From contig JAQSXK010000001.1 of assembly GCA_029256705.1 (NCBI GenBank), positions 186,001 to 250,000 of the forward strand: a stretch of DNA of 64,000 nt, read 5' to 3'. Source of the stretch: Clostridia bacterium (GTDB taxonomy: Bacteria; Bacillota; Clostridia; TANB77; CAG-465). The notes beneath the pieces are model-generated. The model made no database searches and was not told the DNA's origin. It worked only from the letters and a program-made list of their open reading frames with translations. Position 1 is the first letter of the stretch, and each line of letters begins with the position of its first letter. Positions 1 to 64,000 of the stretch are shown one piece after another. The position numbers and the translations under genes were made by a program.

Positions 1-149
1 ATAGAATCTTTTCCACCAGAAATACATACAGCTATTTTATCATTTTCTTTAACTAACTCGTACTCTTCTATTGCTTGACAGAACTTTCTCCATATATCTT
101 TTCTATATTTTGTTATAATGCCATTTTCTATCTCTTTATATTTTTCCAT
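1..149 (-). CDS. TtcA-family tRNA thiolation ATPase (N-terminal part only)
   Basis: The reading frame opens at ATG 149 behind a GGAGGT site at 152-159 and runs off the left edge, so only 49 residues are visible. It begins MEKYKEIENG and contains the PP-loop ATP pyrophosphatase signature SGGKDS just before the edge. In this family the loop binds ATP, which adenylates a tRNA base before sulfur insertion. The gene lies 13 bp downstream of a cysteine desulfurase, which suits a sulfur-transfer pair. TtcA-like is favoured over TilS or ThiI because of the short basic N-terminus, but the fragment cannot settle it. Confidence 0.7.
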   Translation of the reverse strand, partial: MEKYKEIENGIITKYRKDIWRKFCQAIEEYELVKENDKIAVCISGGKDS

Positions 150-162
150 ATGTACCTCCATT

Positions 163-1296
163 CTATTTATTACCATTTACTAATTTATCATAAACAATAT
201 TAAAACATCTTAAAAATTCATCTATTTCATCATTTGTAGTAAGATGTGAAAAACTAATTCTAAGAGTAGCTAAAGATAATTTTTTATCTGATGTTAATGC
301 ATATACCGATCTAGATATTGTATTAATAGGGCAGCACGCTGCTTTAGTAGAAACATATATATCATATTTTTCTAATTCTTGAACAAATTCTATTGATTTA
401 ATTCCTTTTATACTAATATTTAATGTATATGGTATTGAATTAGATGTACTATTAAAACTTATTTCTGAATATTTTACTAATTCTTCTCTTACTCTTTTAT
501 TTATTTTATCTACATATACATAGTTAGAATCTAGATTTGCATACGCTATTTCTAATGCTTTAGCAGTAGATCTAACCAAGGCTAAATCCGGTGTACCACT
601 TCTATATATAGTTGTACTTTTTCCACCATGTATTAAAGGTGTAAGTTGTATATCTTCTTTTTTAATTAATATACCTATTCCATTTAAGCCATAAAATTTA
701 TGTGGTGCTATTGTCATTAAATCTATATTACTAAGGTCTACTTCTATTTTACCCACAGCTTGTGATGCGTCAACAAAGAAATATGAATTAGGATAGTTCT
801 TAAGTATTTTCCCAATTTCCTCTATTGGCTGTTTAAGACCAATTTCACCATCCACATAAGGAACTGATACAAGTACTGTATCTTGCCTTAATAACTCTTT
901 AAAACTATCTAAATCTATAAGCCCGTCTTTTAGTATATTTACTGTCTCAATATCATAACCGTGTTCATCAGCTAAAATATTAAGTGGACCAATTACTGAA
1001 GAATGATCTAGAGTTGTAACTAAAATATGTTTTCCTTTATTTCTATATTTGTTTAATAATCCTTTAATAGCTAAATTATTTGATTCACTAGCTCCAGAAG
1101 TGTATATTATTTCACTTTCTTTTACATTCAATAATTCTGCAATTTTTTTTGTAGAATCATCTAATAATTCTTTAGCTTGTCTACCTAATTTATGTGATGA
1201 ATTGGGATTACCTATATATTTCATAGTTGTTTCATAAAAAACATCTAATACTTCTTTACTTGTTGGACTATTTGCAGCGTAGTCTAAATATATCAT
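163..1296 (-). CDS. Cysteine desulfurase (NifS/IscS-like, PLP-dependent)
   Basis: A class V aminotransferase that would release sulfur from cysteine for tRNA thiolation or Fe-S clusters. It starts MIYLDYAANSPTS, the family's typical beginning. The PLP lysine lies in APHKFYG. A cysteine pair in TKAACCPIN occupies the region of the catalytic persulfide cysteine. Length is 377 residues, normal for the family. An in-frame codon lies 39 bp upstream, but ATG 1296 has the AGGAGTG site (1303-1309) and matches family starts, so I chose it. It is followed by a TtcA-like thiolase 13 bp away, suggesting tRNA thiolation as the sulfur sink. No IscU scaffold is seen here. Confidence 0.9.
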   Translation of the reverse strand: MIYLDYAANSPTSKEVLDVFYETTMKYIGNPNSSHKLGRQAKELLDDSTKKIAELLNVKESEIIYTSGASESNNLAIKGLLNKYRNKGKHILVTTLDHSSVIGPLNILADEHGYDIETVNILKDGLIDLDSFKELLRQDTVLVSVPYVDGEIGLKQPIEEIGKILKNYPNSYFFVDASQAVGKIEVDLSNIDLMTIAPHKFYGLNGIGILIKKEDIQLTPLIHGGKSTTIYRSGTPDLALVRSTAKALEIAYANLDSNYVYVDKINKRVREELVKYSEISFNSTSNSIPYTLNISIKGIKSIEFVQELEKYDIYVSTKAACCPINTISRSVYALTSDKKLSLATLRISFSHLTTNDEIDEFLRCFNIVYDKLVNGNK

Positions 1297-1450
1297 TATT
1301 TTCACTCCTAATTTTACTTTTATTTCTTGCAACATTTTTCTACTGCAATACTATTATTTTAACATTTTTTTATGTAAATTTCAATTAAAACCTAAAATTT
1401 TGTTAGTAATATCTAACTTTTATCATATATTAACCTATATAAATTACAAT

Positions 1451-1493
1451 ACAAAATAAGTCGAATACTTATTGTATATTCAACTTATTTTGT
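1451..1493 (-). terminator. Hairpin terminator after the phage-structural-like pair
   Basis: A 15-bp inverted repeat (arms 1451-1465 and 1479-1493, one C/T difference) ends in an A/T-rich flank. It lies just past the stop codon at 1499 of the preceding minus-strand gene. Confidence 0.7.
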
Positions 1494-1498
1494 ATTTG

Positions 1499-1951
1499 TT
1501 AATTAAAATGCATTTGTATTAATGATAATACATTAGTACCACTAGATTTAGATTCAATGCTATGACCTACTTCTTTGTTGTGATCAATGTCAAGAAGTAG
1601 TGTACTTAATTGATACATTCTACCAGGAATATCACTTACACCAGACCAATACCCATTAATTGCAGATTCACCATTTTTAAGAAGCACTTGTGCCTTACCA
1701 TAAACAACAACTTTAACTGGAGAGCCGTTAATAATTCCATCTTCATATATAACCCCTATTGGCATTTGAGAGTTTGCCGGTGCTATATCCACAGCATTGT
1801 TAACTGAAAGAGATGCAATTACTATTGTACCCTTTATACTTATACCTGTATTATTGATAAAAGTCTCATAAATTCCACCTTCTGGTGTGAATCCGCAATT
1901 TCCAATTCCAAGCTTTTCTGAAAACAAATCATAACTTACTACTCCACTCAT
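1499..1951 (-). CDS. Putative phage-type structural (capsid decoration-like) protein
   Basis: A 150-residue protein starting MSGVVSYDLFSEKLGIGN. The centre (IVIASLSVNN... APANSQMPIGVIYEDG... VKVVVYGKAQVLLKNG) has the alternating pattern of small phage head-decoration proteins such as DUF2190, but this is a resemblance and not a firm family call. Its first ~20 residues resemble the start of the neighbouring upstream protein (VSYxL...K.G..N), suggesting a shared assembly segment. No clear ribosome binding site precedes ATG 1951. The upstream stop lies only 3 nt away, so translation is probably coupled. No other phage genes flank it. Confidence 0.45.
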   Translation of the reverse strand: MSGVVSYDLFSEKLGIGNCGFTPEGGIYETFINNTGISIKGTIVIASLSVNNAVDIAPANSQMPIGVIYEDGIINGSPVKVVVYGKAQVLLKNGESAINGYWSGVSDIPGRMYQLSTLLLDIDHNKEVGHSIESKSSGTNVLSLIQMHFN

Positions 1952-1954
1952 ATT

Positions 1955-2293
1955 TTACGCTACTACTGTATACGGAACAGCTGCTTTCTCAGAAGCGCTT
2001 AATAATAGATAAGCAGCTTCAGTAATTTGCTGGTTAACCCATGCTGGAATCGCTAATGCTTCATTCCAATACCAATATGAATTAGTCTCGGTTACATAAG
2101 CGTAATCCGCTAATAATCCAGTTGCATGTGCAGCTATTAAAGCAGCACTTGTTGCATATTCGCCTTTATAAGTTTCAACAGCTTCTGCAGGCAATTGGGA
2201 TACTAAAAGTTTACTATTAGCATCAAGTGTTGCTAGTCCATTTGCAGTACCTTGTTTTGATTGTAATAATTCATAACTTACAGAACTTGCCAT
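1955..2293 (-). CDS. Phage tail-fibre-like protein
   Basis: A 112-residue protein beginning MASSVSYELLQSKQGTANG and continuing ATLDANSKLLVSQLP, a motif characteristic of phage tail-fibre and tail-associated proteins. The C-terminal half (YATSAALIAAHATG, SYWYWNEALAIPAWVNQQI, SEKAAVPYTVV) also looks like phage structural sequence. It has a very strong GGGGGG ribosome binding site just before ATG 2293 and is followed 3 nt later by the decoration-like gene. Terminase, portal, capsid and lysis genes are absent nearby, so it is either a remnant or a domesticated structural module. Confidence 0.6.
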   Translation of the reverse strand: MASSVSYELLQSKQGTANGLATLDANSKLLVSQLPAEAVETYKGEYATSAALIAAHATGLLADYAYVTETNSYWYWNEALAIPAWVNQQITEAAYLLLSASEKAAVPYTVVA

Positions 2294-2308
2294 ATTTTAT
2301 CCCCCCCT

Positions 2309-2401
2309 TTATGGTAATATAATCCATAAAATATTTGGATTATATTTTTGACAGTTATACAAATTTTTATAACATATTTCTGTGATAAATTTGATTTCCA
2401 T
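2309..2401 (-). CDS. 30-residue microprotein leading the phage-structural-like operon
   Basis: A short frame (MEIKFITEICYKNLYNCQKY..., ending WIILP) starts at ATG 2401 behind AAGGGGGG with 5-nt spacing, nearly identical to the site of the next gene. Its stop codon touches the downstream gene's GGGGGG site, a typical operon arrangement. It carries two cysteines and three asparagine/tyrosine-rich turns. I recognise no family. It could be a true microprotein or a translated leader that couples expression of the following gene. Confidence 0.45.
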   Translation of the reverse strand: MEIKFITEICYKNLYNCQKYNPNILWIILP

Positions 2402-2500
2402 AAAATCCCCCCTTAGAATAAAAATGTTCAAAATGTTAATCATATTCATCTATATATATTATGAATTATTTTTAAATTAGTGATAACTCGTCCAATAACA

Positions 2501-2542
2501 AAGAGTATATAAATCACAAATAGTTGTGATTTATATACTCTT
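2501..2542. terminator. Perfect 19-bp bidirectional-type hairpin terminator
   Basis: Arms 2501-2519 and 2524-2542 pair perfectly around a 4-nt loop. T-rich sequence follows on the plus strand and TTTGTT on the minus strand. It closes the copper operon, whose last gene stops at 2572. Confidence 0.85.
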
Positions 2543-2571
2543 TTAATTTTTATTTGTTATTTAATGTTTAT

Positions 2572-3108
2572 TTAATTAGTTTTCCAATTTACAAAAAAAC
2601 TTTTTTGAGAATCTAAATATGTACTAGATATTATTACTTTATCTGCACTTTCAGTTTTATCTTCTGATAAAATTGGTACTGGATTACATCCGCCTTTAAT
2701 CTTCTCAATTTGATCTATACTAAATTTATTACCACAGTTTTGACATACCATGTAGCTACCTTGCTGTTTATAGTATCCTCTACCTGAATCATAGCATACT
2801 TGACATGTATTTAAAGCTGTTCTTATACTTCCATCATTTGATTTAACTGCCATTACTTCCATGTTTACATTTCCAGATTTATATTTATAAAATTTAGCTG
2901 TACTTGTTATTTCACTTTTATTTATTACTATGCCATCTACTTGTGTAGTATTTTCTTTTTGATCGCTAATATTATTCGATTGTTCAATAGCATTATTTAA
3001 CCCATTAGTTTGAGTTTTAATTTCATCTTTATTTAAAGTTATAGCAAAATAAATTCCAGATATACAGATTAATATTGCAACTAGTATTAAAATTTTCTTT
3101 TTATTCAT
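2572..3108 (-). CDS. DUF2318 membrane-anchored metal-binding protein
   Basis: A 178-residue protein with one N-terminal transmembrane segment (about residues 4-24), a polar linker, then a DUF2318-type core: CQVCYDSGRGYY, CQNCGNKF and GGCNP. The paired CxxC motifs and the extra cysteine imply metal or Fe-S binding outside the membrane. DUF2318 proteins commonly sit beside heavy-metal or iron transport genes, and here it is the last gene after the copper two-component system. It has its own promoter and putative operator (3145-3175), so it can be induced separately from the genes upstream. The exact metal is not known from sequence. Confidence 0.85.
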   Translation of the reverse strand: MNKKKILILVAILICISGIYFAITLNKDEIKTQTNGLNNAIEQSNNISDQKENTTQVDGIVINKSEITSTAKFYKYKSGNVNMEVMAVKSNDGSIRTALNTCQVCYDSGRGYYKQQGSYMVCQNCGNKFSIDQIEKIKGGCNPVPILSEDKTESADKVIISSTYLDSQKSFFVNWKTN

Positions 3109-3144
3109 TTTTTACCCCTTACATTCGTTAATTTTTATGCATTT

Positions 3145-3175
3145 ATTTTAACATATTATTATGAAGATTTTATGT
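3145..3175 (-). promoter_or_regulatory. Promoter with putative response-regulator operator before DUF2318 gene
   Basis: On the minus strand the 18-bp element ACATAAAATCTTCATAAT (3158-3175) is followed after 7 nt by a -10 box TAAAAT (3145-3150). CATAA occurs twice with an 11-bp period, the layout bound by OmpR/PhoB-family regulators. The identical 18 bp with the same 7-nt spacing precedes the first gene of the operon (9331-9361). No good -35 box is present, fitting activator dependence. Confidence 0.65.
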
Positions 3176-3184
3176 GTTTACCAA

Positions 3185-4579
3185 TTAAATTTTATTATCA
3201 CTATCTAATTTTAAAATTATCTGAGTACCTTTATCTAATTCACTATTTGCAATTATACTTCCGTTATGCGCTTCAACTATAGCTTTGCAAATAGCCAATC
3301 CAATACCAGAACCACCTGTCAACCTATTTCTAGATTTATCTGCTCTATAAAATCTTTCAAATATATGTGGTAAATCTTCTTTTGAAACACCTATACCATT
3401 ATCTATAACAGATATAACAACTTTATTTTTTTCCTTAAATGTTTTTATATTAATATTTCCACCTATTTTATTATACTTTATTGAGTTAGACAAAATATTT
3501 ATAATAACTTGAGTTATTTTATCTTTATCTGCGAATATATCTTTACATCCATCGTCAAAGTTTACTGTTAATTCTTTACTTTGTAAATCTTTTTCGAAAT
3601 TTTTTATTATACTATTTATAGCACTAGATAAATTAAACTCTACTTTATTTAAAACTAAATTTTCACTTTCATATTTAGTTAACTTTTCTAAATCACTTAC
3701 TAATCTTGTCATTCTTAATATTTCTTCATGACAACTTTTCAACCTTTCTTTATTTGGTTTCCATACCCCATCAATCATTGCCTCTAAATTCCCACGTAAT
3801 GAAGCAAGAGGGGTCCTAAGTTCATGGGCTACATCTGAAGTTAATCTTTCACGTAATGATTCTTGCAATTCTAATGTACTTGCTAAATCATTAATGCTTT
3901 TAATTAATTCAGAGATCTCTTTAGTATTTGACTTTTCATCTATTCTTCCATCAAAATATCCATTTGAAATATGCTTTGTTTTATTAATAACCTTAAGTAT
4001 TGGTTTACTTATTCTCCTTGAAATTACACTACCTATTATTAGAGAAATTACTAGTGTAGCTAGTCCAACCGCAAAAATAATCTTATTTATACCATTAATA
4101 AAAGATAAATCATGATCATCAAAATAAAATGGTCCATAATATCCTATTTCTAAAATGCCCACTAAATTGGAATTATTCAATATATTATATTCATTTTCTA
4201 CATAACCACCATTTAAATTAGTATATCTATTAGTCATGTTTTTTGCCATATGTTCTAACATTTGGTTACAAAGTCCGTTATTATGAACTGTTGCATCCCA
4301 AATAATATTACCCTGTGCATCTTTGACTTTTATTATCATACCCTCTTCAAGTGCAGTAACCCCTATATTCTCAATTGAACTTACATTCCAATTATTATTA
4401 TCATATTGCTGACTTATTGAGTATAATAACTCATTGTTTTTATTTTCCTGTTTATGCATAACATAATTTCTAAAGTGATTCTCAACAAATATATTAGATA
4501 ATACACTTATGAGAGTAACACAAATTAATATTATTATAACAAATGATAATGATAACTTTTGACTTAAACTATATTTCAT
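3185..4579 (-). CDS. Membrane sensor histidine kinase of copper-locus two-component system
   Basis: A 464-residue sensor kinase. It has an N-terminal transmembrane segment, an extracytoplasmic sensor region of about 130 residues, a second transmembrane helix near 165-187, HAMP, a HisKA domain with H-box VAHELRTPLAS, and an ATPase domain with N-box SNSIKYN and G-boxes DNGIGV and GSGIGLAI. It would autophosphorylate on the H-box histidine and pass phosphate to the regulator just upstream. The ATG overlaps the regulator's TGA (ATGA), so translation is coupled. Location after copA and copZ suggests that it senses copper or extracytoplasmic redox stress. The ligand is inferred from context only. 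Confidence 0.93.
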   Translation of the reverse strand: MKYSLSQKLSLSFVIIILICVTLISVLSNIFVENHFRNYVMHKQENKNNELLYSISQQYDNNNWNVSSIENIGVTALEEGMIIKVKDAQGNIIWDATVHNNGLCNQMLEHMAKNMTNRYTNLNGGYVENEYNILNNSNLVGILEIGYYGPFYFDDHDLSFINGINKIIFAVGLATLVISLIIGSVISRRISKPILKVINKTKHISNGYFDGRIDEKSNTKEISELIKSINDLASTLELQESLRERLTSDVAHELRTPLASLRGNLEAMIDGVWKPNKERLKSCHEEILRMTRLVSDLEKLTKYESENLVLNKVEFNLSSAINSIIKNFEKDLQSKELTVNFDDGCKDIFADKDKITQVIINILSNSIKYNKIGGNINIKTFKEKNKVVISVIDNGIGVSKEDLPHIFERFYRADKSRNRLTGGSGIGLAICKAIVEAHNGSIIANSELDKGTQIILKLDSDNKI

Positions 4580-5280
4580 AATGAGTCACCACCAAATTTA
4601 TATCCTACACCATGTACAGTTAATATATATTGAGGATTTTTAGAATTTGTTTCTATCTTTTGTCTTAGATTTTTGATATGTGTATCTATTGTTCTATCAA
4701 ATGAGTCATAACAATCATCAAATACAATTGAAATTAGTTCTTCTCTAGTAAATAATTTAGTGGAATATTTAATTAAAGCTATAAGTATTTTATATTCAGT
4801 AGGAGTCAAATTAACTACATTGCCAGTTTTTTTAACCTCATGTTTAAGTATATCAATAACTAAATCATTATCGTTAAAATTAAATATATTTGCTAAAGGA
4901 TCAATTGTATCTTTTGCTCTTCTTAAAATTGCAGAAACTCTAGCTACCAATTCATTTGGGCTAAACGGTTTTAAAATATATCCATCTGCTCCAATATTTA
5001 ACCCATTAATTACATCTTTTTCCGAAACTTTTGCAGTAAGCATTATTATTGGTACACTAGATATTTTTCTTATCTGCCTGCAAACATCTTCACCAGATAG
5101 ATCAGGAAGCATTAAATCTAGTATAACTAAAGCTGGCTTTTCTCTTTCAAAAAAATTTATAGCATCTTTACCATTAAAAGCTGTAATTACATTATATTCA
5201 TTTTTTTCTAAATATGCTTTAACAATTTCAACTATCTTAATTTCATCATCAACTACTAATACCTTTTTTCTTACTTCCAT
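4576..5280 (-). CDS. OmpR/PhoB-family response regulator
   Basis: A 234-residue regulator with a receiver domain (acidic VVDDE, phospho-acceptor aspartate in LDLMLPDLSG, conserved lysine in MLTAK) and a C-terminal winged helix ending GYKFGGDS. It is the cognate partner of the overlapping histidine kinase. It lies 41 bp downstream of copZ with a strong AGGGGG site. Two identical direct-repeat elements (CATAA-N6-CATAA) in front of the first and last genes of this locus are its likely targets. Confidence 0.93.
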   Translation of the reverse strand: MEVRKKVLVVDDEIKIVEIVKAYLEKNEYNVITAFNGKDAINFFEREKPALVILDLMLPDLSGEDVCRQIRKISSVPIIMLTAKVSEKDVINGLNIGADGYILKPFSPNELVARVSAILRRAKDTIDPLANIFNFNDNDLVIDILKHEVKKTGNVVNLTPTEYKILIALIKYSTKLFTREELISIVFDDCYDSFDRTIDTHIKNLRQKIETNSKNPQYILTVHGVGYKFGGDSL

Positions 5281-5321
5281 ACTAACCCCCTAGCTTATGA
5301 ATATAACAGGTAATTTAATAA

Positions 5322-5534
5322 TTACTTTACAGTATATCCTTCATCTTCTATTGCTAATTTTATATCTTCGATTTTTACTTTGTGTAAATCATACTCTATA
5401 GTAACAGTTTTATCGTCTAAATTTACATCTACACTTGATACACCGTCTATAGCTCCTACAGCTTTTTTTACACTATTTACACAATGATTACATGACATTC
5501 CTTCTACATTTAATATTATTTTTTCACTTAACAT
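5322..5534 (-). CDS. copZ: Copper chaperone, CopZ-like HMA protein
   Basis: A 70-residue heavy-metal-associated domain protein with the metal-binding motif GMSCNHC near residues 12-18 and the usual ferredoxin-like pattern (VDVNLDDKTVTIEYD). It would carry Cu(I) in the cytoplasm to the ATPase encoded immediately upstream and to the regulatory machinery. It lies 21 bp after copA and 41 bp before the response regulator, in one operon. Confidence 0.92.
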   Translation of the reverse strand: MLSEKIILNVEGMSCNHCVNSVKKAVGAIDGVSSVDVNLDDKTVTIEYDLHKVKIEDIKLAIEDEGYTVK

Positions 5535-5555
5535 ACTTATCTTCCTTTCTACTTT

Positions 5556-7745
5556 TTATTTTACTTTAAATCTTTTTAAACTTAATGAATTTGTAACAAC
5601 TGATACTGAACTAAAAGCCATAGCAGCTCCAGCAATTATTGGGTTTAACATTCCAAGTGCTGCAAATGGTATTCCTATTATGTTATATATAAACGCCCAG
5701 AACAAGTTTTGTTTTATTTTATTCATTGTTTTTCTTGATAACTTTATTGCTGTTACGATTGATTTTAAATCACCACTCATCAAGGTTATATCTGCAGCTT
5801 CAATAGCAACATCTGTACCAGTTCCAATAGCCATACCAACATCTGCTGTTGCTAAGGCTGGTGCATCATTTATACCATCTCCAACCATTCCTACAATTTT
5901 ACCATTTGCTTTTAACTTTTCAACCTCTTCAGCTTTATTCTCAGGTAGAACTTCAGCTAATACATTTTTTATATTAACTTGCTCAGCAATTGCACTTGCT
6001 GTTGTTTTATTATCCCCAGTAATCATGTAAACTTCAATACCCATATTTTGAAGTTGCTCTATTGCTTCTTTAGAATTTTCTTTTAATGTATCTGCAACTG
6101 CTATTATACCTTCTAATTTACCATTAACAGATAATAGCATCGCTGTTTTACCATCTTTTTCTAAATTCACTAATGTCTCTTCAATACCAGATATATCTAT
6201 ATTGTTTTGCATCATTAGTTTTCTTGTACCAATATTTATATTTTTACCATCTATCTCAGCAACTATACCTTTTCCAGCTATTGCCTCAAACTTATTAGGA
6301 TCTACTATTTCCCCTAAATCTTTTTTGCCTCTTTCAAATATAGCAACTCCTAATGGATGCTCAGATCTTTTCTCAGCAATTGCAGCTAAAGATAAAATGT
6401 ATTCTTCTTTAAGCTGACCAACTGTTATTATATCTGTAACTTCTGGCTGTCCTTTAGTAATAGTACCTGTCTTATCCAATATTATAGCGTTTAATTTATA
6501 TGCAGTCTCTAAATGTTCTCCACCTTTAATTAATATACCATTTTCTGCGCCTTTACCTGTTCCTACCATTATTGCTGTAGGTGTTGCAAGACCAAGTGCA
6601 CAAGGACATGCAATTACTAAAACAGCTACTGCACTTACTAATCCCATTGTAAAGTTACCAACAATTATGTACCAAATTAAAAATGTAATAACTGCTATTA
6701 AAAGTACTACTGGAACAAAAATTCCAGATACCTTATCCGCAATTTTTTGTATTGGTGCCTTTGAACCTTGTGCATCTTCAACCATCTTAATGATTTGTGC
6801 AAGCATTGTTTCTCTACCAATTTTTATTGCTTCGAATTTAAATGTTCCATATTTGTTTATTGTAGCACCTATAACATTATCTCCAACTTTCTTTCCAGTT
6901 GGCATACTTTCACCTGTTATCATAGATTCATCTACTGATGAGTTTCCTTCAATTATCTTACCATCAACAGGAATTTTTTCTCCAGGTCTAACTACAATTA
7001 TATCCCCTACTACAACTTCTTCAATTAAAATATCCTTCTCTACATTATCTCTAATAACTCTTGCAGTTTTAGCTTGCATACCCATAAGTTTTTTTATTGC
7101 TTCTGATGTTTTTCCTTTTGCTATTGCTTCTAAATATTTACCAAGTAGTATTAAAGTTATTATTATACTAGATGCTTCAAAATATAGATCTTTCATCATG
7201 CCCATTTGTACAGTTTGGTAAAATACATTATATACACTGTAAAAGAATGCTGCAGATGTTCCCATAACTACTAAAACATCCATGTTAGGGCTTTTAGATT
7301 TCAAGGCATAATATGCTCCTTTATAGAATCTAAAGCCTATAATAAATTGTACAGGAGTAGCAATTAATAATTGTAAGTATGGATTATGTATAAAGTCTAT
7401 TTCAATACCTAATATAGCTGTAATCATAGCTATAACAAGTGGTAGGCTAAGTATTGTAGATATAACTAAATCCCTTCTTAATTTTTTTATTTCTTTTTCT
7501 CTTTTTTCTTTATCACTATCTGGGTTTGTATCTTCTTCTTTTTCTGCTCCATAACCTAAGTCATGAATCATACTGATTATATCTTTTAATTTAAGTTTCT
7601 TTTCATCATAATCAAAAGTAGCCTTTTCAGCTATCAAATTAACATTGACATTTTCAATTCCATTTAATTTGTTTAGTTTTCTTTCAATCTTTGATGAACA
7701 TGATGCACATGTCATCCCAGATATTTTTAAAACTTCTTTTTTCAT
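5556..7745 (-). CDS. copA: Cu(I)-exporting P1B-type ATPase CopA
   Basis: A 729-residue P-type ATPase with one N-terminal HMA domain (GMTCASC), eight predicted membrane helices, the CPC transport motif in [12 protein letters not shown], the phosphorylation site DKTGT, the nucleotide-domain SEHPLG, TGDN and the hinge GDGINDAP. These define the Cu(I)-exporting subgroup. Only one N-terminal HMA is present, as in many Clostridia. It lies 18 bp after the HMA/DsbD-like gene and before copZ, in a single metal-handling operon. The start ATG 7745 has an AGAGGAG site. Confidence 0.96.
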
Positions 7746-7763
7746 AATTTATTCTCCTCTTTT

Positions 7764-9272
7764 CTATATACCACAACATCCGCCACTTGATGGAGAATAG
7801 CTATCCTCTGATGGATAACTATCTATCGATGGATACGTTTCTTCTAATGAACTACCCGAGCCACAACAACCAGCTCCACCAGATGTAGGTAAATTTTCTT
7901 CTGTTAAATCACTCGAACTAACGGCAGATAAATCGTCTACTACTTTAATACTACTACTTATCATTCCCATCCAGCAAGTATATATAATATTTTTTGTTTC
8001 AGTTGGTGTAAACTCAATTAGATTATCTCCAACAACAAGTTTTTTTGTCATTTTAAATTCTGGTATATTAATTGGATTATTACATCCATTTAACTCACCT
8101 TGCTCAACTTTTATCGTCCATTTAACTGGTATACCCTTTTGTACTACTATAGGCGAATATCTGCCGTTTTCTAACCTAGTAGTAACTGTTTGCACCGCAT
8201 CACTAATAACCGCTACATTGGCTGATTTTGTTTGCTGCAGACCAGAAAAATCTGGTATCAATGACATGCCCGTCAAACTTGCACCCCTGTTCATCATTAT
8301 TATTCCTAAAATTATAACTAAGGCCGCACTTACTTTCATCATATTATGATTAAACTTTGAAGTAAGAAATGAGCTTAAAGCACCTAATCCAAACATTAAA
8401 GGAACTGTTCCTAAACTAAATAAAAACATTGACATACTTCCAGATATAAAGTTTCCTGTACCAAGTGCATATATTTGCATTGCTTGCAATGGTCCACACG
8501 GCATTAAACCGTTTAGTAATCCAACATATAACGGTCCTTTTTTTGATTTTTCTTTATTAAATTTATTAGTTAAAAATTTTGGCATTTTAGGATTTAATTT
8601 TCTAAGCCATGGAAATATATTTAACATATTTAATCCCATGATTAACATTAACACTCCAGATATTATAGATACCATTGCCTTTGCAAACTCCGATATACTA
8701 ATTAAACTACCAAATGCCCCAAATATACCACCAATTAAGGTATACGATATTACTCTACCTATATTGTATAATATACTTGGCATAAACTTATATTTATAAT
8801 TTTGATCTTTATATGAAGCACATTGGGATATATTTATACCACCACACATAGCCACACAATGTAATGATGTTAATAATCCAATTACAAATAACATGCCATA
8901 CCCCATTGATTGATTAACTTCGGGAATAAAATTAAAACCAATTGTATTTTGTATTAATAAATATACTGCTATTAATATGACAATTATCCCAATAAATTGT
9001 AATATATTTGACTTACCATTACTTTGTACATTATTTTCTACTTTTGTATATTTTTTACCTAAAATTACTTTATAATCTAAACTTTCTATTTTATCTATAA
9101 TTTGACTCTCATTAGCTTTTTCATTTATATAAGTAACCTCTACAGTAGAATCAGAAAACTTAGCTTTTACTTCTTCAATACCAACTAGACTTTTTAAACC
9201 TTTTTCTATCCTATTTTCACAACCACTACAAGTCATTCCCTCTATTTTATATTTTTTTGTAACTCTATCCAC
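7764..9272 (-). CDS. HMA - DsbD/SafE-like membrane - cupredoxin fusion with Cys-rich tail
   Basis: A 502-residue multidomain protein starting at GTG 9272 (AGAGGTG site). Residues about 5-70 form an HMA domain with GMTCSGC. Residues about 90-335 form a six-helix DsbD_2/TauE-SafE-like unit with MCGGIN and MPCGPLQAMQIY. Residues about 375-460 resemble a cupredoxin, with GCNNPINIPEF and the YTCWMGM metal-site segment. The last 35 residues are Ser/Pro/Cys-rich with two CCG clusters. It is the first gene of the copper operon and would move electrons or metal across the membrane, or trap Cu(I) outside. Similar fusions are known in Clostridia; the substrate is not established by sequence. Confidence 0.85.
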   Translation of the reverse strand: MDRVTKKYKIEGMTCSGCENRIEKGLKSLVGIEEVKAKFSDSTVEVTYINEKANESQIIDKIESLDYKVILGKKYTKVENNVQSNGKSNILQFIGIIVILIAVYLLIQNTIGFNFIPEVNQSMGYGMLFVIGLLTSLHCVAMCGGINISQCASYKDQNYKYKFMPSILYNIGRVISYTLIGGIFGAFGSLISISEFAKAMVSIISGVLMLIMGLNMLNIFPWLRKLNPKMPKFLTNKFNKEKSKKGPLYVGLLNGLMPCGPLQAMQIYALGTGNFISGSMSMFLFSLGTVPLMFGLGALSSFLTSKFNHNMMKVSAALVIILGIIMMNRGASLTGMSLIPDFSGLQQTKSANVAVISDAVQTVTTRLENGRYSPIVVQKGIPVKWTIKVEQGELNGCNNPINIPEFKMTKKLVVGDNLIEFTPTETKNIIYTCWMGMISSSIKVVDDLSAVSSSDLTEENLPTSGGAGCCGSGSSLEETYPSIDSYPSEDSYSPSSGGCCGI

Positions 9273-9330
9273 TTATTCACCTCTTTATTATCTACATATC
9301 GCATAGTAAAATAATTTATATTACAAGTGT

Positions 9331-9361
9331 ATTATATAAAATAATTATGAAGATTTTATGT
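9331..9361 (-). promoter_or_regulatory. Promoter with putative response-regulator operator of the copper operon
   Basis: Minus-strand ACATAAAATCTTCATAAT (9344-9361), then 7 nt, then the -10 box TATAAT (9331-9336). It is identical to the element at 3158-3175. The CATAA direct repeat with 11-bp period replaces a normal -35 box, suggesting activation by the locus-encoded OmpR-type regulator. Confidence 0.7.
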
Positions 9362-9405
9362 AGTTAATAAAAATACTTAAAATTTAAGCATAAAATTAAG
9401 TAATA

Positions 9406-9975
9406 TTACTTTAAAATTCCACCTAGACCTATTTCATCTGCAACAGCGTTCATTCCGTTTATTGTTTCACTAATTATATAATCTAAATTTTCACCTAACA
9501 TAATTGATCCTGCTGTAATTATATCCCTATTTACACCAGAAGCAAAACCTTTTTGTTTCCACTTTTTATTTACAGAAGTTAAATCTACTTCAGCTAAACT
9601 TTTATTCGGTTTCATAAGTGCTATAGCAGTTATGAATCCAGTTAATTCATCAATTGTGTATAATACCATTTCCATTTTTTGTGTTGGTTTTATATCACTA
9701 CAAATATTATATCCATGACTTTGCACAGCGTGTATATAATCTTCATCAAATCCATTCTCTCTCATAATTTCTACACATTTCAAACAATGTTGATCTGGAT
9801 ACATTTCATAATCTATATCATGTATTAAACCAACTATTCCCCATTTTTCAATATCTTCATTATATATTTTAGCAAAATGTCTCATCACAGATTCTACTGC
9901 TAACCCGTGCTTTATTAAATTTTTACTTTTTGTATATTTATTTAAAAGTTCAAATGCAACTTCTCTTCTATCCAT
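9406..9975 (-). CDS. HD-domain phosphohydrolase-like protein
   Basis: A 189-residue cytoplasmic protein with an HD motif in LIHDIDYEMYPDQH, an upstream histidine (LIKHGLAVESVMRH) and a downstream histidine-rich helix (IHAVQSHGYN), the metal-ligand pattern of HD hydrolases. A later aspartate (LYTIDELTGFITA) completes the fold. This small type is widespread and uncharacterised in Firmicutes; its substrate is unknown. It stands alone between the copper operon and the PAP2 gene, with an AAGGAG site before ATG 9975. Confidence 0.85.
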   Translation of the reverse strand: MDRREVAFELLNKYTKSKNLIKHGLAVESVMRHFAKIYNEDIEKWGIVGLIHDIDYEMYPDQHCLKCVEIMRENGFDEDYIHAVQSHGYNICSDIKPTQKMEMVLYTIDELTGFITAIALMKPNKSLAEVDLTSVNKKWKQKGFASGVNRDIITAGSIMLGENLDYIISETINGMNAVADEIGLGGILK

Positions 9976-10035
9976 ATATATTACTCCTTTTTTATTATAC
10001 TATTATATCACTAAATACAAACAAGTGCAATAAAA

Positions 10036-10064
10036 AATCACCTCATATTATTTATGAAGTGATT
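10036..10064 (-). terminator. Terminator of the PAP2 gene
   Basis: A 12-bp inverted repeat (10036-10047 / 10053-10064, one mismatch) is followed on the minus strand by a TTTTTTA run. It sits 9 bp past the stop at 10073. Confidence 0.75.
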
Positions 10065-10072
10065 AATATAAT

Positions 10073-10729
10073 TTAATTTTTTGCAAATATTTTATTTCTA
10101 GTCAGTACATGTACAAATAATATCAAGTAAGCAATAGATATACAAAATCCCTCTACAACATCACTAGCATAATGAACTCCTAGATATATTCTACTTATTC
10201 CAATTAAGAAAACTAATATGGAAAATATAGATATTAATGTCCATTTAAAATAATTATTTTTAACATATCTATATACAAGAAATATTATGAGACCATAAAA
10301 AGCCATACTAACCATAGAATGTCCACTTGGAAAACTATATCCTGTTTCATCTATAATTCTAAATCCTGTTGGTCTTGGTCTACTTACTATATTTTTAATT
10401 ATCATATTTATTACTGTTATTATAACTAAATTTAGTGTCATTACTTTTCCATAAATTTTATCTTTTAAAAATACAAAAGATAAAACACATAAAGTTGTCA
10501 CTGTAATTGCACTACCTAAACTTGTAATCATTTTTAAAAACATTGTCATTTTAGGCGAAATAATAATCGATATATATTTATATACATAATCGTCAAATAT
10601 ATATATTTCATTATCAAATAAATTCTCTACTATTACAAAACAAATTAATAGCATAAATATAACTACTATCCATCTAAAATTTTGTTTTGTTATTCTTAAA
10701 ATTTTTGCTGTAACCTCTTTTAACTTCAT
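10073..10729 (-). CDS. PAP2-family membrane phosphatase
   Basis: A 218-residue integral membrane protein with the three PAP2 motifs: K..SRPRP, PSGHS and SRIYLGVHYASD. These supply the catalytic histidines and aspartate for phosphate-ester hydrolysis at the outer membrane face. It has six predicted helices. Likely substrates are undecaprenyl pyrophosphate or a lipid phosphate, but PAP2 motifs do not discriminate. It is monocistronic, flanked by terminators on both sides. Confidence 0.9.
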   Translation of the reverse strand: MKLKEVTAKILRITKQNFRWIVVIFMLLICFVIVENLFDNEIYIFDDYVYKYISIIISPKMTMFLKMITSLGSAITVTTLCVLSFVFLKDKIYGKVMTLNLVIITVINMIIKNIVSRPRPTGFRIIDETGYSFPSGHSMVSMAFYGLIIFLVYRYVKNNYFKWTLISIFSILVFLIGISRIYLGVHYASDVVEGFCISIAYLILFVHVLTRNKIFAKN

Positions 10730-10803
10730 ATAAGCACCTACCCACTAATTTGATTATTATATGTATGTAGATTATTATATAACTATTAATGAAAAAATTC
10801 AAT

Positions 10804-10835
10804 AAAAACACTTCATATTTTAATGAAATGTTTTT
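10804..10835. terminator. Hairpin with T-runs on both sides
   Basis: Arms 10804-10816 and 10823-10835 (one mismatch) with a following TTTTTTTT run on the plus strand and TTATTG on the minus strand. It lies 40 bp beyond the SIS-gene terminator, upstream of the PAP2 gene. Confidence 0.5.
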
Positions 10836-10876
10836 ATTTTTTTTAGATATTATAGTTTTATGAAAATTTATAAAAG

Positions 10877-10904
10877 AAAGCACCTACATATCTGTAAGTG
10901 CTTT
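10877..10904 (-). terminator. Terminator of the SIS-domain gene
   Basis: A 12-bp stem (10877-10888 / 10893-10904, one wobble) with a GATA loop and a following CTTTTA on the minus strand. The arm core AAAGCACTTACA is shared with the terminator at 13711-13753. Confidence 0.75.
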
Positions 10905-10921
10905 TATTACTTAATAAACAT

Positions 10922-12061
10922 TTAAAATTTTCCTACGTAATTAAATAATGCTTTTGGTTCTTCTGGAAATGGTTGCAAAGGTTTAGATATATCTACACCG
11001 AGCTGTTCTCCTATCGCAACAATTAAATATGGTAATTTTGTCATAACCTCTATATTCCACTGATTAAGTGTAAATGCGCATGAACTAATTCTAAGAAATG
11101 GAGTATCTAATTTAACAGACATTTTTTCTACAAAAGTTTCTAATTCTTTATCATAAGGCGTTCTATATACTCCTTCCTCTATTGAATTTTCTGGTATATT
11201 AATCCCAATTGCAAATTTTGTTAGAATTATATTAAGACCGGATCTTAGATTATATAACGATACATACCTACCATGAGAAAAGTTCTTTTTTTCATGAAGT
11301 ATAACATTTGCAATTCCAGATTCAGTAAATTTACTCTCAATATCATATGCAGCGGGCATTGTGTCCCATTCATAAAATACATTGATTATAGGGGTCTGCT
11401 TTAATGAATTGGATATTTTTAATAAATCCAACTTTTCTACAAACGACTTACCTTCATTAAAACATTCCTGATTTTCACTTTTAGAATCACCCTCCAAATC
11501 ATCAAAAATAACAATTGGTGATAATGTAGAAGCCATTGAAATCATACCACGTTCATTTCCAGTATTATCTTTTTTGTTATAGTAAGAAATAATGTTAGTA
11601 GATATACTGTTGAAATTCGGATACATTTCTTCCAACTCCCATTTGACAGCCTTACTAATAAGCAAAAATTGGATTCCACATGCAACACATACTTCATATA
11701 CATTTTTAATATCCGGAGTTTTACCAGAATACGAAATAGCAACTACCAAATGGTAATAAGGTTTATAATCACAATTTCCAACATGAGAAAATTGTGTTAA
11801 AATTCGTATTGCAGTCTGAGGCGTAACAGCTTCTATATCTGATGTTCTACAATCGTCGGATAATACTTGTTTTGCTAACAAAGCTGCAGGAAAAGAACCA
11901 CCAGCGCCAACAATTAACATTTTAGTTGGCTTATAATTATTTTCCTCTTTAATTTCCCATAACAATTTTCCCAATTCAGATGTTGCATTTGTTTCTTCTG
12001 CAAGTAAAACCCTCTGTGGCATTAACCGAAGTTGCTCTGAGCTTACAAATTTACCTTCCAT
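10922..12061 (-). CDS. SIS-domain (sugar isomerase-type) protein
   Basis: A 379-residue protein. ATG 12061 (MEGKFVSSEQLRL) follows an AGGAGGA site; the longer frame upstream has none. The N-terminal half holds an SIS fold: LIVGAGGSFPAALLA, then VAISYSGKTPD, the phosphosugar-binding serine/threonine loop. A second SIS-like half may follow (TPIINVFYEWDTMPAAYDIE, KKNFSHGR). This resembles isomerase domains of glucosamine-6-phosphate synthase relatives, but with no glutaminase domain. It is alone between terminators. Codon use and base composition seem richer in G/C than in its neighbours, so transfer is possible. Substrate unknown. Confidence 0.7.
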   Translation of the reverse strand: MEGKFVSSEQLRLMPQRVLLAEETNATSELGKLLWEIKEENNYKPTKMLIVGAGGSFPAALLAKQVLSDDCRTSDIEAVTPQTAIRILTQFSHVGNCDYKPYYHLVVAISYSGKTPDIKNVYEVCVACGIQFLLISKAVKWELEEMYPNFNSISTNIISYYNKKDNTGNERGMISMASTLSPIVIFDDLEGDSKSENQECFNEGKSFVEKLDLLKISNSLKQTPIINVFYEWDTMPAAYDIESKFTESGIANVILHEKKNFSHGRYVSLYNLRSGLNIILTKFAIGINIPENSIEEGVYRTPYDKELETFVEKMSVKLDTPFLRISSCAFTLNQWNIEVMTKLPYLIVAIGEQLGVDISKPLQPFPEEPKALFNYVGKF

Positions 12062-12185
12062 ACTAATCCTCCTAAATATAATTATTTTAAGAATTCTAAT
12101 CTTTAATGCAATTATTATATCACAAAATAGGCTGTTTTTCAATGTATAATTAATACTTAATAAATTATATGGAAAATTAATACAA

Positions 12186-13094
12186 TTATTTTCTCTTTAG
12201 TAGATATTTATCTCTTATAGTTTCTTTAACATTATCTTTTATAGTTGCTCCGCTTTGCTTTAAATCCTCTTTTGCATCCTGTATTTCTTCTTTTATTTGT
12301 TTTTTCCTTTGCTCAATTAAAGCTTGTTTTTCTTCGGATGTTAAATTAGATTTATCCACACCTTTTAACAATGCTTCTTTTTCTTGTTGCAATTTAACTT
12401 TTGCTTCTGCAATCCTTTGAGTTTTTATATCTTTAAACTCTTGTTTTGCCTCTTTATATGCATTTTTAACTTCTTCTCTTCTATTTACTGCTTGAATTTT
12501 TATTTTTGCTTGTATTTCTTTTATAGATAATTTTACTAAATCACTCTCTACTAATGTACTATCTAATTTCATTGCTCTTGCCACTAATAACATTTTCCCA
12601 TAAGGTATGCTATATGAGTCAGCTTTGGCTTTTAACTCATCATCTAAACCATTTTCCACTACTAGCGTATAAATTTTTCTTGATTCAAAATGAGAATTAA
12701 GTTTATCTACTATTTTTTTATTTAAATTTATTCTTTTAGTTTCATCTTCTGTATAACTTGTAACATTAACTGCATTAGTATCACTTACTTCTGTTATATA
12801 ACCCAATTTAACAGCCTCATCTATAATTATTCCTGTAGCATCCTCTATAGGTTTACCAACTAAATTAAGATCATTATATGCAATATCTGCATCTTCATTT
12901 AATGTAACTGTATCTACGACAGTATCATTTTCATCAACAGCAAGTTCAACACTTGGGTTTATATCTAAAGTTACATAAGAAACTGCCTTCTGTGCTTCTA
13001 TATTTGCCATTAAAATATCTCTTTTAGTATACACAACGTAGCTAATCACTAAAACCACTAATAAAACAACGATTAAAATAATTTTATTTTTCAT
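12186..13094 (-). CDS. RsgI-like extracytoplasmic domain protein (anti-sigma N-terminus absent)
   Basis: A 302-residue membrane protein with a transmembrane helix at residues 4-22, an RsgI-type extracellular domain (YVTLDINPSVELAVDEND..., LVGKPIEDATGIIIDEAVKLGYI), then a long Lys/Glu/Gln-rich coiled coil (about 195-300). True RsgI proteins carry an N-terminal cytoplasmic anti-sigma domain and pair with SigI. Here only three residues precede the helix and no sigma factor is adjacent. It may be a stand-alone cell-surface sensor or self-cleaving stalk. An AAAGGGTG site precedes ATG 13094. Confidence 0.75.
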   Translation of the reverse strand: MKNKIILIVVLLVVLVISYVVYTKRDILMANIEAQKAVSYVTLDINPSVELAVDENDTVVDTVTLNEDADIAYNDLNLVGKPIEDATGIIIDEAVKLGYITEVSDTNAVNVTSYTEDETKRINLNKKIVDKLNSHFESRKIYTLVVENGLDDELKAKADSYSIPYGKMLLVARAMKLDSTLVESDLVKLSIKEIQAKIKIQAVNRREEVKNAYKEAKQEFKDIKTQRIAEAKVKLQQEKEALLKGVDKSNLTSEEKQALIEQRKKQIKEEIQDAKEDLKQSGATIKDNVKETIRDKYLLKRK

Positions 13095-13223
13095 AATTTA
13101 TCACCCTTTTACCTTTCATTTGTATTATACCATAAACTAAAATTAATTCAAGAATGAAATAAATATTATTTTAAATTTTTTTAACTATTTTTATATAAAC
13201 AACATCCATTTTTAGCCAAAATC
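13095..13223. other. AT-rich intergenic stretch upstream of the divergent promoter
   Basis: No coding signal is visible between the RsgI-like gene start and the plus-strand promoter at 13224. It presumably holds the RsgI-like gene's own promoter on the minus strand, but I see no convincing -35/-10 pair. Confidence 0.4.
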
Positions 13224-13251
13224 TTGAAAATTCTGTATTTAGTGGTATAAT
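13224..13251 (+). promoter_or_regulatory. SigA-type promoter of the 75-residue orphan gene
   Basis: TTGAAA (13224-13229), 16-nt spacer, TATAAT (13246-13251). It predicts a start near 13258 and a leader of about 205 nt before ATG 13465. Confidence 0.7.
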
Positions 13252-13297
13252 TAATATGAGTTCAATTTTATATTACCAAGAGATTTCGAGGTAAAAG

Positions 13298-13333
13298 ATG
13301 CATTATTATTTATTAAATTTAAAAGTAGGTTAA
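13298..13333 (+). CDS. Possible 11-residue leader peptide
   Basis: In the long leader a GAGGT site (13288-13292) lies 5 nt before ATG 13298. The frame encodes MHYYLLNLKVG and then TAA. Short inverted arms (13323-13328 / 13354-13359) overlap its end. This could be a regulatory leader peptide for the downstream gene; the evidence is the good site plus the promoter position. Confidence 0.4.
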   Translation: MHYYLLNLKVG

Positions 13334-13464
13334 TCTATAACATTATTTTACATCTACTTAGGATTTATTAATAAACGTGTACGTCGATTACTCTATATAC
13401 CAATATTTTTTGAAATATAGAATTGTATCTAAAATTAATAATAGCATTTAGGAGGTTTGTTTTT

Positions 13465-13692
13465 ATGGGAGACTCGGCATTAGAACTTTTTTACTTAATA
13501 CTATCCCAGTACGGAATGTATGAAACCTTTTTTGATTGGGCAAAGAAAGAAAAATTATTACCTAAGAAAAGGTGGATACGAAGAAGAAATATAGAACAGG
13601 AAGAACAAATGTTATATGATGCAGTTCTTAAATTTATTGAAACAGATATTCCGCCACAAGAGTTAAAGGATGAAATATCATTATACAGTTAA
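13465..13692 (+). CDS. Unknown 75-residue basic/acidic small protein
   Basis: The start at ATG 13465 (MGDSALELFYLILSQYGM) has an AGGAGG site at 13450-13455; an ATG 42 nt upstream has none. The protein is soluble, with a charged middle (KKEKLLPKKRWIRRR) and an acidic C-terminus, suggesting nucleic-acid or protein contact. No family is recognised. It is a single plus-strand unit in a minus-strand region, with its own promoter and perfect terminator. Confidence 0.75.
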   Translation: MGDSALELFYLILSQYGMYETFFDWAKKEKLLPKKRWIRRRNIEQEEQMLYDAVLKFIETDIPPQELKDEISLYS

Positions 13693-13710
13693 AAAAGCGT
13701 ACAAAAGTAA

Positions 13711-13753
13711 CTAAAACAAAGCACTTACAAACTATGTAAGTGCTTTGTTTTAG
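13711..13753. terminator. Perfect 19-bp hairpin terminator shared by converging genes
   Basis: Arms 13711-13729 and 13735-13753 with a 5-nt loop. It ends the plus-strand 75-residue gene and the minus-strand giant LRR gene. Confidence 0.85.
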
Positions 13754-13784
13754 TTTATTTTTATTATTTAAAATAAATATATTT

Positions 13785-16700
13785 TTAAGATATATAATTT
13801 CTATATAAATAATAATATAATTTATTTTTATATGTGTTTACAACTGAATTTGGTACATCTATAGTAAGTCCAGAATTTATTGGAAATACTCCACTACCCA
13901 ATAATATTGGAGGAACAGTTCCACTAAAATTAATTCCTGTTAAGGAAGTACAATTATCGAAGCTATTACTAGATATAGCTACTACTGATGCAGGTATTGT
14001 AATAGTTCGTATAACACTTGAACCAGAAAATGCACCTATACCTATAACTTTAGTTGTACTTAACATACTATATGCATTTCCTGTTTTTGCATTTGGATAT
14101 TTTATTAAAGTTTCATTACTAAAATCATATAAAACACCATTAGTTGCTTTAAAAAAAGTATTACTTGCATTAACATTTATAGTTCTAATTGATGTATTAC
14201 CTGCTAAAAATCCGTTTCCAACATTATTTAAGTACCTAGGTAATGTAATAGTTGTTAAATTAGTAGTATTGTCAAAAGTTGTTGCTGCTATAGATGTTAC
14301 ATTATATACATTACCACTTACATTAAATGATTCTGGAATAACTAATGTTGTATCATTTCCTGTATAAGATATTATTTCTATCTCGTTACTATTTATGACG
14401 TTATATGAAAATGATCCAGTATAAGTAACTCTTTCCATTACCTCATCTGGCCAAAGTGGAGCTGTAAATCCGGTAGCGCCAGTTGGTACAGAAATACTAT
14501 AATTATATAATCTCCATATTATAAATGTTCTATACGCAGGAAAACTATTTGCTCCAACAGTAGGTGCCTGCATTACACTTATTGTAAAGTTTGTATTTGG
14601 CCCTGCTGCTCCACCTACACCACCGTAATATGGATTATAAAAGGCATAATTTCCTATTGTAATTAAATCTTCGCCTAATATTACACTATTCATTCTACAG
14701 TTACTATTAAATGCATATTCATCAATAACCTTAACACCATTAAAAATTATATTAACCAAATATTCACAATCTTCAAAAGCATGTTTTCCTATGTATGCTA
14801 ATCTATTTGCTGTTAAGTTAGATATGTTTCTTCCTTTAAATGCATAATTTCCTATTGATATCACAGATGAAGATAATGTTGCTGACCATGTTTGTCCACC
14901 TACCTCAGCTACGTTATAGTATGCATATTCTCCTATTGAAATGACATTCATTGTTTGAGAGTTTACTGTAAATGAAGCTGGCACAGTATATCCAGTTGTT
15001 AAATTAGCACCATGATATTCAATTATTTCCCAACCAGTTACAGGTGAGTTATCTGAATTATTTTTAGTTACAGATTTTATAGAATATTCACCAATATCGA
15101 AAGTAAATGGTGATTGTATATAGCTTCCAATAATTATTCCTGTTCCATAAATATAATTTATAAATTCTGACGGCATAGAATTTTTATATGCATCCACATA
15201 AGTATAAACACTAGATAAGTTGCCATTAGGAACGTATATCCTAAGCCTATTTCCTATTTGTGTTCCAGCATTTAAAAATGCGTTAGATCCAAACACAATA
15301 TTCATAGTTCCTGATTCAGCATTACCTCTTGTAGAGCTGAAAAATATTTGTTCAATTGCAGTATCATTTTCAAATAGATTTTTACCTAGATTTGTTATTG
15401 TTCCTAAATTAACATAGTTTAGGTTACTATTTTCAGCAAAAGCATAATTTCCGGCAGTTGCTAAATTACTAAAACTAATACTTTGTAATTTATTACTTAT
15501 AAAAGCATAATCCCCTACTTTTGTTACATTATTTGCTGTAACAGAGCTTATTCCATTCAATGCATTAAATGCATAATTTCCTATATTAAGTAAATTCGAA
15601 TTAGATATTGCAAATGTATTATTTGGTACCATTTTAGCAAATTTATACGAATAGTCTCCTACTGATATTAAATTATATGTTTCATTATTTACAGTTAATG
15701 AATTTGGTAATGTATATGAACTCTCTATATCTGCTCCATGGTATTCTATTATTTCAAATCCATTTACATTTACAGAATTTGCATTTGTTTTTGTTACTTT
15801 TCTTACACTAAATACACCAATATCCCATGGTATATTAGCCTGTGAATAGTTGCCTATTATGGTACCTCTTGGATAGAAGTATTCTTTATATTCACTTGCA
15901 AATAGAGTTTTATATGTATCTGAGTATTGTAATCCATTTGAAGCTATTGCATCTGTTACATATATTCTAAGTCTGTTATTTGTTAAATTTCCAACATCAG
16001 TTATAGCAGTATTATTATATGATAAATTTAAATCCGTAGCTTCAAAAAATATCTGCTCTAATCTATCCAAATTGTATAAAGCATTTGCACCCATATGTTT
16101 TACAGTTCCTAAATTTATGCTATACAAAGTTAACATATTAGATAATGCATATTCTCCTATAGAATTTAATTTACTAAAACTTGCATTAGTAAGCGAAGAA
16201 TCTTCAAAAGCATGATCACCTAATGTAACTAATGAATTTGCAATTATAGAGTTTATACCTTTTGTTCCCTTGAATGCATTATTACCAATCTTAAGTAAAT
16301 AATTGCTATTTATATCTACACTTAGACCAGTTTCCAAAGTAGTGTGAATAAATGCGTTATCCCCAACAGATATTACATTTAGCGATAAACTGTCTACATT
16401 TATTGAGGTTGGAAATACATATCCACTTTGTAAATTTTGTCCGTGATATTCTATTATTTCAAATCCATTTACATTAACACCGTTTGCATTTTTTAAATCT
16501 ACAACTTTAACAGTAAATTCTCCAATATCAAAAGGAATAGGTGCGTTTATATAACTTCCGACCATTATACCTTTTTCATATACGTATCCTTTATACTGTG
16601 GCAATACCATCTTATAAAAATCTACGCTTGCTGGATCGTTTGGTACATATATTCTAAATCTATTATTAGCATTAATTCCTATGTTTGAAAAATTTAGTTC

Positions 16701-19700
16701 ATTAATATTCATATTATTTACATCATCACAGCTGAAAAATAATTGTTCAAGGTTTATATTATTAGATATTGCATTTTCGCCAATTACACTTGCCTTACCT
16801 ATATTTAAACTATATAATGTACTAATATTAGCAAATGCTTCTTTACCAATTGAATATAAATTATCAAAAACTGCTTTAGTTAATCTTGTAGAGGTAAATG
16901 CATACTCACCTATTGTTTTAACTTTTGGAGCATTTATTGAATTAATTTTTAATCCATAAAATGCTTTGTTCCCAATGTTTATTATATTAGAATTATTTAA
17001 ATTTACACTGTTATTTAATGCAACTGTAGCATTTCTGTATGCATAATCACCTACTGAAATAACATTTTTAGTTATTTCATTTACAGTTAATGTATCTGGT
17101 ATATTATATGAGGAGGTTAAATCCGCTCCCTGATATGAAATAATTTCCCAACCATTTACGTTATTATTGTTATAATCTGTTAAATTTACTTCTTTTACTG
17201 TATATACACCAAAATTATATGGTATTGCTACATGAGTATAATTTCCTATTATTGATCCTTTTGTATATAAATATTGTTCATTTGAAGAAAATAATTTTTT
17301 ATACAAACTAAGATATGTATTTGATCCACTGCTAACACCATCCGGGACATAAATACGAAGTCTTCCATCTAGATATTTTCCCCACTCACTAAATACTGCT
17401 GTATCACCAACAGTTAAGTTAATAACTTCCGCATTATTCACAGTTTTTGTTGAAGTATTGTTAAAATACACCCTACCTATTTGTGAACAATTATATAAAG
17501 CTTTATCTCCAATTGATTGAACTTTTCCTAAATTAATTTCATATAAACTTGTATTATCCTTAAACGCATTACTTCCTAAACTTATAAGATTTTCTAATGT
17601 TACATTTTGTAATGGAACATTTTCAAAACAATTTTCACCTATTGTAGTGATATTATTTGCATTTAGATTAATCAATTTTGTATTGTAAAAAGAATAATTA
17701 CCTAATGAAACTATATTTTGCAAATTAATATCTATTATATTTCTACTATAAAATGCATTATCTTTTATAGTTTTTATTGAACTAGGTATACCAACTGTTG
17801 TTCCTGAAGTAGGTGTTATTATATCCCTAAATGACGAAAAACCTAACTCATTTACGATATATTGTTGATTATTATATGATATGTTACTTGGTATTGTAAA
17901 TGTGCTACCAACACTTATTCCACTTACAAATAGCGATATTCCAACTCCACCAACTGTATCATATATGAAATAGTTTTTTGAATCAGCTAAATGTGCTGTT
18001 CTACGTACATATTCACTTCCTATATTTGCTGCACTTTGGTAAAGATTTAATGAATACTCTGGAACGAAATATCTAGCACCTGCCTCGGTATTATCGAAAA
18101 CTTGACTTTCAATTGTTGGAGGATTTAATCCCTCAAATTTAATATATTTGGCACTAGTAAATGCTCTGGTTTCTATTTTTGATACTGTATCTGGAATTGT
18201 TAAAAAATTAAATTTCTCTATTCCACTTGAAGGAATTCTACCTATAGTATCATTTTCAAAAGCACCCGCACCTATTTCTACTAAAGTTTTTGGCAATATA
18301 ACAGTTCTTAAGCTTACCTTATTAGATAAAGCATTAGATGTAATTCTATCTACAGTACTGCCATCTTTTACTCTTGCATTAGCTATATCTAAATATTCTA
18401 ATACAGGCAGTTCATTACTTTTCAAAAACGTAAAGTTTGTATTTTCCATGTAGTTAGCATTAACTGTATATACTATTATTTTTTTTATACTTGCAATACT
18501 TGCCATTACATCTGGAGAATTAGCTTCAGTGAAATATTTAATAAATAAATTTCTAATTGTATCGTCCGCATTTCTTATATATACTATATATGCATTTTCT
18601 TCTCCAACTACGGGTATTACAGAATCTATTATATCTGTATAAGAGATATCTGCTTGTCCAAAATTGTCTGACCCACCAACTGTAATATCTGAGGATGCTA
18701 CACCTTTTACTATCAAAGTGTTACCATTATTTGGCCCTTTATATGGAGTTGCATTTGTAGGTAGTAGTATTGATTTACCCCCCTCAATTCCTCTTATTAT
18801 ATTTAAGTTATATATATATATTTGTGGTTTAGTAAATGATTCTAACAACCTCATATTTTGAAACTGAACTTGAACTATACTTCCATTATTAAGTATTTCT
18901 ATATTTGTTGAATTAGGTTCAGCTATTACATTACCCACAATAACCCCTGGTGCTATTGTAAGTCTTGTATTTGACATTATATTTAAATCAGCTGGAATAT
19001 TGCCAATTTTATTATTTATAATTCTAACATTATCTAGTAAAATTCCATCTTCTTCTTCATTTTGCAAACCATTTAAAGTTATTTTACCACCAACATATAT
19101 ATCGTATGTTCCATTTTCACCAATTAAATGAACTTTACTTTTTGGAGTATTAATAAATAACTGATTACCAACATCGATTTGGCCAGTACCCGAGGTATTA
19201 ATATTTAAATCCCCAAGTTCAACAAAATCATAAACTAAATCACCTGTTACAATAAGTTTATATCCATTTAAATCTAAGTTTATTCTTCTAGATATATCTA
19301 CTGATCCTTCTATAGTCATATTAGATATTAATTTAATTGTATCTCCTGGTACAGCATTGCTAATTGCATTTCTAAATTGTAATTCGTTTTCTACTTGCCA
19401 TACTTCACCTTCTGAAGGCCCATCCATGTTTGCACCAACCTGTGTTACATATACATTTGTATGAAGAGATAAAGCTTCATTTGCGTATAAAGAGCTATTT
19501 GCAGTTGAATACATACCATAATCTATTCTAAAATATCTTTTATTATTTTCGGCAAATTCTGGATCTAAATCTATAATACCATTTGTAATTGAGTTTCCTA
19601 TAGTTGAAAGATTAGATACAGGCAATGAACTATCAAACTCAACATTATCTGAAAGAGGATTTGCAGCTGCATATGATTTTAATTTTGTATCATTTTGAGC

Positions 19701-20519
19701 TGTAATTACTGATGCATTTACTCCGTCGGTTATCTCATAAAATCTATAATACATAACACCTGAATTTGCAACTGTAGCATCTAATTGAAATGTTATATAG
19801 TATTCAATATCTAACGTTCCCACATTTTCTATTTCAACAAATTTACTATTTCTAGATGTAACACCTAAGTTAGTTTCATATATTAAAGTGGCAACATCAT
19901 CTATATCTCCTAAGAAAGATCCATTTTTATCATATTGTTTTATTTCGCAATTAATATTCCCTATTCCAAAAAAAGTTCCTTTGCTTATATACTCATTATA
20001 AAACCATGAAAATATCGAATTTCCTACTAATAAAAACATAATTGTAAATATAGCTAATTTCAAAGAAAATTTATTAAATTTTAAAAGTTTTATATTTTCT
20101 TTTATTTTACCATATGATATCTTATTAGTTAAATTTTTACATTTATTTTTAATTTTAAAAACTAATTCTTTTGACTTTGATTTAAAAGTCAACTTTAAAT
20201 TAGTAAAATTTTTGTTTATTATTTTTTTACTTGCTATTTTATTTTTTATTTTATCTTTTCCTTTGTATTTTATTTTATTATTATCTTTTAAAGTCTCAAT
20301 TTCTGAATTTTTAACTGATTTAATATCTTTATTTATTTTTGTAGTACTTTCAGCAATAGGGTCATCAAAATCAGAAAGATAATTATCTTTCTTTTTATTA
20401 ATATTCTCATCAAATTTATAGCTGTCTTCACATTTTCTAAAATTATTAATTAGTTCTTTTATACTTTCATTATTTTCGAAGATATCATTATGCTTTTTAC
20501 CAAATCCGTTATTTTTCAC
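13785..20519 (-). CDS. Giant BspA-type leucine-rich repeat surface protein with SipW-type N-terminus
   Basis: A 2244-residue protein starting at GTG 20519 (AAGGTG site). It has an unusually long basic cytoplasmic tail (residues 1-150), a transmembrane segment at about 152-170 and then the SipW-type junction SIFSWFYNEY. The early ectodomain (about 180-380) is TasA/camelysin-like. The rest is LRR_5/BspA repeats (IGNKAFYG, VGDYAYKFA, IGEYAFNS). Four large repeats of about 230 residues occur between 14660 and 17790. No LPXTG or other C-terminal anchor is visible, so retention probably depends on the fibre system. It follows the signal peptidase gene by 4 bp and is the last gene of the cluster. 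Role inferred: adhesin or matrix component. Confidence 0.88.
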   Translation of the reverse strand: MKNNGFGKKHNDIFENNESIKELINNFRKCEDSYKFDENINKKKDNYLSDFDDPIAESTTKINKDIKSVKNSEIETLKDNNKIKYKGKDKIKNKIASKKIINKNFTNLKLTFKSKSKELVFKIKNKCKNLTNKISYGKIKENIKLLKFNKFSLKLAIFTIMFLLVGNSIFSWFYNEYISKGTFFGIGNINCEIKQYDKNGSFLGDIDDVATLIYETNLGVTSRNSKFVEIENVGTLDIEYYITFQLDATVANSGVMYYRFYEITDGVNASVITAQNDTKLKSYAAANPLSDNVEFDSSLPVSNLSTIGNSITNGIIDLDPEFAENNKRYFRIDYGMYSTANSSLYANEALSLHTNVYVTQVGANMDGPSEGEVWQVENELQFRNAISNAVPGDTIKLISNMTIEGSVDISRRINLDLNGYKLIVTGDLVYDFVELGDLNINTSGTGQIDVGNQLFINTPKSKVHLIGENGTYDIYVGGKITLNGLQNEEEDGILLDNVRIINNKIGNIPADLNIMSNTRLTIAPGVIVGNVIAEPNSTNIEILNNGSIVQVQFQNMRLLESFTKPQIYIYNLNIIRGIEGGKSILLPTNATPYKGPNNGNTLIVKGVASSDITVGGSDNFGQADISYTDIIDSVIPVVGEENAYIVYIRNADDTIRNLFIKYFTEANSPDVMASIASIKKIIVYTVNANYMENTNFTFLKSNELPVLEYLDIANARVKDGSTVDRITSNALSNKVSLRTVILPKTLVEIGAGAFENDTIGRIPSSGIEKFNFLTIPDTVSKIETRAFTSAKYIKFEGLNPPTIESQVFDNTEAGARYFVPEYSLNLYQSAANIGSEYVRRTAHLADSKNYFIYDTVGGVGISLFVSGISVGSTFTIPSNISYNNQQYIVNELGFSSFRDIITPTSGTTVGIPSSIKTIKDNAFYSRNIIDINLQNIVSLGNYSFYNTKLINLNANNITTIGENCFENVPLQNVTLENLISLGSNAFKDNTSLYEINLGKVQSIGDKALYNCSQIGRVYFNNTSTKTVNNAEVINLTVGDTAVFSEWGKYLDGRLRIYVPDGVSSGSNTYLSLYKKLFSSNEQYLYTKGSIIGNYTHVAIPYNFGVYTVKEVNLTDYNNNNVNGWEIISYQGADLTSSYNIPDTLTVNEITKNVISVGDYAYRNATVALNNSVNLNNSNIINIGNKAFYGLKINSINAPKVKTIGEYAFTSTRLTKAVFDNLYSIGKEAFANISTLYSLNIGKASVIGENAISNNINLEQLFFSCDDVNNMNINELNFSNIGINANNRFRIYVPNDPASVDFYKMVLPQYKGYVYEKGIMVGSYINAPIPFDIGEFTVKVVDLKNANGVNVNGFEIIEYHGQNLQSGYVFPTSINVDSLSLNVISVGDNAFIHTTLETGLSVDINSNYLLKIGNNAFKGTKGINSIIANSLVTLGDHAFEDSSLTNASFSKLNSIGEYALSNMLTLYSINLGTVKHMGANALYNLDRLEQIFFEATDLNLSYNNTAITDVGNLTNNRLRIYVTDAIASNGLQYSDTYKTLFASEYKEYFYPRGTIIGNYSQANIPWDIGVFSVRKVTKTNANSVNVNGFEIIEYHGADIESSYTLPNSLTVNNETYNLISVGDYSYKFAKMVPNNTFAISNSNLLNIGNYAFNALNGISSVTANNVTKVGDYAFISNKLQSISFSNLATAGNYAFAENSNLNYVNLGTITNLGKNLFENDTAIEQIFFSSTRGNAESGTMNIVFGSNAFLNAGTQIGNRLRIYVPNGNLSSVYTYVDAYKNSMPSEFINYIYGTGIIIGSYIQSPFTFDIGEYSIKSVTKNNSDNSPVTGWEIIEYHGANLTTGYTVPASFTVNSQTMNVISIGEYAYYNVAEVGGQTWSATLSSSVISIGNYAFKGRNISNLTANRLAYIGKHAFEDCEYLVNIIFNGVKVIDEYAFNSNCRMNSVILGEDLITIGNYAFYNPYYGGVGGAAGPNTNFTISVMQAPTVGANSFPAYRTFIIWRLYNYSISVPTGATGFTAPLWPDEVMERVTYTGSFSYNVINSNEIEIISYTGNDTTLVIPESFNVSGNVYNVTSIAATTFDNTTNLTTITLPRYLNNVGNGFLAGNTSIRTINVNASNTFFKATNGVLYDFSNETLIKYPNAKTGNAYSMLSTTKVIGIGAFSGSSVIRTITIPASVVAISSNSFDNCTSLTGINFSGTVPPILLGSGVFPINSGLTIDVPNSVVNTYKNKLYYYLYRNYIS
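14660..17790 (-). repeat. About four ~700-bp internal repeats in the LRR gene
   Basis: Copies begin near 17770, 17090, 16400 and 15700, with a partial copy from about 14965. Each encodes VISVGDYAY-like LRR strands, an RLRIYVP segment, a GxIxGxY segment and VNGxEIIEYHGAxL. Boundaries are approximate, taken from protein landmarks. Confidence 0.8.
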
Positions 20520-20523
20520 TATT

Positions 20524-21051
20524 TCACCTTCTTTTTTTTAATAATTTTCTCAAATCTTCAAACTCATATCTAAATAATATACAAAGTGGAACTATTATTA
20601 TAAATATGAAACCAAATATATTTTTCATTAGTCTACTAATTATACTTATAGTAAATATTTTATATACTACAACACCATATACTTGTTCTTGATATACTAT
20701 AGGATCTATAACTGAATTAGCTATTCCTTTTGTATAGTATATATACCTATCATTTTCAGTTATTATTTGTTCAACTTGGTGTGTTATTATCTTATCTTTG
20801 AAGTCTCTTGTCATTCCCAAGTATGATATAACATCTCCAACTTTTATCTTGTTGTAATCTGTCTTTTTAACTATTATTACATCTCCAACCTTTAGTTTTG
20901 GATCCATACTTGCAGTAGATACTGAAAATACTTTTAGTCCAAATAATCCATCCTTTTGCGGAAATATTCTTGTATATAATGCAATTATTATAAAAAAAAC
21001 AATTGCAAAAATTATTATGTACTTTAATATATTTAAAATTTTAGTTTTCAT
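20524..21051 (-). CDS. SipW/ER-type signal peptidase I (second copy, variant Asp region)
   Basis: A 175-residue membrane protein with two helices (about 8-27 and 133-160). The catalytic serine is Ser48 in STASMDP and His91 in ITHQV stands where bacterial Lys would be, marking the ER/SipW type. The conserved KGDxN box reads KGIAN (108-112), losing the first aspartate, but D116 remains. It lies between the 216-residue secreted protein and the giant LRR gene, so it probably cleaves these. Four bp separate it from the LRR gene. Confidence 0.88.
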   Translation of the reverse strand: MKTKILNILKYIIIFAIVFFIIIALYTRIFPQKDGLFGLKVFSVSTASMDPKLKVGDVIIVKKTDYNKIKVGDVISYLGMTRDFKDKIITHQVEQIITENDRYIYYTKGIANSVIDPIVYQEQVYGVVVYKIFTISIISRLMKNIFGFIFIIIVPLCILFRYEFEDLRKLLKKRR

Positions 21052-21072
21052 TAATCTCTCCCAAACTGTATT

Positions 21073-21723
21073 TTATGGATTAATAAACATTATTTTATTA
21101 ATTGACAAATTAGTATCTTGTATTTCATTTGTAGCCTTTTCATCTATATGAATATTGAAATATATAGATATCATATCATTTGCAGGTATATCTAATTTGT
21201 TAATAAAATCAAAATAATAATGTTCATTAACTGCGTCATATTCTACTATATCCGCTAGTTTATATATAAATAATTTTGGACTTGTACATCTTATTTGCAC
21301 TACACTTTTAAGTAAATCTACATCACCATATATTTCAGAAAAAACAATTTTTGTTATAGAAAGTACAGTATCAATATTATTATATATATCGAAACGATAC
21401 TTTTGTGTAGATCCAGGTGCTAATGTTGCAACTTGTATTAAAGGCTGAGATGAAGATTGTGATTGCTCAACATATTCATTATCTTTAAGTACAAACAATT
21501 TAACATCAACATTATTATCTGTTACTATAAGTCGCCCAGTATAATCAATATTTTCTGCTTCTGAAGCGTTTGTTACCATCCACGCAAATACACCCATCAA
21601 AGCTAATATTGTAATACTAAAAGATATATTTAATATTATACTTGTTTTGTTTTTCTTGCTTACTTTTTTTTTATCTATTATTTCATATTTTAGCTCTTTT
21701 TTACTAACTTTTTTTTTAAACAT
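21073..21723 (-). CDS. SipW-dependent-type secreted protein (216 residues)
   Basis: A basic cytoplasmic N-terminus (KKKVSKKELK), a transmembrane helix at about 28-48 ending GVFAWMVTNASEAEN, then a beta-rich ectodomain (LAPGSTQKYRFDIYN, PANDMISIYFNI). The FAWM junction matches the YAWF signature of SipW-processed TasA/camelysin-type proteins. It has no anchor at the C-terminus. It lies 21 bp before a signal peptidase gene. Probable minor fibre or adaptor subunit; function inferred from the family. Confidence 0.75.
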   Translation of the reverse strand: MFKKKVSKKELKYEIIDKKKVSKKNKTSIILNISFSITILALMGVFAWMVTNASEAENIDYTGRLIVTDNNVDVKLFVLKDNEYVEQSQSSSQPLIQVATLAPGSTQKYRFDIYNNIDTVLSITKIVFSEIYGDVDLLKSVVQIRCTSPKLFIYKLADIVEYDAVNEHYYFDFINKLDIPANDMISIYFNIHIDEKATNEIQDTNLSINKIMFINP

Positions 21724-21742
21724 TTATCATACCTCAGTAATT

Positions 21743-22828
21743 CTAAAAAATTACTTGCGTCGCATAAGATTCTGGTGATGTACCTAAAACCTCAGCAATT
21801 CTAACATATACAGTTGTGTAACCTGAAAATGACATATTGGTATTTGTCACTGGTGTCCATACCGTAGTTTTATTATTTGTTAGAGCCCATTCCATATTTG
21901 TTGTTAAATTATTTATAGTGTAATTTGATGTATTTGCTGTAACATTTGGCGCATTTAATAATACATTTGCACTGCCAAATTTTAAATATACATCTAATAA
22001 TGAGCTTGCAATAGTATTAGTACAATCTACATCTCCACCTTCAAGCCAAATTCTCACAGTCATTTTAATTTGAGTATTAGAAGGTATTGTTGTAATTAAT
22101 TTATTTACATCGATAGGATCATCGTCATATATTCCTCTTCCGCCATTTTTATTATCAAATGTCCTTACAATTTGATCACCGAGTAAACTTGGTGAAATAT
22201 TATTATATATAAATTCACCTTCCGAAATAACCGCTTTAGTTGTAAATGGTTTATCTATTCCATTTTCTTCTTGATTTCCAAAAAGCATATTAGAATTTGT
22301 TGTTCCATTATCAAAACTAGTAGATATTCTTATTGCGTTTGCTGCGATTCCTGTAATATGTGAATCTTTATGTATATAAACATGTTTTGCATATTCCTCT
22401 GTTTGCAGATAAAAATCATAGTCTATATATCCATACTCTATCATATTTTCTCTAGCTAGTAATGTATCTATTTTAACAAATTTAGGTTTTTGAATTGCTA
22501 AACCTTGTCCAAAATCAATTCTATAAAAATTGATATTGTCCGCAGAAGAAACTTGTTTTAATACAAAATCATCAAAGTTATCGAATAACTGATTAAGACT
22601 TAATGTTGTTCTACTCGGACTATCTGGTGAAAGTTTTATTGTAAGTCCATCTGCAACCGTTACTTTAATTTGACTTCCAATTATTTGTGGATTAGCCTTA
22701 TCTGAAAACCAAGAATATGTAGAAAATACAAATAAGCTGATTATTCCAAACAATATAATGATTTGAATAAATATTTTTTTGTTTAAATTAAATTTCATAT
22801 ATATATTTCTACTTTTGTTTTTTTCCAT
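21743..22828 (-). CDS. SipW-dependent-type secreted protein (361 residues)
   Basis: A transmembrane segment (about 17-38) ending FSTYSWFSDKANPQ, the SipW-type junction, followed by an ectodomain with DGLTIKLSP, a Gly/Asp-rich middle and IWLEGGDVDCTN, a segment also present in three sister proteins of this cluster. That shared IW.EG.D motif near the C-terminus suggests a common beta-sandwich fold. Start ATG 22828 has an AGAAGGG site. Probable fibre subunit. Confidence 0.78.
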   Translation of the reverse strand: MEKNKSRNIYMKFNLNKKIFIQIIILFGIISLFVFSTYSWFSDKANPQIIGSQIKVTVADGLTIKLSPDSPSRTTLSLNQLFDNFDDFVLKQVSSADNINFYRIDFGQGLAIQKPKFVKIDTLLARENMIEYGYIDYDFYLQTEEYAKHVYIHKDSHITGIAANAIRISTSFDNGTTNSNMLFGNQEENGIDKPFTTKAVISEGEFIYNNISPSLLGDQIVRTFDNKNGGRGIYDDDPIDVNKLITTIPSNTQIKMTVRIWLEGGDVDCTNTIASSLLDVYLKFGSANVLLNAPNVTANTSNYTINNLTTNMEWALTNNKTTVWTPVTNTNMSFSGYTTVYVRIAEVLGTSPESYATQVIF

Positions 22829-22849
22829 AATCTTTTCCCTTCTGCAGGA

Positions 22850-23821
22850 TTATTTAGATAAACCTAAAAAACTTATATTTATCTTAAATTGGCCACCTTT
22901 TAAAGAATAAATGGCTTCTCTATCATTTCCTTCAACCCATATTCTTATTGTAATTGCCCTTATATTTTCATTACTATTTTGACTATTGTTTTCAATATTA
23001 GTTAATGGAGTATCACCGCCACTTGTATGTGTTTCATACGAAGCATCTATATCTTCAATAACGTTTGATAAATCTTCTAAATAATAACTATCATAATCTA
23101 AAACTTTTGTATATTTATATTGTTGTTGATCTGTAGAATCTAAATATCCAATACATTTATTATTTTCATATTTTACTTGATAACCTTTATTTGGTGCCCA
23201 AACAAATTTTGGTGTATTTTGTTCTACAAAAGTCCCATTTACTAAATCATTTTCTATAAATGCAATTCTAACTGCTCCAGCTATTAGATCTCTAGAAAAA
23301 TTTCCATCAGTACTTTCTCTTATAACCTCACTTGAATTAATCAAATTAATTATATTTTTGCCTGCTGCAGGGTAAACTTCAGATTTTTTTTCTAAGTAAA
23401 CAGTTGATTCAGTTGCAGATTTAAACAAAACTTTATATTCTAGATAATCTTCATTTTTTACGGCAGGAATAAAATTAAGTGGTGTACCATCTTCACCTTT
23501 TGCATTTGGTTTATAAAAAGTAATACCATCACTAGTAGACTCTTTATATAAAATAAAATTATCTACTATATTTAATTCCGCTATTTTAGACCAAGTAAGT
23601 CCATTGTCTAAGGAGATTTCCATAGTATTGACTGGTGCTGTTGTAGCACTTAAGTCACTAACTCCCACATTTTTGTTATTTATAAACCATGCATATGTTG
23701 TTATAAGTAATAAACATATAACTATAAATAATTTTATTGATGAAGATAGTAATTTTTCCTTTAATATTTGTTTTCTTGGTATTAATGATTTGCATTCTAC
23801 ATTTTCTACAATTTTATGCAC
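22850..23821 (-). CDS. SipW-dependent-type secreted protein (323 residues)
   Basis: Starts at GTG 23821 (GGAGGTGG site). A transmembrane helix at about 28-47 ends ITTYAWFINNKN, the canonical SipW junction. The ectodomain contains MEISLDNGLTW, an asparagine-rich region and ITIRIWVEGNDREA, the cluster's shared IW.EG.D motif. It follows the DUF2357-like gene by 18 bp, linking the AAA+ pair to the secreted proteins in one transcript. Probable fibre subunit. Confidence 0.8.
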   Translation of the reverse strand: MHKIVENVECKSLIPRKQILKEKLLSSSIKLFIVICLLLITTYAWFINNKNVGVSDLSATTAPVNTMEISLDNGLTWSKIAELNIVDNFILYKESTSDGITFYKPNAKGEDGTPLNFIPAVKNEDYLEYKVLFKSATESTVYLEKKSEVYPAAGKNIINLINSSEVIRESTDGNFSRDLIAGAVRIAFIENDLVNGTFVEQNTPKFVWAPNKGYQVKYENNKCIGYLDSTDQQQYKYTKVLDYDSYYLEDLSNVIEDIDASYETHTSGGDTPLTNIENNSQNSNENIRAITIRIWVEGNDREAIYSLKGGQFKINISFLGLSK

Positions 23822-23839
23822 AATTCCACCTCCGCTTTA

Positions 23840-24961
23840 TTACTTACGTATTGTTTGAATTGCCTTTTTAATATTATTATCATGTCTTTTAATACATCTA
23901 CAAATTTCATTATATATTGTTCTTTGCATTTTAATTTTCTTTTGTTTATATTGATCAAAAAATTCAGAAAGCATTTTTTTAAATTCTTTAGCATCAATAT
24001 CCTTATTTTCTTTTATAAAATCTTGAATTGCTTTATTCAAATAATACTCATTTGATTTTTCTTCTGAATCAGAATCTTTATTGTCTGGTGATAAACTACT
24101 TAGTATATTATAATTAATAAAAGATGTTAATAAATATTTAAGCTGAATTTCTTTGTCCGAATCAATAATTAAATTTTCTTTAACCTCTTTTCTATCTTTA
24201 TAATCATATCTTTCAATAAACTCCCATAATTCTAAAGCCTTTTTAAAGTTAGTATTTTTTAATATAGTATTAGTTTTTCTAATTGGTGACCTTACTGGAA
24301 GAGTTCCTATTAAAGACTTCATAAGCGGACTTTTAATAAAATCTTGAACTATCAATTCAATTCTCTCAATTCTAGTATCCATATCTAATTCTTGTCCATC
24401 TAAATTTATTAAATCCTCATATGAATTAGACTCTAAGTTAAGACTTATGTTTATTAATTCTGTATTAATTTTTGTATGTGCGTTAAATTCTAATTTTTTC
24501 TTACTTTTTGAAAATGATCCTTCTTTAACAGCATCTTTTCTTTGCCTTACAAACATATATAAATTATTAAGCAAAGAATATATGAATCTATTTTCATAAA
24601 GATCAAAAGTTTCTTCTTTATGTATGTTTAAGACCGCACTTGGTGTTATAGTTCCATCTGCGGTCACGTCTTGTATTAAGTTAGTATGCTGCGCCAAGTG
24701 TCTTATTGTCTCCATTGATATTTTTTTTGCTTTTTCAATAGGAACAATTTCTTCTTCTTGAGCTAAAAACTTTTTTGGAACTCTTACTATTGCATCTAAA
24801 TATTGTATTGTTTCTTCAATTTTATCTACCCAAGTATAATCAAATTGAATACTATGTATATCCGATTCAATTTTATACTTAGAATTATTTTTTGAAATAA
24901 ACTCTTGTAACTTATTCTCATCAAGGTTACTTACTAAATTCATAATTTCATTAGTTTCCAC
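23840..24961 (-). CDS. DUF2357-like partner of the AAA+ ATPase (nuclease domain not seen)
   Basis: A 373-residue soluble protein with GTG start 24961. The N-terminal third (YTWVDKIEETIQYLDAIVRVPK) and the following ENRFIYSLLNNLYMFVRQRK resemble DUF2357 proteins, which pair with McrB-like ATPases in McrBC-type systems. Those normally end in a PD-(D/E)XK nuclease; here the C-terminal third is a Lys/Glu-rich helical region with no such motif that I can find. It lies 12 bp after the AAA+ gene, so the two are probably co-translated partners. The family call is moderate and needs a profile search. Confidence 0.55.
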   Translation of the reverse strand: METNEIMNLVSNLDENKLQEFISKNNSKYKIESDIHSIQFDYTWVDKIEETIQYLDAIVRVPKKFLAQEEEIVPIEKAKKISMETIRHLAQHTNLIQDVTADGTITPSAVLNIHKEETFDLYENRFIYSLLNNLYMFVRQRKDAVKEGSFSKSKKKLEFNAHTKINTELINISLNLESNSYEDLINLDGQELDMDTRIERIELIVQDFIKSPLMKSLIGTLPVRSPIRKTNTILKNTNFKKALELWEFIERYDYKDRKEVKENLIIDSDKEIQLKYLLTSFINYNILSSLSPDNKDSDSEEKSNEYYLNKAIQDFIKENKDIDAKEFKKMLSEFFDQYKQKKIKMQRTIYNEICRCIKRHDNNIKKAIQTIRK

Positions 24962-24973
24962 ATTAATACCCCA

Positions 24974-26527
24974 TTACATCATTTTCTTTAGTCTTAATAA
25001 ATAAGATTTACATTCATTCATGTTTTCCTTACCATAAGTTTTACTTAAGAAATCTATGAATCCATCAATTTCATCTCTTATAAAAGATAAATTCAATTGT
25101 TCAAATTTTCTTAAAATTTTATGTGCTATAACATAGTCTATACCGTCTATTTCAGAACCGCCACATGCCATATATGCAGGTACAAATTCTCTTAATTGTT
25201 TAACAATACGATTACCAAAAGCCATACGAAAATGTTCGATAACATAGTCATCCATTTTTGTTAAATTCTCCATATTAACTTCAGATACATGATATTTTGT
25301 ATTTGCTTGTGCAAATAAGCTTTCTAAATACTTACTACTTAATCTTATTCCATCTGTAGGTGGCGCATCAAATTTTTCACCTTTATCATTTATATCTATT
25401 GGCATTGCTCTATCATAAACTTTATCTGTTACCATAAAAGTAGAATCATCATTGTTTATTGTACCTATGTACCACATATTATCTGGCAATTTTAGTTTAC
25501 CATCTGGAAGTCTAACAGGATCTGTAGGCCAAACACTTGGAACTAAATCAATAATCCATTCATCCCTACTAGGCATTTCTAGAATAGATAACATTTCTGC
25601 AAAATAATACTCAACACGAGCTATATTCATTTCATCAAGTATTACTATGTATACTTGATCTACATATGAAGCCTCATACATTTTTTTTAATACTTCTGTT
25701 TCATTAAATTTCTTAGTAAATTCATTAAAAAAACCAAATAATTCAGTTCTATCACGCCAAGATGGTTGGACAGAAGCAATTACTGCATCATTATTTATAA
25801 ATTTTCCCCATGCATAAGGAAGAGATGTTTTACCAGTTCCAGATATACCTTGTAATATAATAAGTCTATTTGAAGCAAATGAAGCTAGAAATAATCTTAT
25901 TATATCTATTTTATAATATAACTTCAATTTATTAGCTGCAAAATTTCTAAATCTTTCACATATATCTATCAAAGATAGATCATTGTTTGTTGGCTCTGGT
26001 ACATAATTTTTCATTTCTTCATCTATTTGTATAAGTTTAAAGAAACGATTATCATTTGCATGTTCTAAGTTATCCTCATCTTCCTTTTTTACTGGATTAC
26101 CATTTTCATCAAGTTCTACATTTTCTGCTAAATCTTCACCTGGTTTTAATCCAAGTTGGGATACTTTCATCGCAAATAACTTCTCTTTTTCAAGTGTTAA
26201 TTTAACAACATCATTATTTAATTTTCCTAATTCATCTAATAAAGCTTCTTGCTCTACTAGAGATTTTCTTATTCTTATATACTTTTTAAAAAATAATACA
26301 AATAGTAATATTATTGAGCCTACGAGTACAATAACTAGTATAATTGAAATTACAACAAATACCCATTGACCACCCTTAATATCATCTGAATACATTTTAA
26401 TGATATTGTAATAGTCCCCCACATTTAATATTTGTTTTAATCCATTGAAAATTCCTTTAAATATTTGAGCTAAGCCATCAAAGAATTGTGACATAAAATC
26501 AAATAAAAATTTAATGTATACATCCAT
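24974..26527 (-). CDS. Membrane-anchored McrB/MoxR-like AAA+ ATPase
   Basis: A 517-residue protein; ATG 26527 has the AAGGAG site at proper spacing, whereas a GTG 9 nt upstream touches that site. An amphipathic start (1-35) precedes a transmembrane helix (54-80) and a coiled linker (85-175). The AAA+ core has Walker A GISGTGKT (227-234), Walker B ILDEMN (296-301), sensor-1 GTINND (355-360) and the arginine element VYDRA. The DEMN and GTINNDDST motifs are typical of McrB/AAA_5 ATPases. The membrane anchor is unusual for McrB relatives. Encoded between a signal peptidase and its DUF2357-like partner, it may drive assembly or remodelling of secreted fibres. Confidence 0.82.
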   Translation of the reverse strand: MDVYIKFLFDFMSQFFDGLAQIFKGIFNGLKQILNVGDYYNIIKMYSDDIKGGQWVFVVISIILVIVLVGSIILLFVLFFKKYIRIRKSLVEQEALLDELGKLNNDVVKLTLEKEKLFAMKVSQLGLKPGEDLAENVELDENGNPVKKEDEDNLEHANDNRFFKLIQIDEEMKNYVPEPTNNDLSLIDICERFRNFAANKLKLYYKIDIIRLFLASFASNRLIILQGISGTGKTSLPYAWGKFINNDAVIASVQPSWRDRTELFGFFNEFTKKFNETEVLKKMYEASYVDQVYIVILDEMNIARVEYYFAEMLSILEMPSRDEWIIDLVPSVWPTDPVRLPDGKLKLPDNMWYIGTINNDDSTFMVTDKVYDRAMPIDINDKGEKFDAPPTDGIRLSSKYLESLFAQANTKYHVSEVNMENLTKMDDYVIEHFRMAFGNRIVKQLREFVPAYMACGGSEIDGIDYVIAHKILRKFEQLNLSFIRDEIDGFIDFLSKTYGKENMNECKSYLLRLKKMM

Positions 26528-26558
26528 ATATTGCACTCCTTAAATTGTATTACTTTTC

Positions 26559-26585
26559 AAAAAGCATAATATAATTATGCTTTTT
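26559..26585 (-). terminator. Terminator-like hairpin inside the surface-fibre cluster
   Basis: A perfect 12-bp stem (26559-26570 / 26574-26585, 3-nt loop) whose minus-strand 3' arm ends in TTTTT. It lies between the first signal peptidase gene and the AAA+ gene, so it may reduce transcription of the downstream half relative to the fibre genes. Confidence 0.6.
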
Positions 26586-26593
26586 TTTATTTG

Positions 26594-27154
26594 TTATTTT
26601 GCTGTAATAACTCCATCTTGTTTTATCCTTACCAAAATTAAAACAAATTTAACTAATTGGTATATGAATATTATAAATAATGGTAATACTATACAAACAA
26701 AAAAACCAACTTTTGATTTGAAGAAATCTAATAAGTACCCACCTTTAGAAATCTTAATACCAGAATATTTAGAAACAACATCCCCCGGTGCTACTTCCTT
26801 TTCATCTTGTAATTGATTATTATCACCCTTTGTTATAAAAGACATTACTCCTTTATCATTTTTTACTTCTTTGATTCTGTGAGTTATTATTACTACTTTT
26901 TCTTTTTCAACTGAGAAAAATGAAATTACATCTCCCTCTTTTAGAGACTTAGTATCGAATTTCTCACTAATAATCAAGTCACCAGTATATATTGCTGGTT
27001 CCATTGAAGCAGTTTGTATGCTAAGTGGAATATAACCTAAAAAATTTGATACTCCTTTTTCTTTAGTATTAAGAGATATTATTGTAACAGCCGCAGCTAT
27101 TAAAATAAAAATCCATATTAAAACATTTAAGATAATTTTAAATTGTTTTTTCAT
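26594..27154 (-). CDS. SipW/ER-type signal peptidase I
   Basis: A 186-residue membrane protein with helices near 8-27 and 158-175. Catalytic Ser50 (QTASMEP), His92 (IITHRI) and the intact KGDNN box (109-113) plus D117 define an ER/SipW-type serine-histidine signal peptidase. It directly follows the 338-residue putative major fibre subunit (44-bp gap), the same order logic as sipW beside tasA in Bacillus. It probably releases the cluster's YAWF-type substrates. Confidence 0.9.
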   Translation of the reverse strand: MKKQFKIILNVLIWIFILIAAAVTIISLNTKEKGVSNFLGYIPLSIQTASMEPAIYTGDLIISEKFDTKSLKEGDVISFFSVEKEKVVIITHRIKEVKNDKGVMSFITKGDNNQLQDEKEVAPGDVVSKYSGIKISKGGYLLDFFKSKVGFFVCIVLPLFIIFIYQLVKFVLILVRIKQDGVITAK

Positions 27155-27198
27155 TTCTTCACCTCACGTATATTTATTAACGTATTAATATATTTTAA

Positions 27199-28215
27199 TT
27201 ATGTATTGTTTTTAGATATTTGAATATTAAATGTTATATCTGAACCAGAAGCATTATTTTCACAATCAACATCTTGTCCTTCAATCCAAGCATATACTCT
27301 AACTTTTGTAATACCTGCAGTTATTGCTAAAAGTTGTGTAAATGTAGTTGGTGATGCTGATCTTTGGAATGATGGACTTGTTGAAGGAGATACTAATTTA
27401 AAGAATTCTGCATCTGTAGCATTTAATCTTATATCATCACTAGCAATTATTGGTGCATTTACACCATAATAGTTAGGTAATGCTGGACCTGTAACTGTTG
27501 TTGTAATTCCATATACATCATTTGCTGCAGCTACTCCAGCAGGAGTATGAACATTTGCATTAGGCTCCCAAAATATTGCAGCTGTAGCACCTTTTAAAGC
27601 TTGTGCTGCTGCTGCAGTAGAACCAACTGGAACACTTCCCTCTTTTAGAAAAGCAACTCTAGCAGAATTTTTTAATCCTAAATCTATATTTTTAAACAAA
27701 ACATCAGCTCCAGGTGTTAAATATAAAGTTTCTGCATCAGCAGATTGAATAAATAAATCAAAAGCTATAAAATCACCTGCAGTTCCTGCTGATCCTGAAG
27801 CATCCGCTGCCTCAGTTGTTTTTTCAGATAATAAAATGTTATAACCTTGTGCAACGTTTGAAGATACTGATCCTTTATACATATTTAAAAATCCTGCAGC
27901 AGTATCTATTGTACCACCACTAGAAACCGGCACTAACGCAGCCGGAACCTGATTTTTGTGATTTGTATATGCTTCTCCTTTTATATCTTCAGTTGTTAAA
28001 CTTGCTTTCCAGTTTGTTCCATCCATAGATATTTGTATACCATTAGAAGCAGAAACGTTTACATCTAGTGAACCAAGTGTAACTGTCGCATTAGCTGTAA
28101 ACCATGCATAAGTTGCAGTTGTTAAAGATATTGCAGTAACTAATAATGTTAATAACGCTATTACTACTGTACGTCTTGTTACTATTTCATCCTTTTGTAC
28201 TTTTGTTTTTTCCAT
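27199..28215 (-). CDS. Putative major SipW-dependent fibre subunit (TasA/camelysin-like)
   Basis: A 338-residue protein with a transmembrane segment at about 17-38 ending TTATYAWFTANATVTLGSL, the best SipW junction of the window. The ectodomain is rich in Ala, Thr, Ser and Asn with few Lys, carries NGIQISMDG near the N-terminus and VYAWIEGQDVDCENN near the C-terminus. Its composition and position immediately before signal peptidase gene 26594-27154 suggest the abundant structural subunit. An AAGGAAATG-type site precedes ATG 28215. No anchor is visible. Confidence 0.82.
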   Translation of the reverse strand: MEKTKVQKDEIVTRRTVVIALLTLLVTAISLTTATYAWFTANATVTLGSLDVNVSASNGIQISMDGTNWKASLTTEDIKGEAYTNHKNQVPAALVPVSSGGTIDTAAGFLNMYKGSVSSNVAQGYNILLSEKTTEAADASGSAGTAGDFIAFDLFIQSADAETLYLTPGADVLFKNIDLGLKNSARVAFLKEGSVPVGSTAAAAQALKGATAAIFWEPNANVHTPAGVAAANDVYGITTTVTGPALPNYYGVNAPIIASDDIRLNATDAEFFKLVSPSTSPSFQRSASPTTFTQLLAITAGITKVRVYAWIEGQDVDCENNASGSDITFNIQISKNNT

Positions 28216-28286
28216 TTTTCTTCATTTCCTTTCCTTTTTAAAATACTTTTTATTTTCACTAAAAACAAAATAATTGGTTGCACCTT

Positions 28287-29042
28287 TTATTTGTCTCCTA
28301 ATTCGTGAATTGTCATCTTTAGTTTCATCTCACCCCCTAAAATATCATCTTTACACTCAGGATCATCCCCTTCTAACCAAATTACTATTGTATATTTATC
28401 AATTTCACCAGGTTTAAAATTCATTCTTTCGTTTGCCATTACCTGCCTTGTTGATAAAAATTCAGTAGTGCCATTCTCTGGCTCTTTTGTTACTTTATTT
28501 TCTTTTGCATACACTGTTTTTACATCATTTTTGTATACCATAACTCTTATTGCTTCATCAACACCGTTTATAACTGAAGTTATTTCAATAATTGATTCAT
28601 ATTCTGCATCTTCTTTTCCTGCATTCTTAACAAAAAAAGTATATCCTATAAAGTTTTTATCATTATGTGGTCCTTCATGATCTTGTATATTATCTGGCAG
28701 CCAACTTTCTGCTATATTATCCATATAATCTAGTCTATCTGCCTTTAGTATCATTGATGTTTCATGAAAGTCCTTATAATTGGATATCAATATATTTTGC
28801 GTTGCTTTTAAATTTGGATCTAGATTAATTGTAAAATTTCCTGTTTCATTTACTATATATACAACACCATAAACTAAAGACAAAAACGTTAATAATGTTA
28901 TTACAAAAAGTGCTAAAATTCTAGTAAATAGATTTCTTTTATGTACTTTTTCTGCTGTAACATTTACGTATAATTTTTCCTTTTCTGCTCTTTCAAATGT
29001 TTTATTTACTATTTCTTGTTTTGTATCTTTTGTTTTTTTCAA
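28287..29042 (-). CDS. Membrane-anchored SipW-cluster protein (about 251 residues)
   Basis: The preferred start is TTG 29042: the GGAGG site lies 5 nt before it, whereas the alternative TTG 29054 overlaps that site. A charged cytoplasmic N-terminus (residues 1-45) precedes a helix (about 45-68) and an ectodomain with FTINLDPNL, FFVKNAGKEDAEYE and VIWLEGDDPECKDD, matching the IW.EG.D..C motif of its sisters. It lacks the AWF junction, so it may stay membrane-bound. Possibly the base or anchor of the fibre, analogous in position to TapA; inference only. Confidence 0.7.
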   Translation of the reverse strand: MKKTKDTKQEIVNKTFERAEKEKLYVNVTAEKVHKRNLFTRILALFVITLLTFLSLVYGVVYIVNETGNFTINLDPNLKATQNILISNYKDFHETSMILKADRLDYMDNIAESWLPDNIQDHEGPHNDKNFIGYTFFVKNAGKEDAEYESIIEITSVINGVDEAIRVMVYKNDVKTVYAKENKVTKEPENGTTEFLSTRQVMANERMNFKPGEIDKYTIVIWLEGDDPECKDDILGGEMKLKMTIHELGDK

Positions 29043-29059
29043 GGTATCCTCCAATTATA

Positions 29060-30181
29060 TTAATGTTTAAGTAGATAACTTTCCTTTATATGCTCTTTTA
29101 TATCTACTGTATCATCTAAAACAATTAAGTCATTATTTTGACAAAAATCAATCAAATCACTACTATTATCTTTTAAATTGTTATTCAAAAATATATAATC
29201 AACTGTATCTTTAAACAAATAAGTATTATGATTAAGCTTATTCATATCATATATAGCAATTTTAAAACCAGATTTTTTCAAGTTTTCGACAATATCATTA
29301 TTTTTTATAAAAGATCTATAATCTATATTTAAGCAAACTCTCATCTTAATTTTAGGATTATTAAATTTTTCTACTAACTCCTCTAAAAATTCTGAATTTG
29401 TAATAAAATTTTCTGGTAACTTAATAATAAAATTTGATCTTTTCTTTTCAATTAATAACAATTTTAATATATATACTGAAAGCAATTCTGCAGTAATTAT
29501 CGTAAAATCCAAATTCAGCTTTTTTACTTTAATTTGCTCTTCAATATCACTAATCAAATATTTCTTTAAAACTTTAATATCATATACAAGTATCGTATCA
29601 TAAAAATCTGGTTTAATTTGTATAAAGTTTAAGTGAAACTTGTCCCCATCTATAATTTTAAAGAAATTTTTATCATCAAGAACATTTTCTTTAATTTTTT
29701 CATTTAGTTCATCTTCTACATATTTTACTTTATCTAAAAATTCTTTTTCAAAAATATCCATATTTTCTTCTAATACATTAGTTAGTATATTTGAATATCT
29801 GATTTTAGGATTTGCAAGTACATTAACCTTTTTATTAATTTCTAGAGAAAGTAAAATAATTTTTGATATTAAAATTATATATTCGTTATTATCATATATA
29901 TCACTTACTACTTTATCATTATCTATAAAATTTATTGTATAATTAATAATTCTTCTAAGTTTTAAATCAATAATATTATTTTCATGTATAAATTTATTTA
30001 CCTTATAAGTAACTTGTATTTTATTCTTTAAATCATCATCCATGAATTCTTCTATAATATCTTGAAATAACTTTACATTCATATATTTCTTATCCAAGGC
30101 ATTCTTCATTAGTATTTTAGTGTACTCAGTAACATTGTCTTTTTTTCTCTGATAGTAAATATCAACAATATTAGCATCCAT
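29060..30181 (-). CDS. Degenerate EAL-like protein at the head of the surface-fibre cluster
   Basis: A 373-residue cytoplasmic protein, mostly helical in the first half. The C-terminal 150 residues resemble an EAL fold in order: FIIKLPENFI, MRVCLNIDYRSF, LKKSGFKIAIYDMNK, DYIFLNNNL and LIDFCQNNDLIVLDD. Active-site residues look lost (no EAL motif; YD instead of the DD pair). Such degenerate EAL proteins often bind c-di-GMP or partners without hydrolysing it. It is the first gene after the promoter, so it may regulate fibre assembly. Alternative: an unrelated TIM-barrel-like protein. Confidence 0.5.
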   Translation of the reverse strand: MDANIVDIYYQRKKDNVTEYTKILMKNALDKKYMNVKLFQDIIEEFMDDDLKNKIQVTYKVNKFIHENNIIDLKLRRIINYTINFIDNDKVVSDIYDNNEYIILISKIILLSLEINKKVNVLANPKIRYSNILTNVLEENMDIFEKEFLDKVKYVEDELNEKIKENVLDDKNFFKIIDGDKFHLNFIQIKPDFYDTILVYDIKVLKKYLISDIEEQIKVKKLNLDFTIITAELLSVYILKLLLIEKKRSNFIIKLPENFITNSEFLEELVEKFNNPKIKMRVCLNIDYRSFIKNNDIVENLKKSGFKIAIYDMNKLNHNTYLFKDTVDYIFLNNNLKDNSSDLIDFCQNNDLIVLDDTVDIKEHIKESYLLKH

Positions 30182-30274
30182 GTAAAACCTCCAACATATT
30201 TTGCTACATTTTCCTTAACTTTGATATACAGTAATTATTTTGGTTATAAAGTAAATATTACCATTTTCTCCATT

Positions 30275-30303
30275 ATTATATATTAAAGAAAAAATAAAAT
30301 CAA
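30275..30303 (-). promoter_or_regulatory. Promoter of the surface-fibre cluster
   Basis: Minus strand TTGATT (30298-30303), exactly 17 nt, TATAAT (30275-30280), about 90 nt before ATG 30181. The only other plausible box is TTGTCA/TATATT with 18 nt, upstream of it. The rest of 30182-30480 shows no gene. Confidence 0.65.
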
Positions 30304-30486
30304 GAGATTTTATCCTAAATATAACAATTTATGTTATTTATTGACAATATTTGTATAAATATTCCTAATATAAGGCGTTTTTGTAATATTAATGTAACAT
30401 TTCTGACGTATACTAGCTCATTATGTCATTTATTTGCAGTGTTTTAACCAATTCTATGACTTATAATTAATAAAGTATAAAAAAAT

Positions 30487-30517
30487 AACGAGTTTTCATC
30501 ACTTTCAAAAACCCGCT
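30487..30517 (-). terminator. Terminator of the 31.3-30.6 kb membrane-protein gene
   Basis: A 10-bp stem with G-U wobbles (30487-30496 / 30508-30517) followed on the minus strand by ATTTTTTTATA. It separates that gene from the cluster promoter. Confidence 0.7.
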
Positions 30518-30640
30518 ATCTGCAATATATTTTTAAATACTTTTATTTGTTTTCCATTAAATATAACATCTCGAACTACTATAAAAACTTAATTTGACGT
30601 ATCTCACATTTCAGTGACAATATTTTTATTTAATTCAATT

Positions 30641-31285
30641 TTATTTATTCTGTATAAAACTTATAAGTGACTCTATAAACAAAAATACAATAAACAGAGA
30701 AACTAATGAACCTACAGTTATAATTACAATATTACTTATTTTAACTAGTACAGCTTCATTTAATAACTCTTGTCCTTCAACTATACAATTACCTTGCTTT
30801 ACTAGCAAGTCAAGTAGTAATTTTATTTTTTTATTACTAAATTGACCTATGAAAAAAGTTTGGCAATTATTATCTTTTGTTCTAATTACTAAATATTTCT
30901 CTTTTGAAAATTTTGTATTTCTAATACTAGTATTTAAATAAGCATTTTCAGATAAATTAAAATCATTTTCAATCAATTTTACGGAATATATATCACTATA
31001 TTTAATTATCACCTTTTGAATACAAATACAATTCTCATATAAAGTAATTTTTTTATTTGCAAGGGTGAAAACTTTAATCAAAATTAACATTATTACAATT
31101 AGTGTTATAAACCCCTCCGGAAATTCTTTCGTATTACCAGCAAAAAAATCGAATAATGCTGCTATTGAAGCTACCCCTAATAATATTATTATTATTAATG
31201 TCAAAATCATTACTATAATTGCACCAGTAACTCGTATATCTACTATTTTTTTGCCTCTATCTGATAATAATACATTATTATCCAA
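30641..31285 (-). CDS. Membrane protein with central soluble domain, unknown family
   Basis: A 214-residue protein. TTG 31285 is placed correctly behind the GGGGG site, while TTG 31300 overlaps it. Two N-terminal helices (about 22-45, 55-75) precede a beta-rich domain (KKITLYENCICIQKVIIKYSDIYSVKL, a PH-like pattern) and a C-terminal helix pair. I recognise no named family; it resembles PH-domain membrane proteins of Firmicutes. It is monocistronic with its own terminator. Confidence 0.6.
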   Translation of the reverse strand: MDNNVLLSDRGKKIVDIRVTGAIIVMILTLIIIILLGVASIAALFDFFAGNTKEFPEGFITLIVIMLILIKVFTLANKKITLYENCICIQKVIIKYSDIYSVKLIENDFNLSENAYLNTSIRNTKFSKEKYLVIRTKDNNCQTFFIGQFSNKKIKLLLDLLVKQGNCIVEGQELLNEAVLVKISNIVIITVGSLVSLFIVFLFIESLISFIQNK

Positions 31286-31413
31286 ATTTAGTACCCCCAA
31301 TCATAAATATAATTATATATTATAATTTGTTAATAATCAACTAAATATTAACTATATTATAAAATTACTTTAAAATATATATCTTCAAACTTTAAGCGTA
31401 TTCAAACATAGAA

Positions 31414-31447
31414 AAAGCAAGTCTCTAATTTCTTAGAAACTCGCTTT
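31414..31447 (-). terminator. Terminator of the tRNA operon
   Basis: A 15-bp stem with two G-U pairs (31414-31428 / 31433-31447) around a GAAA tetraloop, followed by TTTTTC on the minus strand. It lies 4 bp after tRNA-Cys. Confidence 0.85.
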
Positions 31448-31451
31448 ACTG

Positions 31452-31525
31452 TGGAGGCGCCAATCAGATTTGAACTGATGATCACGGTTTTGCAGACCAT
31501 TGCCTTACCACTTGGCTATGGCGCC
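31452..31525 (-). tRNA. tRNA-Cys (anticodon GCA)
   Basis: Cloverleaf with acceptor GGCGCCA/TGGCGCC, the anticodon GCA in CTGCAAA and encoded CCA end. It is the last tRNA of a five-gene operon. Confidence 0.95.
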
Positions 31526-31576
31526 GTTTATATATAATATTCATTATGTTTAAAATTATTCCATATATAAAAAAAA

Positions 31577-31652
31577 TGGAGCGGGAGACGGGGCTCAAAC
31601 CCGCGACCTTCGCCTTGGCAAGGCGACGCTCTATCAACTGAGCTACTCCCGC
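31577..31652 (-). tRNA. tRNA-Gly (anticodon GCC)
   Basis: Acceptor GCGGGAG/CTCCCGC, anticodon GCC in TTGCCAA, T-arm GGTTTGAGCC and encoded CCA. Confidence 0.95.
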
Positions 31653-31670
31653 ATCATTATGATACATATA

Positions 31671-31746
31671 TGGTGGCTAGAGACGGAATCGAACCGCCGA
31701 CACGGGGATTTTCAGTCCCCTGCTCTACCGACTGAGCTATCTAGCC
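31671..31746 (-). tRNA. tRNA-Phe (anticodon GAA)
   Basis: Acceptor GGCTAGA/TCTAGCC, anticodon GAA in CTGAAAA, T-arm GGTTCGATTCC and encoded CCA. Confidence 0.95.
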
Positions 31747-31759
31747 TTATAAAAAAAAA

Positions 31760-31836
31760 TGGCGACCTGGAAGGGACTCGAACCCTCGACCTCTAGCGTG
31801 ACAGGCTAGCGTTCTAACCAACTGAACTACCAGGCC
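31760..31836 (-). tRNA. tRNA-Asp (anticodon GTC)
   Basis: Acceptor GGCCTGG/CCAGGTC, anticodon GTC in CTGTCAC, T-arm GGTTCGAGTCC and encoded CCA. Confidence 0.95.
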
Positions 31837-31845
31837 ACAAATAAA

Positions 31846-31921
31846 TGGTGGGAACTATAGGGCTCGAACCTATGACCCCCTGCTTGTAAGGCAGATGCTC
31901 TCCCAACTGAGCTAAGCTCCC
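31846..31921 (-). tRNA. tRNA-Val (anticodon TAC)
   Basis: Acceptor GGGAGCT/AGTTCCC, anticodon TAC in CTTACAA, T-arm GGTTCGAGCCC and encoded CCA. It is the first tRNA after the promoter. Confidence 0.95.
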
Positions 31922-31941
31922 ATCTATCTTTGACTGTTTAT

Positions 31942-31970
31942 ATTATAAACTATAAACTCTATTTTGTCAA
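31942..31970 (-). promoter_or_regulatory. Consensus promoter of the tRNA operon
   Basis: Minus strand TTGACA (31965-31970), 17 nt, TATAAT (31942-31947), ending 20 bp before tRNA-Val. This is a perfect SigA consensus, as expected for a stable-RNA operon. Confidence 0.9.
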
Positions 31971-32026
31971 TACTTTTTTCAAAAAAAGTAAAAATTTCTT
32001 ACAAATATTTTATTTTAAAAAATACT

Positions 32027-32050
32027 ACTCCTACACTTTCGTGTAAGAGT
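32027..32050 (-). terminator. Terminator of RNase P RNA
   Basis: A 10-bp stem (32027-32036 / 32041-32050) with a GAAA loop and a following TATTTTTT on the minus strand. Confidence 0.8.
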
Positions 32051-32054
32051 ACGT

Positions 32055-32395
32055 TTTAAGCATTTCATAAGCCGGGTTCTGTATTTGACAGTCATTTATC
32101 TAGGATATATATTACTATATACCTCAAGCCACCAACCTTAAAAGACGACGAGCATTGTCTTAACCTTTATTTCTTGGTGTTGCTCCAAATGGGGTTTACA
32201 CAAATTCTATGTCACCATAAAACTTAGTGAGCTCTTACCTCACTTTTTCACCCTTACCTTAATAAATTAAGGCGGTAATTTTCTGTTGCACTATCCTTAG
32301 GATCACTCCCACTAGACGTTATCTAGCATTACATGCTCTATGGAGCCCGGACTTTCCTCACATATAAATATGCGCGACCATCCGAAATACTTAAA
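32055..32395 (-). ncRNA. rnpB: RNase P RNA (M1-type)
   Basis: The minus strand contains GAGGAAAGTCCGGGCTCC near the 5' side and AGAACCCGGCTTAT near the 3' end, the diagnostic P RNA blocks. P1 closes it: TTAAGTATTT at 32385-32394 pairs with AAATGCTTAA at 32056-32065. The length of about 340 nt fits the bacterial form. The 5' end matches the promoter at 32411-32439. It supplies the ribozyme that matures tRNA 5' ends. Confidence 0.93.
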
Positions 32396-32410
32396 TTGTT
32401 CCACATATTA

Positions 32411-32439
32411 ATTATATCATAAACCCACTATAAAATCAA
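32411..32439 (-). promoter_or_regulatory. rnpB promoter overlapping the sod stop codon
   Basis: Minus strand TTGATT (32434-32439), 17 nt, TATAAT (32411-32416). It lies about 16 bp before the RNA's 5' stem, and the -35 box covers the sod stop codon. Confidence 0.75.
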
Positions 32440-33083
32440 TTAAGTTTTGAAGTATTTAAGTATTTCATAGCAATATCATAATTTTTCTCTGCTTTTTCCC
32501 AATCAATTAAGTTGCTCCAATTTGTTATATATTCATCTCTTTTGTTTTTATATTTTAAATAATAAGCGTGTTCCCACACATCAATTAATAAAATATGAAA
32601 AACATTTATTGGAACATCCTGGTTAGGGCTAGTGACAATTTTAAGTTCTTTTGTACTATCTACTACAAGCCATGCATAGCCTGAACCAAATACTTTAACT
32701 GCTGCATCTTTAAATACCTTATAAAAATTTTCTAACGAACCAAAACTCTTAATTATCGCCTCTTTTAGATTACCTATTGGAATATTTTGTTCAAGTGGTG
32801 GTTTCATTATATCAAAGTAAAAATTATGATTATATACACCGCCTGCATTATTTTTTACACCTACTTGTATATTAGTAGGTAAACTACTATTATGAAGTAT
32901 TAACTTTTCTAAACTCCACGATTGGTATGTAGGATTTTGCTTTAAAATTTCATTTAAATTATCTACATATTTTTTTAAATGTTTATCATGATGAATTCTA
33001 ACTGTAGTTGTATCAATATAAGGTTCTAAAGCGTTATATTGATACTGTAATGGCATTAATTCAAAAGGGTATTTGTCCTCCAA
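32436..33083 (-). CDS. Fe/Mn superoxide dismutase
   Basis: A 215-residue enzyme converting superoxide to peroxide and oxygen. Metal ligands are seen in order: His in VRIHHDKHL, His in VYNHNFYFDI, Asp in LLIDVWEHAY and its His. The usual GSGYAWLV motif is present. It starts at TTG 33083 after GGAGGAG. Fe versus Mn preference cannot be decided from these motifs. The gene stands alone and suggests exposure of this presumed anaerobe to oxygen. Confidence 0.93.
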   Translation of the reverse strand: MEDKYPFELMPLQYQYNALEPYIDTTTVRIHHDKHLKKYVDNLNEILKQNPTYQSWSLEKLILHNSSLPTNIQVGVKNNAGGVYNHNFYFDIMKPPLEQNIPIGNLKEAIIKSFGSLENFYKVFKDAAVKVFGSGYAWLVVDSTKELKIVTSPNQDVPINVFHILLIDVWEHAYYLKYKNKRDEYITNWSNLIDWEKAEKNYDIAMKYLNTSKLN

Positions 33084-33212
33084 CTTTATCTCCTCCTTAT
33101 ACTTAATGTATGCTAAATTTATTTTTTTAGAATAATTTATCTAATTTTTTTATAGATTTAAGATTATTTTATGCGTTTTAGGGAAAAATAAAAATAATGA
33201 GGAGATAAAAAT

Positions 33213-33902
33213 ATGGAAAATCCAAATAAAGCTGAAACAATAGTAATTATTGTATTTACAATTATAGTAATTGCCATAATTGGTATAGTTGCATATAATG
33301 CATATTCATCTACAACTAGCTTACAAAATAATGATTATAAACAATCAAATAATACACAAAATAATTCCTCAAAAGACAATAATATTAAAGTGCCAGATAA
33401 ATCTACCGAGCCAAATGCTCCAGCCACACCAATACCAGTGGAAACTCAAATATCTACTTTTTCTACTAATATATACGATAAAGATGATAATAGAGTATAT
33501 AACATTGGTCTTGCAATTAATAAAATTAATGGAACTATTGTAAAAAAAGGTGAAATTTTTTCATTTAATGATACAGTCGGTCCTATGGGTGAAGAGCAAG
33601 GATTCAAAAAAGCTATTGGCTTCGATAGCGATGGTGAAAAAATCGATATGTTTGGTGGAGGAATGTGTCAAATAAGTAGTACGATTTATAATGCAGCATT
33701 AATAATTAATTTAGAGATTGTAGAAAGGCACGCGCATAGTAGACGTGTATATTATGTGCCAAAAGATAAAGATGCAACTATATATTATGGAAGTTTAGAT
33801 TTAAAGTTTAAAAATACAACTGAAAATGATATAAAAATTATAGCTACTAATACTAATTCAAATGTCACAATTACATTAAATAAAATAACGTCTGGAATTT
33901 AA
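33213..33902 (+). CDS. VanW-family membrane-anchored protein
   Basis: A 229-residue protein with an N-terminal transmembrane helix (about 10-30), a low-complexity Asn/Ser/Pro linker (35-75) and a VanW domain with QISTFSTNIY, EIFSFNDTVGP and GGGMCQISSTIYNAA. VanW domains are common cell-envelope proteins of unknown chemistry; despite the name they do not themselves prove vancomycin resistance. It is a plus-strand gene, divergent from sod, with a GGAGATAAAAAT site. Confidence 0.9.
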   Translation: MENPNKAETIVIIVFTIIVIAIIGIVAYNAYSSTTSLQNNDYKQSNNTQNNSSKDNNIKVPDKSTEPNAPATPIPVETQISTFSTNIYDKDDNRVYNIGLAINKINGTIVKKGEIFSFNDTVGPMGEEQGFKKAIGFDSDGEKIDMFGGGMCQISSTIYNAALIINLEIVERHAHSRRVYYVPKDKDATIYYGSLDLKFKNTTENDIKIIATNTNSNVTITLNKITSGI

Positions 33903-33919
33903 AATCCAAACGTTATTTT
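33882..33919. terminator. Bidirectional terminator overlapping the VanW stop codon
   Basis: A 15-bp stem with one mismatch (33882-33896 / 33905-33919). The stop codon of the VanW gene is in the loop. T-run TTTTT follows on the plus strand. It also serves convergent thrS, which ends at 33935. Confidence 0.8.
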
Positions 33920-33934
33920 TAATTATGCAATTTA

Positions 33935-35734
33935 CTATTTTTTTAATTCTGATTTGACAACCTTATCCATCATTTTAATAAAGTCTTCAACTTTAATATC
34001 TTTAATGTCTTCACCTTTTCTATCTCTTACTGTAATTACATTATTCTCTATTTCATTCTTACCTAATATTATCATATAAGGTACTTTTTCAGATATAGCT
34101 TCTCTTATCTTATATCCTATTTTTTGATCATCATGATTTACTTCCACTTTATATCCTGCAGCTTGTAATTTCATTTCGATTTGCTTAGAATAATCTAACT
34201 CATTTTCTGTTATAGGTAATATTTTAACTTGCACAGGTGAAAGCCATAATGGAAATGCACCTGCATATTTTTCTGTTAACATAGCAATTGTTCTTTCATA
34301 TGAACCAATTGAAGAACGATGTATAATAACTGGTCTTACCTTTTCTCCATTCTTATCTACATATGACATATCTAAGCTCTCAGCTAGCGCAAAATCTAAT
34401 TGTACAGTTATTAATGTATCTTCTTTACCGTATACATTTTTTGTCTGTATATCTAATTTTGGACCATAGAAAGCAGCTTCTCCTTCTGCTTCAACATAAT
34501 CAATATTTAAATGATCTAGTATATTTTTCATTTTTATTTGAGTTGCTTCCCAAGCTTCAGGGTTATCTATATATTTGCCACCTTTGTCATTTGGATCCCA
34601 CTTAGAAAATCTGTATGTAATGTCTTCTCTTATATTTAATACATCCATAAAATAGTTTATTAAACTAATTACACCTTTAAATTCTTCTTCTACTTGATCA
34701 TCTCTTACAACTAAATGTCCTTCAGATAATGTAAATTGTCTTACACGAGTAAGTCCATGCATTTCTCCTGAAGATTCATTTCTAAATAATGTAGAAGTTT
34801 CATTATATCTATATGGTAAATCCTTATAACTACGTAATTTATTTTTGAATATCATAAATTGGAAAGGGCAAGTCATTGGACGAAGTGCTAATACTTCACT
34901 ATCATTTTCTTCATCTCCAAGTACAAACATTCCTTCTTTATAATGATCCCAATGTCCAGATAATTTGTATAAGTCACTCTTTGCCATCAGCGGAGTTTTA
35001 GTTAGTAAATATCCTCTTCTTCTTTCTTCATCTTCTACAAATCTTTGTAATGTTTGAAATATTGTAGCGCCCTTAGGCATTAAAAGTGGTAATCCTTGAC
35101 CTATTACATCAACTGTTGTAAATAACTCTAACTCTCTACCTAATTTATTATGATCACGTCTTTTAGCTTCTAACCTTTTTTCAAGTTCATTTTCTAACTC
35201 TTCTTTACTTTCAAATGCAGTACCATAAATTCTAGTAAGCATTTTATTTTTTTCGCTGCCTCTCCAATATGCTCCAGTAATACTCATCAGCTTAAATGCT
35301 TTTACTCCTTTTGTATATAACAAATGAGGTCCTACACATAAATCTACGAATTCTCCTTGTTTAAAGAAAGAAATTTGTGAATTTTCTGGTAATTCTTCTA
35401 TGATTTCAACTTTATAATCTTCTTTCTTCTCTTTCATGAATTTTATAGCTTCATCTCTTGAAAGTATAAAGCTCTCTGTTTTTAAATTTTCTTTTATTAT
35501 TTTATTCATTTCAGCTTCTATTTTCTCTAAATCTTCTTCTGTTATTTTTTGCTCAGAATCTACGTCATAATAGAAACCATTTTCTACTGTTGGTCCGATA
35601 GCAAGTTTTACACTATCTCCATATATCCTTTTTAGTGCTCCTGCAAGTATATGTGATGTTGTATGTCTTGCAACTTCTACATCATATTCTCCTTCATATA
35701 CTTCCCCTTTATTGTTTATATATTTTATTGCCAT
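33935..35734 (-). CDS. thrS: Threonyl-tRNA synthetase lacking the TGS domain
   Basis: A 599-residue class II synthetase. The N-terminus goes almost directly into the editing domain (HTTSH with the editing histidines, CVGPH), whereas usual enzymes carry about 60 extra TGS residues first. The catalytic core has LRPMTCP (zinc cysteine), motif-2 FRNESSGEMHGLTRVRQFT, the zinc histidine in SEGH and a final histidine in VIIHRSS, then an anticodon-binding domain. Motif 2 is slightly unusual (LSEGHLVV for QDDAHIF). It is the last gene of the ruvB-queH operon, 26 bp after the unknown gene. No T-box leader is present. Confidence 0.95.
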   Translation of the reverse strand: MAIKYINNKGEVYEGEYDVEVARHTTSHILAGALKRIYGDSVKLAIGPTVENGFYYDVDSEQKITEEDLEKIEAEMNKIIKENLKTESFILSRDEAIKFMKEKKEDYKVEIIEELPENSQISFFKQGEFVDLCVGPHLLYTKGVKAFKLMSITGAYWRGSEKNKMLTRIYGTAFESKEELENELEKRLEAKRRDHNKLGRELELFTTVDVIGQGLPLLMPKGATIFQTLQRFVEDEERRRGYLLTKTPLMAKSDLYKLSGHWDHYKEGMFVLGDEENDSEVLALRPMTCPFQFMIFKNKLRSYKDLPYRYNETSTLFRNESSGEMHGLTRVRQFTLSEGHLVVRDDQVEEEFKGVISLINYFMDVLNIREDITYRFSKWDPNDKGGKYIDNPEAWEATQIKMKNILDHLNIDYVEAEGEAAFYGPKLDIQTKNVYGKEDTLITVQLDFALAESLDMSYVDKNGEKVRPVIIHRSSIGSYERTIAMLTEKYAGAFPLWLSPVQVKILPITENELDYSKQIEMKLQAAGYKVEVNHDDQKIGYKIREAISEKVPYMIILGKNEIENNVITVRDRKGEDIKDIKVEDFIKMMDKVVKSELKK

Positions 35735-35760
35735 TTATAATTCCTCCTAATTTTTTTTAT

Positions 35761-36651
35761 TTAGTTACCTATAGTTGTAGATAACACTTCCGTAAATTTA
35801 CCATTATTAAATTCAACAACTGAATATTCAGTATTAAATTCTTTTGTTTCTTGTAATATTATTTCACAAACTTTATCGTCATTTAAGTCACTTATGAACT
35901 TAGTTGTGTATATTCCAAAGTCTGATGAATTATTAACATCTTTAACGTAATTATACTTAACTAATTGAACATTTTCAGTTTCACTTACATATACAACTGC
36001 GCTGTATACCCCACTACCTGTTTTGCCATCACTTGTAGCAGTTATAATGTATGATATTTTTCCAGGAATTAGAGCAACTTCATAAACTTCTCTAATTTTA
36101 ACCGTTCCATTTAACATTTTATAAAATCCTAGTGCTTCTTTTACGAAATTTTCGTATACTGATAAATTATCATCACCTAAAGTTATTTTATCCATTTTAG
36201 CTGTAGTAGTACTTCCTGATCTTACAGCAAAATATTCATCTTTATAGTTAGTTCTTGTAGTTGTAACATATGCTGCTCCAGCTTCATTACCTTTATCAAC
36301 ATTTTTAATTTTAAAAGTACCTGTTTTACCTTTTGCAGTAAATATATCTATGTCATACCCTTGTTTGTTAACACTTTTAAAATAATATCTTTCCATGCCT
36401 ACCCATCTACCGTTATATACTCCACCTAATATTATGTTATTAATTACAATAGGTGTAGATTTTGATGCTATATTATCGTCTACAATACTACTATCTTCAT
36501 TTACATTTTCATATATTATATTATTATTAACATTTACATATATCATGAATGATATACCAGCAATAAGTAATGCTACTAGAAAAATAACTACTACTACAAT
36601 CCACCTTTTACCTATTAACTTAGTTTTTGAATATTTACCTTTTTCACTCAT
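35761..36651 (-). CDS. Membrane-anchored extracytoplasmic protein, unknown
   Basis: A 296-residue protein. ATG 36651 is preferred: GTG 36666 overlaps the only purine-rich site. A helix at about 16-38 is followed by a beta-rich secreted domain (GGVYNGRWVGMERYYF, VSETENVQLVKYN, NDDKVCEILQET). No family is recognised. Its start lies 2 bp after queH's stop, so translation is coupled with that gene. Confidence 0.7.
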   Translation of the reverse strand: MSEKGKYSKTKLIGKRWIVVVVIFLVALLIAGISFMIYVNVNNNIIYENVNEDSSIVDDNIASKSTPIVINNIILGGVYNGRWVGMERYYFKSVNKQGYDIDIFTAKGKTGTFKIKNVDKGNEAGAAYVTTTRTNYKDEYFAVRSGSTTTAKMDKITLGDDNLSVYENFVKEALGFYKMLNGTVKIREVYEVALIPGKISYIITATSDGKTGSGVYSAVVYVSETENVQLVKYNYVKDVNNSSDFGIYTTKFISDLNDDKVCEIILQETKEFNTEYSVVEFNNGKFTEVLSTTIGN

Positions 36652-36653
36652 AT

Positions 36654-37217
36654 TTAATATTCCCACTTTCCTTCATCAATAGAAAAGATACAACCACAAT
36701 ATTTTTGTCTATATAATCCTAAATCTTTAGCAAGCTTTTGACCTTCTCTAAATTTTTTAGTATAATCTAAATGTATATATTTAATTCCATAGTTATTTTC
36801 AAGTTGTTTTCCAACTTTATTTATTAATTCTTGGTTTTGATATGGACTTATAGAAAGTGTTGTCATTACCATATCAAAATTATTTTCTTTGGCATGTTTA
36901 AACACACCTTCTAATCTTGTAAAATAACAATATTCACATCTAGAATTAAATCCATTTAAATTAACAGAATTCTTAACAAATTCTTTAAGATTATAATCAT
37001 CGATTATATCTAATTTGCAATTTACATCTTTGCAGTAATTTATTAAAGTTTCTTTTCTTCTTTCATATTCTATTTTAGGTTGTATATTTGGATTATACCA
37101 TAAACCTGTTATATCTAGTTCTATATTATCCGTAAATATTTCTCTTAATTTAGTTAAATCTTCATGTATATATACAAAACATGGTGCACAACATGTATGA
37201 ACCAATAGTTTATTCAT
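36654..37217 (-). CDS. queH: Epoxyqueuosine reductase QueH
   Basis: A 187-residue QueH (DUF208) enzyme that reduces epoxyqueuosine to queuosine in tRNA. Conserved cysteines are seen: HTCCAPC near the N-terminus, [11 protein letters not shown] in the middle and KYCGC near the C-terminus, which bind an Fe-S cluster. Motif WYNPNIQP is also present. Its start overlaps ruvB by 8 bp. No other queuosine genes lie here. Confidence 0.92.
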
Positions 37218-38214
37218 TTTTTTGCTCCAATCCTAAATGTTCATAAGCTAAACGAGTAGCGGTTCGTCCCCTAGGGGTTCTAGCCAAATATCCTATTTGC
37301 ATTAAATATGGTTCATAAAAATCCTCTATAGTATCTTTATCTTCACCTATCGCAGCAGCTAAGGTTTCTAAACCAACAGGTCCACCGTTAAATTTATTTA
37401 TTATAGCTTCTAACATGTCTCTATCTATTTTATCTAGACCTAATTCATCAACTTCTAATCTATCTAAAGAACTTTTGGTTATTTCATAATCTATTACTTT
37501 TTTACCCTGAACTTGTGCGTAATCTCTTACTCTCTTAAGTAATCTATTTGCTATTCTAGGTGTGCCTCTACATCTAGAACCTAGTTCTAAAGCAGCTTCT
37601 TTATCTATTTCTATATTTAATATTGTTGCACTTCTTCTTATTATATCAGATAATTGCTTTTCCGTGTACAATTCTAATCTATTAATTATACCAAATCTAT
37701 CACGTAAAGGTGAAGATAAGTTACCAGCCTTTGTTGTAGCACCAACTAAGGTAAATTTATTTAAATCCAATCTTATTGATCTTGCAGATGGTCCTTTACC
37801 AATTATAATATCTAAGTTGAAATCTTCCAATGCTGGGTATAGTATTTCCTCTATAGTTTTATTTAATCTATGAATCTCATCTATAAATAGCAGATCATTT
37901 TCTTGTAAATTTGTAAGTATAGCTGCTAAATCTCCTGCTTTAGATATAGCTGGTCCAGATGTTACTTTAATATTAACACCCATTTCTGAAGCTATTATAT
38001 TTGCAAGTGTGGTTTTACCAAGTCCTGGTGGTCCATATAATAACACATGATCCAAAGATTCATTTCTCTCTTTTGCAGCGTTTATATATATTTTTAAATT
38101 TTCTTTTACTTTAGTTTGACCTATATATTCATCAAAATTACGTGGTCTTAAAGAGACTTCCATCTCTTTTTCTTCATCAATATATTCTGGTGATATAACT
38201 CTATCTTCTATCAA
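37210..38214 (-). CDS. ruvB: Holliday-junction branch-migration ATPase RuvB
   Basis: A 334-residue AAA+ motor starting at TTG 38214 behind GAGGAGG. Walker [10 protein letters not shown], Walker [10 protein letters not shown], sensor [18 protein letters not shown], and the C-terminal winged helix ending [15 protein letters not shown] are all present. With RuvA it drives branch migration of recombination intermediates. No ruvA is adjacent. It opens an operon with queH, an unknown gene and thrS. Confidence 0.97.
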
Positions 38215-38344
38215 GATGTTCGCCTCCTCTTACCATGCGTCTTGTTAATTAAATATATTATATCACAAGTTATAATCGTATTGCAAGAAAAAAACAAGTT
38301 TCTTCCAAAAATCATTTTAAAAAATACAATAAAATTAATAAAAT

Positions 38345-38373
38345 TTGACAAGTATGATATAATTATATATATA
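38345..38373 (+). promoter_or_regulatory. Promoter of the 196-residue orphan gene
   Basis: TTGACA (38345-38350), 17 nt, TATATA (38368-38373). A second -10-like TATACT lies 2 nt further. It is divergent from ruvB. Confidence 0.65.
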
Positions 38374-38421
38374 CTAAATATTTAACCATATTAAAATTTT
38401 AATTAGGGGGTAGAAAATGGT

Positions 38422-39012
38422 ATGCTAACGACTAATGATATTGATGCACTTTTTCATTATTCAACTGAAAGCAAAGATAATGATAACGATAAGAGGGAAA
38501 AAAATGATAGACGGATTCTAACAATATGTAGGAAGGTTCCTGAAGTTCGTAATACAATCTATGATTCAAAAAAAGGAGTTATGGATTCAATACAAATCGT
38601 TAACGAAAGATATTCTTTAATCCTGGTTCAAGAAGAAATATTAAGAGCTGTAAAAGAAATTAGGTCATTTGACAAAATCATTTCTAACACTCATATAGAC
38701 ATTTCTACTAAAGCCGCTGTGATACGAAATTTTGATTTCAAGGAATATCGAAAGCTATTAAATATTTGCAATTTCACTGGTCTTAAAACAATTTGCCGTT
38801 TAAATAATATGAAAATATTAGCAGACAAGTATATTCAAGGCGAACTTGATAGAAGATATTATGTTGATGACATGAAATCACAAGAAGTCTTTTACAATGA
38901 TTTACTTTTAAAGTATGAAAGTATCTCTGTAGATAACTTCTATGCGTATGTACTTCGATATGATATAAAGACAATAAAGAAAAAGAAACCGCGTGGAAGC
39001 ATTAGAAGATAA
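38422..39012 (+). CDS. Unknown 196-residue protein
   Basis: A plus-strand orphan starting at ATG 38422 (MLTTNDIDALFHYSTES). The GGGGG site at 38406-38410 is 11 nt away, and a three-codon frame (ATG 38417, stop 38426-38428) overlaps the start, which may tune translation. The protein is charged and helical with a basic tail (KTIKKKKPRGSIRR), suggesting nucleic-acid contact. No family is recognised. It has its own promoter and a perfect terminator. Confidence 0.75.
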   Translation: MLTTNDIDALFHYSTESKDNDNDKREKNDRRILTICRKVPEVRNTIYDSKKGVMDSIQIVNERYSLILVQEEILRAVKEIRSFDKIISNTHIDISTKAAVIRNFDFKEYRKLLNICNFTGLKTICRLNNMKILADKYIQGELDRRYYVDDMKSQEVFYNDLLLKYESISVDNFYAYVLRYDIKTIKKKKPRGSIRR

Positions 39013-39032
39013 CTGCAAGATAGTTATGTTCT

Positions 39033-39072
39033 AAAAAATAAAACCTAACAGATTTGTTAGGTTTTATTTTTT
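39033..39072. terminator. Perfect 18-bp hairpin terminator
   Basis: Arms 39033-39050 and 39055-39072 with a 4-nt loop and T-rich 3' end. It ends the 196-residue orphan gene and can also stop the converging pilin-fronted gene. Confidence 0.85.
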
Positions 39073-39158
39073 ATTTAATTTATTAAATCTATCCTATTTA
39101 TGTAATAACTAATTGTTGAACTATTTTATTTCCAGAATATCTTTTGATAATATATTCT

Positions 39159-42100
39159 TTATTGATTCATGATTTGAATTACTTCAGCATCATTTAATGG
39201 CCTATTATATATTCTTAGTTCATCGATTGCTGATCCATTCCATCTATAATTAATAGAATCCGTATTTTCCCATCCACTTATATTTATACTCGAAATAAAT
39301 TGTGCATTTCCAGGTCCTTGAAAATCTTGCATTTGACTTAAAACTTGTTTTACTCCATTTATATATATGGTATTTAAATTATAATCACCTTTATTAAAGA
39401 TCAATACAACATGAGAGAATGTTCCAATAGTAAACGGATTATTTATTCCATAAATATCATTACAAGCCGTGTTAAATCCAAACATTTGTGAATTTATCCA
39501 AGAATCATAAGCATAAAAACCTATTGGCATAATACCCTGCTCTCCATTCCATTTATACCAAAATGCAACAGAAACAGTATTAGTATTTGTATTTATTGCT
39601 AAATCAGATAAAGGTATTCTCACCTGTCCATAGTTATCTATTCTAAGTCCATTTCCTGTTCTTCCTGTCACATATGATGTACCAGTTCCTATATATGTTT
39701 TATTAGTAACTTCATTTATTATGCTACCACTAAATGAGAATTTTCCAACCAACCCTTGAGTAACTATTTCTACCGTATTTGATGTAGTTACATTTCCTAC
39801 ATTATCAGAAACTTTTACTTTACACTGATATATTCCTATAGATAATCCTGTAAATGTATATGATGTCGAACTAGTAGCTGCTGTCCATGTTACACCATTA
39901 TCTTTTGAATATTGATATGAACTAGAATTTAATCCACTTCCCCCAGTATCTGTTGCTGTAGCATTTACTGTTATACTAGTTTCGTTTGAACCTCCATTTG
40001 TTGCTGTTATATTAGGAACTATTCTATCTATATAACTTACATTAACAGAAGAATTTGTTACGTTTCCTGCTTGATCTTTTAACCAAACATAATATGTTCC
40101 ATTTGCTGTTATATTGTCAAATACTGTAGCAAACCTTGTATTTGCTGTAATACTTGTGAATGTAGGAGCTGTAGAATTACTTTGATTTATACCATATCCA
40201 ATTACCCCTGATGCTTCTGTTGCGCTTGCCATTACTATATTTGAAGTACCCCATTTTGTTGTATCAAATACATTTGCATACGCAACATGCCAAACTGCAG
40301 GCGATGCTGGAGTAGGTGTTGATCCTCCAGTTATATAATAGAAGTTAGTAGTGCTAAATGAACCACTTGAACCACATGTTACTTTTCCTATATATTCTGT
40401 CCAATTTCCTGTTCCTTCTTGTGAAGTAAGCCACACAAAATTTCCATCTGTTCCTATTGCATTAGTAGACCAGTTTATGCTATATCCAACTGGTATTTTT
40501 GCTATTATCTTTGAAATGAACACTTTGTTTGCAGATGATGGTGTTCCAAAATAGAAACCTCCCCATCCTGGCCATGGTGTTCCAGATGTAGTTTTAATTT
40601 CTAGCCCATAGCCTGATCCAGTTGGAGAACTAGGTATTGCAATTCTATTTACGGTTACTGTACCATCTCCAGTGTTATTATATACCACTGTACTGTTTAT
40701 TCCACTTGCAAAAGTTGGATCATTATATATACCAGTTCCAGCTAATGCATTAGCAATAGCAGGTACAGCTTTATCTATATTTGCTACCGTCATTGTACTC
40801 TGTCCGCTTTGGTTTCCACTTGCATCTGTTGCTCTTGCATATACTGTTGTATTATTTGTAGTCACTATTACTCCTGATGTATATGTACTCCAAATTGTTC
40901 CATCTGTGCTATATTCTTTAATCACAGCATCTACTGGATACGTTATTGTTACTGTTACATTTTCATTTGTCCATCCTGTAGGACTTGCTGACATTGTTGG
41001 ATTTATTGGTGGTGTAACATCTGTTCCAAATGCATTAGATTTTGTTATATATGTATTTCCCGCATTGTCTAACGCTTTTACCCATAAGTAATATGTTCCT
41101 GTAACTCCTGTTTTAGTTATTGCACTACCATTAGTAAATGTTACCCATCCTGATGAAGGTGTTGTGGTATTTTGTGTGTCCCAAATATATTGTACTGAAG
41201 CTATATTACTTCCACCCAAATCACTTGCTGTTACTGTCGTACTTGCTGTTTGCAAATTTGCTCCTCCATTTGTGCCATATACTACTGTTGGCATAGTTTT
41301 ATCTATATTTGCTACAGTTAATGTACTTTGACTACTTTGGTTTCCACTTGCGTCTGTTCCTCTTGCGTATACTGTTGTATTATTTGTAGTTATTATTACA
41401 CCTGTTGTATATGTATTCCATGTAGTTCCATCTGTACTATATTCCTTAATCGTAGTATCTACTGAATAAGCTATTGTTACTGTTACATCTCCATTTGTCC
41501 ATCCTGTAGGATTTGCTGACATTGTTGGATTTGTTGGAGCAGTATTATCTATCGTAAATGAATTAGATTTAGTTACTACACTATTACCTGTATTATCTAT
41601 TGCTTTTATCCATAAATAATATACTCCATTTGAATTTAATTTACTTATTGCTTCACCATTTACAAATGAAGTCCACTCACCTGTTGGTTCATTTACATTC
41701 TGTGCGTCCCAAATGTATCTTAATGAAGATAAGTCTATTCCACTTACCCCTATATCGTTTACTGTTACTGTGGTACTTGCTTCTTGCAAATTTTCTCCTC
41801 CATTTGTTCCATATGTAACTGTAGGCGATTCTCTATCTATATTAGCTATAGTTATTGTACTTTGGCTGCTTTCATTTCCTGCTACATCAGTTGCCCTTGC
41901 ATATATAGTTTCATTGTTATTACTAACCGTTATTGAATCTGTATAAACATTCCATGTTGATCCGTCTGTGCTATATTCTTTTGTAACACTATCTGATGGA
42001 TATGTTATTGATATTGTAACATTTAAATTAGTCCAACCTGTCGGAGTAACTGACATTTCTGGATTCATTGGTGGAGTGTTATCTATTTCAAACAACTCGC

Positions 42101-42863
42101 TGCTAATTATATCCACTGAATTGGTTACATCATATATATTAGATATGCAATTTGCTTTAAGCCTTAATTTATATATACCTTCTGCAAGTGTAGCTGTTTT
42201 TATTTTTATCTCCACAGTTCGTAATGTATCTAACTCAGTACCAGTCGGTTCAGCAATTTCAAATACTGGTTGAACTGGAACTAATACATTGTTTTTATCT
42301 AATAGTTCTAATTTACTAGTTAAGTTTATATTGTTTATACTAGCATTAGATGAAATTTTTATTGTAGTCACAACATCTGTTCCGGCAGATATTGGCAAAG
42401 TTGCCGTTGTAGAAATTATTGCATCTAATCTATCTGCATCTACAACATCCACATTAACTTCTTGCGCCCATCTTTTCTTTGTTCTATCTGTTCCAAGATA
42501 GACTAATTTTCCATTTACTACTTCAAATTGTCCATTATATTTACTTGTCGTAGATAAAGCTGGTATTATATCTTTTATTGTTTTGCCTGCAATAACTGTT
42601 CCATTATAATCTGTAGTTAAATCATTTGCATTCAACTGATCTGGATTAAATGCCCTTACAGCTGTATATTGACTTGCTAAATACAGACTTAAATCTGATT
42701 CAATAGCATCCAAATCTGATTTAAATACTGCTTCATTTGCACTATTAATTGGATTATTTCCAGAAAGTGATAAAATAACTCCCCCTGCAAGTATAATTAT
42801 TACTATAATTGTTATTATTAGTACAATTAAAGATATACCTTTTTTCTTATATTTATAATTCAC
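39159..42863 (-). CDS. Pilin-like N-terminus fused to Ig-like repeats and LamG-like C-terminus
   Basis: A 1234-residue protein, start GTG 42863 behind GAGGTG. The N-terminus KKGISLIVLIITIIVIIIL matches a type IV prepilin/pseudopilin segment, cleaved after the glycine, but the position-5 glutamate of classic pilins is replaced by valine. Then come Ig-like modules in a two-and-a-half-copy repeat of about 176 residues (40768-42090) and a C-terminal LamG/concanavalin-like domain (about 1060-1230, SGSIINEVTNK, FWYKWNGEQG, DELRIYNRPLND). It is probably a secreted or pilus-displayed adhesin. It follows two related small membrane proteins (42.9-44.0 kb). Carbohydrate or host binding is inference. Confidence 0.82.
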   Translation of the reverse strand: MNYKYKKKGISLIVLIITIIVIIILAGGVILSLSGNNPINSANEAVFKSDLDAIESDLSLYLASQYTAVRAFNPDQLNANDLTTDYNGTVIAGKTIKDIIPALSTTSKYNGQFEVVNGKLVYLGTDRTKKRWAQEVNVDVVDADRLDAIISTTATLPISAGTDVVTTIKISSNASINNINLTSKLELLDKNNVLVPVQPVFEIAEPTGTELDTLRTVEIKIKTATLAEGIYKLRLKANCISNIYDVTNSVDIISSELFEIDNTPPMNPEMSVTPTGWTNLNVTISITYPSDSVTKEYSTDGSTWNVYTDSITVSNNNETIYARATDVAGNESSQSTITIANIDRESPTVTYGTNGGENLQEASTTVTVNDIGVSGIDLSSLRYIWDAQNVNEPTGEWTSFVNGEAISKLNSNGVYYLWIKAIDNTGNSVVTKSNSFTIDNTAPTNPTMSANPTGWTNGDVTVTIAYSVDTTIKEYSTDGTTWNTYTTGVIITTNNTTVYARGTDASGNQSSQSTLTVANIDKTMPTVVYGTNGGANLQTASTTVTASDLGGSNIASVQYIWDTQNTTTPSSGWVTFTNGSAITKTGVTGTYYLWVKALDNAGNTYITKSNAFGTDVTPPINPTMSASPTGWTNENVTVTITYPVDAVIKEYSTDGTIWSTYTSGVIVTTNNTTVYARATDASGNQSGQSTMTVANIDKAVPAIANALAGTGIYNDPTFASGINSTVVYNNTGDGTVTVNRIAIPSSPTGSGYGLEIKTTSGTPWPGWGGFYFGTPSSANKVFISKIIAKIPVGYSINWSTNAIGTDGNFVWLTSQEGTGNWTEYIGKVTCGSSGSFSTTNFYYITGGSTPTPASPAVWHVAYANVFDTTKWGTSNIVMASATEASGVIGYGINQSNSTAPTFTSITANTRFATVFDNITANGTYYVWLKDQAGNVTNSSVNVSYIDRIVPNITATNGGSNETSITVNATATDTGGSGLNSSSYQYSKDNGVTWTAATSSTSYTFTGLSIGIYQCKVKVSDNVGNVTTSNTVEIVTQGLVGKFSFSGSIINEVTNKTYIGTGTSYVTGRTGNGLRIDNYGQVRIPLSDLAINTNTNTVSVAFWYKWNGEQGIMPIGFYAYDSWINSQMFGFNTACNDIYGINNPFTIGTFSHVVLIFNKGDYNLNTIYINGVKQVLSQMQDFQGPGNAQFISSINISGWENTDSINYRWNGSAIDELRIYNRPLNDAEVIQIMNQ
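40768..42090 (-). repeat. 528-bp tandem Ig-like repeats in the pilin-fronted gene
   Basis: Two full copies of a 176-residue unit (landmarks PTVxYGTNGG and GWTN...YARxTDxxGNxS) plus a half-copy on the N-terminal side. The second and third halves are highly similar in DNA. Boundaries are approximate. Confidence 0.8.
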
Positions 42864-42915
42864 ATTTTCACCTCTTTAATTTATATTATTTTTAAACACA
42901 TATCTATTTCAACTA

Positions 42916-43386
42916 TTATTTTAATACTTCATAAATAACATTTTTTGAATTAGAAGTATCTATTGTTATGTATGAATCAATATATTTTGTTTCATTTGCT
43001 TTTATTTTTCCTACATACCCTATTGCCTCAGCCATTACACTTCCATCATTTGCAATAAATTTAACTTTAAATCTTAAATTATCTTTAGCTGCACTATCGT
43101 TTGTTACTTTTGAAGTTAGTTTAGATGTTCCATTGGTATAAACTATTTTACTTTGTTCTAATAACACACCCTCTACTTTTTTATCTTTAGATAGTTCCTC
43201 ACTTGTATTTACCTTAGTTCCATCACTTGTTTGCGTATAATTTACTTTAGTATTATCCGTTCCATTTACTTCGTTTCCTGATTTTGCATTGTTATTATTA
43301 ACTACTACAATAACTACTATTATTGCAATAATTAATACCAATCCTAAAATTAATAACCTCATTTGATTTCGACCTTTAAAATTCAT
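42916..43386 (-). CDS. Membrane-anchored small extracytoplasmic protein, copy 2
   Basis: A 156-residue protein with a helix at about 10-29, an Asn/Thr-rich linker and a beta domain (VLLEQSKIVYTNGTSKLTSKVTND, DNLRFKVKFIANDGSVMAEAIGYVG, KIKANETKYIDSYITID). It resembles FxLYD-type extracellular domains, not firmly. It is a paralogue of the next gene upstream and lies 52 bp before the pilin-fronted gene, perhaps in one transcript. Confidence 0.75.
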   Translation of the reverse strand: MNFKGRNQMRLLILGLVLIIAIIVVIVVVNNNNAKSGNEVNGTDNTKVNYTQTSDGTKVNTSEELSKDKKVEGVLLEQSKIVYTNGTSKLTSKVTNDSAAKDNLRFKVKFIANDGSVMAEAIGYVGKIKANETKYIDSYITIDTSNSKNVIYEVLK

Positions 43387-43539
43387 TTTAATATCCTCCT
43401 ATAACATTACTTTATGTATAAATTTACATATCTATATTTTATAACATACATAAAAAAATATCAAGTAAATGTCGAATATTGTTCATAAATATAATAGAAT
43501 ATTTATATGAATTTTTAAAGTTAAAATTTAGATTTATTC

Positions 43540-44016
43540 TTATTGCACAATCTCATATGTTATATCTTTTAAATTTGAAAGATTTGTAGTTACATATGAG
43601 TCTACATATTTTATTTCATTTGCTTTTATTTTACCTACAAAGGCCATGATTTCTAGTATTGTACTGCCATCGTACAATATAAATTTTATTTTATATCTAA
43701 TATTATCTTTAGTTACACCAACATTGGTTACTTTAGTGGTTAATATTGATGTGCCAGATACATGTATTAGTTTATTTTGCTCTAACAATATATTTGATTT
43801 AATGTTAGTAGGAGACAATTTATCTTTTTCATCTACATTTGTTATACTGCTTGTCTTTTCGTAACTTGATGGTAAATTACTTGAATTTTGTGCATTTCCA
43901 AAATATACATCAAGATTACTTATATTTACTGCTATAAACATAACAATTAATACTGAAATAATTATAACCCCTAATAACATTAATAACTTTATCTGATTAA
44001 TTTCTTTTGATTCCAT
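43540..44016 (-). CDS. Membrane-anchored small extracytoplasmic protein, copy 1
   Basis: A 158-residue paralogue of the 42916-43386 gene, sharing LLEQNKLIHVSGTSILTTKVTN, KIKANEIKYVDSYVTT and the overall layout (helix at about 12-30, short linker, beta domain). Strong AAGGGG site. The two copies differ in the linker, suggesting an older duplication. Confidence 0.75.
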   Translation of the reverse strand: MESKEINQIKLLMLLGVIIISVLIVMFIAVNISNLDVYFGNAQNSSNLPSSYEKTSSITNVDEKDKLSPTNIKSNILLEQNKLIHVSGTSILTTKVTNVGVTKDNIRYKIKFILYDGSTILEIMAFVGKIKANEIKYVDSYVTTNLSNLKDITYEIVQ

Positions 44017-44116
44017 TTTTAAATCCCCTTAATATTATAAAGATAATATTAACAATATTTTGTGTATTTATTTGAAGCTGTATACTTAATCATTTTTTAT
44101 ATGATTAAAGACATAA

Positions 44117-44154
44117 AAAAATTATGAAATCATTTAAATAATTTCATAATTTTT
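44117..44154 (-). terminator. Terminator of uvrA
   Basis: A 14-bp stem (44117-44130 / 44141-44154, 10-nt loop) followed on the minus strand by TTTTTTATG. It lies 9 bp after the uvrA stop. Confidence 0.75.
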
Positions 44155-44162
44155 AATTTATC

Positions 44163-46988
44163 TTATAATAATTTTTTTAAAAATTGTCCTGTATAACTTT
44201 CGGAAGTTTCAGCTACTTTTTCAGGTGTTCCACTTACTAAAACAGTTCCACCCTTATCTCCACCTTCTGGTCCTAAGTCTATAATATAATCTGCAGATTT
44301 TATTATATCTAAGTTATGTTCTATTATAACAACTGTATTTCCAGTGTCAGTAAGTCTATTTATTATATGTATTAAATTATGTACATCTGCCATATGCAAG
44401 CCAGTTGTAGGTTCATCTAATATATACAATGTTTTCCCAGTTGCCCTTTTAGATAATTCTGTAGCAAGTTTTATTCTTTGAGCTTCTCCTCCACTTAATG
44501 TAGTAGATGGTTGACCTAATTTTATATAACCTAAACCAACGTCATATAATGTTTCCACTTTATTTTTAATTTTAGGTATATTCTTAAAGAAACTTAAACC
44601 TTCTTCAATAGTCATATCTAATATTTCACTTATATTTTTCCCTTTATATTTAACCTCTAAAGTTTCTCTTGAATATCTATTTCCCTTACATACTTCACAA
44701 GGTACATATACATCAGGTAAAAAATGCATTTCAATCTTAATTATACCATCACCACTACAAGCTTCACATCTTCCACCAGGTACATTAAAACTGAATCTTC
44801 CTTTTGAATATCCTCTCATTTTAGCATCTGCAGTTGCTGCAAATAAGTCACGAATTGGATCAAACATCCCTGTATATGTTGCAGGATTAGAACGAGGAGT
44901 TCTACCTATTGGTGATTGATCAATGTTTATTATCTTATCTATTTTTTCAAGTCCAGCAATCTTATCACATTCTCCAGGTTTTACTCTTGAATTGTTTAAT
45001 TCTTTGGAAATGGATTTATATAATATTTCATTTACTAATGTACTTTTACCACTTCCAGACACCCCTGTTACGCACGTAAATACACCTATTGGGAACTTAA
45101 CATTGATATTTTTCAAGTTATGTTCTCTAGCACCTTTTATTTCTATATAACCATTTTGTATCTTTCTTCTTTTACTTGGAACTTCAATTTTTATTCTTCC
45201 ACTTAGGTATTTACCAGTAATAGAGTTTTCATCTTTTTTCATATCTTCCACTTTACCAGCAAAAACAACATTACCACCATGTACACCAGCTCCAGGTCCT
45301 ATATCCACTATGAAATCCGATTCATTCATCGTATCTTCATCATGTTCTACAACAATTAAAGTATTTCCTAAATCTCTCATTTTTTTAAGAGAAGTTATTA
45401 ATTTTTCATTATCTTTTTGGTGTAATCCTATACTAGGTTCATCAAGGATATATAGAACGCCAGTAAGTCCAGATCCAATCTGAGTTGCAAGTCTTATTCT
45501 TTGAGCCTCTCCACCACTTAAAGTTCCAGCTGCTCTAGACAATGTTAAATAGTTTAATCCAACATCTATTAAAAATTGTAGCCTATTATTTAATTCTTTT
45601 ATTATTTGTTCTGAAATCTTCTTGTTTTTTTCACTTAAATCTTCATTTACCTTATTTATATATTCTTTTATGTTTATTATACTCATATTACAAATCTCAT
45701 GTATATTTAATTTACCAAATTTTACAGCTAAACTTGTAGGTTTTAATCTTGCACCATTACAAGCCGTACAATTAGAAGCTGACATGAATCCTTCATAATA
45801 TTGTTTCATTCCTGGTGATGATGTTTCTCTAAATCTTCTTTCTAGAGCATTTACTACACCTTCAAATTTTGCCTCAAAGTTTCTAACTAATGTTTTAGTA
45901 ATATGTTTAAATTTTATATTTTCTTCACCAGAACCATATAACAGTACATTAAGAAACTTCTCATCTAAATCTTTTAACTTTGTGTTGCTGTTGACATGAT
46001 AGTGTTCACATAAACCATCAATATACATATTACTTATGCTATCCATTGTACTACCTGCCCAACCTAAAATGGCAGAATTATCATTTAACCTTTTATTCAT
46101 ATCTGGTATTATTCTTTGAACATCAATTTTAAGTAATTCTCCTAAACCAGTACACTCTGGACATGCACCAAATGGGGTATTAAAAGAAAACATTCTTGGA
46201 TTTAAATCTTCAATACTTATACCACAATCTGGACATGAATAGTTTTGACTAAATAAGTGATCTTCTCTTTCTGGAGTAGATACCATAACTAGTTTTTCTG
46301 AATGAAACAAAGCAAGTTCAACAGAGTCTGCTAACCTTTGTCTTATTCCATCTCCTACAACCAATCTATCAACAATTATTTCTATATTATGTTTTTTATT
46401 TTTATCTATAGGAGGAATTTCTTCTGCTAAATCTATTATCTCGCCATCAACTCTAGCTCTTACAAAGCCATCTTTTATAGCTCCTTCAAGAAGTTTAGTA
46501 TGTTCACCTTTTTTACCTCTAATAACAGGGGCCATAATAAACAGTTTAGTACCCTCTTTAAATTCCATAATTTGATCAACTATCTCATCTACAGTTTGTT
46601 TTCTTATCCTTTTTCCACAATTTGGACAATACGGTACACCAACTCTTGCATATAACAAACGTAGATAGTCATATATTTCAGTTACTGTTCCAACAGTAGA
46701 ACGTGGATTTTTTGAAGTTGTTTTTTGGTCTATTGAAATAGCAGGAGATAATCCTTCTATAGATTCAACATCTGGCTTTTCCATTATACCTAAAAACTGT
46801 CTAGCGTAAGAAGATAATGACTCAACATATCTTCTTTGCCCTTCAGCATAAATAGTATCAAAAGCTAAAGAAGTCTTTCCACTTCCAGATAAACCAGTAA
46901 ATACTACCAGTTTATCTCTTGGAATTTCTAAATCAACATTTTTTAAATTATGCTCTTTAGCACCTTTTATAACTAACTTATCTAACAT
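44163..46988 (-). CDS. uvrA: UvrA excinuclease ATPase subunit
   Basis: A 941-residue protein, full length. Two ABC modules are visible: [14 protein letters not shown] with LSGGEAQRI and [10 protein letters not shown], then [13 protein letters not shown] with [12 protein letters not shown] and [10 protein letters not shown]. Zinc-finger cysteines occur in [21 protein letters not shown] and CEACSGDG. It recognises DNA damage and loads UvrB in nucleotide-excision repair. A GGAGG site precedes ATG 46988. Confidence 0.98.
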
Positions 46989-47163
46989 ACTTTTCCTCCA
47001 CTAATAAATTTAAATATATTATTTGAACTTATATATAAATTTATAATTATATCTTTTCAATTATAACATTAAAACAAGTGTTTGTCAATATTATATTTAT
47101 AATATTTAAAATAACTGTATATTTATGTAATTTTTTGAGAATTATATTATATGAGGTGATACT

Positions 47164-47373
47164 ATGGGAAATAATAATTTGCCAATAGGATTTATAATGG
47201 CTATTACTAAAAATAACGATGCATTAAAATATTACTCTGCTCTAGATGAAAATACAAAACATAAAATAAGCAATTATATACAAAACTCTGCAACAGGTGA
47301 ACAGGTAAAAATTAAAATAGAAACTTGTATTAACGCACTTGCAAAACACAATTTATATTTTTTAAACAGTTAA
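47164..47373 (+). CDS. Small conserved Firmicutes-type protein, 69 residues
   Basis: Starts MGNNNLPIGFIMAITKNNDALKYYSAL at ATG 47164 with a GAGGTG site. The LPIGFxMA motif is shared by a widespread small Clostridia protein family of unknown function. No other domain is present. It stands alone and ends at a perfect hairpin. Confidence 0.8.
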   Translation: MGNNNLPIGFIMAITKNNDALKYYSALDENTKHKISNYIQNSATGEQVKIKIETCINALAKHNLYFLNS

Positions 47374-47416
47374 AAAAAAGTAATATACTACTTTAAAAGT
47401 AGTATATTACTTTTTT
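47374..47416. terminator. Perfect 20-bp hairpin between converging genes
   Basis: Arms 47374-47393 and 47397-47416 with T-runs on both outer sides. It serves the plus-strand small gene and the minus-strand RCC1-like gene. Confidence 0.85.
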
Positions 47417-47430
47417 ATTTTATTATATAT

Positions 47431-50103
47431 TTACTTTTCAAGTTCAGTACATCTTACAAACTCAGTTGTTGATATATTGTTACCTGTTCCAAGTTGACCG
47501 AATTCATTTCTTCCAGCACCATATACTTCTGTACTAGATTTTACAAATAAGCAAAATCCGTTACCAGCTGCTATTTCTACTACATTACTAATATTTAATT
47601 TTTGTGGTGTTGGATAATTTACAAGTTGTGTATATCCATTACCAAATTGTCCACTAGTATTAGTGCCCCATGCGTATACATCACCATTTTCTAATAAACA
47701 TATTGTGTATTGTAGATTTGTTTTTATCTTCTTAACTTTACCTGGTAGAGTTACTTTAGCATAATCAGCTGTTCCTGCTGATAAACCAGTATATCCATAT
47801 ACTCCATAAGCATATATTTCATCATCTGCAGTGTGAATATATGTTGCAGTTTGTGGATTTCCTGAATTAGATGATAAGAAATATATAGTTTTTATATTCA
47901 TAGTACTAATACTTCCAGTAAGTAACATTGGCGTTTGAATTATTCCAGATATTTTTTCAGGTATATTTAAAAATTGTGACCAAGTCTGTCCCCATGCATA
48001 AACTTTATTATCATTTGATATGGACATTGCTCCACCATCACAACCAAATATATCTTTTATATTCTGTTGTATAAGAACAAAATCCTCTTTAGCATCATTT
48101 GTACCCCATCCTCCTGCACCATATTGATATGTTTCAGAAAAACCTTTAGAATACAAATCTCCATTATTTAATAGCATATATTGATTTGTTCTCGTTACTA
48201 TACTTTTTACAACGTTGCTTAAAGGAGTAGTTGTTTTTAAATCCACCCATAACCTATATTCTGCATCTAATAAATGAATAGTATTTCCAAATCCAGTTAT
48301 ATATGATATATTTTCACCGTATTTTATATCTTTTAATTCTTTTTGTATGATACTTCCTTTTGCAGTTAATAAATTTTGATTATATAAGTATATTTTACCT
48401 GAAGAATCTGTAGCAGTAAGTATTCCTCTAACCATACTTAAATTTGTTACATTTGCTGGTGGATTATTTGTATCCAAAACAAAAATAGGAGGATTTGCTT
48501 CTGTTTTTGCTTCTTCAATATAATATATCTTACCACCACTTGTAATAGCACCTGCTTTAGTTAATTGTTTATTTTGAGCTGCGTCATATATAAAATAAGT
48601 CTTAACTAAACTATGTGGTCCTGCTGGTACATTTTGAACCTCAATCTTTTCAGAAAAGTATTCATCTAACATCGAAGTTGTATTATATATTACTTTTGGT
48701 GTTTTATATATTTTGCCATCTTTAGCTTCTACTAAAAGATTTCCTTGAATATCAAAATCTTTTACGTTATCCATGAATTTAACGAAGGATGCTTGAGCAA
48801 TTTTATCTCCATTACCAAGTCTTCCTTCATTGTTATATCCACAGACCCATAAAGTATCATTTGAATCTAATATTCCAGTAACTAATAGATTTCCTGATAC
48901 AAGTCTCTTAATAGGAAATGCTATAAGAGTATTTTTTTTCCATTCGGCACTAACTTCTTTAAATACTAAACTTGGATTGAAGTTTCCACTTCCCCAGTTA
49001 CCATAAGTATTATCACCAGATACCCATACTTCACCATTAGTATACTCTACCATCGTAGATCTGCAATAATAATTATCTGAAGGAATTATGTTTTTTACTA
49101 AACTTCCGTCTATACTTGTTATTTTTTGAAATGTTGTATATGCAGTTTTATTATTTAGCCCAAATTCTCCTTGTGTATTACTTCCTGCTGCCCAAACGTT
49201 ATTATTAGTATCAATAATCCATGTATTCCTAGGTCCACCATATATAGTCTTTGCTTTAGCGCCTTCAGGTAAATCTACCTTTACCGCCTCTTGTTGTAAA
49301 TAACTATTTCCTAATCCTAATTTATTTTCTGTATTATCTCCAAGTGCATATAAATCTCCAACACTATTGATAAAATACGCAGTACCATAAGCTAAATAAT
49401 AGTTAGTCATGTTTGAAACTATATTATTTGGATTAAATTCTTTCCATTGTACATTTAGAAAATCTAATTCTACTTGTGAAGCTCCTGATATGCTATTTTT
49501 TTCTCCCAATGCACTAAGATTTCCACTTGCTGTAAGTTTAAATGTATTATTTCCTATTGCAAAAAATTGCGAATCACCAGTTTCACCAAATTGTATATTA
49601 TCCAAAGAATATATAAACTGGTTTGATACTTCAATACCTTTTTTAAATATTAATTCATATTGCATATCTTTTTTTTCTACTAAAAGTATATTACTATCAT
49701 ACTTTATTGAAGATTTTATTTTATTACTATCTATAACATAAACTTTTTGTAAATCTATATTATATACGTCTGGCAAACCATTAGTTAAGTATTTATCCTG
49801 TGCCTTTGCTATTAATATTTTAGAAGATGTATCTATTTCGTTATAAATAGGATGCACCGGGGCTAAATCCGATCCAACTGTTATTGGATATAATGAGTTC
49901 CATGCATTTTCTTCCAACATTTTTGACGCAGTATACATATTTATTTCACTTTTAATTGCATCAATATTAGATAAGAAAGCTGCTTTACTAGCGCTTTTTA
50001 TTGGATTATTATCCACCAAAGTTAAAATTAAAGTTCCAGCTAAAATTATTATAATTATTATTGTTATAATCAAAACTATCAATGAAATTCCTTTTTTCAT
50101 CAT
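47431..50103 (-). CDS. Pilin-like N-terminus fused to RCC1-like propeller
   Basis: An 890-residue protein. The N-terminus MMKKGISLIVLIITIIIIIILAG is almost identical to that of the 39159-42863 protein. The rest carries RCC1-like blades (DNTENKLGLGNSYL, WGTNTSGQFGNGYTQL, GAGRNEFGQLGTGNN) spread over about 190-885. Such a combination points to a surface-displayed propeller on a pilin-type anchor. First ATG 50103 or the adjacent ATG is the start (GAGGAT site). Function of the propeller is unknown. Confidence 0.85.
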   Translation of the reverse strand: MMKKGISLIVLIITIIIIIILAGTLILTLVDNNPIKSASKAAFLSNIDAIKSEINMYTASKMLEENAWNSLYPITVGSDLAPVHPIYNEIDTSSKILIAKAQDKYLTNGLPDVYNIDLQKVYVIDSNKIKSSIKYDSNILLVEKKDMQYELIFKKGIEVSNQFIYSLDNIQFGETGDSQFFAIGNNTFKLTASGNLSALGEKNSISGASQVELDFLNVQWKEFNPNNIVSNMTNYYLAYGTAYFINSVGDLYALGDNTENKLGLGNSYLQQEAVKVDLPEGAKAKTIYGGPRNTWIIDTNNNVWAAGSNTQGEFGLNNKTAYTTFQKITSIDGSLVKNIIPSDNYYCRSTMVEYTNGEVWVSGDNTYGNWGSGNFNPSLVFKEVSAEWKKNTLIAFPIKRLVSGNLLVTGILDSNDTLWVCGYNNEGRLGNGDKIAQASFVKFMDNVKDFDIQGNLLVEAKDGKIYKTPKVIYNTTSMLDEYFSEKIEVQNVPAGPHSLVKTYFIYDAAQNKQLTKAGAITSGGKIYYIEEAKTEANPPIFVLDTNNPPANVTNLSMVRGILTATDSSGKIYLYNQNLLTAKGSIIQKELKDIKYGENISYITGFGNTIHLLDAEYRLWVDLKTTTPLSNVVKSIVTRTNQYMLLNNGDLYSKGFSETYQYGAGGWGTNDAKEDFVLIQQNIKDIFGCDGGAMSISNDNKVYAWGQTWSQFLNIPEKISGIIQTPMLLTGSISTMNIKTIYFLSSNSGNPQTATYIHTADDEIYAYGVYGYTGLSAGTADYAKVTLPGKVKKIKTNLQYTICLLENGDVYAWGTNTSGQFGNGYTQLVNYPTPQKLNISNVVEIAAGNGFCLFVKSSTEVYGAGRNEFGQLGTGNNISTTEFVRCTELEK

Positions 50104-50211
50104 TATATCCTCATTTCTTTTGTTTTATATATAAATATAGTATCACGTTTAAATTTTATTGTCAATATGTATAAATAATAATTTGTAACAATTATGTAAT
50201 AGTATTAGTTT

Positions 50212-50247
50212 AAGAAAGAGCGTAATTTTTATATTACACTCCTTCTT
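50212..50247 (-). terminator. Hairpin after the amino-acid dehydrogenase gene
   Basis: A 15-bp stem with G-U wobbles (50212-50226 / 50233-50247), 4 bp after the stop. The T-run on the minus strand is weak, so termination may be inefficient. Confidence 0.5.
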
Positions 50248-50251
50248 CATT

Positions 50252-51301
50252 CTAAACTATATATTTAGCATAGTCCATCTTATCTATAGTAATAAATCCT
50301 GGTTCTGCATTTATTACATCATTAATTCTATTTACAATAGTAGCACATGTAAGTTCTACAGTTGCCGGCTTATTTATTGTAACTGTTGTATCTGGTTCTC
50401 CATATATCGTCCATTCATTTCTATCATATTCATCCTTTGGATATACCTTGCCAGTACATTCAGCTTCTATTTCTATGCCTTCTTTAGTTTTAGTTACTAC
50501 AATTGCTGTCATACCTGTTGCATTACCCGCTGGTATATCCATACATAATGTTTCAGATTTTATATCTTCTCTAAATATATGTGGTACAGTTTTTTGTATT
50601 TGAGATACAACTTCTAAACCAAGTTTAGACGCAAGTGCATAAGTTGCATTCCACATATACGATGGTAAAAATTCACCCTTTTGTATTAACTCATTTCTTT
50701 CAGTGACAGATATTTTATCTACAATCGCTACTTCTTTTTCAAATGTTGTTAAATCTAATCCTGCACCATGTGCTTTTGCAAGGGCTATACCATAATCCTC
50801 CACGTTATAACTAGAACCACCTTTGATTTTAGTTATTTTATGTGTGCTCCCTGCAATAACAGAAATTAAATTACACCAAAATACATCTTGATAACCAGTA
50901 CCAGTTAAAGTACAGTTATTTTCCTTGGCAATTTTATCTAACTCTTTTGTTATTTTGGGTGAAGAATTCATAGGGTAAAAAGCCTCTTCACATGTAGATA
51001 TTGCATTTATACCAAGACTTGCACATATTTTAAATGATTCATATACATCTTTCATCAAACTCATTGTTGTTATTATACAAATATCTGGTTTAGTTTCTTT
51101 TAATATCTTTTCAGCATCTTTTACATTACTTACTTTAACCCCTAACCAATCGCATCCTATTACTTCTCCAATATCTTTACCAATTATATCCTCATTTACG
51201 TCAAATGCTGCTACAATTTTATAACCTTTTTCTATTGCATATTTCATAGTATATGCTGACATTTTACCTGTACCATATTGTGCTACTTTAAAATTATTCA
51301 T
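50252..51301 (-). CDS. NAD(P)-dependent amine dehydrogenase, 2,4-diaminopentanoate dehydrogenase-like
   Basis: A 349-residue oxidoreductase with an N-terminal Rossmann motif (VAQYGTGKMS) and the dihydrodipicolinate-reductase-like core. GTGYQDVFW and the C-terminal VNRINDVINAEPGF are typical of (2R,4S)-2,4-diaminopentanoate dehydrogenase relatives, which act in ornithine fermentation. Partner ornithine genes are absent from the window, so substrate assignment is by family resemblance only. It follows the DUF2207 gene, separated by 42 bp. Confidence 0.7.
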   Translation of the reverse strand: MNNFKVAQYGTGKMSAYTMKYAIEKGYKIVAAFDVNEDIIGKDIGEVIGCDWLGVKVSNVKDAEKILKETKPDICIITTMSLMKDVYESFKICASLGINAISTCEEAFYPMNSSPKITKELDKIAKENNCTLTGTGYQDVFWCNLISVIAGSTHKITKIKGGSSYNVEDYGIALAKAHGAGLDLTTFEKEVAIVDKISVTERNELIQKGEFLPSYMWNATYALASKLGLEVVSQIQKTVPHIFREDIKSETLCMDIPAGNATGMTAIVVTKTKEGIEIEAECTGKVYPKDEYDRNEWTIYGEPDTTVTINKPATVELTCATIVNRINDVINAEPGFITIDKMDYAKYIV

Positions 51302-51343
51302 GTTATACCACTCCTTATTAATATTCTATCATTATTTATGCAA

Positions 51344-53260
51344 TTATATACATTTAATTTTATGACTTAGAAAGCTCCGCCTCCACCTCCACCGCCGGCC
51401 TCCTCCTCCGCCGCCAGAATATCCTCCAGATGAAGCTGTTCCAGACATTGTAGAAACTGAGGTAGTAAGTGCATGTGAATATATTCCCATATGTATATAT
51501 GGATAAGTTGTATATATATAATCTTCATCATATCCTTGTTTTAATAATTCTTCTTTAAATTCCTTTGAAACTTTATCTGCTATTCCAAATAATGTAGCAA
51601 ATACTAAATATTTTTCCCAAAGTACTAATTCAATAGGATATCTTTCCTTAATTAAACTATATTCTTTTAAATATTTCTCTAGTCCCAACAGTTTATTATA
51701 TTCATAAACGTATTCATCTTTTATACTTTTACCTACAGTTGCTATTAAAAGTCCTAAAACCGCAAATTCAAATATACCTATAAAAGCAATTACAAAAACC
51801 ATAAGAGCTTTATCTGGAATTGGAGATATTATAAAGATATTTATAAATGCAATTACAAGTGTAATAACAAGACAAGCAAAGAAACTTTTCCATATACTAT
51901 TTGGTACTGGATTATACATTTTTTTATCATTTTCACTTGTTTTGCTTGTACACACTTTTCTATATTTTGCACCTAAAGAATAATCTAGTCCTAACTCTTT
52001 AAATCTCTCATTAAGTTCAAATCTATTATTTTCAAAATCTGTTAAATCTATTTTATTCTCTAATTTTTTAGCAAATATATAGTTTAAGACCTCTTTTTCA
52101 TAATCTGTTAACGCATCTAAATTCTTTTTAGTATCAACACTTACGTAGTATTCATATGTATCTTTTAATATTTTTGATTTTTTTAGTGATTCAAGTTTGA
52201 TATATTTTCTATTTGATAAATCTAATATTGTCGCAATAATCAGGTTAGGATCACTATATCCAAACATTATATTTTTAATGCAACTATATTCTCCTAAAGA
52301 ATATGTATCTGGTAAATCTGTATAATGTTCAACTGTTTTATAACTTTTTTTATTTTTGTTTGCATAATTTGATGCTTTAATTATTAAATATATAAATATT
52401 ATAATATTTATAAGTGCATATCCAATCCAAATTTTATTCGAAAGAGCATAATTTTCTTTATTTTTATCCATTTGTTTTTCTATATTAGCAAGCTCAGTAA
52501 AATTATAATTTTCATTTATATTTTTACTAACATTACCCATATATGTGTTTGGAAAAATTGAACGTATATCTACAGCTGTTTCTTCTGATATACCATTAAC
52601 TTTCATACTTACTTGATTTCCTACAATATTAAAGTTATCTATGTTTGCGTATGTATGACCGTAGGCTTTTAAATTTTCAGAAATAGGGAATTTTACATAC
52701 AGCTCAAAGTTAGAAATGTAACATTCCCAATCTTTACCTATGAAATTCCAATAAAACTCTGCATAATCACTATAGTTTACGACAACATCTTTAATCGTAT
52801 ATTCAAATTTTACATATTTATATGAACCTTCACTTACCGGGCTATATGCCTTTATTTTTGTTCTATACCCATTTTCCACTCTATCTGAAATTGAAAAAAC
52901 ATTATTCATTCCATTAGATAAAGTGTTTTCATCCTGTAATTTTGCCTCAACCATATTTTCAAATGAAGTATCTGATATATACACATTAATATTTTCTATT
53001 CCACTTGCTTGGTATCTACTTGAAGTAGGCTGCATATCATTTTTTTGTCCATTAAATGTATACTTATACAAAACATCTCTGTATAAACCATTCATATTTT
53101 CATCAAAGTGATACTTCAAATATTCTGTTACATCCATACTACCATCATCATTTACAACTGCATTTATTTTGTAATTTTCAACATCATATTCTACAGCAAA
53201 TAATGTGGTTGAAAAGCATAAAACAATTACAGTTAAAGTAAATAATATTTTCTTTACCAT
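51344..53260 (-). CDS. DUF2207 membrane protein with apparent 3' frameshift
   Basis: A 638-residue protein: signal peptide (about 1-22), an extracytoplasmic DUF2207 domain, a transmembrane helix (about 277-294), cytoplasmic domain, two more helices and a Gly-rich tail. Its tail reads RRWRWRRSFLSHKIKCI, unlike the usual GGGGGGGAF end of this family. Skipping one C in the GGCCGGCGG stretch (51395-51400 region) restores a glycine run ending AF and a stop at 51367. A real frameshift or a sequencing error in a GC tract is likely. Function of the family is unknown. Confidence 0.85.
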   Translation of the reverse strand: MVKKILFTLTVIVLCFSTTLFAVEYDVENYKINAVVNDDGSMDVTEYLKYHFDENMNGLYRDVLYKYTFNGQKNDMQPTSSRYQASGIENINVYISDTSFENMVEAKLQDENTLSNGMNNVFSISDRVENGYRTKIKAYSPVSEGSYKYVKFEYTIKDVVVNYSDYAEFYWNFIGKDWECYISNFELYVKFPISENLKAYGHTYANIDNFNIVGNQVSMKVNGISEETAVDIRSIFPNTYMGNVSKNINENYNFTELANIEKQMDKNKENYALSNKIWIGYALINIIIFIYLIIKASNYANKNKKSYKTVEHYTDLPDTYSLGEYSCIKNIMFGYSDPNLIIATILDLSNRKYIKLESLKKSKILKDTYEYYVSVDTKKNLDALTDYEKEVLNYIFAKKLENKIDLTDFENNRFELNERFKELGLDYSLGAKYRKVCTSKTSENDKKMYNPVPNSIWKSFFACLVITLVIAFINIFIISPIPDKALMVFVIAFIGIFEFAVLGLLIATVGKSIKDEYVYEYNKLLGLEKYLKEYSLIKERYPIELVLWEKYLVFATLFGIADKVSKEFKEELLKQGYDEDYIYTTYPYIHMGIYSHALTTSVSTMSGTASSGGYSGGGGGGRRWRWRRSFLSHKIKCI

Positions 53261-53303
53261 AAAAAAATCCCCCTTCTAAAATAAAATTTAAATTATAGTT
53301 AAG

Positions 53304-53798
53304 TTATCTTTCGTCTTTTGAAATATCTGGTTTAGATTCATTTTTAAATTCCCTATATTTTTTTATATCATCATTTACATTTAAAGTTAAGCTTCTATAA
53401 AACTTTAATAGTTTATCTGCACCAGGATCTGGCAATTCAGTTTTATCTCCAGGTCTTTCTAATATTTTATCTTCTCTTTTTTCTTCAGGAGGATCATCTT
53501 CTACTTTCATTTCTGATCCTTCTTTATCTGCTAATGATTTATCATTAGTAATTGTTATTCCTAAGTTACTAAAAGCTTGTTCATATTTTGCCTCTACATC
53601 TTCTTTTATAACTTCATTGATTGAAGTTTTAGAAAGGGGTTCAACATCCTTTGGAACCTCTGCAGCTGCATCTACATATGGAGTTACAACACCTAAAAGA
53701 GACATTCCCATTAAAAAGAAAGTTTGAAGTTTTTCTTTAAACCTTTTCATAAAACTTTTCTTAACTACAACTGGTAAATTACTATTTTCTTTTTGCAT
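53304..53798 (-). CDS. Secreted or membrane-anchored acidic protein, unknown
   Basis: A 164-residue protein. ATG 53798 (MQKENSNLP) sits 7 nt after the AAGGTG site; GTG 53807 overlaps that site. A hydrophobic segment (about 23-42, FFLMGMSLLGVVTPYVDAAA) looks like a signal peptide with AAA cleavage. The mature part is Glu/Lys/Pro-rich and probably unstructured. No family is recognised. It is between the DUF2207 gene and tex, on the same strand. Confidence 0.65.
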   Translation of the reverse strand: MQKENSNLPVVVKKSFMKRFKEKLQTFFLMGMSLLGVVTPYVDAAAEVPKDVEPLSKTSINEVIKEDVEAKYEQAFSNLGITITNDKSLADKEGSEMKVEDDPPEEKREDKILERPGDKTELPDPGADKLLKFYRSLTLNVNDDIKKYREFKNESKPDISKDER

Positions 53799-53842
53799 TC
53801 TATTCACCTTCTCTTTCGTACATTAAATATTAATATTATTAT

Positions 53843-55978
53843 CTATTCTAAACCTTTCATACTAAGCGAAACTTTACCTTTTTCAAGATCTATACCTATT
53901 ACTTTAACATTAACAATATCCCCCACTGAAACTTCCTCCATTGGATCTCTTACAAACTTATCTGAAAGTTCAGATATATGAACTAGGCCATCACCTTTTA
54001 TTCCTATATCTACAAATGCACCAAAATTCGTAACATTTCTAACAGTTCCTGTTAAAATCATATCTTTTTTCAAATCTTCTATCTTTAATATATCACTTTT
54101 TACAACAATTTTTGGTACTTCGTCTCTTATATCTCTACCAGGTTTTTTAAGTTCAGTTATTATATCCGTCAAAGTAGGTATTCCAACACCTAGATTTTTT
54201 GCTAACTCATTAATATTAATAAGTTCTAATTTAGATGGAAGTTCACTTACATTTTTAACTCCAGTTATATCTATTATTTTCTCAGCAATTTCATAAGATT
54301 CTGGATGAACCATCGTACTATCTAAAATGTTTTTAGATTCTAATACTTTTAAGAAACCTGCACATTGTACAAAAGAAGCTTTTCCTAGCTTTTCTACTTT
54401 AAGCAATTCTTTTCTAGTTTTAAATTTACCATTATCTTCCCTATATTTTACTATATTATTTGCTACTGTAGCATTTATTCCTGATACATAAGATAACAAT
54501 GAAGGAGTTGCAGTATTTAAATCCACACCAACATTATTTACTGCGCTTTCAACAACACCATTTAAGCTAGAATCTAATCTTTTTTGATTAACATCATGTT
54601 GGTATTGTCCAACTCCAATACTTTTTGGATCTATCTTAACAAGTTCTGCAAGTGGATCTTGTAACCTTCTTGCTATACTAATTGCACCTCTTATAGATAC
54701 ATTAATATCTGGATACTCTTTAGTTGCAAGTTCTGAAGCAGAATACACACTTGCTCCAGCCTCACTTACAATTGCATAGTATACCTTGTTCTTGCATTTT
54801 TTTATAACTTCAACTACAAATTTTTCTGATTCTCTTGAAGCTGTACCATTTCCTATTGCAATCATTGTAACATTATGCTTTTCAATTAACTCTAGCAACT
54901 TTTTAGTTGCTCCAACAATATCGTTTTGTGGTTCAGTAGGATAAATAGTTGTTATATCTAATAACTTTCCTGTATCATCAATTACAGCTATTTTACAACC
55001 TGTCCTATATGCCGGATCAAACCCTATTATATTCATACCTTTTAATGGTGGTTGCATAAGTAAATTTCTAACATTTACTCCAAATACCTTAATAGCTTTT
55101 TCTGATGCTTCTTCAGTAATATCTGAACGTATTTCTCTTTCTATTGCAGGTTTTATATATTTTTTATATGAATTTTTTATTGTATCTTCAATCAATGATG
55201 TAAAAATACATTCACCTTTTATAATTTGTTTATTTAAATACTCAACGATTTGATCTTCATCAACTTCTAAAGATACTTTTAAAAATTTTTCTTTTTCTCC
55301 TCTATTTAAGGCAAGTACTCTATGACCTGCTATTCTATTTACATTTTCAGAAAAATTATAATACATCTCATAAGTAGATTTTACAGTTTTATCTACAGCA
55401 ACTGTAACAATTTTACCAGTTAAATAAGATAATCTTCTTATTTGTTTTCTATAATCTGGATTATCTGATATGTTTTCTGAAATTATGTCACAAGCACCCT
55501 CTATAGCAATATTTTCATCTGTTACTCCCAAATTCTCATTTACATATTTATTAGCTATTGTTTCAATATTTCCTGCTTTTATATTTTGTTTAATTATCTC
55601 TTTTGCTAAATCTTCTAGTCCCATTTCTTTTGCTATAGTTGCTTTAGTTCTTTTCTTTGGTTTAAATGGTCTATATATATCTTCTAATTCAGTTAAAATA
55701 TTAGCATTTTCTATTTTTAATCTTATATCGTCAGTCATTTCATTCAATTGTTCAATGTGCCTTGTTATTTCTTCTTTTCTATTACTTAAATTTTTAAGAT
55801 AATTTAATCTATCATCTAATTTTCTTAAAATTTCATCGTCTAAATTTCCTGTAGCTTCTTTTCTATACCTTGCTATAAAAGGGATAGTGTTCCCAGCATC
55901 AATTAAATTAATTGTGTCAATAATTTGCTTTTTACTAATTCCAAGTTCAAGGTGTAACCTATCAATAATTTTTTCCAT
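53843..55978 (-). CDS. Tex-like RNA-binding protein (S1 domain)
   Basis: A 711-residue protein; ATG 55978 (MEKIIDRLHLELG) with GGAGA site is chosen over a 29-codon upstream extension. N-terminal helical region, YqgF-like domain (IIGFDPAYRTGCKIAVID), HhH modules (VGVDLNTATPSLLSYVSGIN, ELLKVEKLGKASFVQCAGFL) and a C-terminal S1 domain (TGTVRNVTNFGAFVDIGIKGDGLVHIS) are all in the Tex order. It binds nucleic acid and is linked to transcription processes. Length and domains are normal. Confidence 0.95.
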   Translation of the reverse strand: MEKIIDRLHLELGISKKQIIDTINLIDAGNTIPFIARYRKEATGNLDDEILRKLDDRLNYLKNLSNRKEEITRHIEQLNEMTDDIRLKIENANILTELEDIYRPFKPKKRTKATIAKEMGLEDLAKEIIKQNIKAGNIETIANKYVNENLGVTDENIAIEGACDIISENISDNPDYRKQIRRLSYLTGKIVTVAVDKTVKSTYEMYYNFSENVNRIAGHRVLALNRGEKEKFLKVSLEVDEDQIVEYLNKQIIKGECIFTSLIEDTIKNSYKKYIKPAIEREIRSDITEEASEKAIKVFGVNVRNLLMQPPLKGMNIIGFDPAYRTGCKIAVIDDTGKLLDITTIYPTEPQNDIVGATKKLLELIEKHNVTMIAIGNGTASRESEKFVVEVIKKCKNKVYYAIVSEAGASVYSASELATKEYPDINVSIRGAISIARRLQDPLAELVKIDPKSIGVGQYQHDVNQKRLDSSLNGVVESAVNNVGVDLNTATPSLLSYVSGINATVANNIVKYREDNGKFKTRKELLKVEKLGKASFVQCAGFLKVLESKNILDSTMVHPESYEIAEKIIDITGVKNVSELPSKLELININELAKNLGVGIPTLTDIITELKKPGRDIRDEVPKIVVKSDILKIEDLKKDMILTGTVRNVTNFGAFVDIGIKGDGLVHISELSDKFVRDPMEEVSVGDIVNVKVIGIDLEKGKVSLSMKGLE

Positions 55979-56121
55979 AACGTCTCCTATCTTATTTATA
56001 TATGTAATCGAATTTTCATTTATATTATATAACAAAATACTTATTTTTACAACAAAATAGTACAAAATTCGAAACTTTAATTTGAAAACTCTATTATTCT
56101 AATTATTTTACTATTTTTTAC

Positions 56122-56150
56122 TTGACATAATACAAATCAAGTAGTATAAT
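56122..56150 (+). promoter_or_regulatory. Consensus promoter of the 124-residue orphan gene
   Basis: TTGACA (56122-56127), 17 nt, TATAAT (56145-56150), a perfect SigA match. Predicted leader is about 30 nt. Confidence 0.85.
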
Positions 56151-56185
56151 ATTAAAACAAATAAATTTAAAGGAGAGTTGTTAAT

Positions 56186-56560
56186 ATGACTAGCAGTATC
56201 AATTATTTGTCTCAATTAAAAGATTCATCTACTTCTTTACGGTTATCGGTTCCTAATATGATTTCTCAGGCGGTGGTTGAAAAAATTGCCCTCATTGAGG
56301 AGCGTTCAACAACAGATTTGCCTGAAAATATAATTTACTCTCAATCCAGTGACAAAGATAGATTCCATTCTTCTGTTCATTTAGCTAATGTACGACTTAG
56401 CGGATGGCAACTTGAAATTTTAAGAGCAACTAAAAGATCAATTGATGAAGAAGTTCTTGTTGCGGTAATAAACAAGGTTGGTGCTTGCAAAATGAAAAAT
56501 CCGGCATCTGATCATCGTAATGGTAACAATCATATGAGAAATAAAGTAATGAGAAAATAA
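56186..56560 (+). CDS. Unknown 124-residue protein
   Basis: A plus-strand orphan with a strong AAGGAGAG site before ATG 56186. The sequence MTSSINYLSQLKDSS... is hydrophilic, with a basic Asn/His-rich tail (KNPASDHRNGNNHMRN). No family is recognised. Codon choice seems less AT-rich than in its neighbours. A perfect promoter and terminator indicate a separately expressed gene. Confidence 0.7.
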   Translation: MTSSINYLSQLKDSSTSLRLSVPNMISQAVVEKIALIEERSTTDLPENIIYSQSSDKDRFHSSVHLANVRLSGWQLEILRATKRSIDEEVLVAVINKVGACKMKNPASDHRNGNNHMRNKVMRK

Positions 56561-56585
56561 ATATATAAATATCCAGAAAAAGAAG

Positions 56586-56614
56586 GCACACCATAGAATT
56601 ATGGTGTGCTTTTT
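56586..56614 (+). terminator. Terminator of the 124-residue orphan gene
   Basis: A 10-bp stem (56586-56595 / 56600-56609) followed by TTTTTA. It also faces the minus-strand FIVAR-SH3b gene ending at 56641. Confidence 0.8.
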
Positions 56615-56640
56615 ATTTATGTTTTAATATGATTTATTAT

Positions 56641-58743
56641 TTAAATTCCACGCAAATATTGCATACATACCCATCCACGTTGTGTCTTTCCCCATCCGTT
56701 AAGTATTTCACTTATTTCTAATATTGCTTTATATGAATACGCTTTTACTTTCTTAGAATCTATATTGGCAGATACTCTACAATTTAAACCAACGTAAGGT
56801 GTTACTATATAATTAGGCAAACTTGTTGTTACAGCTTTTATTGCATAGTTCATACATATCCATCCATACTTGGTTTTTCCCCATCCATTTATAATTTCAG
56901 TTATATCTAATATAGTTCCATATGGATATGCTTTTACTTTTGGAGAATATATATTCGGAAACACTCTACAATTTAATCCAATATATGCTGTAACTTTATA
57001 TTTTACTGATGCAAAAGTTAATGAATCAATGGCTTTATTAATAGATGCTGTTTTTATTAATACTAGATTATTTGTTGTCTCTGGTAATGCTAATGCATCT
57101 GTTAAAACTTTCCAACTTTCTACTGTATATACTGATTTAACTTTAGTTGAAGCATTTGACTTTGCTAAATCTAAATTTGCTTTTCCTGCAAATACTAATG
57201 AATTTATAGCATTATTTATTATTGCTGTTTTTATTACTATTTCATTATTTGTTGTCTCTGGTAATAACAGTGCATTTGCTAATACTTGCCAACTACCTGA
57301 TGTATAATCTATACTTTTCTTTAAACCTGCATTTGTTTTTGCAATATTTAAATTTGGTGTTCCTGCAAATATTAATCCAGTTATAGCATTATTTATTGCC
57401 ATTGTTTTTGCTACAACCTCATCATTTGTTGTTTCAAGCAGTAACAATGCATCCGCTAACACTTTCCAACTTTCTACCGTATAATATTCCTGCAATTTTG
57501 AATTTGCATTTAATATTGAAGCATTTAAATTTGATTGACCTGCAAATACCAATCCACTTATTGCATTATTTATTGCTAATGTTTTTGCAACTACTTCACT
57601 ATTTGTTGTTTCTGGTAATAATAATGAATTTACTAATACTTGCCAACTACCTGATGTATAATCTATTTCTTTCTTTAAACTTGCATTTGTTTTTGCAATA
57701 TTTAAATTTGGTGTTCCTGCAAATATTAATCCAGTTATAGCATTATTTATTGCTGCTATTTTAGAAACAACTTCATCATTTGTTGTTTCAGGCAGTAACA
57801 GTGCATCAGCTAATACTTTCCAGCTTACTGTTGTATATTCTGCTTGAAATTTTGAATTTACATTTAATTTTGTAGCATCTAAATCTGCTTGATTTGCAAA
57901 TACCAATCCACTTATTGCATTATTTATTGCTGTTGTTTTTGCAACTACTTCACTATTTGTTGTTTCTGGTAATAATAAAGCATCTGTTAATACTTTCCAA
58001 CTACCTGATGTATAATCTACTTCTTTCTTTAAACCTGCATTTGTTTTTGCAATATTTAAATTTGGTGTTCCTGCAAATACTAATCCAGTTATAGCATTAT
58101 TTATTGCTGACGTTTTAATTACTACTTCGTTATTTGTTGTTTCTGGTAGTAATAGTGCGTCCGCTAATACTTTCCAACTTTCTACTGTATAGTCTGCCTG
58201 CAATTTCGAATTTGCATTTAATTTTGAAGTATCTAAACTTGCTTGACCTGCAAATACCAATCCACTTATTGCATTATTTATTGCTGTTGTTTTTGCAACT
58301 ACTTCACTATTAGTTCTTTCCGGTAATAGCAATGTGTTTGTCAGTACTTGCCAACTATTTGATGTATAGTCAGCATAATTTTTCAAAGCAACATTTGATT
58401 TTGCAATATCTAAATACGCTTTACCTGCAAATACTAATCCGGTAATTGAGTTATTTAATATACTAAGGGCCTGATTTATTTGGCTTTGAGATGATAATAA
58501 ATTGTTGTGTACTTGTTTAGCATTATCTAGCGACGAAATATATTGTGACCAGCTTGATATAGTATAATCTGATTCAGATAATACTAATGTTCCATTCCAC
58601 AAATTAATATATTGTTCACTTATTTTCCCTCTAAGTGCACTTCTATCTGGAATCAAGCCAGCATATGTAAACGAACTTGTAAATGTTGTAATAGCAAACA
58701 CAATTAGAATGCCTACTAATATTTTACTTTTAAATTTTCTCAC
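56641..58743 (-). CDS. Secreted protein with eight FIVAR-like repeats and two SH3b domains
   Basis: A 700-residue protein starting at GTG 58743 behind GGAGGAGG. A signal peptide (1-28, ends FTYAG) is followed by a divergent FIVAR unit, eight repeats of 59 residues (103-574; LxFAGxxxLxxxKxNxxxK...ESWKVLxxALLLPETTNxEVV) and two C-terminal SH3b domains (YIGLNCRV..., YVGLNCRV...). FIVAR and SH3b domains bind cell-wall polymers. It has no LPXTG, so attachment would be through SH3b. Repeats at 57022-58437 alternate in two types. A wall-associated spacer or adhesin is inferred. Confidence 0.85.
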   Translation of the reverse strand: MRKFKSKILVGILIVFAITTFTSSFTYAGLIPDRSALRGKISEQYINLWNGTLVLSESDYTISSWSQYISSLDNAKQVHNNLLSSQSQINQALSILNNSITGLVFAGKAYLDIAKSNVALKNYADYTSNSWQVLTNTLLLPERTNSEVVAKTTAINNAISGLVFAGQASLDTSKLNANSKLQADYTVESWKVLADALLLPETTNNEVVIKTSAINNAITGLVFAGTPNLNIAKTNAGLKKEVDYTSGSWKVLTDALLLPETTNSEVVAKTTAINNAISGLVFANQADLDATKLNVNSKFQAEYTTVSWKVLADALLLPETTNDEVVSKIAAINNAITGLIFAGTPNLNIAKTNASLKKEIDYTSGSWQVLVNSLLLPETTNSEVVAKTLAINNAISGLVFAGQSNLNASILNANSKLQEYYTVESWKVLADALLLLETTNDEVVAKTMAINNAITGLIFAGTPNLNIAKTNAGLKKSIDYTSGSWQVLANALLLPETTNNEIVIKTAIINNAINSLVFAGKANLDLAKSNASTKVKSVYTVESWKVLTDALALPETTNNLVLIKTASINKAIDSLTFASVKYKVTAYIGLNCRVFPNIYSPKVKAYPYGTILDITEIINGWGKTKYGWICMNYAIKAVTTSLPNYIVTPYVGLNCRVSANIDSKKVKAYSYKAILEISEILNGWGKTQRGWVCMQYLRGI
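57022..58437 (-). repeat. Eight 177-bp FIVAR-like repeats with a 354-bp higher-order period
   Basis: Repeats 2, 4 and 6 resemble each other (xLNxNSKxQxxYT, ESWKVLADALL), as do 3, 5 and 7 (TPNLNIAKTNAGLKK, DYTSGSWQVL), so a two-repeat block was amplified. Repeats 1 and 8 are more divergent. Confidence 0.85.
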
Positions 58744-58775
58744 TCTTAAACCTCCTCCATTATGATAAATTTAAA

Positions 58776-58855
58776 TTAGAAATAATCTTTAAGTTTCATC
58801 CCCTTTCCCCTATTTTTATTTAGCATGTATAGTTTATTACTTTAGAGTGTCGCAA
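58776..58855 (-). promoter_or_regulatory. Leader region of the FIVAR-SH3b gene
   Basis: Minus strand TTGCGA (58850-58855), 18 nt, TATACA (58826-58831) is a possible promoter. A 7-codon frame (MKLKDYF, 58776-58799) behind AGGGGAAAGGGG may be translated. The rest of 58744-59049 shows nothing recognisable. Confidence 0.4.
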
Positions 58856-59049
58856 TCAACTAATAGGTAAAAGTAGATTTTATATTACAAAACTAGATTA
58901 AAAAAGTTAAAAGTCAGCAAATTTAAATATAAATATTCTTGATACTGCATAATAAATAAAAATATTTAAGAAAATGAATATGTAACTAATTATAATAAAG
59001 TAAAAACACGAAATTTAAATAACAATAATATTAAACTTTAAAAAGCATA

Positions 59050-59087
59050 AAAAAAAACATTACAAAATTAATTGTAATGTTTTTTTT
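59050..59087 (-). terminator. Terminator of pgsA
   Basis: A 16-bp stem (59050-59065 / 59072-59087) with A/T-runs at both ends. It lies 28 bp after the pgsA stop. Confidence 0.8.
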
Positions 59088-59114
59088 ATTAACTATTCAA
59101 TACTTCAAGTAAAA

Positions 59115-59732
59115 CTATTCTTCAACATTTATATATTTTCTAAATTTTAATGTATAGTCTACTAAAGACCATATAGTTGCAATTACTGCACCTGTAATAC
59201 ATACTGTCATAAATACGTTAGTTAAAAGTTGTAACTCAGTCATTTTAAAGCTATTAAATAAAAATGCTCCAAATCCTCCACCTAAGCTAACTGGTAAATC
59301 AACTATTGCAAGTAATATACCTACTAGTTGAAAAAATGTTTTTATTTTTCCACTTAATACTGCAGCTATTGTAACATTTTTATCTGCACCGAACATTCTT
59401 ATACTACTAACCCAAAAATCTCTAAATATAATTATAGCTGTTATGTATGCTGGAATTGTTCCTACTCCTGTAAGCATAATAAATCCAGCTGATACTAACA
59501 ATTTATCTGCAAGTGGATCCATTATTTTCCCAAAATTCGTAACTATACCTTTTTTTCTAGATATTTTTCCATCTAGAAAATCTGTAAATGCAGCGATAGC
59601 ATATATTCCTAATGCAACATATTTTAACCATTCAAATCCTTCTATTTTAATTGACATTGCAATAATAAATAAAGGTACTAAAATTATTCTTAGCATTGTT
59701 AATTTATTCGGTAAATTCATTTTTTTTAACAT
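59115..59732 (-). CDS. pgsA: CDP-diacylglycerol-glycerol-3-phosphate 3-phosphatidyltransferase
   Basis: A 205-residue membrane enzyme that makes phosphatidylglycerophosphate. The CDP-alcohol phosphotransferase motif DFLDGKISRKKGIVTNFG.IMDPLAD is present, with Ser in place of the usual Ala before Arg. Four to six helices follow. The start is uncertain: ATG 59732 (MLKKMNLPNKLT) fits homologues best but has only a weak site; ATG 59759 adds nine residues. It lies downstream of murD. Confidence 0.88.
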   Translation of the reverse strand: MLKKMNLPNKLTMLRIILVPLFIIAMSIKIEGFEWLKYVALGIYAIAAFTDFLDGKISRKKGIVTNFGKIMDPLADKLLVSAGFIMLTGVGTIPAYITAIIIFRDFWVSSIRMFGADKNVTIAAVLSGKIKTFFQLVGILLAIVDLPVSLGGGFGAFLFNSFKMTELQLLTNVFMTVCITGAVIATIWSLVDYTLKFRKYINVEE

Positions 59733-59817
59733 AAAACCCCACATCTCTCTTTCAATCATAATTATATCATAAGCAGTTTAGTATTACAAGTTTTTCACAA
59801 AATTTTCATTATTGTTA

Positions 59818-61221
59818 TTATATACTGTTTACTATACTCTTAAAATGATCTCCCCTTGCTTCAAAGTTTTTATACATATCAAATGATGCACTAGCAGGTG
59901 AAAGTACTACGTTATCACCTTTTTTACTTATACTATTTGCATATTTTACACATTCTTCTAAAGTTGAAAAATTTGAAATTTCACATATATTATCTATACC
60001 TTGTTTTAACTTTTCATCTATAACTGCTTTCTCTATTTTTTGAGCTGTCTTTCCAAGTAATATTAAAACCTTAACTTTATCTATTATATATTTTCCTATA
60101 TCATCATATGGTATATTTTTATCATATCCACCGGCAATCAAAATAATTTTATCCTTAAATGATTGGAGTCCTGCAATTGTTCTAGCAGGTGATGTTCCTA
60201 TAGAATCATTATACCAATTAACACCATTAATTGTTCTAAATAGTTCCATTCTATGTTCAACACCAGTAAATGTTGTTATAACAGAATTAATTGCCTCTTT
60301 ACCGGTTATATCTATAACACATGAAGCCGCTGCACATATATTAGCTAAGTTATGAATTCCTACTAATTTAACATCTTCTATTTTAGCAATTGATTCTATA
60401 TTTCCATTAACATTTGAAACTATATACCCATTATCTAAATACACGCCTGATTCAACTTTGTCAATTACACTAAACTTTCTTATATTACTATTTAATCCAT
60501 TAGATTCTATTAAATTTAAATATTGCTTAGTAAAACTATTATCATTATTTAAAACAACTACTCTATTTTCTCTATGTAAAAATATATTTGCTTTTGAAAG
60601 TATATATTCTTCAAAACTTCTATGATAATCCAAATGATTTGGAGATATATTTGTAATACATGAAATATCCGTACTATCCTTCATAGTCATAAGTTGAAAA
60701 CTGCTAAGTTCAAGTACAACTATGTCATCTTTTCTCATTTCATCTAATTTAGAAAATAGAGGTATCCCAATATTTCCACCTAGATATACTTTTTTATTTG
60801 CTTCTTGTAAAAATTTTGCCACTAATGTTGTGGTTGTTGTTTTCCCATCACTACCGGTTATGCCAATTATTCTGCAAGGACATAAACTAACAAGTAATTC
60901 TATTTCAGATGTTATTTTAACACCTTTTTCTTGTGCTTCTTCTAATTCTTTTGTAAATGGTTTTACACCTGGAGATCTTAGTATATATTCATAATTTGTT
61001 AAATTACATAAATAATTTTCACCTAAGTTAAAAGAAATATTTAAGTCATTTAATCTGGCACATTCTTCACCTAATTTTTCCTTTTTATCACATGCTGTTA
61101 TAATGCCACCTAGACTAGTCAAGTATTCAATAGCAGGTATATTACTTACACCAATTCCGATAACGGCTATTTTTTTACCAAAAATTTCTTTTTTAAAGTT
61201 TTCTAATTTTAAGTTTTCCAA
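59818..61221 (-). CDS. murD: UDP-N-acetylmuramoylalanine-D-glutamate ligase MurD
   Basis: A 467-residue Mur ligase. N-terminal Rossmann (AVIGIGVSN), the ATP loop GITGSDGKTTTTTL, ELSSFQL, NISPNHLDYH, and the C-terminal LIAGGYDKN and SPASASFDMYKNFEARGDHF are in family order. It adds D-glutamate in peptidoglycan precursor synthesis. The start is TTG 61221, behind AGGGTG. It is not inside a larger mur-fts cluster here. Confidence 0.96.
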   Translation of the reverse strand: MENLKLENFKKEIFGKKIAVIGIGVSNIPAIEYLTSLGGIITACDKKEKLGEECARLNDLNISFNLGENYLCNLTNYEYILRSPGVKPFTKELEEAQEKGVKITSEIELLVSLCPCRIIGITGSDGKTTTTTLVAKFLQEANKKVYLGGNIGIPLFSKLDEMRKDDIVVLELSSFQLMTMKDSTDISCITNISPNHLDYHRSFEEYILSKANIFLHRENRVVVLNNDNSFTKQYLNLIESNGLNSNIRKFSVIDKVESGVYLDNGYIVSNVNGNIESIAKIEDVKLVGIHNLANICAAASCVIDITGKEAINSVITTFTGVEHRMELFRTINGVNWYNDSIGTSPARTIAGLQSFKDKIILIAGGYDKNIPYDDIGKYIIDKVKVLILLGKTAQKIEKAVIDEKLKQGIDNICEISNFSTLEECVKYANSISKKGDNVVLSPASASFDMYKNFEARGDHFKSIVNSI

Positions 61222-61303
61222 AACACTTCACCCTACTCTATTATATTACATTACCAAAATAAATTCAACCAAATATTCAAAGTTTTAAGTCTTTAAATAA
61301 AAA

Positions 61304-61357
61304 AATCCCATTATAGTATTTAGTATTATTTTATATAATACTTACTTTAATGGGATT
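61304..61357 (-). terminator. Terminator after the DUF1540 gene
   Basis: Ten-bp outer stem AATCCCATTA/TAATGGGATT (61304-61313 / 61348-61357) with an inner hairpin, followed by TTTTTTATT on the minus strand. Confidence 0.75.
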
Positions 61358-61371
61358 AATATTTTTGATTT

Positions 61372-61578
61372 TTAGACTTGCCTACTTGATCTAGTTTCCT
61401 CAGAATTTAGATTACCAGAATATGAATACATTGCACAAGCTGTTTCATCTTCCGGAGTTTTCTCACCTTTAGTACTACAAGGAGTAACTTGGATTTTATC
61501 TAGTTTACAAGTAGAATTTTCAATACTGTTATGTGTACATTCATTTACATTACACTGAATTTTTTGATGAAAACTCAT
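61372..61578 (-). CDS. DUF1540 cysteine-rich small protein
   Basis: A 68-residue protein; ATG 61578 lies 9 nt after AGGAG, whereas the earlier codon is TTG without a site. It begins MSFHQKIQCNVNECTH and carries C..C patterns (NVNECTH, STCKLDKIQVTPC, ACAMYSY) as in DUF1540, which suggests metal binding. Function unknown. Confidence 0.85.
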   Translation of the reverse strand: MSFHQKIQCNVNECTHNSIENSTCKLDKIQVTPCSTKGEKTPEDETACAMYSYSGNLNSEETRSSRQV

Positions 61579-61628
61579 AATTACCAACTCCTAAATATAT
61601 TGTTAGTAATTTTAAATTTTATATACAA

Positions 61629-61660
61629 AAAAACTGCAGATAAATTTATCCACAGTCTTT
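61629..61660 (-). terminator. Terminator of the unknown gene at 61.7-62.1 kb
   Basis: A near-perfect inverted repeat (61629-61644 / 61645-61660) with a TTTTTTTG tail on the minus strand. It sits 16 bp past the stop at 61677. Confidence 0.7.
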
Positions 61661-61676
61661 TTGTATACTAAATAAA

Positions 61677-62108
61677 TTAAGGATTAAAAACACTTACAGT
61701 TCCAAACTTCTTTCTAAGCAATTTTTCTGTATTTGAATAATCAAAAGACAGATTCATTAGCTTATAAGTTACAAATCCAGTTTTTTCTTGAAAATCTTTT
61801 CCAAATGTTTGAATGGCACTAAAATCTTCTGAAAATCTTAAACCTCCTATTAATTCCAAATTATAATTAAAAAAATTGAAGTTTTTTTCTGATACCCTAT
61901 AAACTATTACGGGAATTTTAAAAATTCCAGGTGTTAGCATGACTCCTAATAAAGTACATGCATCTTCTAAAAAAACATAAATAGCATTCACCGGAAGATT
62001 TTTGAGCGGAACATTGTTATACATATAACCTACAACATGAGGTATATCAGCTGTCTTGACACATTCTTTCTTATCCTTATTACCTTTTCCAAATAAATTT
62101 TTAAACAT
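61677..62108 (-). CDS. Unknown 143-residue soluble protein
   Basis: ATG 62108 is chosen because AAGGAG lies 7 nt before it; ATG 62114 almost touches that site. The protein starts MFKNLFGKGNKDKK, then a mixed alpha/beta sequence (NAIYVFLEDACTLLGVML, FKIPVIVYRVSEKNFNFF). I recognise no family and no catalytic motif. It lies between the ATP-grasp gene and the DUF1540 gene. Confidence 0.65.
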   Translation of the reverse strand: MFKNLFGKGNKDKKECVKTADIPHVVGYMYNNVPLKNLPVNAIYVFLEDACTLLGVMLTPGIFKIPVIVYRVSEKNFNFFNYNLELIGGLRFSEDFSAIQTFGKDFQEKTGFVTYKLMNLSFDYSNTEKLLRKKFGTVSVFNP

Positions 62109-62251
62109 AGCCATTCTCCTTTAAAATAATATTATAAGCATATAGACTATAAGTAAAATTTATCCTCTGTATTCACATCAGATCATCTAATAACTTACAT
62201 ATAATATTATACCATATTATGTAAACTATTTCAATAGTTTTAGAAAATATT

Positions 62252-63142
62252 TCATTCAAACAATTTATCTATAGCTTTACTATAAATTTCCTTAGCAAGT
62301 TTATGTCCATATTCTTCATATTCAACAAACTTAGTCATTGTAACACCTGCGTTTATTTCAAGTACCATTAAATCACCATTAAATAATTCTATTACATCTA
62401 TAGTTGCAAATGTTATTCCAATAGCTTGTCCCGCATTTTTTACTATATTATGAATTTGATTTAACTTATTTATATCTTCAATTATTTTAGGCTTAGAACC
62501 ATAACATAGGTTATGTTTCCAAGAAACTAACACTTCTTCATTTTTTTGGGGTATATTTTCTAACTGCTCTTTAGTCATTTCTTTCATATTTACATATTTA
62601 AAATAATTGTCTTTTATTAATTTTCTAACATTATTTATTCCATCACCAATTACTACCGGTCTTTCTTTATCATATGTAAGCAAGCATTCACCATCTAAAT
62701 AAAATGTTCTATATTCATTTTTTATATTATAGAAAGGACAAATAGTTAACGCCTTTTCGCATTTTATTAATTTTTTAGCATTTCTTTTAATATCTTCAAA
62801 ATTATTTACATGTATTACATTTATACCTTCCATTCCTTTATTTGGCTTTATAACAACATCATAATTATATTTCGAAGTAAAATCTAAATTAGTATTAGGT
62901 GAATTAATAAAATTATGTTCTACAACTGGTATATTATAGCTTTTTAAAACCTCATATGTACAACATTTATCCGTTGCAAGTTTTGTTGAACTACTACTAT
63001 TATTACCAAAGCAGCTACCTATTACAAATTTTATTTTATCATTTTTAGTTAATTTGGCTATATAGTTATATGATAAAAATTCTAATTTTATATCTTTTTC
63101 TAAACATATCTCCTTTAACAATTTATTTAAAAAACTCTCCAT
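62252..63142 (-). CDS. ATP-grasp ligase-like protein
   Basis: A 296-residue protein with an ATP-grasp layout: KLATDKCCTYEVLKSYNIPVV (pre-lid), DVVIKPNKGMEGINVIHV (ATP-binding lysine and glycine loop), KNEYRTFYLDGE and the metal-binding end DVIELFNGDLMVLEINAGVTM. It resembles glutathione synthetase, RimK or cyanophycin-type ligases. The amino acid or peptide substrate is unknown. It begins 19 bp after uvrC's stop with an AAGGAG site, possibly in the same operon. Confidence 0.82.
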   Translation of the reverse strand: MESFLNKLLKEICLEKDIKLEFLSYNYIAKLTKNDKIKFVIGSCFGNNSSSSTKLATDKCCTYEVLKSYNIPVVEHNFINSPNTNLDFTSKYNYDVVIKPNKGMEGINVIHVNNFEDIKRNAKKLIKCEKALTICPFYNIKNEYRTFYLDGECLLTYDKERPVVIGDGINNVRKLIKDNYFKYVNMKEMTKEQLENIPQKNEEVLVSWKHNLCYGSKPKIIEDINKLNQIHNIVKNAGQAIGITFATIDVIELFNGDLMVLEINAGVTMTKFVEYEEYGHKLAKEIYSKAIDKLFE

Positions 63143-63161
63143 ATATTTCTCCTTATTTAGC

Positions 63162-64000
63162 TTAATTTATTTTATCCCTTAAACTTCTATGATATTTAAT
63201 TGCAAATCTGTGGACTTCGTCCTGAACAAATGTAATGAAGTTTAACGTCTTTTTAGCTTTTAACTCTATCTCATTTCCATTTGAATCTATTAACCCTTTA
63301 GTTCTATGTTTATTATTTTTAATCATACCATAAATAAGTATATCTAGTCCTATTTCATTTACAGCTTTTTTAGCTGCATTTACTTGAGTTATTCCACCAT
63401 CTATAAATATTACATCTGGATATTCCCATTCAGTATGCTTTAACCTTCTAGATATTATTTCATATATACATAATGGATCATTTTGTGTTAAAGTTGATTT
63501 TATTTTAAATCTTCTATATAACTTTTTGTTTAATTTTCCATCGTCCACTCTAATCATTGCTCCAACAATATAATCATCTCTTAAATTAGATATGTCATAA
63601 CTTTCTATACTTTCAAAATCTGCACTTATTAATTGTTTTAGCTCAGATAATTTATCATCATTTTTCTCTTCAAGATTTACCTTTATATTATTTTCTACCA
63701 TCTGAATAAGTTTAAATTTATCCCCTATTTTAGGAACTATTATTTGAACTTTTTCTAATAGATTTGTCAATAATAATTGCTCATTTTCACCTATTTTAAT
63801 GTATATCTTTTTTGGTATGTCGTCAATATTAAGATAGTATTGAGATATACAAGAAGTAATAATATCGTTTAAATCTAATTCATCTACACCTTCAACATTT
63901 ATATTTTCATGTAATACTATTTTATATCCTCTTATTTTAAATATTTGCAAATGTAAATCATTATTATCTAATATGTATCCTATAACATCAGTAGATACTT
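63162..64000 (-). CDS. uvrC: UvrC excinuclease, C-terminal part, lacking the HhH domain
   Basis: An open frame to the right edge (beginning within VSTDVIGYI) with UvrC's RNase H-like nuclease: YDISNLRDDYIVGAMIRVDDG, YRRFKIKS, the catalytic IFIDGGITQVNAA, and the final DEVHRFAIKYHRSLRDKIN. Canonical UvrC continues with a SILDxIPGIG-type helix-hairpin-helix domain; here a TAA follows at once and no such frame lies downstream. It makes the incisions in nucleotide-excision repair with UvrA (44-47 kb). The N-terminal GIY-YIG half lies beyond the window. Confidence 0.92.
   Translation of the reverse strand, partial: VSTDVIGYILDNNDLHLQIFKIRGYKIVLHENINVEGVDELDLNDIITSCISQYYLNIDDIPKKIYIKIGENEQLLLTNLLEKVQIIVPKIGDKFKLIQMVENNIKVNLEEKNDDKLSELKQLISADFESIESYDISNLRDDYIVGAMIRVDDGKLNKKLYRRFKIKSTLTQNDPLCIYEIISRRLKHTEWEYPDVIFIDGGITQVNAAKKAVNEIGLDILIYGMIKNNKHRTKGLIDSNGNEIELKAKKTLNFITFVQDEVHRFAIKYHRSLRDKIN

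Follow-up and report, generated by a model that had tools for sequence, protein, structure and literature searches.

The window, a stretch of 64,000 nucleotides from a Clostridia bacterium, contains between positions 13785 and 30181 a minus-strand run of eleven open reading frames, named here A to K starting from the first gene (Table 1). All of them lie at the coordinates given beforehand in the first-pass annotation. They are separated by ten gaps of 5, 71, 44, 57, 12, 18, 21, 19, 21 and 4 bp, and most are preceded by plausible ribosome-binding sites. The run is enclosed by two terminator-like hairpins, and a terminator scan of the region, which returned 8 terminator-like sites against 2.8 expected, found no convincing same-strand terminator inside it. 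The gene run described earlier is considered real, and its gene contents were likewise upheld: a degenerate EAL-like protein, five proteins with SipW-type or related N-termini, two signal peptidases, a leucine-rich repeat (LRR) protein and an AAA+/DUF2357 pair. The annotated promoter stands as a sequence match; however, such matches are no more frequent in the region than in shuffled sequences (142 versus 152), so that a promoter at this site is plausible by its position only.

Table 1. Features of the eleven-gene operon and its boundaries (positions within the window).
Feature	Position	Strand	Evidence
Terminator-like hairpin and T tail, upstream of the operon, closing the preceding unit	30483-30521	-	
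Promoter-like site	30275-30303	-	-35/-10 match, 10/12
A, degenerate EAL-like protein (373 aa), first gene, candidate regulator/receptor	29060..30181	-	Pfam EAL, E 0.027
B, membrane-anchored beta-sandwich protein, candidate fibre base	28287..29054	-	family in 27/49 loci
C, SipW-type-signal protein, candidate major fibre subunit	27199..28215	-	ATYAWF
D, SipW/ER-type signal peptidase	26594..27154	-	NCBIfam SipW 3e-32; TIGR02228 2.4e-30, above cut-off
E, membrane-anchored McrB-like AAA+ NTPase	24974..26536	-	GISGTGKT, LDEMN, NxD (NNDD)
F, DUF2357 (McrC N-terminal-like) protein	23840..24961	-	Pfam DUF2357 1.1e-12
G, SipW-type-signal protein	22850..23821	-	TTYAWF; WVEGNDREA
H, SipW-type-signal protein	21743..22828	-	STYSWF; WLEGGDVDC
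I, small surface protein, SipW-related N-terminus	21073..21723	-	GVFAWM
J, second SipW/ER-type signal peptidase	20524..21051	-	NCBIfam SipW 7.7e-21
K, BspA-type LRR surface protein (2244 aa)	13785..20519	-	Pfam LRR_5 2.1e-92
Terminator-like hairpin, end of the unit	13709-13755	-	20-bp stem

The ATPase E consists of an N-terminal amphipathic stretch, a transmembrane (TM) segment at about residues 57-84, a charged helical linker, which appears heptad-like by eye, and the AAA domain. The TM segment is its one hydrophobic segment, is conserved in the ATPase alignment and gives a weak match to FtsL (0.12). The family profile of E matches McrB of E. coli (6hz4) with an E-value of 1.5e-7. Walker A, Walker B, the NxD motif and the arginine of YDRA are all invariant in the ATPase alignment, as is N-N-D-D, which occurs in E within TINNDDST. 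DUF2357 was recognised in 14 of the 17 members of the F family, and an HMM search, which a diverged fold could escape, detected a nuclease family in 0 of these 17; among the eleven genes of the operon, no nuclease was found by HMM either. F itself is short, and its counterparts in relatives carry long coiled-coil tails (L055). PDB sequence searches with the DUF2357 and surface-protein profiles returned nothing useful.

Both signal peptidases match SipW/archaeal-type models and are Ser-His rather than Ser-Lys enzymes, with the serine in TASMEP (D) and TASMDP (J) and the histidine in ITHR and ITHQ, respectively. SipW-type signals are present in C, G, H, I and K; in K, the TM segment with FSWF lies at residue ~170 behind a cytoplasmic N-terminal extension of ~150 aa. 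B carries no SipW-type motif, and its predicted structure (AF2, pLDDT 86.5) comprises a helix at residues 8-70, as the N-terminal cytoplasmic/TM part, followed by strands. A Pfam search with C, G and H gave no detectable family match, and Foldseek with C (AF2, pLDDT 76.7) no significant one. In structural comparison, B reached Z 6.5 with the TasA fibre (8aur), tied with several pilin-like sandwiches, and C gave weak matches to the 0406 filament of S. acidocaldarius (Z 5.1) and to 8aur (Z 5.0), tied with unrelated sandwiches. The models thus lend weak support to a TasA-like fold of C and B. A C-terminal WxEGxDxxC motif gave a count of 104/129 versus 13/848, which is partly circular because the surface-protein (SURF) families were merged by homology; it is used here solely to propose that B, C, G and H have a common C-terminal domain. 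This domain and the recurrent c-di-GMP connection described below are absent from the first-pass annotation.

The first-pass annotation had assigned the AAA+/DUF2357 pair to the surface system rather than to restriction, with control of fibre quality or length among its putative roles, and had set a neighbourhood search beforehand as the refuting test. In this search, the homologues were found beside signal peptidase genes and not mainly beside defence genes, which bears out the assignment. A signal peptidase is present at 46 of 49 loci and at 0 of 16 soluble NxD-McrB controls (Fisher 1.5e-12, calculated on loci that are related to each other; the 16 were counted from twenty controls, some on short contigs, after four without an ATPase ORF had been left out). 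L069 and L070 were excluded from the counts, as their ATPase was not recovered by the simple ORF caller. The signal peptidase gene lies directly upstream of the AAA gene in 40/47 loci, the gene directly downstream encodes DUF2357 in 48/48, and tandem AAA-DUF-AAA loci have no signal peptidase (0/5). The peptidase-linked ATPases group together in a single clade (98/95). At only about two thirds of the loci could surface proteins be recognised. The relatives with the same linkage are gut and sediment bacteria.

An anti-phage function, in which a McrB-like system would use the surface as a sensor or act on nucleic acid at the membrane, has to be weighed against these data. It could draw on the McrB ancestry of the ATPase, on the PADLOC model PDC-M26A, which matches 23/23 ATPases of the family, and on the sporadic distribution of the operon type, which occurs in 21/391 genomes of the class and at different chromosomal sites in two congeners. 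However, no nuclease family occurs among the DUF2357 partners, the linkage to the signal peptidase is near-invariable, and the neighbourhoods are nearly free of defence genes, with 3 PADLOC families at 1e-20 near the linked loci as opposed to 92 near the controls, where methylases, BREX and other defence genes abound. We regard such a function as very improbable. In the window, only the ATPase model of the PADLOC candidate PDC-M26 matches. Restriction or defence as the role of the pair is not supported by the nuclease search, the neighbour scan or the controls.

The first gene, A, lacks the EAL, DDFG and QG catalytic residues. Its family profile aligns with degenerate EALs from the same operon position (hhalign E 6.6e-6, probability 84.8). 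A degenerate EAL and/or a membrane GGDEF-EAL gene is present at 35/49 loci versus 0/16 controls, and the membrane GGDEF-EAL proteins of the relatives have an intact EAL and a degenerate GGDEF domain. Elsewhere, the position of A is taken by other EAL proteins, also in operons led by c-di-GMP-I riboswitches. This riboswitch (RF01051) precedes ten related operons, with ~0.03 expected by chance, and in 7/10 it either overlaps the called start of the first gene or lies 14-160 bp upstream of that gene. The search found none in the window, in its own genome, or in L042-L045, L013-L015 and L088. Diguanylate cyclase genes adjoin the loci L063 and L090, and the genome of the window encodes 5 GGDEF and 2 EAL domains. 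In L050, L052, L057, L071, G068 and G384, the degenerate EAL gene is kept while GGDEF is absent or only marginal, so that this protein need not read c-di-GMP. For the window subtype, the c-di-GMP link rests on one degenerate protein.

The co-encoding of predicted SipW-type substrates, two peptidases, a membrane McrB-like NTPase and a DUF2357 protein, in a conserved and clade-specific linkage, is established at the sequence level. We lean towards interpreting the locus as an operon of the CoCoPALM type (see below) whose products export and process TasA-like subunits and probably assemble them into extracellular fibres, with a restriction-type motor re-used for surface biogenesis. The pair could instead serve membrane quality control, as a segregase that pulls SipW substrates out of the membrane when they are misfolded or have escaped processing, and that keeps the export site from jamming without driving assembly. 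AAA+ rings held under the membrane by one TM segment, such as FtsH, often act on membrane proteins; the TM segment and charged linker are conserved, the ATPase adjoins the signal peptidase, and SipW-TasA operons elsewhere work without an ATPase. However, there is no protease domain and no protease gene consistently nearby, the DUF2357 partner in McrBC activates the NTPase and is not a protease adaptor, and the link to EAL proteins and riboswitches is left unexplained, so we consider this role unlikely. We find it somewhat harder still to accept that E and F form an NTP-dependent switch, informed by the EAL-like protein as sensor, which controls the activity of the SipW peptidase or the expression of the operon without exerting force. 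The consecutive order of signal peptidase, AAA and DUF2357 genes and the recurrence of EAL/GGDEF-EAL genes and riboswitches would fit such a switch, but the AAA core keeps every motor residue invariant, which indicates that turnover is needed.

In the fibre-assembly reading, the peptidases D and J would convert C, G, H and I, as fibre subunits, and the LRR adhesin K to their mature forms, while B, keeping its membrane helix and cytoplasmic tail, would form the membrane base of the fibre. F, as a McrC-like stalk protein, would activate the AAA+ ring of E under the membrane, and we infer a motor step in which NTP hydrolysis by this ring drives or gates the maturation or polymerisation of subunits at the B base. 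A may act as a c-di-GMP receptor that licenses the machine, or may have turned from such a receptor into a scaffold. Since the relatives keep the linkage, often together with c-di-GMP wiring, the construction of surface fibres has probably recruited an old defence motor. To our knowledge, no dedicated energy source is assumed for the assembly of SipW/TasA-type fibres. A more far-reaching and tentative proposal is that sortase-independent SipW/TasA-type fibres of Gram-positive bacteria have here their first assembly machine powered by NTP, a c-di-GMP-licensed, McrB-derived membrane motor with a McrC-like activator and B as the fibre base. If true, a conserved, restriction-derived membrane AAA+ machine beside fibre peptidases would mean that a defence function was exapted for surface biogenesis; a class of "candidate defence" genes would gain a function and, in Clostridia of gut and sediment, a link to c-di-GMP. 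The existence of a motor for Gram-positive fibres becomes a directly testable question.

Among known systems, McrBC type IV restriction and CoCoNuT have the McrB-family AAA+ core and the DUF2357 partner in common with the window; in contrast to them, the operon has a TM anchor and, as far as the searches detected, neither a nuclease nor a DNA-specificity domain nor defence neighbours. Receptors of the FimX/LapD type have an EAL fold that has lost its catalytic residues and are encoded with a surface-appendage system. A resembles them as an EAL-like sequence without catalytic residues in a predicted surface-protein operon, but has diverged too far for Pfam to call EAL, and its c-di-GMP binding is putative. 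With tapA-sipW-tasA of Bacillus and sipW-bsaABCRSD of C. perfringens, where BsaA is under the control of a two-component system (PMC7395162), the window shares a SipW-type peptidase and substrates with AWF signals; filaments are known only from those systems, and the AAA+/DUF2357 pair is listed only in the window operon. No TapA homologue was identified in the searches made, which were not specific to TapA. Both tapA-sipW-tasA and the clostridial sipW-bsaA yield fibres although no comparable ATPase is listed among their genes (PMC7395162), so that fibre formation does not in general depend on one. The earlier view that this make-up is without precedent has to be given up, since the class received the name CoCoPALM in 2024, in one paragraph on NxD-motif McrB systems with TM/coiled-coil segments beside signal peptidases (Bell et al., eLife 2024, PMC11090510). 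According to that paragraph, NxD replaces NxxD, usually with D or E next to it, the NTPase is fused to an FtsB-like TM segment, and coiled-coils are fused to the McrB and, usually, the McrC homologues; the paragraph itself does not mention EAL/GGDEF proteins, c-di-GMP riboswitches, SipW/TasA or a characterisation (PMC11090510). The NxD McrB-like NTPase, the TM segment, the adjacent McrC/DUF2357 protein and the signal peptidases are, as far as that paragraph goes, common to both, whereas the window subtype differs in its two peptidases, short DUF2357 protein, degenerate EAL and giant LRR protein. Beyond the naming of the class, the present analysis adds the clade-specific linkage to signal peptidases, the adjacency of DUF2357 without a nuclease, and the connection to EAL proteins and riboswitches.

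Eleven open reading frames run along the minus strand, as the first-pass annotation had described, and of the promoter proposed there the sequence is present, with matches not above the shuffle background. The genome, of 1.39 Mb and 28% GC, has its nearest operon-bearing relative among the genomes compared in L042, labelled 'Clostridia bacterium'. An overview of the operon and its surroundings is given in the table.

Features of the operon, its surroundings and related loci
Feature	Description	Coordinates	Strand
A-K	eleven-gene run, gaps 4-71 bp	30181 to 13785	minus
A	first gene, degenerate EAL		minus
B	second gene, TM and beta-sandwich		minus
C	third gene, SipW-type protein		minus
D	fourth gene, signal peptidase		minus
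E	fifth gene, AAA+		minus
F	sixth gene, DUF2357		minus
G, H, I	seventh to ninth genes, SipW-type proteins		minus
J	tenth gene, second signal peptidase		minus
K	last gene, 2244-aa LRR protein		minus
K extension	ahead of SipW-type TM	20519 back to ~20070	minus
Flanking hairpin	terminator-like	30521-30483	
Flanking hairpin, other side	20-bp stem	13709-13755	
RNase P RNA, five tRNA genes	just upstream of operon	31452-32393	minus
RsgI-like anti-sigma-factor central domain protein	downstream of operon	12186-13094	minus
L063 diguanylate cyclase	adjoins operon	L063:4315-5661	
L090 diguanylate cyclase	adjoins operon	L090:890-2512	
L079 tandem	AAA-DUF2357-AAA	L079:3762-13103	

Judged by its sequence, E belongs to the McrB relatives; its family profile finds Escherichia coli McrB (6hz4, E 1.5e-7), and the motifs GISGTGKT, ILDEMN, NNDD and YDRA are present, together with a single TM segment at about 57-84 preceded by a conserved amphipathic N-terminus. 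F matches DUF2357 (E 1.1e-12), as do 14 of the 17 members of its family, in which no nuclease family was matched, and some of its relatives carry long coiled-coil tails. At the level of motifs and profiles, the pair retains an intact NTPase core and a predicted membrane anchor in E, with no recognisable nuclease.

The ATPase is sporadic: at E 0.001 it was detected in 6 of the 56 near relatives (one of the six weak, 93.9 bits), and at 1e-30 in 21 of the 391 genomes that represent the class. The operon occupies different chromosomal sites in two congeners, since the orthologues of the window's flanking genes sit on other contigs in the genome G002. The scan of named genomes yielded 36 loci. A signal peptidase is encoded near the ATPase in 46/49 usable loci, the exceptions being two contig ends and the divergent L085, and is directly upstream of it in 40/47, while DUF2357 is directly downstream in 48/48, counts that are not phylogenetically independent. 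None was present in the 16 loci with soluble NxD McrB that served as controls, nearly all from other classes, or in five AAA-DUF2357-AAA tandem loci. In the maximum-likelihood tree, the peptidase-linked ATPases form one group (98/95), separate from the soluble controls (100/100). These genomic comparisons show co-encoding, conservation and clade-specific linkage of the operon's predicted parts.

The tandems (L078-L082), a sister variant with TM segments and without signal peptidase, adjoin large related proteins (~1,380 aa at most) in L079, L080 and L081; that of L079, the only one scanned, has a transglutaminase-core domain, and this tandem also adjoins rpoA/rplQ. In the order-level relatives L013-L016, an EAL-like gene immediately precedes the ATPase, and there are additional pairs of a signal peptidase and a small protein (210, 190 and 323 aa, no Pfam match); one genome, G040, has two such loci.

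The operon neighbourhoods are not defence-like: with PADLOC at 1e-20, 140 neighbouring proteins matched three families, and 127 neighbours of the controls matched 92, including methylases, BREX and restriction enzymes. PDC-M26A, a candidate label in PADLOC, matches the ATPase in 23/23 members.

Both peptidases, D and J, are recognised by SipW and archaeal/ER-type models and contain a Ser-His pair. A C-terminal W-x-E-G-x-D motif is common to B, C, G and H. In the AF2 models, B (pLDDT 86.5) has one long N-terminal helix (8-70) followed by a beta-sandwich, and C (pLDDT 76.7) a TM helix followed by a sandwich. In structural comparison, C scored highest against the Sulfolobus 0406 filament (Z 5.1) and the TasA fibre (Z 5.0); for B, TasA (Z 6.5) is one of several tied hits, the others being pilin-like and unrelated sandwiches. 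The models are compatible with a TasA-like fold of B and C, but are not proof of it. K, a BspA-type LRR protein, has a lysine-rich cytoplasmic extension of ~150 aa, unusual in a signal-peptidase substrate.

McrC activates McrB, and F may act on E in the same way. D and J would mature the AWF-signal proteins, B would form a base that stays membrane-embedded and has a cytoplasmic tail, and the E ring would drive or gate maturation or polymerisation; A may be a receptor, or else a receptor-derived scaffold.

EAL-type genes occur in 35/49 loci versus 0/16 controls and are of two kinds: EAL-only proteins directly upstream of B-type genes, most of which have lost the catalytic residues, and, in a second subtype, membrane GGDEF-EAL proteins downstream of DUF2357 with intact EAL and degenerate GGDEF motif. 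A occupies the position of the first kind and aligns with the EAL-only family by profile comparison (E 6.6e-6). Coding-strand c-di-GMP-I riboswitches precede ten related operons (L058, L061, L063, L065, L070, L075, L084, L090, L091 and G256:C2), for which chance would give ~0.03 with 37 riboswitches and 3 kb of same-strand upstream sequence, a rough figure that ignores kinship. In L061, L063, L065, L075, L084, L090 and L091, the start of the first gene is within ~160 bp of the aptamer, or the ORF called for that gene overlaps it. The diguanylate cyclase genes of L063 and L090 stand directly beside the riboswitch leading the operon and may be part of a local synthesis-sensing circuit. Neither the window nor its own genome contains a c-di-GMP-I riboswitch. 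A degenerate EAL is kept in the operon where genomic GGDEF is absent or marginal (L050, L052, L057, L071; G068, G384), and the Ruminococcus subtype (L053, L055, L074, L076) has neither an EAL gene nor GGDEF. Literature searches on this connection found nothing, and it is, as far as found, new.

Among known systems, the closest comparison is with the CoCoPALM systems, NxD McrB systems with TM or coiled-coil segments beside signal peptidases (Bell et al., eLife 2024, PMC11090510), whose NxD motif, TM segment, signal peptidases and adjacent DUF2357 gene the window shares. As to the coiled coil, the linker of E is charged and heptad-like by eye, and F is short. The two-peptidase, LRR-bearing, degenerate-EAL architecture is found in the window, L042 and L044, and also in L088, but there with a Pfam-recognisable EAL-type protein. 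This architecture and the c-di-GMP circuitry are additions to CoCoPALM as described.

Follow-up and report, generated by a model that had tools for sequence, protein, structure and literature searches.

A predicted degenerate EAL protein heads a putative CoCoPALM operon in a Clostridia bacterium

FimX and LapD are catalytically dead EAL proteins that bind c-di-GMP, act as its receptors and carry a GGDEF domain. They tie a dead EAL domain to the control of surface structures, and they are among the best structural matches of the models of the protein family analysed here, which we call DEAL. However, DEAL has lost the motif residues, most relatives have a shortened barrel, and the N-terminal domain is helical. 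YkuI-type and other Bacillota EAL proteins share the EAL barrel (2w27 is among the matches listed for the model of a DEAL relative) but are far apart from DEAL in sequence, and we know of no YkuI-type protein that is part of an operon such as the one described below.

CoCoPALM is a clade named in a short passage on gene context in an eLife article of 2024 (PMC11090510). The features given there are an NxD-type McrB-like AAA/GTPase fused at its N-terminus to an FtsB-like membrane segment and coiled coil, a DUF2357 partner, and neighbours of the signal peptidase family. The NxD motif of McrB-like AAA proteins is defined in the same article, according to which no NxD McrB has been characterised; the link of CoCoPALM to pilus assembly is a claim of its authors. 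The sipW-tasA, sipW-bsaA and calY operons of Bacillus and Clostridium perfringens combine a SipW-type peptidase with secreted fibre subunits, but the passages of PMC7395162 cited here mention neither an AAA/DUF2357 pair nor an EAL gene. The operon that we describe fits CoCoPALM as far as its sequence can tell: it encodes an AAA protein with an NxD motif, a DUF2357 partner, and two SipW-type peptidases. It differs in its EAL-derived head, since the main text of PMC11090510 has no occurrence of EAL, c-di-GMP or TasA. A literature search, article supplements apart, turned up no such operon described with an EAL gene; a further CoCoPALM publication is announced in PMC11090510.

The window is the whole stretch of 64,000 nucleotides that we analysed, from the 1.39 Mb genome of a Clostridia bacterium. 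Its DEAL gene is real, and is the first gene of a minus-strand operon (Table 1). An earlier sequence-only reading of the window had given the gene the same coordinates and the same leading place, the latter borne out by an upstream terminator-like site and a close-set next gene. The plus strand across the gene is full of stops. The DEAL stop codon lies 17 bases ahead of a TTG with a GGAGG site, which is likely the start of P1. Terminator-like sites number five in this region, against 1.5 expected in shuffles. Upstream, beyond the hairpin, are a 219 aa reading frame, five tRNAs and RNase P RNA.

Table 1. Coordinates of the DEAL gene, its operon and the upstream hairpin in the window
Feature	Position	Strand	Characteristics
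Terminator-like hairpin	30483..30521	minus	Upstream of the head gene; sets it apart from the gene at 30641-31300
DEAL (head gene)	29060..30181	minus (30181->29060)	ATG start, 373 aa; predicted helical N-terminal domain (1-177) and degenerate EAL barrel (about 180-366)
P1	28287..29042	minus	Likely TTG start (GGAGG site); predicted to have one membrane segment, near 46-64 (longer reading); putative TasA-like outer part with ...IWLEGDDPECKDDILGG
P2, putative TasA/SipW-type secreted protein	27199..28215	minus	Signal ending TATYAWFT
SipW-type signal peptidase	26594..27154	minus	TIGR02228 above cut-off; NF046067 SipW E 3e-32, below cut-off
Membrane-anchored McrB-like AAA protein	24974..26536	minus	Hydrophobic segment near 65-83; Walker A GISGTGKTS, ILDEMN, NxD motif GTINNDD
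DUF2357 protein (McrC N-terminal type)	23840..24961	minus	373 aa; PF09823 E 1.1e-12
P3, putative TasA/SipW-type secreted protein	22850..23821	minus	TTYAWFI
P4, putative TasA/SipW-type secreted protein	21743..22828	minus	STYSWFS
P5, small secreted protein	21073..21723	minus	GVFAWMV signal; same neighbour in sister genome
Second SipW-type signal peptidase	20524..21051	minus	SipW-type match

The genes lie in the order in which Table 1 lists them. The sister genome G002 has the same operon, and locus L220 (JAQUGQ010000009.1), identical in gene order, probably represents the same record as G002. P1 is the conserved second gene in EAL-headed relatives. In the AAA protein, N361, N362, D363 and D364 are invariant among 16 aligned AAA proteins, and Pfam FtsL gives a weak match (E 0.12) at 63-120, over the strong hydrophobic segment. 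Signal motifs (TYAWF and the like) and the SipW context suggest that P1-P4 are TasA-like and that the operon's products may make fibres. SipW-dependent BsaA fibres of C. perfringens are in line with the TasA-like reading (PMC7395162).

What is the head protein? Its single sequence does not settle EAL identity, because the match to Pfam EAL (PF00563) is weak: 14.3 bits (E 0.027; residues 247-332 on EAL 83-174) against a curated cut-off of 31.3, so that the protein falls outside PF00563 by that cut-off. In the family as a whole, six of 42 members reach an E value of 1 or less, the best being 2.6e-4. Structure prediction is more telling. A template-free AlphaFold2 model of the window protein, built from a 42-row alignment, has a pLDDT of 75.6 and a pTM of 0.73. 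All 50 Foldseek entries listed for it are EAL proteins (best E 8.8e-6), as are all 50 shown by VIA, which aligns 190 residues with PaMorA (4rni; Z 17.4, rmsd 3.0). A second template-free model, of a relative (37 sequences, without the window pair), has a pLDDT of 92.0 and a pTM of 0.89, and VIA matches it to LapD (3pjt) over 164 residues with a Z of 13.7. The relative's model does not reach the end of the EAL barrel, the final portion of which most relatives lack. The EAL part fills the listings of these fold searches, which hardly cover the N-terminal domain.

Profile comparisons point the same way. With hhalign, the window protein and three relatives (from G002, L218 and L225) match a profile of the EAL heads described below over 190 columns (E 1.1e-11, probability 97.4) and the EAL proteins of the window's order at E 2.8e-5 (probability 74); six neighbour proteins from the same operons, used as decoys, gave E 0.39-0.95. 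The whole DEAL family (45 sequences) matches the EAL heads at E 2.3e-5, and is not significant against the order EALs alone (E 0.086, probability 0.7%; decoys 0.08-0.97), nor was the family C-terminus in an earlier comparison with the same EALs (E 0.06 and 0.26). Significance thus came with the window-like members and the EAL heads, and the case for EAL descent rests on these members, the intermediate heads and the models, because the full family against the order EALs is not significant. Together, the profile comparison and the two template-free models settle the predicted fold of the C-terminal half (residues about 180-366) as an EAL TIM barrel. The sequence-only reading had described a degenerate EAL-like fold with its C-terminal landmarks in order, and Foldseek, VIA and hhalign uphold it. 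It had named a TIM-barrel match with conserved ligand contacts as support, and a fold unrelated to EAL as grounds for dropping the idea; the barrel match was obtained and the fold is that of EAL, but conserved ligand contacts were not found.

Other searches of the head protein were negative. A phmmer search of the PDB gave no match, and the A2 profile, built from the 42-row family alignment, found one chance match only among PDB sequences (E 0.53). PADLOC and PHROGs had nothing for the head protein, and a scan of genome contigs with the single protein gave none of 23 candidate stretches. The DEAL N-terminus is a helical domain of no recognised family. A decayed HD-GYP domain as the origin of these helices is not supported: against ten HD-type head N-termini, hhalign gave E 0.054 and 0.16 with probabilities of at most 1%, and decoys gave 0.20-0.90.

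The residues that hold the metal and c-di-GMP in EAL domains are those of the EAL motifs, and in the window protein they are mostly replaced. The metal DD pair is Y311 D312 (IAIYDMN), the YD seen in the sequence-only reading. In the hhalign alignment the N of NxS corresponds to K254, the E of ExT to N285, the K of KID to F331 and the E of AEGVE to D357, while the QG part is missing. The strand due to carry the EAL motif, near 193-200 (YDTILVYD), has no glutamate. The earlier proposal that the motif had been replaced around MRVCLNID was misplaced, since that segment (280-287) aligns with the ExTE strand. Among the aligned catalytic and ligand positions the window protein therefore keeps D312 and an acid at D357, far from the set of an active EAL phosphodiesterase (E of EAL, N, E of ExT, DD, K, E, Q). 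In the A2 alignment the strongly conserved residues are others, with N4, F182 and G305 invariant, and there is no conserved acidic cluster at the EAL motif positions. Because motif residues are replaced or missing, the sequence excludes catalysis and leaves nearly none of the classical ligand contacts, in agreement with the earlier description of a catalytically dead EAL protein.

The DEAL family occurs in 44 of 385 genomes of the window's order and in 10 of 48 genera, mostly of another family. The usual layout there is peptidase, S1, peptidase, S2, S3, DEAL, AAA, DUF2357, peptidase, S4, S5, P1, P2. DEAL stands directly before the AAA gene in 21 of the 28 order loci laid out, one of them with a broken DEAL; of the remaining seven, the window and G002 have three genes separating the two, four are truncated by contig ends, and L054 has a DUF2357 match next. 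Internal stops are absent from 46 of 47 clear DEAL matches. The A2 set comprises 42 of these 47 and leaves out G305:C1, G306:C12, L029 (longer unclear start), the broken G193 and the contig-cut G118. Outside the A2 set, L218, L224 and L225 were scored as DEAL by our own profile. A search of the class with the A2 profile found 4 of 391 genomes, all of the window's order and none outside it. DEAL proteins are 64% identical within the genus and 15-21% identical to the rest of the family, as compared with 52-61% for the AAA protein.

Individual order loci depart from this picture in various ways. In L054 (898-2908, G329) the DUF2357 match follows the head gene with no AAA match between. The head gene of L071 (8490-9408, G193) is in pieces, with 13 internal stop codons, and the adjoining operon genes are readable. 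G040 has two different operon copies (L018 and L020). In the window's own family, L024 (4976-8627, G031) has a 642 aa AAA protein, resembling the same AAA kind (E 3e-27), beside a 579 aa protein.

The AAA protein was used as the anchor in searching for related operons elsewhere because it is far better conserved than the head. It matches at E <= 1e-30 in 26 of 391 genomes of the class, from which 16 loci were taken. In six (L145, L146, L148, L149, L150 and L152) our own profile places an EAL protein directly before P1, and Pfam agrees (E 1.4e-53 to 2.9e-11). L151 has an HD plus EAL protein directly before P1 (Pfam EAL 4.7e-12), and L153 (12041-14935, G507) has a PilZ protein (1.6e-10) in the head slot, with an HD-domain protein further upstream. 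The head slot of L144 holds a P2-like gene; contig ends truncate L147 and L159; and in L154-L158 our own profiles find AAA and DUF2357 and no P1. L154-L157 carry a triplet of AAA, DUF2357 and AAA with no P1 or peptidase match, and may represent a different system with this kind of AAA protein.

With the AAA alignment, a scan of the GTDB collection confirmed at least 558 stretches. The best 80 were kept, so these loci favour relatives of the query and include some near-copies; as titled, they are mostly Clostridia from gut and rumen samples, and some are Bacilli or Tenericutes. After dropping 12 loci without a P1 match and nine that lacked a reading frame of 120 aa in the 500 bases upstream, we scored 59. 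In 30 of the 59 an EAL gene lies directly upstream of P1 (29 by our own profile, and L229 by Pfam, E 1.1e-12). The other 29 head slots hold DEAL (three loci, including L224 with the order-type layout), a P2-like gene (21), a signal peptidase (one) or something else (four). In three of these last four (L199, L201 and L202) a gene of 228-272 aa lies next upstream of that position, and that of L199, the one examined, matches EAL at 6e-5. In several cases the EAL head runs a few bases past the P1 start, as in coupled genes. Hence, an EAL-derived head is a recurring part of CoCoPALM, and the dead EAL head noticed in the window extends to the same slot of related Bacillota operons, which holds EAL-type genes that are nearly all degenerate.

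Thirty-six distinct heads were compared, 30 from the 80 loci and six from class genomes. Of the 36, 35 keep 0-4 of the eight catalytic residues, and the head of L152 keeps 8 of 8; single residues may be misplaced by hmmalign in very divergent heads. Eight of 8 are also kept by 30 control EALs of the order, the top 30 by score and so biased to intact ones, and by four EALs close to the loci. That all 36 heads match Pfam EAL is nearly built in, because they were picked with our own EAL profile; the fair figure is the 30 of 59. L150, L151 and L174 are examples of heads with an N-terminal HD-GYP-type domain. Ten of the 36 also match HD_5, and in six (L171, L174, L175, L177, L188 and L192) an HDIGK/HDVGK motif is still legible.

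In a tree of 97 AAA proteins, built quickly, rooted at the midpoint and with some long branches, all 15 DEAL-headed rows fall together (support 100), beside EAL-headed groups. EAL-headed rows fill most other deep branches, one of which also holds the PilZ-headed row. The P2-like type forms a separate group of 29, including seven rows of unreadable head and one that is peptidase-headed. The simplest reading is that the ancestor had an EAL-type head, which decayed into DEAL along one branch and disappeared along another. The P2-like loci are a Ruminococcus-like branch (L187, L189, L190, L205, L208 and 16 more) with the order P2, P1, P2, peptidase, AAA, DUF2357, and no EAL match is listed in the stretch covered. 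The EAL head is thus not indispensable, since this branch has the AAA/SipW/P1/P2 set without it, and these 21 loci provide a natural control.

Does the fibre machine answer to c-di-GMP? The genome of the window has two EAL matches and five GGDEF matches, three of the latter with an intact GGDEF motif, and so does not lack c-di-GMP enzymes, a lack that the sequence-only reading would have taken as evidence against its proposal. Its two recognisable EAL proteins (L109 and L110) retain five of eight catalytic residues each, one with an HD-like N-terminus and one with a GGDEF domain. Across the order there is no association between DEAL and EAL genes, the latter being found in 16 of 44 genomes with DEAL and 131 of 341 without, counts in which absences are soft because the genomes are drafts. 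GGDEF matches are present in all 44 genomes with DEAL, which may leave room for a nucleotide role; five GGDEF-match proteins from four genomes without an EAL match are of two types, with GGDDF in the one and no such motif in the other. Neither the window region nor any of 13 loci gave a c-di-GMP riboswitch at the gathering score. The degenerate EAL heads of related operons suggest that c-di-GMP governs the fibre machine, or did so in the past. For the window protein, binding is doubtful, because the residues that would contact the ligand have gone and the family occurs independently of EAL genes. The response of fibre production to c-di-GMP that the earlier reading suggested is plausible for the system as a class, judging from the sequences, and doubtful for this protein.

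We propose that the head is a pseudo-EAL regulator of an AAA-driven fibre machine, once responsive to c-di-GMP and, in the window's lineage, probably independent of the nucleotide (probability about 0.58). The computed results on which we build are the EAL fold, the dead site, the place at the operon head, the kinship with EAL heads, and the conserved gene order. The head, an EAL barrel without catalysis joined to a helical domain, would be a regulatory or docking subunit of the CoCoPALM machine, presumably in the cytoplasm. TasA-like subunits, once processed by SipW, would be handled at the membrane by an anchored McrB-like AAA ring with the DUF2357 protein as its activator, leading to their release or their assembly into surface fibres. 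The head may tune this motor through contact with the AAA/DUF2357 pair or with the cytoplasmic tail of P1; we infer such contact from gene order, as the head precedes P1 in the window and stands directly before AAA in most relatives of the order. The ancestral head would have been of EAL type and presumably c-di-GMP-responsive.

An alternative is that the head is still a receptor for c-di-GMP or a related nucleotide, like FimX or LapD, and that binding to the dead barrel switches fibre production on or off. The EAL fold, the precedent of degenerate EAL receptors, the GGDEF proteins with intact motifs in the genome, and the EAL, HD plus EAL, or PilZ (beside an HD-domain protein) found in the same slot of other lineages would all suit such a receptor. 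We nonetheless consider it unlikely for the window protein, given the loss of all but two of the alignable motif positions, the conservation of other residues across the A2 alignment, the independence of DEAL from EAL genes, and the riboswitch result. It is less likely again that the head is a passenger gene or decaying leftover with no part in fibre making. Its very fast divergence relative to the AAA protein and the broken copy in G193 could be read in this way, but nearly all clear matches are free of internal stops, the gene keeps a constant position by AAA or P1, and three residues are invariant in 42 rows.

Two further explanations concern the kind of system or enzyme involved. The McrB/McrC-like pair might be a restriction-type defence module, in which the head EAL would sense an infection nucleotide and the secreted proteins would form the surface part. 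The AAA protein does match the PADLOC candidate PDC-M26A (E 3.5e-39) and, weakly, McrB, and the CoCoNuT relatives are predicted defence systems (PMC11090510). However, Pfam shows no nuclease domain in the DUF2357 protein, the AAA protein is membrane-anchored, and SipW/TasA-like partners recur across Bacillota, so that we regard a defence role as improbable. Least probable of all is a barrel that acts as an enzyme on another substrate, for instance one like the TIM barrel of glycerophosphodiester phosphodiesterases: the NCBIfam GDPD model matches at 281-331 with E 0.0045, but its score is 16.4 against a cut-off of 264, the structure matches are to EAL, and the family alignment has no acidic cluster conserved at the EAL motif positions.

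There is also a broader and more tentative proposal, for which we would not claim even odds. A c-di-GMP-type input protein, usually a dead EAL, otherwise HD plus EAL and once PilZ by an HD-domain protein, may be central to many CoCoPALM systems. SipW-dependent surface fibres in Bacillota of the gut and rumen would then be built by a McrBC-type membrane motor that a second messenger gates, and the window would be an extreme form, in which a dead EAL has turned into a structural subunit. An EAL-derived head in many CoCoPALM operons joins three fields, namely c-di-GMP signalling, McrBC motors and TasA-like fibres. It also offers a case in which an EAL domain has been worn from 8 of 8 catalytic residues to almost none within one kind of operon slot.

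Elsewhere in the window, the minus strand at 39159-42863 encodes a 1234 aa protein whose repeated units are preceded by an N-terminus (KKKGISLIVLIITIIVIIILAGGVILSL) like that of a type IV pilin or pseudopilin.
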